Shown: piece by piece, positions 1-35,028 of the stretch | Position numbering within the stretch: the stretch's first letter is position 1 | How the letters are laid out: every line of letters starts with the position of its first letter | Assembly (NCBI RefSeq): GCF_016743215.1 | Contig: NZ_VRZC01000024.1 | Coordinates: 1 to 35,028, forward strand | Length of the DNA stretch: 35,028 bases | DNA from: Geminocystis sp. GBBB08 | GTDB taxonomy: Bacteria; Cyanobacteriota; Cyanobacteriia; Cyanobacteriales; Cyanobacteriaceae | Direction of reading: 5' to 3' | Position numbers and translations under genes: made by a program | Notes under the pieces: generated by a model | The model's database searches: none | What the model was told of the DNA's origin: nothing | The model's input: the letters and a program-made list of their open reading frames with translations, nothing else

Positions 1-135
1 CTATTACATAATAACATAATTTAGTCAAATATGACAACCAATTAAACTTTTTTCTTTTTTACAAGCTAAGAACACAAAATTTAGACATTATAAAAATTGT
101 TAAGATGAAAATATCATAATTTCAAACAAATTTAG

Positions 136-1296
136 ATGATTTTATTTCGCTATATTTTATTTTCAGTTTTAATAGTTTTGCTTACTGGTTGTAGTGGTAA
201 TCAAGCCTTAGAATCTCGTTTTGCACCGAATCCTCAACTAAAATCCGATACAAATTCTTCCACTAATATTAATGCTCAAACACAAAATCCTGTTAAGATT
301 CCTGATACGGAGAAGAATTCAGTAAAGTTACCTGACGATTTTCCTTCCGATATACCAATTTATAGCCAAGCAAAATTAATTACAGTAGATGGGAAACAAA
401 CGATTTGGACATCTGATGATCCTTTAAACTTAATTACAGAATATTATAAGCAAGAATTGACTGCTAAAAAATGGACAATTTCCCAGTCTGAAGAGAACTT
501 AATTATAGCTTCAAAACCTGATCAAAATCAATCTTTAAAACTTTCTCTCATCCCTAGTAATGGGCAAACAGAATTTACTCTCACTTATGAGACTACTGAC
601 AAAAATATTATTTCGACAACTCCTTTAAATCCTGAAAATACAAATCCTCTACCTTCGACAACAATTAATATTAATGAATCTTCTTCCAACCTTGATGAAT
701 TAGTAAGATTAGAAATTAGTTCCACCACTGAAAAATTAAAACCTCATCAAATTATTACCCGCCGAGAATATGCCCGTTGGTTAGTTAAAATTAATAATCT
801 TATCTACGCTGATGTCAATAGTAAGTTAATTCGTCTTGCCAATCCAGAGAGTAAGCCAATTTTCACTGATATTCCCGAAAATGATCCTGATTTTCCTATT
901 ATTCAAGGTTTAGCTGAAGCAGGTTTAATTCCATCTTCATTAACTCAAGATAACAATGCGATAACATTTCAACCTGATAAACCCTTAACCAGAGAAGATT
1001 TAATTTCTTGGAAAGTGCCTTTAGATTTTCGGCAAAAATTACCTAACGCCACTCTTGATACCATTAAAGAAACATGGGGTTTTCAAGATGCAGCCAAAAT
1101 TAAACCCCAAGCATGGCGACAATTATATATAGATTGGCAAAACGGGGAAGATTCTAATGTTAGACGAGGATTTAGTTATATAACCCTTTTTCAACCGCAA
1201 AAACCCGTCACTTATGATGAAGCCGCAAGGATTTTAAATGCCTTTGGCTATCAAGGAGATATTCGGAATCTTAAAGAAGTAAAAAAACAAGTTTAA
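136..1296 (+). CDS. SLH-type exported lipoprotein
   Basis: The N-terminus is a lipoprotein signal: a hydrophobic stretch ending in LLTGC, so Cys19 should be lipidated and the protein anchored on the outer face of a membrane. Residues 20-65 are a Ser/Asn/Thr-rich linker. Residues about 65-155 form a small alpha/beta region starting near LPDDFPSDIPIYS, a pattern seen in other cyanobacterial envelope proteins. Residues about 190-380 resemble S-layer-homology repeats (RREYARWLVKINN, FTDIPENDPDFPIIQGLAEAGL, KPLTREDL). SLH regions usually bind cell-wall polymers or peptidoglycan, so a structural or wall-binding role is inferred. It is a single gene, convergent with the DUF1816 gene that follows. 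No clear Shine-Dalgarno precedes the ATG. Family placement is fairly secure; exact function is unknown. Confidence 0.75.
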   Translation: MILFRYILFSVLIVLLTGCSGNQALESRFAPNPQLKSDTNSSTNINAQTQNPVKIPDTEKNSVKLPDDFPSDIPIYSQAKLITVDGKQTIWTSDDPLNLITEYYKQELTAKKWTISQSEENLIIASKPDQNQSLKLSLIPSNGQTEFTLTYETTDKNIISTTPLNPENTNPLPSTTININESSSNLDELVRLEISSTTEKLKPHQIITRREYARWLVKINNLIYADVNSKLIRLANPESKPIFTDIPENDPDFPIIQGLAEAGLIPSSLTQDNNAITFQPDKPLTREDLISWKVPLDFRQKLPNATLDTIKETWGFQDAAKIKPQAWRQLYIDWQNGEDSNVRRGFSYITLFQPQKPVTYDEAARILNAFGYQGDIRNLKEVKKQV

Positions 1297-1378
1297 TCGG
1301 CTTTGACACTCACCTGTTAATTTCTATGGGTGTTTGTGTTTAACGAGAAATATAACAGATGTAACTCTTTTGACACTT

Positions 1379-1663
1379 TTAAGATACTTGAGTAGAGATA
1401 TTTAAAATTCCTAAAAAACTTTTAGACTCCCCTAACTCATCAAAAATAGTTAAAATTCTGGGTTTACACCGCCTCATCCTCACAACAATACTTTTAGCAC
1501 CTTCTTCTGTTAAATCTTCAATATAGCCATGTTGCTCTTGTAGAGCTTCTTTTGGGGTTAGAAAAGGCCCAAAATAGTAAGTACATCTAGGGTTTTCTGT
1601 GGTAATTTCTAACCAACAAGCAAGTCCAAATAAATCTAAAATTCTAATTAATAATTCTTTCAT
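1379..1663 (-). CDS. DUF1816 domain protein
   Basis: This small 94-residue protein has the layout of the cyanobacterial DUF1816 family: a start like MKELLIRILDLFGLACWLEI, a central Tyr-Tyr-Phe-Gly-Pro-Phe segment (residues 29-34) followed by an Ala-Leu-rich helix, then a basic patch (VVRMRRCKPRILTIF). The family is restricted largely to cyanobacteria and has no assigned reaction. Some members lie near phycobilisome or stress genes, but nothing here shows such a link. It is convergent with the lipoprotein gene, with 82 bases between the stops, and a 164-base spacer separates it from rlmB. Soluble, with no signal peptide. Recognition rests on pattern similarity only. Confidence 0.75.
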   Translation of the reverse strand: MKELLIRILDLFGLACWLEITTENPRCTYYFGPFLTPKEALQEQHGYIEDLTEEGAKSIVVRMRRCKPRILTIFDELGESKSFLGILNISTQVS

Positions 1664-1827
1664 GTGATTTTCCTACAATTTGATTATTTCTTTTTTTTTG
1701 AATGATAGCTTATGATTCTATTAAATGAAATCTAATGATGTAATATTTTTTACCTCTTGATATTTATTTATTCTTACTCTAGTTTTTGATCATATAAATT
1801 GACAAGAGGAGATTTACCCAATATTTT

Positions 1828-2679
1828 TTATTCAGATTGTGCTATTAATTGCTGACGAAATACTTCATAAAGACAAATTGCCGTAGCTACTGAAGCATTA
1901 AGACTAGGAGTTTTTCCTGTGAGAGGAATTGATACCAAGAAGTCACAGGATTTGGCCGTTGATTGACTAATTCCTTTTTCCTCTGAACCTATCACTAATC
2001 CTATCGCACCTTCTAACTTTATTTTGTGTAAAACATTACCCTCTGTCGCTACTGTGCCATAAATCCAAAAACCTGCTTCTTTTAATTCTGCCATCGCATT
2101 TTGTAAATTAACGACTCTAGCTACGGAGAAATATTCTAATGCTCCAGCAGCAACTTTTTTGACTGTGGAAGTAACTCCTACAGATCTACGTTGAGGTATA
2201 ATTAATCCTTGCATACCTAAAGCCTCTGCCGTACGAATAATTGCCCCTAAATTATGGGGATCATTGATCCCGTCTGCTATAATGATTACTGGATTATTAC
2301 TGTTGGCTTTAGCTTGAGTGATTAATTCAGATAACTCTAAATATTCATAAGGAGCTACAGTAGCAACAACCCCTTGATGATTGGCAAAATTAGTAATTTG
2401 ATTAAGACGATTATTGTCAACTACATCAATAACTGTCCCATTAGCTTTAACTTGGGGTAATAATTTTTCAAAACGGGGATCAGAAAGTAATTTACCGATA
2501 AGATAAAGACGGTTTAATTGATGATTATTTTCTAGTGCCGCTAACACAGGATGACAACCATAAATTAAATCTGGTGAATCGTTTTCTGTGTAACTTTCTG
2601 AAGCGATAAATTTTGTTTGTTGATGAGGAGAGTTAATTTCTTTCTTTTTGACGGGTTTGGAAAAAGTTTTCTGTTTCAT
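1828..2679 (-). CDS. rlmB: 23S rRNA 2'-O-ribose methyltransferase RlmB, TrmH/SpoU family
   Basis: This is a SpoU/TrmH-type knotted methyltransferase. After a basic, probably disordered 35-residue N-terminus comes the substrate-binding domain ([14 protein letters not shown], residues 39-52), then the SPOUT domain with all three signature motifs: motif 1 [17 protein letters not shown] (139-155, Asn and Arg for catalysis), motif 2 VIGSEEKGI, and motif 3 [22 protein letters not shown] region near the end. RlmB methylates the 2'-OH of G2251 in the peptidyl-transferase centre of 23S rRNA. The 283 residues are a little longer than the E. coli enzyme because of the N-terminal extension. Specificity could be another RNA, since cyanobacteria have several SpoU paralogues. 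The gene lies between pcrA and the DUF1816 gene, all on the minus strand, with spacers over 150 bases, so it is probably transcribed on its own. Confidence 0.88.
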
Positions 2680-2757
2680 AAATAATTACAATAATTCTCA
2701 GATAAGATAGTTTAATTTTAGTAGTAATTTTTGTCTCAACAAACAGAAAAAACTTTA

Positions 2758-2794
2758 ATCTTTAATTCTTCACGAATGATTTAGGATTGCTATA
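2758..2794 (-). repeat. Dispersed repeat, copy A (about 37 bases)
   Basis: Read on the minus strand this begins TATAGCAATCCTAAATCA and continues with a TTCGTGAAG-like stretch ending in TTAAAGAT. The same element occurs on the plus strand at 34903-34940, with 17 of the first 18 bases identical and the rest alignable with one single-base gap. It lies in the spacer between rlmB and pcrA. Such short non-coding repeats are common in cyanobacterial genomes; a role is not known. Confidence 0.6.
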
Positions 2795-2852
2795 AAACCG
2801 GTTGAATCAGTGAAACCCAACAAAATTTGTGAGTGTCAAAAATCGATGAAGT

Positions 2853-5171
2853 TTAAATTTTTTCTAATTTTGTATGGTTAGGATTAATAATTTTTCTGCC
2901 AACTTCAAATTGAACAACTAAAGTATTCTTTTTTCCTAATCCTAACAAATGAGTAACAATTCCTGCCCCAAAAGTGGGATGATGTAATTGATCTCCTTCT
3001 TTCCAATCATGGGATTGAGAGGGTGATTCTGACTCTTCTTTTGCTTTTTTAGAAATCGATTGACGAGAGCGTAAATTACTGGTAATTAAATCTTGGGGTA
3101 ATTCTTCCAAAAACTGAGAAGGTGTACAATAATCGACATTTCCCCAAGAATATCTTTCTCTGGCGTAGGTGATGAATAATTGTTCTTTTGCTCTTGTGAT
3201 ACCAACATAGCATAAACGTCTTTCTTCCTCTAAATCCATGGGATCTCGTAAACTACGATTATGGGGTAATAAACCTTGTTCAAAACCTACCAAAAAAACT
3301 ACGGGAAATTCTAAACCTTTGGCTGAGTGTAAAGTCATTAACGAAACTGCCTTTTCTCCTTCTTTAAGGTTATCTAAATCTGAGGCTAAAGCGGCACTAC
3401 TCAAGAAACTTTCTAAACTTGAATCTTCATTATCTTCTTGAAACTGAAGCATAGCATTTAGCAACTCATTGAGATTTTCTTCCCGATTTTCCGCTTCATC
3501 TGTGCTTTGTTGTTTTAAGTCTTCTAAATAACCAGACGTATTGAGAATTTGATTTAAAATTTCAGCCGCTGATTTTTCTTTAATGTTACTTTGACAATCG
3601 GAAATCATTTGAGCAAATTGGTTAACTTTTTTAGCGGCTTTTCCTGCAATAGTATTAACTGAAGTTTCATCATTAATAATTTCCCATAAAGGAATATTTA
3701 ATTCTTGAGAAGCAGTTAATAAATTATCAATAGTAGTTTTACCAATACCTCGACGGGGAGTATTAATTACCCTCAATAAACTAACAGTATCAGCGGGGTT
3801 AATTATTAAGCGTAAATAGGCTAAGGCATCTTTAATTTCTTTTCGTTCATAAAACTTTAAACCTCCAACAATATTATAAGGAATATTTTTATTAATTAAC
3901 TCATCTTCAAAAGCACGAGATTGGGCATTTATACGATATAAAATAGCAAAGTCACCCCAATTTAATTCAGGATTTTCTTCTACTAATTGCATGATTTTTC
4001 GACAAACAAAACCTGCTTCTTCTCTTTCATTATCTGCCCGATAAGTATATATTGTTTCTCCTTCACCACGAGTTGCTTTTAATATTTTATCAATGCGTTG
4101 AGTATTCTTTTCAATTAAATGATTAGCAACTTGTAATATATTTTCTCGGGAGCGATAATTTTCTTCTAATTTCACCATTGTTTGAGTTTTATCATCGGGT
4201 AAATTGTCTCCGAAATCTTCTTGAAAATTCAACAAAATAGTAAAATCTGCCATGCGAAAAGAATAGATAGATTGATCTGCATCACCTACGACAAAAACTG
4301 ATCTATTTTCCCAATTCCATTCTTGTTTATTCGGTTCATTATTAGTTGATAAAAGTCTAATTAATTCGTATTGAATTTGGTTAGTATCTTGATATTCGTC
4401 CACTAAAATATGTTTAAATTGTTGATGCCAATAACCTAAAACTGATTCATTTTGTTGAAAAATTCGCACGGGAATTAATAATAAATCATCAAAATCTAAG
4501 GCATTGTTAGCGGCTAATTGACTTTGATACTCTTCATAAATTTCAGCGATAACCCTGCCTTTATAATCTTGATTTTGTTGGGCATATTTTTGAGGAGAAA
4601 TACCCAAATTTTTTATATTACTCACAGCATAACGCATTTTTCGTGGCTCAAATTTTTTATCATCAAGATTCAGCTTTTTAGTAATAATTTGCTTAAATAA
4701 ACTTTGAACATCTGACTCATCTAATATAGTAAAATTTCGTTGCCAAACTCGTCCTTTTTCATCCTGATATTTATTTATATCATAGCGTAAAATTCTTACA
4801 CATAAACTATGAAAAGTTCCCACCCAAAGAGGTTTAATAGTATTGCGATAAACTTTAGATTTTATTTTTTTCTGCTCTAATTCTGATAATAAATCAAATC
4901 TTTGCCCATGTTTTTCTTCTGCAATTTTTTGAGCAAAAATAGTTTCAATTCTTTCCTTCATTTCTCGTGCAGCTTTATTCGTAAAAGTAACGGCTAAAAT
5001 ATTCTCTGGAGCGATTTTATAGGTTAAAATTAAATTAGCAATACGATAGGTTAAAGCCCTTGTTTTTCCTGAACCAGCACCAGCTACCACTAATAAAGGT
5101 CCGCAAAAATGTTCTACGGATTGACGTTGACAGAGGTTAAGATGATTGAGAAAATCGAGATTAGAGTTCAT
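2853..5171 (-). CDS. pcrA: ATP-dependent DNA helicase PcrA/UvrD
   Basis: This is a superfamily 1A 3'-5' helicase used in nucleotide excision repair, removal of RecA filaments and rescue of stalled forks. Visible motifs in order: Q-motif region LNLCQRQSVEHF (11-22), Walker A AGAGSGKT (30-37), motif Ia VTFTNKAAREMKER, Walker B VDEYQDTNQIQYELI, motif III GDADQSIYSFRMAD, motif IV ENYRSRENIL, motif V SLMTLHSAKGLEFPVVFLVG and motif VI EEERRLCYVGITRAKEQL. The last 50 residues (WKEGDQLHHPTFGAGIV onward) form the Tudor-like tail that in PcrA/UvrD contacts RNA polymerase. At 772 residues it has the normal length and appears intact. It is a single gene on the minus strand with a 169-base spacer upstream. 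Confidence 0.95.
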   Translation of the reverse strand: MNSNLDFLNHLNLCQRQSVEHFCGPLLVVAGAGSGKTRALTYRIANLILTYKIAPENILAVTFTNKAAREMKERIETIFAQKIAEEKHGQRFDLLSELEQKKIKSKVYRNTIKPLWVGTFHSLCVRILRYDINKYQDEKGRVWQRNFTILDESDVQSLFKQIITKKLNLDDKKFEPRKMRYAVSNIKNLGISPQKYAQQNQDYKGRVIAEIYEEYQSQLAANNALDFDDLLLIPVRIFQQNESVLGYWHQQFKHILVDEYQDTNQIQYELIRLLSTNNEPNKQEWNWENRSVFVVGDADQSIYSFRMADFTILLNFQEDFGDNLPDDKTQTMVKLEENYRSRENILQVANHLIEKNTQRIDKILKATRGEGETIYTYRADNEREEAGFVCRKIMQLVEENPELNWGDFAILYRINAQSRAFEDELINKNIPYNIVGGLKFYERKEIKDALAYLRLIINPADTVSLLRVINTPRRGIGKTTIDNLLTASQELNIPLWEIINDETSVNTIAGKAAKKVNQFAQMISDCQSNIKEKSAAEILNQILNTSGYLEDLKQQSTDEAENREENLNELLNAMLQFQEDNEDSSLESFLSSAALASDLDNLKEGEKAVSLMTLHSAKGLEFPVVFLVGFEQGLLPHNRSLRDPMDLEEERRLCYVGITRAKEQLFITYARERYSWGNVDYCTPSQFLEELPQDLITSNLRSRQSISKKAKEESESPSQSHDWKEGDQLHHPTFGAGIVTHLLGLGKKNTLVVQFEVGRKIINPNHTKLEKI

Positions 5172-5340
5172 GGGTGTGAAGACATTTTAAAAGGCAATTA
5201 TACTTATTTTAGCGCATAATAGCAATAGACTATGCAAAACTGATAATTAACAATTAATTAGAAGATAAAATTTACTTTAAATATTATTAAACTTTCTATA
5301 AAATAATAGTAAAATAATTTAATTATTAAAATTTTTAAGA

Positions 5341-5838
5341 CTAGATAAAATCACGATTTAAAGGTATCATTGCCCAAGTAACATAAGTACCAATAGGACT
5401 CCATAAAAGATAAGGGATTAATAAATATAATGCTGATTTATTGGTAAAAAATACTAGCACAGCTAAGAATAAACCTAGTAAAAATCCACCGCCTCCGATT
5501 AAGACTCCTATCATCAAACTACGCATTGCACACATAACTCTTGTATAAGCTAAAATAGCTACTTCTAAACCTAAATACAAAGTCATTAAAATAGCTTTTT
5601 TAATAATATTAATATCTGTATCCCAAATGATACTGGCAGATAAAATTAGGGAGACAAAAATAAAAATCCAAATAAAGGGAATAGCAAATTCAAAAGTTAG
5701 CCAATCTGGGCGGCGTAACCGAAAAAACCATCGTAAATCATCGGTAGGAATACGATTAATTAATAAACTTACCAAAAAGGCGATCGCACCAATTATTAAC
5801 CAAGAAGGAAGCATTATCATAAGATTGTTAACAATCAT
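5341..5838 (-). CDS. TspO/MBR family membrane protein
   Basis: A five-helix membrane protein of 165 residues with the Trp/Arg-rich pattern of cyanobacterial TspO/MBR proteins: an RWFFRLRRPDWLTFEFAIPF segment after helix 1, Trp-rich helix 2, a YLGLEVAILAYTRVMC helix, and a closing LLWSPIGTYVTWAMIPLN segment. TspO proteins bind porphyrins or other hydrophobic ligands and act in tetrapyrrole and stress responses; the ligand here is not deducible. The start codon overlaps the stop of the upstream exported-protein gene by four bases (ATGA), which supports this start and suggests translational coupling. Met7 or Met9 are less likely alternative starts. The family call is fairly secure; function is inferred. 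Confidence 0.8.
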   Translation of the reverse strand: MIVNNLMIMLPSWLIIGAIAFLVSLLINRIPTDDLRWFFRLRRPDWLTFEFAIPFIWIFIFVSLILSASIIWDTDINIIKKAILMTLYLGLEVAILAYTRVMCAMRSLMIGVLIGGGGFLLGLFLAVLVFFTNKSALYLLIPYLLWSPIGTYVTWAMIPLNRDFI

Positions 5839-6335
5839 TTTTTTGGTGAAGTATAAATAATAAAATCAGAGGGTTGTAATTTATTGCCCATGTGTAAGCA
5901 TTCATCTAGTTTTTGAAGCCCACAACTATTCCATATCCCCCCTATGGCATTGTCTAATAAATCAGTATCACTTAATAAATAGGCACTAAAAAAATTATTT
6001 GCTGTAATTACTAACATATAATGAAATTTAGCTGGGTTTATTTGTGTTAAATACCAGTTTCCTCTAACGCCAGTAATATTTTTTGTAACAATTAAGTCAC
6101 TAAAAGCTAATTTATTCCACTTCAAGTTAAAGATAAATAAACTATCTTGATTCTCATTCATATTTTCAATTTTATATGCACCCTCACAGGCGATCGAATT
6201 ACTTACATCTGAAACATTGCAAGTAGTTTCATCATATGCTAAAGTTAAAGCCTTAGCTTTAGTAGGAATCGAGCTAATAATTTCTAAAGATAAAGCACAG
6301 ATTGTGATCAAATTAATAATTAGTGGTTGTATCAT
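5835..6335 (-). CDS. Exported protein of unknown function, coupled to TspO/MBR gene
   Basis: I do not recognise a family. The first 30 residues are hydrophobic and end with a plausible signal-peptidase site around TKAKALT, so the product is probably exported. The mature part of about 135 residues has four cysteines (about positions 39, 50, 138 and 145) that could form two disulfides, a pattern such as NSIACEGAY followed by an Asn-rich segment, and beta-rich alternation typical of small exported sandwich proteins. Its stop overlaps the ATG of the TspO/MBR gene (ATGA), so the two are almost certainly one operon and may act in the same envelope process. A 132-base spacer separates it from the restriction-methylation locus upstream. 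Confidence 0.55.
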   Translation of the reverse strand: MIQPLIINLITICALSLEIISSIPTKAKALTLAYDETTCNVSDVSNSIACEGAYKIENMNENQDSLFIFNLKWNKLAFSDLIVTKNITGVRGNWYLTQINPAKFHYMLVITANNFFSAYLLSDTDLLDNAIGGIWNSCGLQKLDECLHMGNKLQPSDFIIYTSPKK

Positions 6336-6467
6336 GGGAAAATAAAAATATTAAAACAAAGTTTTTTGTTAATTCTTGAGCTGCTATTTTTCTTGGAATT
6401 AAACGAATAATTAATTCTTTGTAAATAATACGAATTACTGAACAAAGGAAATACCAGTGTAAAAATT

Positions 6468-8336
6468 TTAATTTTCTGTTTCAGAAATAGCATTATTTAA
6501 GTTTAATAATTGCTCTAATATATCCTCATTTTCATCAAAATTATAGGCTTTGATTACTAGCTTATCTAACTGTTGATGAAGTTGATATAATTTACCACTA
6601 GGCTCGTGAAAAAAAGCATTATATAACTGGGTAATTCCCCATTGTTTTGTCTCCATTTGTTCAGTTCTATAATTGTGTAATTCTGTCATTTTATCTCTTA
6701 TTTGTTGCACAATTTTTGATCCCTCTAAATCCTCAATAATGGCAAAGGGTTTAAACTCCTTGTTACCTATTACTCCTCCAGAATTGGAGGCGGGGAAAAG
6801 AGTTGGAAAAGGGAAAGTTTCAAAACAAGTTGTATTAGTATAACGTAAAGTTTCTCCTAAAGTTGAACTTTGAGCTTTTACCCAAATTCGATGAATTTTT
6901 GAGGTTAAAATACCTAAAATATAAAAATCATCAGAGGCAACAATGCAGTTTAAATCACCAGCTAACCATTCAGTTTTAAAAGGAATAAATATAAACCATT
7001 TAGATACTCTCGGCACAGCAAAACAAATTGATAAATTTTTAATTGCTTCTCTTAAATTAGGGCGAGGTGCGAATAATTGCCACCAAATTTCTCTCGCTCT
7101 TTTTGCTCTATTATTCAACCTTTCTGGCTTAACATTTTCTTGAATATATTGAAAAGGTAACTTATAATCACTAGCAGATTCAAGACTAAAATCATTAAAG
7201 TCAATAATCCATCTATCTGGTTTTCCATGAGGATTACTAGCTAAATTATCTCCCATGGAAAATAGTTTAATTACTTCTTTATTTTTACTATCTTTATCAA
7301 TAAATTCTTGGGCTTGTTTTTCGGTAATAATAAATCCTTTTCCTACCGGTAAAACTCCTTGAAAACAAAGATTTTTATTCATTTTTAATTTTTGAGCAAT
7401 AGTCACATCTATTTCCGAAGTGAGAGAAGAATTAATGCTTTTTACCGAATGATTATCTAAGATATACCTATCAGGAATAGTTTTACACCAGTTAACAATG
7501 CTAACATGAACCGCTGCCTCTCCAGACCATTCTTGAGTAGAAATTGCCTCATGAATATAGCCTTTATTTTGCATAATATAATCTAGGGATGCTTTGCGAC
7601 TTTTTCCTTGAGAAATAGAATTAGTAGCTACTAATCCTACTCTATCATTTTTTTCTAAATTATCGTGAGCAATTCTAAACCAATAACTGCAAAAGTCAAC
7701 AGAATCTTTCACATCTTTAAATTGAGTAAATATTTTCTCTACATAATCATCCCCTAAATTTAATCTCATGTGTTTTCCTCCTAAAAAGGGTGGGTTTCCA
7801 ATAATTGCATCGGCTTTTATCCATTCTGTAAATAAAGCATCGGTACAAATAATATTCTCATCTAAACTATCTAATGGTAACGCCGGTTCGCTTAAATTAA
7901 ACTTGTCGATCGCCACTTTTCTAGCTATCATTAAGGTAACTTTTGCTAACTCTACTGCAAAGGGGTTAACATCCATGCCATAAAACTGATTTGGAGTCAC
8001 AAAACTGATATTAATTTGTTGATTTTTACCCTTATTTTTACTCTTAATTTTGTCTAACAATAATTGCTCAATTCTCTTTAATTCTTGATAGGCAATATAG
8101 AGAAAATTACCACTACCACAGGCAGGATCTAATACTTTATATTCCTGTAATTTAAGTTGCAAATTAGTTAATTCTTTGAGAGTATTTGCACTGTCGATTA
8201 ATTCTTCCCAATACTTACTAATAGTTGGGCGCACAATTTTCATAATATCCGCCTCCGATGTGTAGTGCATTCCGTAACTATGTCTCTCTTTGGCGTTGAC
8301 TGTGCCTTCAAAAATTATACCAAAAAATAATGACAC
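6468..8336 (-). CDS. MmeI-like enzyme, methyltransferase and target-recognition part
   Basis: This is the C-terminal two thirds of the broken enzyme. It holds GMHYTSE near residue 22, SAM-binding motif I DPACGSGNF (70-78), a DVNPFAVELAK segment and the catalytic IIGNPPF motif (178-184, an NPPY-type motif for N6-adenine methylation), then a target-recognition region (about residues 290-510) and a helical tail. In MmeI-type enzymes one recognition region serves both cutting and methylation. The reading frame opens at a GTG that is an internal codon of the original gene rather than a true start, so independent translation is doubtful. If translated, it would be a methyltransferase without nuclease and might still bind DNA. 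Confidence 0.7.
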   Translation of the reverse strand: MSLFFGIIFEGTVNAKERHSYGMHYTSEADIMKIVRPTISKYWEELIDSANTLKELTNLQLKLQEYKVLDPACGSGNFLYIAYQELKRIEQLLLDKIKSKNKGKNQQINISFVTPNQFYGMDVNPFAVELAKVTLMIARKVAIDKFNLSEPALPLDSLDENIICTDALFTEWIKADAIIGNPPFLGGKHMRLNLGDDYVEKIFTQFKDVKDSVDFCSYWFRIAHDNLEKNDRVGLVATNSISQGKSRKASLDYIMQNKGYIHEAISTQEWSGEAAVHVSIVNWCKTIPDRYILDNHSVKSINSSLTSEIDVTIAQKLKMNKNLCFQGVLPVGKGFIITEKQAQEFIDKDSKNKEVIKLFSMGDNLASNPHGKPDRWIIDFNDFSLESASDYKLPFQYIQENVKPERLNNRAKRAREIWWQLFAPRPNLREAIKNLSICFAVPRVSKWFIFIPFKTEWLAGDLNCIVASDDFYILGILTSKIHRIWVKAQSSTLGETLRYTNTTCFETFPFPTLFPASNSGGVIGNKEFKPFAIIEDLEGSKIVQQIRDKMTELHNYRTEQMETKQWGITQLYNAFFHEPSGKLYQLHQQLDKLVIKAYNFDENEDILEQLLNLNNAISETEN

Positions 8337-9222
8337 GTATTTTACTCATGTTGTTCTTCAACATGGTTACCAGTATTTCAATTTCAGTTTTTGAAAACTC
8401 TATAGCTTCCACCGTAGCGAATAAACCGCCGTTAAAGTATTCTACTCCTTGATATTTTTCCGCCGGAGTAACTCCCTTATTATTCATTTCACAGAATAAA
8501 CCGCCTAAAATATCGTAATTACTACCACCTTCGAGGCATTCTTCTACACAACGGATAAACAGGTTATTGGGCAATAAACCTCTATCTTCTGCAAACATTG
8601 CTAAGACGCATTGCAAAATAAAGCGTTGAATTTTGAGGGTGTTAGAAGCTGTCAGGCTTCTAGCCTGATGCACGGAATTGAGGCGATTTTGCAGGATTTG
8701 GAATAATTCCCCTAGTCGTCTTCCGGCTTTTTCGGTAACCTCAACTTGATTGTTTTTGAAGATGGATTTTACCTCACTCCTCATCATGAAGTTAAAGGCA
8801 GATTGTCGGTGGGATAAGTCTTCTATCTTAACTATATCTACAGGTTCATCTAATTGTAAGTCAAAATCAAAAATCCAAAATTGATCAAAGTTACATAATA
8901 TCACATAGCGAGGTCGATCTGGTACAAGTCTTGACCAATATTCAAAGGCTTGGGCATAATGTTTAGATAAGTCTTCTCCTCGTTTTTTCATCTCAATTAA
9001 TAACTTAGGCTTCCAGACTAAATCGGCAAAACCACTATTTTTTTTGAGACTATCTTTTTTTATCGCTTCTTCATATTTTGCACCTGCTTCTAATGCACTA
9101 TTATAACCAAAAGCCTGAAAAAATCGATCTAGGAAAATTTGGGCTTCTTTTCTTTCTTGTCCAGTGATATTATTTTGACAAAAGTGGATAAATTTTGTGA
9201 GATTGACTAGGTTATTATCCAT
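8308..9222 (-). CDS. MmeI-like enzyme, nuclease and helical part
   Basis: This is the N-terminal third of the broken enzyme. Residues about 45-90 contain the nuclease site: GFADLVW followed by LLIEMKKRG, giving Asp67, Glu77 and Lys79 in a D-X9-E-X-K arrangement, as in the MmeI nuclease. The rest is helical (residues 90-300), including RYVILCNFDQFWIFDF and a FAEDRGLLP segment typical of the linker before the methyltransferase. It ends in off-frame residues after KNNMSKIR. The true ATG overlaps by one base the TAA of the upstream small membrane-protein gene, pointing to translational coupling. A free nuclease domain without recognition or protective methylation would be harmful or inactive; inactivity is more likely. 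Confidence 0.7.
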   Translation of the reverse strand: MDNNLVNLTKFIHFCQNNITGQERKEAQIFLDRFFQAFGYNSALEAGAKYEEAIKKDSLKKNSGFADLVWKPKLLIEMKKRGEDLSKHYAQAFEYWSRLVPDRPRYVILCNFDQFWIFDFDLQLDEPVDIVKIEDLSHRQSAFNFMMRSEVKSIFKNNQVEVTEKAGRRLGELFQILQNRLNSVHQARSLTASNTLKIQRFILQCVLAMFAEDRGLLPNNLFIRCVEECLEGGSNYDILGGLFCEMNNKGVTPAEKYQGVEYFNGGLFATVEAIEFSKTEIEILVTMLKNNMSKIRVIIFWYNF

Positions 9223-9743
9223 TAGGCTTCGCTTTTACCCCATTGCCTCACTTGGCTTTCGTCAAAATTCAGAATGGAAGAGATTGCATTAATTACTTCA
9301 TGTACTTTCTCCTCGGAAGTTTTACCAATCGCCAAGTAATTTCCATCACCTAAATCTAACCAAAAAGTATGTAACCAAACTGTTTCGCTATACTCAGCCT
9401 TAACGTTGAGTCCTATAATACTACTAAATGAAATTTGCAACCTTCGTGTAACTACTCTAAACCATTGACGTTCAACAACAATCATCTCTTGCTTAATTTT
9501 ATCGAAGATTAATTCTTCTAAATGAGGACGACTTGCAACAAAAAAACCGAGACTAATTAAAACAACACCAACTACTTTTGAAAAACCATTTCCAAAGATG
9601 TTTTCCGTCAGTGTATAAATACCTAAAACGACCATAAATGCTTCAATAAATGAAATTCCAATATTCCAAGACGTTTTGTTGTTAATAACCAGTTTTGTAT
9701 CACTTTTCTCTAGCGTACCAATGACAAAGTTTAATGTTGACAT
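9222..9743 (-). CDS. Small membrane protein coupled to the R-M gene
   Basis: No family recognised. Residues 25-47 and 53-70 are two hydrophobic helices with a short loop. They are followed by a soluble alpha/beta domain (residues 80-160; VVERQWFRVVTRRLQISFSS, then WLHTFWLDLGDGNYLAIG) with the beta-strand plus C-terminal helix look of bacterial PH-like (YcxB or DUF304-style) membrane-associated domains; that resemblance is only visual. The stop codon shares one base with the start of the MmeI-like gene, so both were transcribed and translated together. It could be a passenger in the R-M cassette or an unrecognised accessory factor. The spacer upstream is divergent with clpB. Confidence 0.5.
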   Translation of the reverse strand: MSTLNFVIGTLEKSDTKLVINNKTSWNIGISFIEAFMVVLGIYTLTENIFGNGFSKVVGVVLISLGFFVASRPHLEELIFDKIKQEMIVVERQWFRVVTRRLQISFSSIIGLNVKAEYSETVWLHTFWLDLGDGNYLAIGKTSEEKVHEVINAISSILNFDESQVRQWGKSEA

Positions 9744-9886
9744 AATTTAGTTATCCAACTCCCGTTTAGTTAGTGTGAATTCTATCGCAATTGTAGTCTA
9801 ATAATAGAACTAGAGCAGAATCTTTATTAAGATTTTCTCTTCGTTTTTTCATCAATTTATTACTCTATCCGTGTTTCTACAGTTTT

Positions 9887-9915
9887 TTTGTAAAGGGTGC
9901 AAAATCTAAGTAATA
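9887..9915 (+). promoter_or_regulatory. Possible sigma-70 type promoter of clpB
   Basis: TTGTAA (9887-9892) and TAATAA (9910-9915) are separated by exactly 17 bases and lie 33 bases before the clpB start. No CIRCE-type inverted repeat was seen in the 204-base divergent spacer, so regulation by HrcA is not supported. In AT-rich DNA such matches arise by chance, so this is a weak call. Confidence 0.3.
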
Positions 9916-9947
9916 ATTGATCTCAGATAACCTATCAATGATATAAG

Positions 9948-12578
9948 ATGCAGCCAACTGATCCGAATAAGTTTACTGAAATTGCTTGGGATGCCATAGT
10001 GCGATCGCAGGATATTTGTCGTGAGTTAAAAAATCAAAATTTAGAAGTAGAACATTTAATACTAGCTTTATTAGAAGAAAATACCATCGCCACAAAAATT
10101 TTTAGTCAAGCCAATATTGATATAACTATTTTAAATAAGCAATTACAGACATTTGCCACTCGTCAACCAAGAATGTTTAGTGTGTCACAATTATACTTAG
10201 GTCGTAGTTTAGATTTAATGTTAGATAGGGCAGAAACTTGTCGAGAAAGTTGGCAAGATGAATTTATTGGTATTTCTCATATATTAGTTGCCTTTTCTGA
10301 AGATCAACGTATTGGCAAAAAAACTCTTAAAGGTTTCAATATTGATGCTCAAGATTTTCAAATCAAAGTAAAAGATTTTAAGACTAAAATTGAGAAAGAA
10401 GACACCGAAACTAGCGAACCTCAAGAAACCACTGAAAAAGAGCCTCCTTTAACTAAATTTGGACGAGATTTGACAGAAGAAGCTAAAGCTGGTAAACTCG
10501 ATCCAGTTATCGGTCGGGATGATGAGGTTAGACGTGTTATTCAAGTTTTATCAAGACGCTCCAAAAATAACCCTGTCTTGATTGGTGAACCCGGAGTAGG
10601 TAAAACAGCGATCGCCGAAGGACTAGCTCAAAGAATCGTTAATGGAGACGTACCAGAATCATTGAAAAATCGTCAATTAATCTCCCTTGATATGGGTAGT
10701 TTGATCGCCGGTGCGAAATATAGGGGACAATTTGAAGAAAGATTACGCTCAGTATTAAAAGAGGTTATTAACTCCGATGGACAAATAATTCTCTTTATCG
10801 ATGAGTTACATACTGTTGTCGGTGCAGGTTCAAAGGAAGGAGGTGCCATGGATGCGAGTAATCTCTTAAAACCTTTATTAGCAAGGGGAGAATTACGTTG
10901 TATCGGTGCTAGTACCCTTGATGAATATCGTAAACATATCGAAAAAGATCCTGCTCTTGAAAGACGTTTTCAACAAGTGTATATCAAACAACCTAGCGTT
11001 GAAGATACCATATCGATTCTAAGGGGATTAAAAGAACGTTATGAAGTACATCACGGGGTAAAAATTACCGATTCAGCATTAATTGCCGCAGCAACTTTAT
11101 CTCATCGCTATATTACGGGGCGTTTTCTTCCTGACAAAGCCATTGATTTAGTGGATGAGGCGGCAGCTAAATTGAAAATGGAAATCACCTCGAAACCCGT
11201 AGAATTAGAAATACTTGATCGACGTTTAATGCAGTTGCAAATGGAACAATTATCATTACAAGGAGAGGAAAAAAATGATAAATCTGCCCAAGATAATCTT
11301 GATCGCATTACTACAGAAATTGATGATTTACAGATAAAACAAAGAGAATTATCATCTCAATGGTTAATTGAAAAAGAATTACTAGATGAAATTCACACTT
11401 TGAAAGAAGAAGAAAAAGAGCTAAGATTACAAGTTGAACAAGCAGAAAGAGCTTATGATTTAAACACCGCCGCCCAGTTAAAATATGGCAAATTAGAAAC
11501 TTTACAGCATGATATTGAGAGTAAAGAAGTAAAACTGCTCGAAATTCAATCTCAGGAAAATGCCATGCTTCGAGAAGATGTTACCGAGTCAGATATAGCC
11601 GAAATTGTGGCCGGATGGACAGGTATTCCCGTTAATCGTCTTTTAGAAACCGAGCGCCAAAAATTACTCGAATTAGAATCCCATTTACATGATCGAATTA
11701 TCGGACAAAATCAAGCTGTAGCCATCGTTTCTGCCGCTATAAGAAGGGCTAGAGCCGGAATGAAAGATCCCAATCGTCCTATCGGTTCATTCCTATTTAT
11801 GGGGCCTACGGGGGTGGGAAAAACAGAATTAGCAAGAGCTTTAGCCGCTTTTTTATTCGACTCAGAAGAAGCCATGGTAAGAATAGATATGTCTGAATAT
11901 ATGGAAAAACACGCAGTATCAAGGTTAATTGGTGCCCCTCCGGGTTATGTGGGTTATGAAGAAGGAGGACAATTATCCGAAGCGATACGCCGTCGCCCTT
12001 ATTCTGTTGTTTTACTTGATGAAGTAGAAAAAGCCCATCGAGATGTATTTAATATTCTTTTACAAGTGTTAGATGATGGCAGAATTACCGATAGTCAAGG
12101 GCGTATGGTGGATTTTCGTAATACTATTATTGTCATGACTTCTAATATTGGTGGTGAGTATATTTTGAAGTTAGCAGGGGATCATAAAAATTATGAAGCG
12201 ATGCGAGATAAAGTTTTAGTCGCTTTAAATAAGCATTTTCGTCCAGAATTTCTGAACCGCATTGATGACTTAATCATCTTTCATGGATTGAAGAAAGAGG
12301 AGTTACGAGAGATTGTCAGTTTACAATTGATTCGTTTAGAAAAATTACTAGCTGAACAAAATATTACCATCGAATTAACCCCAGAGGCACAAGATTATAT
12401 AGTGGAGGTAGGTTACGATCCGACTTATGGAGCAAGACCTTTAAAACGAGCTATACAAAGGGAATTAGAAAATCCATTGGCAACTAAAATTTTAGAAACA
12501 ACTTTCGCTCAAGGAGATAAAGTGATAGTTACCTTTGAAGATGATAAATTAGTTTTTCGTAAAAGTTTAGAAGATTAA
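9948..12578 (+). CDS. clpB: ATP-dependent disaggregase ClpB (Hsp104 family)
   Basis: This is a hexameric AAA+ chaperone that pulls polypeptides out of aggregates together with DnaK. Domains in order: Clp-N repeats (residues 1-145), a charged linker rich in Glu and Thr (145-168), first AAA module with Walker A GEPGVGKT (213-220) and LFIDELHT Walker B, a coiled-coil middle domain (about 415-540) characteristic of ClpB rather than ClpC, second AAA module with GPTGVGKT (619-626) and [11 protein letters not shown], and the C-terminal D2-small domain. The pore-loop pattern [10 protein letters not shown] is present. At 876 residues it is full length. The start [10 protein letters not shown] is the typical cyanobacterial ClpB start. 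Cyanobacteria carry ClpB1 and ClpB2 paralogues; the sequence around [14 protein letters not shown] looks closer to ClpB2, but I am not sure. Confidence 0.95.
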
Positions 12579-13026
12579 CGACCATTTACTTTAACCGGAA
12601 TATGAGGAAAAAATTAATCGATGGCATCTTGGATTAATTTTCATGATTTTAAGTAAATTAATTTTCACGGGAAGCAAACCACCCTCCTAAATACCTCAGT
12701 TAGATGTCAGAAACCTTTAAAAATAAGGGTTTAAGAGTCTTAGTTGACGAAATTTTACCCACCTAAAAGAATTAAGTTTAGTAAATAATTGTCGAAAATG
12801 AATTTTAATAATGTTTAAGTCTATTCTCTCCTAGTCGAATAGTCCCCTAGTCCTCTAGTCTCATCTTCACCGATAATTTTATGTCGAACTCAGGTGATAA
12901 CGAGTTGATTAGGACGTTTTGAGATTCCTCTGGTTATCTCGGAATGACAACTATAGATTTTGAGAATGTCTTAACTAACCCGTTTATTGCTATCTGAAAA
13001 CAGCTGTATAAGAGAGGTTAAGGGGA
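12579..13026. other. Spacer between clpB and P450 gene
   Basis: No gene is seen in these 448 bases. They hold a hairpin just after clpB (12610-12641) and a short run of related CTAGTC words near 12830-12863 that looks like a decayed tandem repeat. The two flanking genes converge, so terminators are expected here. Nothing else is recognisable. Confidence 0.5.
12610..12641 (+). terminator. Hairpin downstream of clpB
   Basis: AAAATTAATC (12610-12619) and GATTAATTTT (12632-12641) are a perfect 10-base inverted repeat around a 12-base loop, 31 bases after the clpB stop. The stem is almost all A/T and there is no long U tract, so it is a poor classical terminator. It may instead mark or protect the 3' end. 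Confidence 0.35.
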
Positions 13027-14244
13027 TTAAGGTGACAAAAAAGTTAATGGTAAACTTTTCAAACCTCTTAAAGTAATGCTTTCTCGCCAATCTAATTTTT
13101 CTGTCGCTAATTGTAGATGAGGTAATCTTTCTAGTAAAATCTTAATGGCTATTTGTCCTTGTAATCTAGCTAAAAAAACTCCTAAACAAAAATGAATACC
13201 ACCACCAAAAGGAAGATTATAGTTAACACGTTCAAAATTGAGAATATCAGGTTGGAAGAATTTTTCTGAATCTCGATTAGCTGCCCCTAAACACAAAATT
13301 ACTTTATCTCCTTTTTTGATATTTTTACCTTTGATAACAACATCTTCTTGTGCGATACGAGCTATAACTTGCACAGGAGTGTCATAACGTAATAGTTCTT
13401 CTACTGCTTCTTTAATAATATGAGGTTTATTTTTGAGTTCTTCAAATTTTTCGGGTTGTTGTAATAATGCTAACATTCCATTACCAATAAAACTTTTAGT
13501 AGTTTCTTGTCCTACTATTAAAAGCATGATACAAAAGCCTAAAATTTCATCTTCCGTTAATTGATTATGTTCATTTTTTGCTTTCATTAATTGACTTATT
13601 AATCCTTCATATTGGGGAGAATTTTCTATTTTCGCCATAAAATCTAATAAGTAATTTCTTGTTTCTATAGCTATTTCATTTTGTCTTTGATAACCTTCTA
13701 AAGACATCGGTTGATCAAAAACGAAAAATAAATCGTAGGACCAACGAATTAAGTTATCATAATCTTCAAGGGGTAAACCCAAAATTTGAGTAACAGTAAT
13801 AGCAGGAAGTGGACTAGCTAAGTCTTTAATTAAATCTATTTTTCCAGTATCGATAACTTTATCTAACAATTCATTCACTGTTTTCTTGATTTTTTCTTCC
13901 ATTATTTCCACAGCATGAGGAGAGAATACTTTACTGACTAATCCTCTTAATCTAGTATGATCTGGGACTTTTTGAAAGAATAACCATTTATCGATAGTTG
14001 TGGCTAAAGTTGATAAATCTCCTCCTTGAAGATAAATATTTTTCCCTTCTAAACGCATCGGTAAATCATCTACCTGAAAACGATTATCTTTGAGTATTTT
14101 ATCCACATCTTCATAACGAGTAATTACCCAAGCATGAAGAAAACTCCAATGTATAGGATCTTCTTCTCTTAATTTATCATAGGTAGCATAAGGATTTTGA
14201 TGAAATTCAGAGGAAAAAGGATTAAATAATTTATTTTTGCCCAT
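13027..14244 (-). CDS. Cytochrome P450, bacterial class I type
   Basis: This is a soluble heme monooxygenase. Numbered from the ATG at 14244 (405 residues, chosen over an in-frame TTG two codons upstream), the landmarks are DHTRLRGLV near residue 95, I-helix GQETT (245-249, where most enzymes have a Gly/Ala-Gly-x-Asp/Glu-Thr oxygen-activation motif), ExxR as ELLR (283-286) and heme ligand Cys353 in FGGGIHFCLG. It resembles the CYP107-type group that hydroxylates carrier-bound or polyketide substrates. The start overlaps the end of the upstream FAAL-ACP gene, so the two are translationally coupled, and an acyl chain on the ACP is the likeliest substrate. No ferredoxin or reductase gene is adjacent; electrons probably come from photosynthetic ferredoxin. 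Confidence 0.9.
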   Translation of the reverse strand: MGKNKLFNPFSSEFHQNPYATYDKLREEDPIHWSFLHAWVITRYEDVDKILKDNRFQVDDLPMRLEGKNIYLQGGDLSTLATTIDKWLFFQKVPDHTRLRGLVSKVFSPHAVEIMEEKIKKTVNELLDKVIDTGKIDLIKDLASPLPAITVTQILGLPLEDYDNLIRWSYDLFFVFDQPMSLEGYQRQNEIAIETRNYLLDFMAKIENSPQYEGLISQLMKAKNEHNQLTEDEILGFCIMLLIVGQETTKSFIGNGMLALLQQPEKFEELKNKPHIIKEAVEELLRYDTPVQVIARIAQEDVVIKGKNIKKGDKVILCLGAANRDSEKFFQPDILNFERVNYNLPFGGGIHFCLGVFLARLQGQIAIKILLERLPHLQLATEKLDWRESITLRGLKSLPLTFLSP

Positions 14245-16237
14245 TTTCAAACTCTTTCCATAAATACTCAGTTAATTCTTCAATATCTGTATATTCCCAA
14301 AATAAAGTTGCTTCTAATTCAAGATTTAACAATGTAGATAATTCTCCTGTTAAAGTTAAAGCTACTGATGAATCTAAACCGTATTGACTAAAAGAAGTTT
14401 CTGTATCTAAATCTTCTTCTTCTAAGGCTAAAACAGTGGCTAATTTTTTGATTAACCAAGTAGTAATTGTCTCTTTATCCGTGATGATAATATTTGCTGT
14501 CATGGAATCTTTTAATGATGATTTTTGTTGCCATTGTGCCACTAAATTAAGACTTTCTTCTAAAAAACTTTGACGACAAGTATAACGTTGTATTTTCCCG
14601 CTAGAGGTTTTCGGAATACTAGCTGGTTTAATCAATGCGATCGCCTCAATTTGTAATTCATGTTTAAGGGAAACGGCTTCTTTAATGGCTGAAACAACCT
14701 CATCAACATCTAATTTACTCACATAAGTACGTTTAATTTCTTGAACAATTACTAATTTTTCTTGATTATCTTTTTCGATAGTAAAAGCAGCACCACTATC
14801 TCGACGTAAAGCCTGATGACTGTTTTGCACAGTATATTCAATATCTTGAGGATAATGATTTTTCCCTCGTATAATAATTAAATCTTTTTCTCTCCCCGTA
14901 ATAAATAATTCACCTTGTCGCAAAAAGCCTAAATCTCCTGTCCGCAAAAAATGAGGTAATTCTGTATTAACTAATGTTGCTTTAAAGGTATCATGAGAAA
15001 TTTCTGGTTTTCGCCAATAACCTTCAGCGATGCTTTTACCAGAAACCCATATTTCACCGATATGATTATCGTCACAAACAACTTTAGTTATGGGATTAAC
15101 TATCTTAATATCTGTGTCTTGCGATGAATGTCCACAACCAACCAATTGCTTGATATTTTTGGTATTTTCATCTATTTTGCAGACTAAATTTTCTCTTAAT
15201 TTATCCCCATCCACGTCTAAATAAACCGCTTGTTTTTCTAATTCACCTCCAGAAATCATTAAAGTTGCTTCTGCCATGCCATAGCAAGGATAAAAATAAT
15301 TAGCCTTAAAACCACAAGAAGTAAATTTACTGATAAAATTATCGATCGTGCTACGTCTAACCGGTTCTGAACCATTATAAGCACTTAGCCAACTACTTAA
15401 ATCTAAATTTTCTAGTTGCTTATAAGTAATCTTTTCAACACATAATTCATAAGCGAAATTTGGTCCTCCACTATGAGTAGCACGGTAGTCAGAAATAGCT
15501 TGTAACCAACGAATCGGCTTTTGTAAAAAGGCTTCAGGAGACATAATCACCCCTAAAAAACCAGTATAAAGAGGTTGAAGAATACCATCTATTAAACCCA
15601 TATCATGAAAACTCGGCAACCAACTCACAGAAATACTATCTTCTGTCAATTGAAAAGCCTTTTGAATATAAGCTACATTATGTAAAATATTATTATGAGT
15701 AATTTTAACTCCTTTCGGATTTCCTGTAGATCCCGATGTATATTGTAAAAATGCGATGGTTTCTTCTGTTATTTTTCCCGTCTCATTTTCATTTATTGGT
15801 AATATTTTCGTTAAATTATCAGTAGCAAGAAATTGTATTTTTTTGTTATTTATAACATCTGCTAATTTTTCTTTTACCTTGTCTAAAAGTGAGTTAGTAG
15901 TTAAGATTAAATCTGGTTGACAATCTTGGATAATTGCTTCTAATCTTGACATTTTTTGATTTCCTTTAGGGGGATAAGCTGGAACTGCTATAATACCACT
16001 TTCAAGACATCCTAAAAAAGCAGCAATAAAATCTAAACCTTGAGGATAAATTAATAATGCCCTTGATGGAGTAATAGTGATAGACTTTAGTTGGGAAGCA
16101 ATAGATAATGATTTATTTCGTAATTTTCTATAGGTAATTATTTCCTTGTGATTTTCACCATCTTTCAAAAAGATATAAGCTAATTTATCAGGTTTTTTCT
16201 TAGCTATATAGCTTAATATTTGTAGAAAGTTATTCAT
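14231..16237 (-). CDS. Fatty acyl-AMP ligase fused to acyl carrier protein
   Basis: The first 560-odd residues are an adenylate-forming ligase of the FAAL class: P-loop LQYTSGSTGNPKG (164-176), the FAAL-like start YRKLRNKSLSIASQL, LPSFHDMGLIDGILQPLY, YGMAEATLM and GREKDLIIIRGKNHYPQDIE. FAALs activate free fatty acids with ATP and pass them to a carrier protein instead of CoA. Residues about 580-668 are that carrier, with YGLDSS placing the phosphopantetheine on Ser623. Product: an acyl chain tethered to the enzyme. The following P450 gene overlaps by 14 bases. In known systems such loading modules feed a PKS or NRPS, but none is present within this window, so the fate of the acyl group is open. 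A short helical PCP-like fold and normal lengths suggest it is intact. Confidence 0.92.
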   Translation of the reverse strand: MNNFLQILSYIAKKKPDKLAYIFLKDGENHKEIITYRKLRNKSLSIASQLKSITITPSRALLIYPQGLDFIAAFLGCLESGIIAVPAYPPKGNQKMSRLEAIIQDCQPDLILTTNSLLDKVKEKLADVINNKKIQFLATDNLTKILPINENETGKITEETIAFLQYTSGSTGNPKGVKITHNNILHNVAYIQKAFQLTEDSISVSWLPSFHDMGLIDGILQPLYTGFLGVIMSPEAFLQKPIRWLQAISDYRATHSGGPNFAYELCVEKITYKQLENLDLSSWLSAYNGSEPVRRSTIDNFISKFTSCGFKANYFYPCYGMAEATLMISGGELEKQAVYLDVDGDKLRENLVCKIDENTKNIKQLVGCGHSSQDTDIKIVNPITKVVCDDNHIGEIWVSGKSIAEGYWRKPEISHDTFKATLVNTELPHFLRTGDLGFLRQGELFITGREKDLIIIRGKNHYPQDIEYTVQNSHQALRRDSGAAFTIEKDNQEKLVIVQEIKRTYVSKLDVDEVVSAIKEAVSLKHELQIEAIALIKPASIPKTSSGKIQRYTCRQSFLEESLNLVAQWQQKSSLKDSMTANIIITDKETITTWLIKKLATVLALEEEDLDTETSFSQYGLDSSVALTLTGELSTLLNLELEATLFWEYTDIEELTEYLWKEFENGQK

Positions 16238-16352
16238 TGAATTAAGATAAAAGTCAAATCTAGTAAACTAGGAAAGCATTTAAGTTGTCTGGGAAAGAAA
16301 GGGGAAAGGGAATAGGGAATAGTTAAGAATTTGAGTCAACGCAAGGGGTAAC

Positions 16353-16373
16353 AACAGGGCGTTTTCATTCTCG
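16353..16373 (-). repeat. Exact 21-base match to 33214-33234
   Basis: The reverse complement of this segment (starting CGAGAATGAAAACGCCCTG) occurs exactly at 33214-33234, in another intergenic region about 17 kb away. A 21-base exact match with several G/C bases is not expected by chance in this AT-rich DNA. It is probably a fragment of a genome-wide non-coding repeat. Confidence 0.6.
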
Positions 16374-16564
16374 GGAAAGAAAAAAGAGGGGGGGATCAGG
16401 AGAGGTCTTCTAACAGAATAAAGTCTAGCACAAAAAGAAGTAATAATTGCCACAAAATCTTGCATTAAATCATCTTTTCTTTTTTCAGCTAAATTAACTA
16501 CTACTTCTATATTTAGGTTCTTTTTACACTTTTATCTTTACCGCTTGAGATGGACAATCAATTG

Positions 16565-16593
16565 TTGCTCTCAATGCTTATTTACTCTATTAT
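16565..16593 (+). promoter_or_regulatory. Possible promoter of the glycan operon
   Basis: TTGCTC (16565-16570), a 17-base spacer and TATTAT (16588-16593) lie 36 bases before the first ATG of the run of plus-strand genes. Position and spacing fit a sigma-70 promoter, but the match to consensus is moderate. Confidence 0.35.
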
Positions 16594-16629
16594 GACTCTA
16601 GAATTAATACCGTATCACAAAAAATTTTA

Positions 16630-17007
16630 ATGAAGATGTCTAGTCTTAATCTATTTAATGTTTCCCTGATCATTCTCAGTATTATTTGTTCATCTACAGC
16701 CCAAATCATGCTTAAAATAGGCACTAATAGAATTGGCAATCAAATTAGTAATATTGTAGATTTTTTCCTGAAAGCGGCTTCTACTCCTCAAATTATAGCA
16801 GGAGTTTCTCTCCATGTTGGTGCATTGCTTTTTTGGTTACTCGCTTTAAGAAGGGTTGATGTTAGCTATGCTTATCCTTTTATTTCTCTGGGATTTGTTT
16901 TTGTTATGTTTATGTCTGCTATTTGGTTACGGGAAACCGTGAGTCTGGATAGAATTATCGGCGTGATTTTAATTCTAATGGGTATTATTTATGTTGCCCG
17001 TAGTTAA
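16630..17007 (+). CDS. Small EamA/SMR-type membrane transporter (ArnE-like)
   Basis: This 125-residue protein has four hydrophobic helices (about 9-29, 53-73, 80-100, 106-122), the layout of the small multidrug-resistance and EamA half-transporters. The helix-1 glutamate that drives drug/proton exchange in EmrE is absent; the corresponding stretch is TAQIMLKIG with Gln25. That places it with the ArnE/ArnF-like group thought to flip undecaprenyl-linked sugars. The segment RVDVSYAYPFISLGFVFV and the closing GVILILMGIIYV are typical. Its stop shares a base with the start of the next gene (TAATG), so it leads an operon with an oxidoreductase and glycosyltransferases, which supports a lipid-linked sugar role. 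A two-gene heterodimer partner is not present nearby. Confidence 0.8.
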   Translation: MKMSSLNLFNVSLIILSIICSSTAQIMLKIGTNRIGNQISNIVDFFLKAASTPQIIAGVSLHVGALLFWLLALRRVDVSYAYPFISLGFVFVMFMSAIWLRETVSLDRIIGVILILMGIIYVARS

Positions 17008-18158
17008 TGATGATTGATGAAAATAACAGAATGACAGATTTAACTCAATATGATGCGGTAGTAATTGGAGGCGGTTTTTTTGGTTGTCAGTTATCCATCT
17101 ATCTGAAACAATATCTTAACTCAGTTTTAATTATTGAAAGGGAATCAGACTTATTACAACGTGCCTCTTATAATAACCAAGCGAGGGTTCATAATGGCTA
17201 TCACTACCCTAGAAGTATTTTAACTGCTTTGCGTTCTCGTATTAGTTTTCCCCGTTTTGTTGAAGAATATCGAGAATGTATTGATAGTGATTTTGTTAAA
17301 TACTATGCCATCGGTAAAATTTTTTCTAAAGTCAATGCTAATCAATTTAAACTATTCTGCGATCGCATTCAAGCCCCCATTGAAAAAGCCGATTTAACCA
17401 TTAAAAAATTATTTAATCCTAGTTTAATTGAAGAAGTCTTTTTAACCCAAGAATATGCTTTTGATGCTGTTAAACTCAAGGAAAGAGTATATTTTGACTT
17501 AGAAAAAGCAAAGATAAATTTACGATTAAATAGTGAAGTAATAAAACTTAAAAGAAATGAAAATAATGAATTAATTGAAGTATTTTATCAAGAAAAAAAA
17601 CAAAATAATTATTTGGAACAAATAACCACTAAATATTTATTTAATTGTACCTATTCAGGCATAAATAATATTTTATCCGCATCAGAATTACCTACCATTC
17701 CCTTAAAACACGAATTGACAGAAATGGCATTAGTAGAAGTGCCTGATATTATTAAAGATATAGGAATTACCGTCATGTGTGGACCATTTTTTTCCATCAT
17801 GCCTTTCCCCTCCCGTCACTTACATAGTCTTTCTCATGTGCGATATACCCCCCATTGTTACTGGCAAAACTCGGGAAATTATAGCCAAAATACAGATAAA
17901 ATTTTTGAATATAGTATAAAAAAAAGTAACTATGCTTATATGATTAGGGATGCCAGTCGTTATATGCCATTGTTAGAAAACTCTCAATATCGAGACTCCC
18001 TCTGGGAAGTGAAAACCATATTACCACAAAGTGAAATCGATGACAGTCGCCCGATTTTATTCAAAAAACATCAAGGATTACAAAATTTAACTTGTATATT
18101 AGGAGGAAAAATTGATAATGTGTATGATATTCCCGCTCAACTTGATTTTTTAAATTAA
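17007..18158 (+). CDS. FAD-dependent oxidoreductase (DAO fold)
   Basis: The N-terminus has a dinucleotide-binding fold: DAVVIGGGFFGCQLSIYL (16-33) with GGGFFG at 21-26, and LIIERE with Glu44 to hold the FAD ribose. The next segment, ASYNNQARVHNGYHYPRS, matches the position where DAO-family enzymes (glycine oxidase, glycerol-3-phosphate dehydrogenase) contact the flavin. The C-terminal half ends in a glycine-containing FAD motif (LGGKIDNVYDIP). The substrate is unknown; given its neighbours a sugar alcohol, an amino sugar or a lipid-linked intermediate is possible. The start overlaps the preceding stop by one base and the glycosyltransferase begins 10 bases after its stop. Met9 is an alternative start. 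The fold is secure, the substrate is not. Confidence 0.8.
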   Translation: MMIDENNRMTDLTQYDAVVIGGGFFGCQLSIYLKQYLNSVLIIERESDLLQRASYNNQARVHNGYHYPRSILTALRSRISFPRFVEEYRECIDSDFVKYYAIGKIFSKVNANQFKLFCDRIQAPIEKADLTIKKLFNPSLIEEVFLTQEYAFDAVKLKERVYFDLEKAKINLRLNSEVIKLKRNENNELIEVFYQEKKQNNYLEQITTKYLFNCTYSGINNILSASELPTIPLKHELTEMALVEVPDIIKDIGITVMCGPFFSIMPFPSRHLHSLSHVRYTPHCYWQNSGNYSQNTDKIFEYSIKKSNYAYMIRDASRYMPLLENSQYRDSLWEVKTILPQSEIDDSRPILFKKHQGLQNLTCILGGKIDNVYDIPAQLDFLN

Positions 18159-18168
18159 AGTATCCTCT

Positions 18169-19173
18169 ATGGCTGTTTCCGAATGCTTTATTTCCGTAAT
18201 TGCCCCAGTATATAACGATAGTAAAATTATTGAATCCTTTATCGCTGAAGTTATCCCCTTATTACGACAAAATTATAGTAACTATGAATTAGTTATCGTT
18301 AATGACGACTCGGAAGACAACACCTTTGAAATCGTTACATCATTACTCAAAGAATATGAATGTATTAGAGTAATTAGCCTTTCCAAACACTTCGGCACAG
18401 AAATTGCCATTTCATCAGGGTTAGATTCTGTCATCGGCGATTTTGTAGTTGTATTATTACCGGCATCCGATCCCACCCATCTGATTCCCGAATTAGTAGA
18501 AAAGTGTCGTCAAGGTACAGATATATTAATAGGAATCAAAAAAAACCGTCAAGATGAGCCTTTATGGATGAAAATAGGTGCTAATTTATTTTACTGGTTA
18601 TGCACAAAAATTCTCAAAATTCTTCTCACAAAAAACGCCACAGAATTTAGAGTTTTAAGCCGTCAAGCAATTAATGCCTTATTGCAAGTAGAAGATAAAT
18701 ATCGTTATCTAAGACTTTTAAGTAACTATATAGGATATAAAAGCAATACCTTTATTTATGAACCCATTAAAAGATATAAAAAAATAAAAAATCGAGGATT
18801 ATGGGAATCAATTTATTTAGGATTAAGACTGATTTTTCTTAACTCCGCCCATCCCCTTCGATTTGCTAGTTATTTAAGTTTAGGTGCTAGTTTTTTTAAC
18901 CTTTTATACATGGTTTATATTGCTGGTGTTTATCTGATTAAAGATAAAGTTGTGGAAGGTTGGGTGACACTTTCTTTACAAAATAGTGTGATGTTTTTTT
19001 TCATATCTGTTATATTAGCCATTTTATGCGAATATATTGGTTTAATTCTGAGTAAATCAAGAGGTTGGTCAGCTTATTATATCTTAGAAGAAAAAACAAG
19101 TTCTGTGTTAGTTTCTCAAGAAGAAAGACCAAATATTGTACAAGAATCAAAGGAGATAAAACTTTCAAATTAA
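18169..19173 (+). CDS. GT2 glycosyltransferase, membrane-anchored, altered DXD site
   Basis: This protein resembles dolichyl/polyprenyl-phosphate sugar synthases of the GtrB/ArnC type. Residues 6-50 give the GT-A start (ISVIAPVYNDSKI, then LVIVNDDSEDNT), LSKHFGTEIAISSGLD follows, and FRVLSRQAINAL lies near residue 155. Two membrane helices end the protein (about 232-257 and 268-293), as in GtrB. The usual metal-binding DADLQDP element is replaced by LLPASDP at residues 96-102, so the canonical Asp-x-Asp is lost. The transferase may use a different coordination, have an unusual donor, or be inactive. It follows the oxidoreductase by 10 bases. A flippase-like gene two genes upstream fits a polyprenyl-phosphate sugar made inside and flipped out. 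Confidence 0.8.
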   Translation: MAVSECFISVIAPVYNDSKIIESFIAEVIPLLRQNYSNYELVIVNDDSEDNTFEIVTSLLKEYECIRVISLSKHFGTEIAISSGLDSVIGDFVVVLLPASDPTHLIPELVEKCRQGTDILIGIKKNRQDEPLWMKIGANLFYWLCTKILKILLTKNATEFRVLSRQAINALLQVEDKYRYLRLLSNYIGYKSNTFIYEPIKRYKKIKNRGLWESIYLGLRLIFLNSAHPLRFASYLSLGASFFNLLYMVYIAGVYLIKDKVVEGWVTLSLQNSVMFFFISVILAILCEYIGLILSKSRGWSAYYILEEKTSSVLVSQEERPNIVQESKEIKLSN

Positions 19174-19210
19174 GCTAACATAGTAATGTTTTAAATTATA
19201 ATTTAAGATC

Positions 19211-19477
19211 ATGAATTTTTATACAATAGTTATTAGAAAAAGTCAAAAATATTGGATTTCACTTTGTTTATAAAATGGTTTAGTAGTACAAGAAGAAACT
19301 GACGAAAAAGTCGTTGAAAAACTTTTAGAGGCGATCGCTTCTTTTTCTGCTATTTATGAATTAGAAAAAAATGTTTATTCTCAACCTATTGCTATTGAGG
19401 AATTGCATGAATTTTTAACAATAGAAGAACAAGAAGAAAAAACAGATATTTATGAATTAAAAAAAGTCTATGCCTAA
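19211..19477 (+). pseudogene. hicB: HicB-like antitoxin, broken by an in-frame stop
   Basis: Reading from ATG 19211 gives MNFYTIVIRKSQKYWISLCL and then TAA at 19271-19273, after which the same frame continues without a break for 67 codons (starting NGLVVQEETDEKVVEKLLEA) to TAA at 19475-19477. This is the HicB antitoxin shape: a short beta-strand start, SLCLxNGLV, a helix of Glu/Lys repeats, then a C-terminal PIAIEELHEFL stretch seen in cyanobacterial HicB proteins. In family members the position of the stop is usually Glu (GAA to TAA needs one change). The total would be 88 codons plus stop. It overlaps the hicA relic by eight bases, the usual overlap of paired genes. As is, antitoxin cannot be made. 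Confidence 0.75.
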
Positions 19478-19680
19478 AAATATACCCTCTTTAAAACCAA
19501 AAGAACTGATTAAAATTTTAGAAAAGGCAGGATGTAAATATTATCGAGAGGGAAAAGGGGATCATCGTTTATATGTTCGTGAATTTCAAAGTCAAAAAAG
19601 AATTGTCTCCTCCCTATGTTTTAAGAATTTTTCGACAATTTGGTTTTACAGATGATGAAATTGAAACCTTAATAAAATAA
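19470..19680 (+). pseudogene. hicA: HicA-like toxin, frameshifted by an internal deletion
   Basis: The first 45 codons (MPKNIPSLKPKELIKILEKA, then GDHRLYVREF) are a HicA toxin, an mRNA interferase with a double-stranded-RNA-binding fold; the catalytic His lies in GDHRLY. After KRIV the frame leaves the family. From about 19602 another frame resumes the HicA C-terminus: ELSPPYVLRIFRQFGFTDDE, then IETLIK and stop at 19680. In the family the two parts are separated by about ten residues (KRIVPIDMGAKEL-like), and both KRIV and KELS can be written with the bases AAAGAATTGT. A deletion between two such short direct repeats therefore explains both the missing residues and the shift. The toxin is dead, consistent with the dead antitoxin. 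Confidence 0.75.
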
Positions 19681-19687
19681 GAAAAAT

Positions 19688-20497
19688 ATGACTAATAATC
19701 AAAACGATTTAAACTTCCATAATTGGCAATTACCAAATTATTTAACCAGTGAAATTGCTCAAAAAAAAAGTAAATATTGTGTCTGTATTTTTGTGATTAA
19801 TGAAGGAGAAAAAATCCAAAAACAATTACAAAAAATGCAAGATATTTCCCAAAATATTGATATTATTATTGCCGATGGTGGTAGTACAGATGATTCTTTG
19901 AATCTTGATTTTCTGAAAAATGTTCATATAAGAACATTATTAACCAAGCAAGACAGGGGAAAGTTAAGTACACAGATGCGTATGGCGTTTGCTTATGCTT
20001 TAATGGAAGGTTATGAGGGAATTATCACTATTGATGGTAACAACAAGGATGACCCTAGTGCAATCCCTATGTTTGTCGAAGCCTTAGAGCAAGGATATGA
20101 TCATATTCAAGGCTCAAGGTTTATACCTGGAGGAAAAGCCATTAATACTCCTTGGGCGAGATATTGGGCGGTGAGGTTGATTCATGCACCTTTAATTAGT
20201 CTTGCTAGTGGTTTTAAATACACAGATACAACGAATGGTTTTCGTGGCTATAGTCGTCAATTTTTACTCGATGAAAAAGTTGCCCCTTTTAGGGATGTTT
20301 TTTCCGCTTATGAATTACACTATTATTTAGCGATTCGATCAGTAAAATTAGGTTATAAAGTAAAAGAATTACCTGTTACTAGAGCATATCCCAATCAAGG
20401 ACCTACTCCCACAAAAATTTCGCCTATTAAGGGTAATTTAATTGTTTTATTAACTCTATTTAAAGCCTGTTTACATCAATTTAATCTTAAAAAATAA
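19688..20497 (+). CDS. GT2 glycosyltransferase, polyprenyl-phosphate type
   Basis: A 269-residue GT-A enzyme lacking membrane helices of the GtrB type. Visible elements are CVCIFVINEGEKI (31-43), IIIADGGSTDDS (59-70), a TIDGNNKDDPSAI segment at 114-126 in place of the usual DADLQDP, QGSRFIPGGKA, and a TDTTNGFRGYSRQFLL motif like that of dolichol-phosphate mannose synthases. The metal site here is DGN rather than DXD, a variation I recall from some O-antigen-related bacterial transferases. Its start is eight bases after the end of the hicA relic. The relic pair lies between it and the first glycosyltransferase, so the glycan operon seems to have been interrupted by the toxin-antitoxin insertion. 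Acceptor and donor are not deducible. Confidence 0.85.
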   Translation: MTNNQNDLNFHNWQLPNYLTSEIAQKKSKYCVCIFVINEGEKIQKQLQKMQDISQNIDIIIADGGSTDDSLNLDFLKNVHIRTLLTKQDRGKLSTQMRMAFAYALMEGYEGIITIDGNNKDDPSAIPMFVEALEQGYDHIQGSRFIPGGKAINTPWARYWAVRLIHAPLISLASGFKYTDTTNGFRGYSRQFLLDEKVAPFRDVFSAYELHYYLAIRSVKLGYKVKELPVTRAYPNQGPTPTKISPIKGNLIVLLTLFKACLHQFNLKK

Positions 20498-20532
20498 TTA
20501 TAAAACTAATTAATAAATAACTAAAAATAAAT

Positions 20533-21300
20533 ATGAAAAAAGCTATTATTGGTTATACTGGATTTGTAGGAAATAATGTGATTTCTCAAACATATTTTGA
20601 TGATTTTTATAACTCTAAAAATATTGAATCTATCAAAGGGAAAAAATATGATTTAGTTGTTTGTGCCGGAACTCCTGCCGTTAAATGGTTGGCAAATAAA
20701 GAACCTATTAAAGATAAAGAAAACCTAAAATTTTTAATGGATTGTTTATCAGAATTATCAACCAATAAACTAATTTTAATTTCTACTGTTGACGTTTATC
20801 CTAATCCCATCAATGTAGATGAAGATACAATTATTGATGAGAAAATTTTACAACCTTATGGCAAACATCGTCTTGAATTAGAAAATTTTGTTAGAGATAA
20901 ATTTGATAGTTTAATTATTCGTTTACCCGGTTTATTTGGTAAAGGTTTGAAAAAAAATATTATCTATGATTTTATGAATGATAATATCGGTGATTGGATT
21001 AACAAAGATAGTGTTTTTCAATTCTATAATTTAGCTAATCTTTGGCAGGATATTGCGATCGCCCTTGATCATAATTTAGAATTAATTAACTTTGCCACTG
21101 AACCTATAAGCGTTGCCGAAGTAGCAAAAGAAGCCTTTGGATTGAAATTTAATCATACTCCAGAAACCAATCCCGCTTACTATGATATGCAAACTAAATA
21201 TGCAGATTTATTTAATCACAATAATCTTAAATATTTATCTACCAAATCTCAGACTCTTGAAGAAATTAAAGACTTTATAAGTAGTCAAAATTTAAAATAA
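20533..21300 (+). CDS. NAD(P)-dependent epimerase/dehydratase-like SDR protein
   Basis: An extended short-chain dehydrogenase fold of 255 residues. Nucleotide-binding GYTGFVG is at 7-13, an LVVCAGTPAVKW segment at 41-52, ISTVDVYPNP at 83-92 supplies the Ser/Thr of the active site, and PYGKHRLELE at 108-117 supplies the Tyr. In the classical YxxxK site the lysine four residues after Tyr109 is here Arg113, though a lysine stands at 111. LIIRLPGLFGKGLK matches the sugar-epimerase core. It probably modifies a nucleotide sugar or acts as a reductase in the operon; the altered site makes classical epimerase chemistry uncertain. It lies 35 bases after one transferase gene and 12 before the membrane protein gene. 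Confidence 0.75.
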   Translation: MKKAIIGYTGFVGNNVISQTYFDDFYNSKNIESIKGKKYDLVVCAGTPAVKWLANKEPIKDKENLKFLMDCLSELSTNKLILISTVDVYPNPINVDEDTIIDEKILQPYGKHRLELENFVRDKFDSLIIRLPGLFGKGLKKNIIYDFMNDNIGDWINKDSVFQFYNLANLWQDIAIALDHNLELINFATEPISVAEVAKEAFGLKFNHTPETNPAYYDMQTKYADLFNHNNLKYLSTKSQTLEEIKDFISSQNLK

Positions 21301-21312
21301 AAAATATAAGAT

Positions 21313-23280
21313 ATGAATAAATTTATTAAAGATATTAACATTAAGCAATATCTAATTATTAGCATTAGTTTAATAATTCCTTTTCTTGTTTATAGCAGTA
21401 TTTTAATGATTGATTTACCGAACAATATAGGAGAATTAATTAGACATGAAGTGTCTTGGTTATTAATCATTTTTGCTGGGTTATTATATCTCAGTTATAG
21501 CTTGAAAGGATGGTTAGGAATATCTCTAAACTTAACTACCACTTTAGCATTATTTGCTTTACCTCTTGCTAGATTGTGGAGTACTGGTGTAAGTGAATCT
21601 TTCCTTTTAGCTGGTTTATTTCCCTGGAGTGATGCCAATAGTTATTACAGGCATACTAAAAATATTTTACAAGGATTAACCATGATAAATAGTGTTCACA
21701 ATTCCAGACCTATGTTTGTGGGATGGTTGTCATTTTTGTTAAAATTAACCGAGCAAAATTTACAGATTACCATTGGTATAATAACAGTCTTAATTGCCAT
21801 TGCCTGTTTCTTTTTGAGTGAAGAAATTAAGGAAATATACGGAAAAATGGCGGCGATTTTAACCGTTATTTGCTTATTCATTTATATTAGACCTTTAATC
21901 GGTTCTTTGATGACAGAAAATATTGGTTTATGTCTAGGAATCTTGAGTTTTGCCCTTTTATTAAGAGGTGCAAGACAAATGAATATGAATATAACTTTAT
22001 TAGGTATCTTCATTTTAACCATTGCCCTGAATGCTCGTGTTGGCACGTTTTTTGTGTTGCCAAGTCTCTTACTATGGGGAAGTTATCTTTTTCGCACCTC
22101 AAAATTATTTTCAGAAAAATTTTTTGGTTGGGGAATTGTGGTTATCTTACTCGGTTTTATTCTTAATTCTCTTTTATTAAAAATAATTGGACATCCTGAA
22201 ACTAGCTCATCCTACGGTAATTTTGCCATTATGTTTTATGGAGTGATTACCGAAACAAATTGGACTCAAATTTATCAAGATTATCCGGAAATTAATCAAT
22301 TAAAAGGTGCAGAATTTAGTGAGAAAACAAATCAAATTCTTTGGCAAACAATCATTAATAATCCTACCGATTCAGTGAAAGGTATTATTAAACAATGGAC
22401 TAATTTTTTTACAAATCAATATAAATCTATTTTTTTTATTGAGAGAAACAGTTTAGAATTAATTTTGAGATTTTTAGGAGTTATTGGTTTAATATTCAGT
22501 TTATTAAATTTCAAAAGAAATCCTGTATCTTCTTTAATCTTGTTTTATTTTTTAGGAGTTTTTGCCTCAATTCCCTTTGCACCTATTCAAGATGGAGGGT
22601 TAAGAGTTTATGCCGCAACTATTGTTATTTTTCCTATTTTATCCGCTATAGGATTGTATTTACTTATATATATATATAATTCTTTTATTGTTCGTTATAT
22701 TGACAATATTATACTTAAAAATAATTATCTTAATTCTAAGTTAAAACCATTATTTTTTTGTCATAATTCATCAGACAATTCATTAAATAAATTATGGATT
22801 AATCAAGACTTTGTTTTACCAACATTAAGTTTAGCATTAGTAATTATTAGTTTTTTTGCCCCTATTTTTATTAAACAAATTAATGCGATCGCACATAATT
22901 CTCAACTATTTTGCCCTGTAGGTTTAGAGAGTGCTTATTTTAGTTATAATTCGGGCTCGTATATTAATTTAGTTAGTGATGATGCCAGGGAAAATAGTCA
23001 TTTACCGAATCTTAGAGTTAGTGATTTTCGGGAGGGTTTAAAAACTTTTGCCCCCTGGTTAACAGATGAGCCAAAAGCCTTAGCCACATTAAATGAAAAT
23101 ATAACTATAGTTGATATAACGATATTTAATATTTTTGGAAGTGAGTTTTTAATAATGCCATCAGAATTACTACCTGAAAAAAAAGGGAAAATTTTTGTTT
23201 GTGGCAAAAGAGAAAGTATTGGACAGTTAAATTTATTTTATGGGAAGAATTTAAAGTCTATTTCCTCTAAAATAGATTAA
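21313..23280 (+). CDS. Large polytopic membrane protein, GT-C glycosyltransferase-like
   Basis: Residues 1-480 contain about ten hydrophobic helices with short loops. One further helix (about 499-520, LPTLSLALVIISFFAPIFI) is followed by a soluble domain of about 135 residues that would be periplasmic. The first outside loop has SDANSYYRHTKNILQG and then NSRPMFVGWLSFLL, a pattern seen in GT-C type glycosyltransferases and related PMT/Wzy-like proteins that use polyprenyl-linked sugars, where an acidic residue in the first loop is catalytic. I do not recognise a named family. The context (flippase-like, two polyprenyl-type transferases) fits a transferase that uses the exported lipid-linked sugar outside the membrane. 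A very short spacer (12 bases) follows the SDR gene. Confidence 0.6.
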   Translation: MNKFIKDINIKQYLIISISLIIPFLVYSSILMIDLPNNIGELIRHEVSWLLIIFAGLLYLSYSLKGWLGISLNLTTTLALFALPLARLWSTGVSESFLLAGLFPWSDANSYYRHTKNILQGLTMINSVHNSRPMFVGWLSFLLKLTEQNLQITIGIITVLIAIACFFLSEEIKEIYGKMAAILTVICLFIYIRPLIGSLMTENIGLCLGILSFALLLRGARQMNMNITLLGIFILTIALNARVGTFFVLPSLLLWGSYLFRTSKLFSEKFFGWGIVVILLGFILNSLLLKIIGHPETSSSYGNFAIMFYGVITETNWTQIYQDYPEINQLKGAEFSEKTNQILWQTIINNPTDSVKGIIKQWTNFFTNQYKSIFFIERNSLELILRFLGVIGLIFSLLNFKRNPVSSLILFYFLGVFASIPFAPIQDGGLRVYAATIVIFPILSAIGLYLLIYIYNSFIVRYIDNIILKNNYLNSKLKPLFFCHNSSDNSLNKLWINQDFVLPTLSLALVIISFFAPIFIKQINAIAHNSQLFCPVGLESAYFSYNSGSYINLVSDDARENSHLPNLRVSDFREGLKTFAPWLTDEPKALATLNENITIVDITIFNIFGSEFLIMPSELLPEKKGKIFVCGKRESIGQLNLFYGKNLKSISSKID

Positions 23281-23314
23281 TCATTAAAGATTAATTATAC
23301 AATTGATTAAGATT

Positions 23315-24130
23315 ATGAAAATTGCAATTTCTAACATCGCATGGCAACTAGAAGAAGAAGAAATCATTGCTAATATTATGCAAGATTTAAACATCAAAGG
23401 AGTGGAAATAGCCCCGACAAAAATATGGGAGCAACCTCTTTGCCCTACGGATGATGAAATCAAATCTTATCGAAATTTTTGGAATAGTAAAAACATCGAA
23501 ATTGTTTCCCTTCAAGCCCTTTTATTTGGGAGAAATGATCTAACTATTTTTGATGATCAAAATACCAGACAAGCAACTCTTAATTATCTCAAAGAAATGA
23601 TGAATTTAGGAAGTAAATTAGGGGCGAGAGTGTTAGTTTTTGGCTCTCCTAAAAATAGAAATATTGGTAACTTAAAAGTAGAAGAAGCTCAAATAATCGC
23701 TCAAGACTTTTTTTATCAATTAGGAGAATTTGCCTTAAAAAAAGGAGTTATTTTCTGCATTGAACCGAATCCCACTATCTACAACTGTAATTTTGTGATT
23801 AATAGTCAACAAGGTTTAGAATTAGTCACAAAGGTTAATAGTGATGGTTTTGGATTGCATTTAGACAGTGCTGGTATGACGTTAAGTGAGGAAAATATTA
23901 AACCAGCTTTGACAAATGCTATTGATAAGTTATGCCATTTTCACATGAGTGAGCCTTATTTAGGCCAAGTGGGAGATAATCAAGTTAATCATCTCATTTT
24001 TGCCCAAACTTTACGGAGTCTTAATTATCAGCATTGGGTATCCATTGAAATGAAAACTCAACATCCGGCTGATAATGTTTCTGCGGTGACTAAGGCTTTA
24101 AAAAGTGCGATTAAGCATTACAGAAAATAA
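23315..24130 (+). CDS. Sugar phosphate isomerase/epimerase-like TIM barrel
   Basis: This 271-residue protein of the AP-endonuclease 2 / xylose-isomerase-like barrel family begins at ATG 23315 (MKIAISNIAWQLEEEE); an in-frame TTG four codons upstream is less likely. Typical barrel features are IKGVEIAPTKIW near residue 32, RVLVFGSPKNRNIG, FCIEPNPTIYNCNFV with the metal-ligand Glu, FGLHLDSAGM with a metal-ligand Asp/His pair, LCHFHMSEPYLG and WVSIEMK near the end. The positions of Glu, Asp, His and Glu fit the divalent metal site of the family. The substrate is probably a sugar or sugar phosphate that belongs to the upstream glycan genes. It closes the plus-strand run and is convergent with the tubulin-like gene (28 bases between stops). 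Confidence 0.8.
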   Translation: MKIAISNIAWQLEEEEIIANIMQDLNIKGVEIAPTKIWEQPLCPTDDEIKSYRNFWNSKNIEIVSLQALLFGRNDLTIFDDQNTRQATLNYLKEMMNLGSKLGARVLVFGSPKNRNIGNLKVEEAQIIAQDFFYQLGEFALKKGVIFCIEPNPTIYNCNFVINSQQGLELVTKVNSDGFGLHLDSAGMTLSEENIKPALTNAIDKLCHFHMSEPYLGQVGDNQVNHLIFAQTLRSLNYQHWVSIEMKTQHPADNVSAVTKALKSAIKHYRK

Positions 24131-24158
24131 AATAAAAACGAACTGCTAACATTAATAG

Positions 24159-27100
24159 TTATAAACCGCTAATAAATTTTTTAGCTTTTTTAAATTCATC
24201 GTCATCTAACATTCCTTTTTCATACCATTGCATTAATTGAAGTATTGTTATACCTTCCCATTTCTTGCGAAATTCTTGATCATTTTCTTCTATAACTTTA
24301 GTTAAGTTACCATATAAAGGCTCAGAAATTACATTTGCTTCTAAAACATCATTATTATTATGTTGATTATTAGTTCTTTTTCCATTATTATTATCATTAT
24401 TTTCTGAAGTTAATAATTGTTTTTTCTTGTGACTATTTCCTGATAATAATTTAGGATTTTGATTGACATTTTCTCTTTGTTGTGCATCATTGACAATTGC
24501 TACAAATCGATCATATATTCTTTTTAATAGTCCATCTTTACCTAAGGAAGTTCGATCAGCTTTTTCTCCTAAAACCAGTTTTTTCTGATTAAAATTAATA
24601 TCATATTCCGTTAATTTTTCTAATTCATCGACAAAATTTATGAGAGTGGGATAATAAATTTCTTGGAATAAATGAGGATTTTCTTTTACTTCTTCCTCGA
24701 TATTTTTTACACTATCTATTAAGTAATTTTTGATAGTTTCATTTTGACTAATAGTTTCCAAACTTTCCTCCCAAATACCACTAATTTCAACTTGATAAAA
24801 TTCACCTCTAAATTTATCTTCTAATTGTAAATAGTAGTTATTATTATGATTTGTTTTTTGGATTTTTCCAAAAGCTAAACAGGTATAAAAATTATCCTGC
24901 AATAATTCCATATCTCGCCCTTCTGGAGGAATTATATCTAAAAAGAAAACTTGAGAATCATTATGTAGATTATAACCATCATAGAGGCGTTTTTGTCGAT
25001 CATACTGTTCTCTTAATTCCTTTAAACCATTAACAATACGCAAAGGAAAACCAGCAAATTCTTTGATAATAACTATCTCATTTTTCGTTTGCAAAGGAAT
25101 AATTACATCAGAATTAATGCCAATGCTTTGAGTAATTAAGTCTCGAAATTGTTTATTTTCTCTATCATCAGTTTGTTTAAAACCGATAATTTGTTTGGTT
25201 TTATCAGCATCATTAACAAAGTAAGGGGCGTTACTATTTAAAGGTAATAAAACATCTCCTTCATCGATAATTTGTTTAAGGCGAGTTTGCCCATCAGAAA
25301 AAGGATATTTTTGGATAAAACGATTGACTACTGACTCGGTTAAATCAAAAGTTTTATCGCCGAATTTTGCCTCTATATTAGCGTCAATGGTTTTACTTAA
25401 TTCTTGATTATCAATGATTCTTTCTGCTGTAAAAAAGTACAATAAAGACGTTGGTAAAGTAGCACTTTCATTAATTTTATGACTCACTTCTACTAATAAA
25501 TTTTTTCTTTCTCGATCAGGCAACAAAGTTTGATAATATTGATCATTATCATCAGCTTCAAAAATAGCTTCTCCATTAATTTCATCATCATCAATGTGAC
25601 TTAAATCTTCTCCTTTACGGTTATAAAATCCTTCTAAATCTTGCAGGAGATTATAAAAATTACTTGCCTGAATTTTTAAATGTTGTACTAATTGTAATAA
25701 GTTATTAGCTATTTTAAGAGCTTCATCGGTTAAAGTTAAATCAAAGTTACGTTGAATTAGTTTATTCACCTCTTGGATACTTTGACTGGCTTCCTCTTGA
25801 AATTCTTTATTTTTAGTATTATTTGATTTGCCACCGATGCCTAAAAAACGCTTTTTATCAGTTTCAATATCTTCAAATATTTGACAAGAATCTTGCCATT
25901 TTTTATCGACATTTTCAACGGTAATAAAGGCAGTTGCTTTCTGTTTCTCTTCTTCTAATTCTCTGGCATATTCATTCAATTTAGTTAATAATGCTTCTAG
26001 CCAACCTCGACTATTATCTAAGGCAAAATGAGGATGAGAAGGCTCAAGTAAAATTGCTAAATAGTCTATAATATCCTGATTGAATTGTTTTTCTAATTTT
26101 TGACTATTTTTTTGTAATTGAGTTAACCATGCACCCCTAATATTTTCCGTTTCTCCGGGTTGCACTTTTTTAAATTGACTTTTTAACTCACTACGCATTT
26201 TATCAATAAATCTTTGTCTATCTTCGGCATTTTTACAGTTATCAATCTCTCCTTGATTTTTACTTAGCCAATTTTTTAGTATTTGTTTAAACGTCTTATC
26301 ATTTTCTTGGGTGATTGCCTCTAATCTAGCTTTAAAAATATTTCTAGTATCTTCATTTTTTGACTGCCAATTTAATAAAAATTTATCTAACAATTCTCTC
26401 GAATCTGGGCTTTGCCCTTCTCCATATAACCAAAAGTTAAGTAATTTGATTTGGACTTTATTTAAACAGATAGCAATAGTTAAATCTCGAGGGAAATAAA
26501 TTTTTGATAATCCAAAGGTTAAATATCTTTGGGCATTGGGGCGAGGATGTTCATCATAAACGCTAAAATATTTTTTAACATTATCTCGATGGCCTTTAAT
26601 ATTAATGGATATTTCTTCAGCAAAATCAGCGAATATTTTATGAGCAATTACTTGAGATAACTTATCTTTTTTAACTATTTTATGCCCACTATTAGTACGA
26701 TTTCCGATTAAATAAACAAAATCAAAAGGAGGGCGATTTTCGTTAACAGAAAATAAATTGACAGGATCATAAACAGCATTAAATGTTGTGCCTTGAGCGG
26801 TATAATAATTTAATTCTTTTAAAGCGGCATAGGTATTAGCTTTAACACTAGCCGTATTGCCGTATAATTCCGGTGCAATAATCAGATAAGCGGTTATTTC
26901 GCTATCAATTTCATAACCGTATTTCTCTCTTAAACTATAAGCTATATCAATATATGTACCACTTCCGGTACCACCACATAGCGAACCGACAATGATAATA
27001 TTCGTACCTGAATCGACTACAATATTTTTATTGAGTAGCTTTTGTGCGTGACCAACTGTAGCATTATCCGCAGTATCAATGGCATTTTGAATTTTGCTAT

Positions 27101-27551
27101 AATTATGAAAGAAAGCTAGTCTGCCTACAGGGCGAATCGCCCCGGCACCGTTTTCAATGGATTTAACATCTTTTAATATTTGCTTGGGAAACCACGAACC
27201 GATATGATCATATGGTGATTGTCTTTCATGGGGATTGCGTCTTTCTAAACCTTTACTTAAATCATCGATTTCCTGTTTATTCATGGTAGCAGTAACAGTT
27301 TCTGCTGGTTTGAATAAGATATTTTCGCCGTGATAGGTGTCACCAGTTTTTAATCCTGTGGTTTGAGAGGCATTTTTATCGGTGTCAATATGCACGAAAC
27401 TAACTACGGGTAACTGGCTTAGTTTACCATAGCGATCAACAATTAAACGACGAATCTGCATTAAAATATCTCTACCAGTACCGCCTAAGCCAATACAAAT
27501 GGTACGCTTAATATTAAGAGTTTTGATGTCAGTTTGATTATTGTTTGCCAT
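24159..27551 (-). CDS. Tubulin_2-type GTPase-like protein with SHOCT-like C-terminus
   Basis: A 1130-residue protein whose N-terminal 350-400 residues are a tubulin/FtsZ-like nucleotide-binding fold: RTICIGLGGTGRDIL (16-30) for the first phosphate loop and GSLCGGTGSGTYIDIA (189-204) with the tubulin signature GGTGSG (193-198). GAGAIRPVGRLAFF (135-148) is also typical of the Pfam Tubulin_2 group. Residues about 350-720 are highly charged and helical, probably coiled coil, and 720-1040 a mixed region. Asn-rich low-complexity sequence (about 1060-1085) leads to a closing helical pair, LQLMQWYEKGMLDDDEFKKA, that looks like a SHOCT module. No membrane helix or signal is seen. The biological role is unknown; a GTP-dependent filament or scaffold is inferred. 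It has no obvious operon partner. Confidence 0.8.
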   Translation of the reverse strand: MANNNQTDIKTLNIKRTICIGLGGTGRDILMQIRRLIVDRYGKLSQLPVVSFVHIDTDKNASQTTGLKTGDTYHGENILFKPAETVTATMNKQEIDDLSKGLERRNPHERQSPYDHIGSWFPKQILKDVKSIENGAGAIRPVGRLAFFHNYSKIQNAIDTADNATVGHAQKLLNKNIVVDSGTNIIIVGSLCGGTGSGTYIDIAYSLREKYGYEIDSEITAYLIIAPELYGNTASVKANTYAALKELNYYTAQGTTFNAVYDPVNLFSVNENRPPFDFVYLIGNRTNSGHKIVKKDKLSQVIAHKIFADFAEEISINIKGHRDNVKKYFSVYDEHPRPNAQRYLTFGLSKIYFPRDLTIAICLNKVQIKLLNFWLYGEGQSPDSRELLDKFLLNWQSKNEDTRNIFKARLEAITQENDKTFKQILKNWLSKNQGEIDNCKNAEDRQRFIDKMRSELKSQFKKVQPGETENIRGAWLTQLQKNSQKLEKQFNQDIIDYLAILLEPSHPHFALDNSRGWLEALLTKLNEYARELEEEKQKATAFITVENVDKKWQDSCQIFEDIETDKKRFLGIGGKSNNTKNKEFQEEASQSIQEVNKLIQRNFDLTLTDEALKIANNLLQLVQHLKIQASNFYNLLQDLEGFYNRKGEDLSHIDDDEINGEAIFEADDNDQYYQTLLPDRERKNLLVEVSHKINESATLPTSLLYFFTAERIIDNQELSKTIDANIEAKFGDKTFDLTESVVNRFIQKYPFSDGQTRLKQIIDEGDVLLPLNSNAPYFVNDADKTKQIIGFKQTDDRENKQFRDLITQSIGINSDVIIPLQTKNEIVIIKEFAGFPLRIVNGLKELREQYDRQKRLYDGYNLHNDSQVFFLDIIPPEGRDMELLQDNFYTCLAFGKIQKTNHNNNYYLQLEDKFRGEFYQVEISGIWEESLETISQNETIKNYLIDSVKNIEEEVKENPHLFQEIYYPTLINFVDELEKLTEYDINFNQKKLVLGEKADRTSLGKDGLLKRIYDRFVAIVNDAQQRENVNQNPKLLSGNSHKKKQLLTSENNDNNNGKRTNNQHNNNDVLEANVISEPLYGNLTKVIEENDQEFRKKWEGITILQLMQWYEKGMLDDDEFKKAKKFISGL

Positions 27552-27969
27552 AATGGGTGAGGATAACTGAATATGTTTTTATCGTCTTAAAAAATATTTT
27601 AAACTTTTAGAAGAAGAGATGGCATTATTTTTTGTAATCTAATAAGTATATAAAATATTATAGTTTTTTAATTAGAGGTTAGTGAAAAAGTGGTGTCGTT
27701 AAGGTAGGGAAAAGGAAAAAGGTAAGAGTTTTAATGGTTTTTATTGTTAGAATTTGAGAATGTAAATACATATTACTTACCTAGTTTTTCACTAAACAAG
27801 GAGTTTAAACCCCTTGCTAAAACTGCGGATTTTTTTGGCAATGTATTATGTTAAATCCCCGATTTTTATAGCCTTCTGATTAATTCAGCATACCCTAATT
27901 AATAATCGTGAAATAGGTATTTGCCAAATAATTTTTTCCCTCCTAATTCGTCATGTCTCATTCTTCCAA
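27552..27969. other. Spacer upstream of the tubulin-like gene
   Basis: These 418 bases contain no supported gene. A 20-base palindromic repeat lies at 27797-27816, and the stretch 27680-27735 is purine-rich (GGGAAAAGGAAAAAGG). The promoter of the tubulin-like gene should lie in the first 150 bases, but I could not pick one reliably. Confidence 0.5.
27797..27816. repeat. 20-base palindromic repeat, copy 1
   Basis: CAAGGAGTTTAAACCCCTTG is an imperfect palindrome, nearly identical to copies at 31066-31085 and 34969-34988. All three lie in spacers and are preceded by AA and, in copies 1 and 3, followed by C. It can form an 8-9 base-pair stem in RNA or a cruciform in DNA. It is a dispersed repeat family; function unknown. 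Confidence 0.65.
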
Positions 27970-29826
27970 TTATTTTTGACGATAAAACACCCCTATACCA
28001 TTATGCACCCTTGCGGCAGTGGCGGGAGAACGATCGACAATTGCACCGCCTAAATACATTTGTGTTGAACTGCCACCATCTAAATTTAAAGCTGATACTG
28101 CACCGATTTTGAGTAAAATTGCCGCAAATTCTGACAATGTAACTCCTAAACCACCAACTCGATTATGAATTGCTACCAATAAAATTTTACCTTGATTATC
28201 TACCGCAATGGCACTACGGGAGGCTTTTTGAGTGTTAAAGGCTTTGCTAAATTTTTCTGTCTCTCCATTTAAAACAATTTGACGATTTAAGAGTAAAAGA
28301 GGACCAGCTCCGATAATATAAGGATAAGTAGCGAAATTAGCGGGAATTGTGCCAGTATTTAAAGTTATTTGGTCATTAATATCCAATTTTGCCGCTAAAC
28401 TTTTAGCGCTTCTAAATACTAAAAGATAGTTTTTTGGTTGAATGACGATGGAATCTTCCCCAGCTTTACCACCGACAATTTTATCTTTAACGAGATTATT
28501 TTCAACAATGAAGACAATTTCATTATCACTTAGGGTAGTGTAATTCAATCCCCAACTAGAAGTATAACGAGCAACTCCGGCTTGAATATAACCACTATTG
28601 ATGTAATTATTAATAAAACGATCACCTTTGGTAGTAGTAATTATTTCTTCTAACATTATGCGATCAAATTTTACCTCTCCCATATCATTCCATGCCATGA
28701 TACAACGATTTAAAATGGGACTAGATAACCAATTATCACGGTTTTTAATTACACCTAAAGGTAACTGATTATTACGGTTAAAAAACCCTGCATTAATAGC
28801 AGCTATTGCTTCTGAATTTTGAGCAGTAGTTTTTAAAGGTGCAGTACCAATTACGGTGTTATTATTAGCTAAAATTGGTTGTAAATTCAAGTTAAAACTT
28901 TTAAGATTTAGAGTAAGAGAAGATACTAAAAATAAATCAGAGTTATTGTTTAAACTGACATACTTTTTACTGAAAAATAAGTCATTATGCCAATTAATAT
29001 CTCTGGTAGTAATAGCAGAAGGGTTAATATCTACTAATAAAAGATTCGGATTAGCTGAAGTAACTTTTACATTATTTCCAGCCGGTAAATTTAAATTAAT
29101 TAACGTTTTATCATCTTTACTACTAACTGAAAATAAAGTACTTGTAGGGGAGAGATTATCATTTCTTATTTCGTCGCCTTCTTCTTCTTGAATCCCAGAA
29201 TTTTCTAAAGGCTTAAGGGGTTTAATATCATCAAATAAAGTATTACTAGGTTGCCCATTAATGGTAATAATAGCTTGTTCTTTTCCTTGACTAACTTGAA
29301 AAAAACTGGGCTTATCTAACTCAATAATAATTTTTTTACCTTGATTTGCTTGAATTTCATAAATTTTATTAACTTGGCTGATAGGAAGATTCAACTCTAA
29401 AATATTACTATTATTATTAATTTGAAGAGGAGTCGTTTTCGTTAAATCAGTAATATCCAAATAGCGATAAGGATTAATAAATTTAGCAGGTAAAGTATTC
29501 TGATAATTAAACCAATGAATCGGTTGTTTTTCTGTGTTAGTTGTACTCATTAATTCTATACCTAAAATTGCTTCTGCACTCATATCAGCAATCCCTGTAT
29601 GAATTTCATTCTTTTCTTGCCACTGTATCCAAGGAAGATTGACGGTTTTTTGATTGATGATAACATCTCTACCTTTGCCAATAATATTTAAAGGTGAAGA
29701 TTGAGCAAAAACTGGACTTAAAAATTTACCTGTAATAAGATGAGGAATATTGCCGATAAAGTTAACGATAAATACTGATAAAAAAATTAGCAACAAAAAT
29801 TTAGACTTAGCAAATGGTTTAACCAT
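27970..29826 (-). CDS. Secreted phosphodiester glycosidase-like protein (NAGPA domain)
   Basis: The start was placed at the ATG at 29826, because the next 35 residues (MVKPFAKSKFLLLIFLSVFI, ending in SPVFAQ) make a normal signal peptide; an upstream in-frame ATG would put 35 extra residues before it. The mature N-terminal 300 residues are beta-rich (AMIN-like and linker sequence with Ser/Asp-rich stretches). The last 290 residues are the phosphodiester alpha-GlcNAcase-like (NAGPA) fold: AAINAGFFNRNNQLPLGV, IIGAGPLLL, RSAIAVDNQGKILLVAIHNR and the closing LNLDGGSSTQMYLGG motif. Bacterial relatives act on extracellular polysaccharide or teichoic-type phosphodiesters, so an envelope or exopolysaccharide role is inferred. 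A stand-alone gene. Fold call good, substrate unknown. Confidence 0.8.
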   Translation of the reverse strand: MVKPFAKSKFLLLIFLSVFIVNFIGNIPHLITGKFLSPVFAQSSPLNIIGKGRDVIINQKTVNLPWIQWQEKNEIHTGIADMSAEAILGIELMSTTNTEKQPIHWFNYQNTLPAKFINPYRYLDITDLTKTTPLQINNNSNILELNLPISQVNKIYEIQANQGKKIIIELDKPSFFQVSQGKEQAIITINGQPSNTLFDDIKPLKPLENSGIQEEEGDEIRNDNLSPTSTLFSVSSKDDKTLINLNLPAGNNVKVTSANPNLLLVDINPSAITTRDINWHNDLFFSKKYVSLNNNSDLFLVSSLTLNLKSFNLNLQPILANNNTVIGTAPLKTTAQNSEAIAAINAGFFNRNNQLPLGVIKNRDNWLSSPILNRCIMAWNDMGEVKFDRIMLEEIITTTKGDRFINNYINSGYIQAGVARYTSSWGLNYTTLSDNEIVFIVENNLVKDKIVGGKAGEDSIVIQPKNYLLVFRSAKSLAAKLDINDQITLNTGTIPANFATYPYIIGAGPLLLLNRQIVLNGETEKFSKAFNTQKASRSAIAVDNQGKILLVAIHNRVGGLGVTLSEFAAILLKIGAVSALNLDGGSSTQMYLGGAIVDRSPATAARVHNGIGVFYRQK

Positions 29827-30068
29827 AATTTTTATAAAAATAGAATACAGCAATTCTAATAGATTGTTAAAATAAAAGAGTTCACCTTCAAAAATTTTAA
29901 AATAGTTTGTAGTAAGGGATTTATCTCGCAATTTTTCTAATATTTACAACTGTCTAACTAAGAAACTAAGACGCAAATAATTAAATAATAGTTGCCGACA
30001 ACTTTGATAATTTCCTCTTTTATAGTCTTCTTCATCTCTTCATTTTCTCGGTTTCTAGTTTTCGTCTC

Positions 30069-30572
30069 TTATAGTTGATAACCTTGTAAACTTTCAGGAT
30101 TGAAACTATTTAAAATATTTTTAGCTTTATTTTTGATATTGTCATTGCCTTCTACAATCAACAGATATTTACCAAGTTTAAGACGATTAAGAAAAGGTAT
30201 CATTTCTCCAGTATTTTCCATTAAACTACCACTTCCTCCCACAAAAAAACTACCCATAGCACCACCTATAGCCACTAAAATACCGCCTATAATATGATTA
30301 AAAGGCTCACCTGCCCAACCAAAAGTATCAATAGTGGTAATGGCATCAAAAGTAAAACCACCAAAAAAACCAAAAGGAATTAACCAATAAGCCATTCTAA
30401 TGATATTTTTGCGCCCTTCAACACTAGGATCAAGAAAACCAACTTCTGCCGCAGTTTTATAACCTTTTCCCACAATTGATAATTGATTGAGGGGGATTCC
30501 CACTTTTTCTAAGGCTGTGTAGGCTTCTTCTGCTTGAATTCTATCGGATAACACAGCTATTAAATAATTCAT
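30069..30572 (-). CDS. Glycine-rich membrane protein, general-stress-protein type
   Basis: The first 50 residues (MNYLIAVLSDRIQAEEAYTA, then VGIPLNQLSIVGKG) are a small alpha/beta domain like that of Gsp17M/YflT-type stress proteins, which starts with a strand and a helix of an 'Ala-Tyr-x-Ala-Leu' type. Residues 60-80 (WLIPFGFFGGFTF) and 90-115 (HIIGGILVAIGGAMGSFFVGG) are Gly-rich hydrophobic helices with a glycine-zipper look, and the C-terminus LKLGKYLLIVEGNDNIKNKA returns to the soluble fold. This layout is frequent in cyanobacteria. No known reaction; association with membranes under stress is a guess. A single gene with a 137-base gap to the secreted protein gene. Confidence 0.65.
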   Translation of the reverse strand: MNYLIAVLSDRIQAEEAYTALEKVGIPLNQLSIVGKGYKTAAEVGFLDPSVEGRKNIIRMAYWLIPFGFFGGFTFDAITTIDTFGWAGEPFNHIIGGILVAIGGAMGSFFVGGSGSLMENTGEMIPFLNRLKLGKYLLIVEGNDNIKNKAKNILNSFNPESLQGYQL

Positions 30573-30790
30573 ATTTTAACTATATTTTAATTAAGTTTTT
30601 GAGAGCTAATTATATCAGATAGATTTAAAATAAGCACTAGACGCATTTAACTTACATTTTTTTCTAATAATAAAAACTCTTAACTATTACAAGAGTACCT
30701 ATTGCCTACCCTCACCAGTCAACTTAGATGCAACTAGCTTACTATTGAATATTTACGATTAAGTTAATTACTATTGATTTTTAACTATCT

Positions 30791-30825
30791 ATTTACTATT
30801 TATTATTCATTATTTACTATTTATT
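30791..30825 (+). repeat. AT-rich 14-base direct repeat
   Basis: ATTTACTATTTATT occurs at 30791-30804 and again at 30812-30825, a 21-base period (three heptamers), close to the decamer array. Similar AT words (ATTTACGATT, ATTACTATTG) flank it. It looks like a decayed heptameric repeat. Confidence 0.5.
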
Positions 30826-30880
30826 GAATCTAAGTGAGTGAGTAAAATTAATCGATGCCCTTTATTTTTCTCAAACCTAT

Positions 30881-31070
30881 GATAAAAAGGGATAACAAGG
30901 AGTAACAATAGGTAACAAGAAGCAAAAAGAAGCAACAAGGGTTAACAAGGAGTAACAACTGGTAACAAAGAGCAACAAGTGGTAATAAGGAGTAACAACT
31001 GGTAACAAAGAGCAACAAGGGATAACAAGGGATAACAAGGAATAACAAGGGATAACAAGGGATAACAAGG
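30881..31070 (+). repeat. Decamer tandem-repeat array, 19 units
   Basis: Nineteen consecutive 10-base units, from GATAAAAAGG at 30881 to GATAACAAGG ending at 31070, keep exact 10-base register. Consensus is GRTAACAAGG (AGTAACAACT, GGTAACAAAG and AGCAACAAGG are main variants). Units 8-10 (30951-30980) and 12-14 (30991-31020) form a higher-order repeat: AGTAACAACT, GGTAACAAAG and AGCAACAAG(T/G) in the same order 40 bases apart. The last five units are almost uniform. The register equals roughly one DNA turn, so all A/C-rich faces point the same way. Similar decanucleotide arrays are unusual; known cyanobacterial STRRs are heptameric. Confidence 0.85.
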
Positions 31071-31085
31071 GGCTTAAGCCCTTTG
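31066..31085. repeat. 20-base palindromic repeat, copy 2
   Basis: CAAGGGGCTTAAGCCCTTTG overlaps the end of the last decamer unit, which supplies its CAAGG. It contains a perfect 12-base palindrome GGGCTTAAGCCC at 31070-31081. Copies 1 and 3 have GTTTAAAC in place of GCTTAAGC, a paired change that keeps the stem. Confidence 0.65.
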
Positions 31086-31224
31086 CATTGCATTGCCCCT
31101 ATACAATTAATTTTGCATCAGCACTTATCATCAACTTTATAGTTCATAATAGTGTCTCATTTATCATTTAATTAACCAAAAAAATGTCATAAATATAGAG
31201 TTATTTTGGCACTCCTAGTTATTT

Positions 31225-32946
31225 ATGATAGATCAACTTTGGTTATTGATTTGCTCAGGATTAGTCTTATTGATGCAAGGCGGTTTTATGTGTCTTGAGT
31301 CGGGTTTAACTCGCTCAAAAAATAGTATTAATGTCGCTGTTAAGAATTTTGCGGATTTTGCCGTCTCTGTATTATTATTTTGGGCTTTTGGTTATGCCTT
31401 AATGTTTGGATTTTCCCACAATGGTTGGTTTGGCACTAATAATTTTCTCTTCTCTTCTTCTTCTAAATCCTTAGAGGCTGTCTTTTTTATCTTTCAAGCC
31501 ATGTTTTGTGGAACTTCTACTACTATTATTTCAGGTGCAGTAGCAGAGAGATTACAATTTTGGGCTTATTTAATTATTGCTATTCTGGTTTCAGGCTTGA
31601 TTTATCCTTTATTTGGGCATTGGGCTTGGAATCAAAATGGTTGGTTAAAGGGAATAGGTTTTATTGATTTTGCTGGAAGCAGTGTTGTACATAGTATTGG
31701 GGCTTGGGTTAGTTTAGGTGCATTGATAGTTATTGGTGCTCGTAATGGGCGATTTTCCACAGAAAAAATTAATAAAATTCAAGGCTCAAATTTACCCTTT
31801 GCCGTGTTAGGTGCTTTACTTTTATGGGTAGGATGGATTGGTTTTAATGGTGGTAGCACCTTTGCTTTTAATACAAAAGTACCAAATGTTATTCTTCATA
31901 CCATTCTTTCAGGAGTTGGAGGGATGATTTGCGGTATGATTCTCAGTCAATTTCAACATCAACGCATCGAAGTTGAAGAATTAATCAACGGTAGTCTTGC
32001 TGGATTAGTGGGAATTACCGCTAGTTGTCATGTTGTATCAAGCCCTATAGCTTTAATAATAGGTATTACCAGTGCCGGGGTAACTAATTTAGCCTCTTTT
32101 TCCCTCAAACGTTGGGGTATTGATGACGCCGTGGATGCTGTTCCAGTACATGGTGGTGCTGGAGTTTGGGGTACAATCTGTGTGGGGTTATTTGGAGATT
32201 TAGAGTTACTTAATCATAGTCGAGGTAGTCAAATTATAGTGCAATTGTTGGGGATAAGTGTTGCTTTTATATGGGCTTTTGGTTTAACTTTTATCTTACT
32301 CAATCTTCTAAATCGTTATTATGTTTTACGAGTCTCGGCAGAAGATGAAGAAGTAGGTTTAAATATTTCTGAACATGGAGCTAGTACTGATACCTATGAA
32401 CTGTTTCAGGTGATGGATATACAAGCTCGAAATCATGATTTAACATTGCGTGTGCCTGTACAACCTTTTACAGAAATTGGACATATCGCCCACCGTTATA
32501 ATCAAGTTATGGATGCCCTTGAAGTTAATCACCGTCAAAATGTAGAGTCTTTAGAAGAACTTTATACTATAACCGCTACAGCCGTATCCGCTATTGAAAA
32601 TAACCACTTTCACCCCTCAGATTTTGATGATTTTTGCGATCGCCCGGATGATTTAGGAATTTTAGCACGAACACTGCAACAAATGTTAGAAATATTGAAT
32701 AAACAACAAGAGGATTTAATCAGCGCTAAACAAGAGTTAAATTCAGCACAAGAACATAAACAAAACTTAATTCACGATATTATTAGTAAAATTTTAGAAA
32801 CTCGTTTCCCTGATAATTCAGCCGAGATTATTCATTTAATTAACACCATTTCTTCGGCGGATAAAATCAATCTTATTCCCGAAACTTTAAGAGTAACAAA
32901 AATAGAAGAATTATCTTCCCTCGTCAAAAATTTAAGACAAAAATAA
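31225..32946 (+). CDS. amt: Ammonium transporter with HAMP-like and coiled-coil tail
   Basis: Residues 1-365 are an Amt/Mep/Rh channel: the start ICSGLVLLMQGGFMCLESG, acidic Asp148 in FIDFAGSSVVH, and the twin histidines His156 and His309 (DAVPVHGGAGVW), so the pore chemistry appears intact. Eleven helices are expected. The usual signal peptide seen in some Amts is absent. After helix 11 (RYYVLRVSAEDEEVGLNI) comes a 200-residue cytoplasmic extension: a HAMP-like region about 391-435 (DLTLRVPVQPFTEIGHIA) and helices with heptads about 436-560. Amts with signalling tails (kinase or GGDEF) are known; here no catalytic output domain remains. It may sense ammonium flux and act through partner proteins, or be a shortened version. 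No NtcA box seen upstream. Confidence 0.88.
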   Translation: MIDQLWLLICSGLVLLMQGGFMCLESGLTRSKNSINVAVKNFADFAVSVLLFWAFGYALMFGFSHNGWFGTNNFLFSSSSKSLEAVFFIFQAMFCGTSTTIISGAVAERLQFWAYLIIAILVSGLIYPLFGHWAWNQNGWLKGIGFIDFAGSSVVHSIGAWVSLGALIVIGARNGRFSTEKINKIQGSNLPFAVLGALLLWVGWIGFNGGSTFAFNTKVPNVILHTILSGVGGMICGMILSQFQHQRIEVEELINGSLAGLVGITASCHVVSSPIALIIGITSAGVTNLASFSLKRWGIDDAVDAVPVHGGAGVWGTICVGLFGDLELLNHSRGSQIIVQLLGISVAFIWAFGLTFILLNLLNRYYVLRVSAEDEEVGLNISEHGASTDTYELFQVMDIQARNHDLTLRVPVQPFTEIGHIAHRYNQVMDALEVNHRQNVESLEELYTITATAVSAIENNHFHPSDFDDFCDRPDDLGILARTLQQMLEILNKQQEDLISAKQELNSAQEHKQNLIHDIISKILETRFPDNSAEIIHLINTISSADKINLIPETLRVTKIEELSSLVKNLRQK

Positions 32947-32953
32947 AGTTTGC

Positions 32954-32988
32954 AGGTGTTAGGAATGAGGTATTAGGTATCAGGTGTA
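32954..32988 (+). repeat. Heptamer tandem repeat (STRR type), 5 units
   Basis: AGGTGTT, AGGAATG, AGGTATT, AGGTATC and AGGTGTA follow each other in exact 7-base register just after amt. This is the kind of short tandemly repeated repetitive sequence known from cyanobacteria. It is imperfect, so probably old. Confidence 0.7.
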
Positions 32989-33057
32989 GGGTTTTTTCAA
33001 AGTCGAGATAAAATTGTATATAGAGAATTCAATTTATTGGGGAAAACCCTCCGACTC

Positions 33058-33079
33058 GCAATGAAATAAATTTTATTGC
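33058..33079. repeat. Hairpin-forming inverted repeat
   Basis: GCAATGAAAT AA ATTTTATTGC is a 22-base inverted repeat with one G-T wobble and a two-base centre. It is flanked by ACTCGC and, 11 bases later, GCGAGT, which is a second nested pair. No U-run follows, so it is not a standard terminator. Confidence 0.45.
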
Positions 33080-33213
33080 TAATAGCGAGTACGTTAAATA
33101 AATTTAACTCAATTTTACTGAAAAATATCACAGTTTTTGATAATAATTCATTTTCTAATAATAAAAAATGCCTAGATTTCTTGCCAATTATAGTTTTGAA
33201 TTAAATCAAATTT

Positions 33214-33234
33214 CGAGAATGAAAACGCCCTGTT
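33214..33234 (+). repeat. Exact 21-base match to 16353-16373 (inverted)
   Basis: The segment starting CGAGAATGAAAACGCCCTG equals the reverse complement of 16353-16373, which lies in the divergent spacer of the FAAL and glycan operons. Both copies are non-coding. Confidence 0.6.
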
Positions 33235-33415
33235 TTTCAACTAGGGTATTTGATTGGGAGGCGATCGCCTTGGGCGGCACTCGGTGAGGGAATGGCTTAA
33301 AACTTTGATTTTTCTGTAACCTTAGGGAGATGGATTAGTCAAACTAGCTAATACTTTTGAACTAGGATGAATTGTCCCACCATCACCCTCTCACAAATGA
33401 CAAATCACAAAATCC

Positions 33416-34231
33416 CTAATTATACAAACTATCTAACTCTTTTTGCATACTATTGACCACTAAATCATAACATTCTTGTACATAAAGGCGATCGCTACGA
33501 GCTTCTTCCCCATAACGCTGAAAATAAATAGGAGGACAAACTCTGGTGGTCATAGGAACAGGTAATGGTATATTAGGTAAAGGACCAAATGCTAAACCCC
33601 ATGGTAAACCCAGATAAATAGGAAAAGTTTGAGGATCAAGATCTAAAATCCAAGGAAATAAGCCTTTTTTGTGAAGTTCTTTTACTTGTTCATATAAGTC
33701 AGCTAAGACAAAAATACTTTCATGGGCTCCTTTAGAAATTAAGGGTACAATAGGCAAAGAATAACGTAACGCCAATTTAATAAACCCTTTTCTACCGACG
33801 AATTTTATTTTATTTCTTTCTGAATAAGGACGAAATACGTCTTCAGCACCCCCGGGATAGACTAATATACTAGCATTATTTTCGATAGCGGCGATCGCCA
33901 TTTTAGGATTGGCACGAATAGCCCCAGTTTTAGCCGCAATATTGGTTACACCTTGATAAGCCGTCCATGCAATAGGGTGCATTAAACCGTAGGCTAAACG
34001 ATCAGTACCAAAGCGTTTAAACCAATCATACATCATCATGACCATATCAGGGGCAGCGATACCGCCATTATGAGAGCCGACTAATAACACTTGCCCTTCA
34101 GGGATGTTTTCCCAACCACTGGTTTCTACTCGAAAATAATATTTATAAAGTAATTTCCAAAAAGGCATTAATTGTTTAATTGTATCAGGATCTCTTTGGG
34201 TTAATGACCAACCGAAATGTTTTTTATCCAC
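33416..34231 (-). CDS. PlsC-like glycerolipid acyltransferase
   Basis: This 271-residue acyltransferase carries the catalytic His54 in GSHNGGIAAPD, where family members usually have HX4D; here the aspartate is eight residues on (Asp62), as in some DGAT2- and plant-like versions. The phosphate-binding GAIRANP (103-109) and LVYPGGAEDVFRPY (123-136, the EGTR-like block) follow, then IVPLISKGAHESIF. A hydrophobic loop lies near 76-100 but there is no clear spanning helix. Such enzymes esterify the sn-2 or a wax/diacylglycerol acceptor; which one is uncertain. It is a single gene, with a 67-base gap to the MEKHLA gene. The family call is good and the acceptor is unknown. Confidence 0.82.
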   Translation of the reverse strand: MDKKHFGWSLTQRDPDTIKQLMPFWKLLYKYYFRVETSGWENIPEGQVLLVGSHNGGIAAPDMVMMMYDWFKRFGTDRLAYGLMHPIAWTAYQGVTNIAAKTGAIRANPKMAIAAIENNASILVYPGGAEDVFRPYSERNKIKFVGRKGFIKLALRYSLPIVPLISKGAHESIFVLADLYEQVKELHKKGLFPWILDLDPQTFPIYLGLPWGLAFGPLPNIPLPVPMTTRVCPPIYFQRYGEEARSDRLYVQECYDLVVNSMQKELDSLYN

Positions 34232-34298
34232 TGTAATAACGGAAAATTAAATTATCAATATATAAATTAAACAAGAAATAAAAAAATCAGCATAATAA

Positions 34299-34778
34299 TT
34301 AATTGTTAACTGTTAATTCTTCCCATTGAGAAAATGTTGCAGCTTGTCCACAAAATTTATCTTCATTATCAGTTAAATTCCAGAGAATAATATCTTTTAT
34401 ATAATATTTTTTGCCGGTACTAGAAATTCTAACACCTCCATAATTAGTAATATAACCTTTAAGATTTGCTTCTTGTAATAATGCTTCTCTTTCTTCTCTT
34501 GATATGGGTTGAGTTGTATTTTTAGAAGGAGTTTTTATTAATTCTTCCCAACTCATTTCCCATAACATTAAGGCTTTTTGATTACCATAATTATAAAGAG
34601 GATCTTGATTATTATTATGAGATAAAACCACAAAATCAGCATTAAATAAATTTTTAGCTTGGGTTATTTCATCAATATTGATCCTAGTTATTAAAGGTTT
34701 TTTAAGCAATTTTTCATAACTATTTAAAATAATTTGTGTCCAGATAATAATTTCTTTTTTTTCCCAAATATTATTCAT
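34299..34778 (-). CDS. MEKHLA-domain protein
   Basis: A 159-residue protein starting at ATG 34778 (MNNIWEKKEIIIWTQIILNS); an upstream in-frame ATG at 34808 would add ten lysine- and asparagine-rich residues and is less likely. Pattern: VVLSHNNNQDPLYNYGNQKA with LMLWEMSWEEL, then EEREALLQEANLKGYITNYGGVRIS and KKYYIKDIILWNLTD, which is the PAS-related MEKHLA fold first seen at the C-terminus of plant HD-ZIP III proteins and also free-standing in cyanobacteria. It probably binds a small ligand or a partner; no reaction is known. It is followed by the acyltransferase gene on the same strand and may be co-transcribed with it. Confidence 0.8.
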   Translation of the reverse strand: MNNIWEKKEIIIWTQIILNSYEKLLKKPLITRINIDEITQAKNLFNADFVVLSHNNNQDPLYNYGNQKALMLWEMSWEELIKTPSKNTTQPISREEREALLQEANLKGYITNYGGVRISSTGKKYYIKDIILWNLTDNEDKFCGQAATFSQWEELTVNN

Positions 34779-34902
34779 TTTTTTTATTTTGTTATCTAAA
34801 AACAACATTTAGAGAGATGATAAAGTACTTCTTTTTTTTTGGATAGAAAAATTCATGAAAATTAACTTAAATTTTAGAGAAATTCAACTTATACAGCATT
34901 CC

Positions 34903-34940
34903 TATAGCAATACTAAATCAGTTGTGAAATATTTAAAGAT
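34903..34940 (+). repeat. Dispersed repeat, copy B (about 38 bases)
   Basis: TATAGCAATACTAAATCA plus a GTTGTGAAAT...AAAGAT tail matches the reverse-strand element at 2758-2794. It lies in the spacer upstream of the MEKHLA gene. Confidence 0.6.
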
Positions 34941-34968
34941 AGGAAATAATGTTTTACCTATTATTTAA

Positions 34969-34988
34969 CAAGGGGTTTAAACCTCTTG
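34969..34988. repeat. 20-base palindromic repeat, copy 3
   Basis: CAAGGGGTTTAAACCTCTTG is one base-pair different in the stem from copy 1 (27797-27816). It is preceded by TTTAA and followed by CCTTTG. Confidence 0.65.
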
Positions 34989-35028
34989 CCTTTGAATTTG
35001 TAGTTCTTATTTTGCCACGAATCATTTA

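Follow-up and report, generated by a model that had tools for sequence, protein, structure and literature searches.

A FAAL-ACP/P450 gene pair of Geminocystis sp. GBBB08 as the probable loading-and-oxidation half of a split four-gene polyketide or lipid pathway

The window, a stretch of 35,028 nucleotides, spans the whole of contig C166 in a draft genome of 325 contigs and 4.1 Mb. It carries a gene for a fatty acyl-AMP ligase fused to an acyl carrier protein (FAAL-ACP) and a cytochrome P450 gene, flanked by two interspersed repeats and by a spacer shared with a divergent glycan operon (Table 1). The P450 and FAAL-ACP genes share 14 bases if the P450 gene starts at the ATG at 14244, and 20 bases if it starts at the TTG at 14250. 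The open reading frames, the 14-base overlap and the domains agree with an earlier, sequence-only reading of this DNA. The fused ACP contains the sequence GLDSS, which we take to be the phosphopantetheine serine motif. NCBIfam places the ligase among the fatty acyl-AMP ligases (PRK05850, E 1e-140, under the model cut-off), and among the single-enzyme models the FAAL models come out on top, none of them at its own cut-off. Solved FAALs fill the list of PDB matches, the best of which are chains named 'Polyketide synthase' (9e-179) together with FAALs.

Table 1. Features at and around the FAAL-ACP/P450 gene pair, in window coordinates.
Feature	Position	Strand	Evidence
Interspersed repeat	12692..12895		At least 23 further matches in the same genome, up to 98% identical
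Second interspersed repeat	12896..12993		At least 14 further matches in the same genome, up to 100% identical
Cytochrome P450 gene, 405 aa	13027..14244	-	Pfam p450, E 5.3e-26
FAAL-ACP fusion gene, 668 aa	14231..16237	-	Pfam, NCBIfam and PDB matches
Acyl carrier protein (PP-binding) domain	14261..14458	-	Pfam PF00550, aa 594-659, E 8.7e-13
FAAL C-terminal domain (DIP2-like)	14537..14884	-	Pfam PF23024, aa 452-567, E 4.2e-14
AMP-binding (adenylation) domain of FAAL	15014..16204	-	Pfam PF00501, aa 12-408, E 1.3e-62
Spacer shared with divergent glycan operon, 392 bp	16238..16629		ORF map; promoter scan

A Pfam scan of 22 of the 23 other open reading frames of at least 100 aa in the window, the one omitted being a 111-aa frame nested in another gene, found no ketosynthase (KS), thioesterase (TE), NRPS or PKS-type AT. 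The earlier statement that no PKS, NRPS or thioesterase gene lies nearby is therefore correct for this contig and, because the window is one contig of a 325-contig draft, at the level of the contig only. Neither desaturase genes nor biotin genes beside the P450 were found among the window proteins scanned, and an Rfam scan of the window gave no match. A DAGAT/PlsC-type acyltransferase is encoded on the same contig at 33416-34231, 17 kb from the pair.

The surroundings of the P450 gene were compared in 35 genomes; the P450 has 44% identity or more to that of the window in 27 of them and less than 44% in 8. Twenty of these regions came from a P450 search sampling 388 genomes of the class, which gave 45 genomes (own included) and from which all regions with at least 44% identity were fetched; 15 new regions came from a search sampling 388 genomes of the order, which gave 20 genomes (own included). 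Within the group at or above 44%, a KS gene lies no more than 6 kb downstream of the P450 on the same strand in 23 of the 27 relatives, and in the remaining four the contig ends 220-2045 bp past the P450. All 23 relatives with more than 2.1 kb of sequence after the P450 have the KS. A FAAL gene is found within 8 kb upstream in 22 of the 27, and both neighbours, in the order FAAL, P450, KS, are present in 20. Below 44% identity the KS is found in none of the eight relatives and the FAAL in two, six having neither. A scan of genome contigs, in which 80 of 550 candidate loci were retained, gave a FAAL in 13 and a KS in 7 of the 80; where both were missing, the P450 identity was 36-44%. The search for the pair in other cyanobacteria that the sequence-only reading had suggested thus recovers the upstream FAAL, and homologous pairs lying next to a PKS, which the same reading had named as speaking against its proposal, are largely what is found among the testable relatives at or above 44%.

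The sequence-only reading had also noted that the pair and the glycan operon start from one spacer, which is true, and had suggested that the pair supplies the operon. Such a supply of an acyl group would fit the shared spacer and the DAGAT/PlsC-type acyltransferase, though the latter lies 9 kb beyond the operon. However, a tblastn search (E 1e-5) of 115 loci of P450 relatives with the seven proteins of the glycan operon gave no match, and the promoter scan of the spacer gave a signal not above that of shuffles. Pfam matches five of the operon proteins, none of them as an acyltransferase, and leaves two unmatched, and the genome yielded no MBOAT. We rejected the link to the operon on the count of 0 in 115 loci, and give hardly any credence to the supply.

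The KS of the relatives takes several forms. In some it is part of a full modular PKS (for example KS-AT-DH-KR in L046); in most of the nearest kin of the window it belongs to a short KS-ACP-TE protein, and in L040 to a KS-ACP protein without TE. The closest relative found, L244, encodes FAAL-ACP, P450 (71% identical), a gene that we call X, KS (66% identical to the KS on contig C54 described below), ACP and a TE-like part in a single run. In L245, in which X is complete, the order is FAAL-ACP, a TauD-like dioxygenase, P450 (65%), X and a KS-ACP-TE-like protein. The frames of L244 are broken in several places (the FAAL frame lacks a start and part of the ACP, an in-frame stop interrupts X, and the reading frame changes within the PKS), so this closest model operon is either decaying or badly sequenced. 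In both relatives X is a second ligase-like gene between the P450 and the KS. It has no match in Pfam or PDB, and its match to coenzyme F390 synthetase is weak (1.6e-05, below cut-off); its sequence motifs and this one weak match make X a candidate ligase-like enzyme.

Counterparts of both downstream genes occur in the genome of the window, on other contigs. Four KS matches were found, namely a 2943-aa FAAL/KS protein on C33, whose layout suggests an olefin synthase, the protein on C54 and two short ones. The gene at C54:24-2885 encodes 953 aa with the layout KS-ACP-TE and no AT, and it starts 23 bases from the contig edge; the score of its TE, 21 bits, does not reach the cut-off of Pfam. The KS keeps the invariant alignment columns C160, H295, K330 and H335, presumably the catalytic residues. 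In a class-wide search it matched 15 other genomes at 1e-130, and the KS adjoins the P450 in the first five and in nine of the 15, the other six having been viewed only to 1.5 kb either side. X is present in one copy, of which the first 231 aa run off the edge of contig C95, oriented as a continuation into C54 would require. Its identity is 59% to the X of L244 over 193 codons and 42% to that of L245; the remainder was not found in the genome, 254 residues of the L245 query having no match there. Upstream of X on C95 there are 133 bp and then a divergent competence gene of the ComEC type (C95:828-2984). Because X and the KS lie off the contig of the pair, and C54 and C95 end at the decisive point, we infer both the adjacency of X and KS across the assembly gap and their co-function with the pair.

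Phylogenies agree with this assignment. In a careful KS tree of 37 rows, from which same-locus duplicates were left out and to which five of the loci supplied contributed no KS, C54 is sister to L244 (100/100), with L245 next (99/94). For the P450 and the FAAL, quick trees including L244-L251 but not duplicates and three far ligases of the same genome place the window P450 (99) and the window FAAL (98) as sisters to those of L244. The FAAL of L245 groups with that of L246 (93), not beside window and L244; matches below 400 aa, L045 among them, had dropped out of the first FAAL tree. In the P450 tree, the window falls in a clade with 100% support in which ten of the 11 other members have a KS nearby and the eleventh reaches a contig end. 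The synonymous divergence from L244 is alike for the four genes (dS of 1.19 for P450, 0.97 for FAAL, 1.05 for KS and 0.90 for X) and dN/dS is about 0.18-0.31 over all of them, as would be expected of genes with a common history under constraint. Change is faster in the TE part, with a dN/dS of about 0.27-0.35.

Among solved structures, the best matches of the P450 are P450BioI (1.5e-81) and PksS (5.8e-81), and it is 43% identical to P450BioI (CYP107H1) over 383 positions. P450BioI is described as acting on ACP-linked acyl chains, which it cleaves between C7 and C8 (PMC10741444). Thirty of its ligand contacts were mapped, one listed residue being excluded as its number did not fit; seven are identical in the window P450 and two fall in gaps. 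The overall identity of 43% beside so few shared contacts suggests the same presentation of the substrate, with a different substrate or position. The P450 probably oxidises a chain tethered to ACP, as the sequence-only reading had suggested: the gene order kept in the relatives and the match to P450BioI both point this way. A BioI-like cleavage yielding a pimeloyl precursor of biotin would draw on the same kinship and on the known C7-C8 cut, but we regard it as very improbable in view of the seven shared contacts, of the KS genes that neighbour the P450 in the relatives and of the lack of a P450 orthologue in all four congeners (protein search).

The DNA search likewise found neither the pair region nor the KS in any of the four congeners; with P450 and KS missing throughout, the system is accessory. 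Around ClpB, each of the four has different neighbours, and the FAAL protein matches of two of them lie in frames of about 2850 aa that resemble the C33 protein. In the window, the second repeat lies 33 bp from the P450 gene, at the site occupied by the KS or X gene in relatives, and the simple reading is that a repeat-mediated rearrangement split the genes. No repeat was found to link the DNA flanking the pair with the flanks of C54 and C95, the sole cross-match being 28 bases to a different part of the window. An assembly artefact would give the same picture if X and KS really follow the P450 and the contig is misjoined at this repeat: two many-copy repeats sit exactly at that point, and X and KS are both at contig edges. 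However, the gene before X on C95 is the divergent ComEC-type gene, not a P450, so the artefact would require two wrong contigs, and we think it quite improbable.

Taken together, we read the pair as the loading-and-oxidation half of a four-gene polyketide or lipid pathway whose genes lie apart in this genome, and put the probability of this at roughly three in four. The reading draws on the genes and domains (for X, the first half), on the four-gene order in L244 and L245, on the sister positions of P450, FAAL and KS, and on the like divergence of all four genes; from these we infer the chemical steps, including the fatty acid, the site of oxidation and the role of X. The FAAL would activate a fatty acid as acyl-AMP and load it onto its own ACP, on which the P450 would oxidise the chain. 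The AT-less KS-ACP-TE protein of C54 would then take over the oxidised acyl group and extend or condense it. Release would fall to the thioesterase-like domain of the same protein, where Cys replaces the usual Ser. X on C95, being ligase-like, would probably activate a second carboxylate for this synthase.

The pair might instead act alone: its product would be a hydroxy or unsaturated acyl-ACP, release would fall to a housekeeping enzyme, and the C54 KS would be unrelated to it. This would accord with the 35-kb contig free of PKS genes, with purifying selection on FAAL-ACP and P450 despite their separation from the KS (dN/dS about 0.18-0.26) and with the PKS-free FAAL/P450 loci known in other genomes. 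We nevertheless consider it unlikely, as the KS is there in each of the 23 close relatives that could be tested, and the C54 KS and the C95 X are the nearest kin of the neighbours in the operon of the closest relative. With the first half of X and the KS-ACP-TE protein on other contigs, the earlier idea of the pair as a complete minimal system is not supported for this genome.

Within the proposed four-gene pathway, the loss of the AT bears on what the KS does. The AT region is absent in L041-L043 and C54, and L044 and L045 retain a remnant with GYGTG and GNGTG at the position of the active-site motif, which is GHSxG in AT domains. Pfam finds no extender-loading AT in the C54 protein, and the genome has two AT matches only, one within the C33 protein and one on C111, in a frame of 287 aa whose size suggests a FabD-like protein. 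Extension by C54 would therefore need a trans-acting AT, or else the KS does something else. The TE-like part common to L244, L245 and C54 carries CGD where SxG is usual, followed by a conserved His; Pfam calls no TE in L244 or L245, where the assignment rests on likeness to C54. Loss of the AT marks the subclade of the window, and X and a Cys-type TE are acquisitions of the members nearest to the window, which raises the question of what the KS condenses. X is a candidate activator of a second substrate for it. Possibly, though on balance we doubt it, what the KS joins to the P450-oxidised acyl-ACP is a second carboxylate that X has activated, in place of malonyl units, and the Cys-type thioesterase releases the product. 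If true, this would be a two-ligase, AT-less route to a new lipid class, run from two separate loci.

Two wider points follow. The order FAAL, P450, KS recurs in 20 of the 27 relatives at or above 44% identity, so cyanobacteria may repeatedly use a starter module in which a P450 oxidises the FAAL-loaded chain and a PKS then extends it. Moreover, a pathway can be dispersed in such a way that one half of it looks like a stand-alone pair on its contig.

Two PKS-free loci in other genomes, those of more distant relatives, come closest to the earlier picture of a PKS-free system. L058, from the same family, encodes FAAL, ACP, P450, FAAL, MBOAT and a 322-aa protein, and L084, identical to L253 and from a Crocosphaera MAG, encodes FAAL, P450, ACP, MBOAT and a 391-aa protein. 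Both terminal proteins lack a family match and show GTSR and a late D..H, which we take to be an SGNH-like motif; the predicted structure of the one from L084 is poor (mean pLDDT 38). With FAAL, ACP and P450 beside an MBOAT, these loci resemble the Dlt system of ligase, carrier, DltB MBOAT and DltD, and would agree with the transfer of an oxidised acyl chain in the manner of Dlt. They differ in that their MBOATs match the DltB model below its cut-off (1.4e-34 for L058 and 3.8e-55 for L084/L253). An MBOAT partner for the pair of the window was rejected, its genome having none. Literature searches, with subscription journals mostly outside their scope, found no description of the operon under FAAL, P450BioI or cyanobacterial FAAL with P450, and nothing on an MBOAT with a FAAL; the main text of a 2025 review of FAALs does not contain the term 'P450'.

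Compared with P450BioI, which shares its substrate type and 43% of its residues with what we propose for the window P450, the main differences are the ligand contacts and the KS neighbours. Polyyne clusters resemble the window in combining FAAL, ACP and oxidising enzymes, and in 10 actinobacterial genomes a P450 gene is described as replacing their TE and rubredoxin genes (PMC8406139); the window differs in having no desaturase among its scanned proteins and its KS-ACP-TE partner elsewhere in the genome. In pathways of the jamaicamide and columbamide/microginin/chlorosphaerolactylate type, as they are described, a FAAL loads a fatty acid onto an ACP, and the bound chain is the known or presumed substrate of a desaturase or halogenase before a type I PKS takes over (PMC11837247, PMC8406957). 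Compared with these cyanobacterial FAAL-ACP pathways, the tailoring enzyme here is a P450, the KS comes without an AT, and the genes are split between loci.

The operon of glycan genes beside the FAAL-ACP and P450 pair encodes a small EamA-like membrane protein, an FAD oxidoreductase, two GT2 glycosyltransferases and a TIM-barrel epimerase-like protein, and for two of its proteins no Pfam match was found. This operon was not detected in the 115 loci of P450 relatives. In the split MmeI-type gene, one ORF carries the N part and a helical spacer, and the other carries the methyltransferase and target recognition parts.

Further features of the window
Feature	Position	Remark
MmeI-type restriction-modification gene	6468-9222	split, two overlapping ORFs
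Interspersed repeats	12692-12993	one side of pair; first two repeats have many genome copies
Interspersed repeat	16405-16512	opposite side of pair; one copy among matches listed
Glycan operon	16630-24130	seven proteins
1130-aa protein	24159-27551	Tubulin_2 (tubulin-like) domain
Ammonium transporter	31225-32946	C-terminal HAMP-like match slightly below cut-off
DAGAT/PlsC-type acyltransferase	33416-34231	above both Pfam cut-offs

At the locus of the closest P450 relative (71% identity; L244:4288-11682), the reading frames of the FAAL gene, the second ligase-like gene and the KS-ACP-TE-like gene are broken, which reflects either decay or draft errors. Among more distant relatives (36-38%), those of three Nocardia, an Amycolatopsis and a Pseudofrankia (L120, L121, L133, L135 and L150) have a FAAL gene roughly 2 kb downstream, with no KS match within these loci. 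At L252:719-11012, a P450 (44%) and an ACP are adjoined by a sulfotransferase, assigned by Pfam, and a look-alike second copy; neither FAAL nor KS was found in the 13 kb there.

Two FAAL/ACP/P450 loci without a PKS, one from the same family as the window's genome (L058:7522-15056) and one from a Crocosphaera MAG (L084:3725-9874; L253 is the same locus, reversed), each carry a DltB-like MBOAT and a protein that is SGNH-like by its motif. These loci possibly represent a Dlt-like system that handles oxidised acyl groups.
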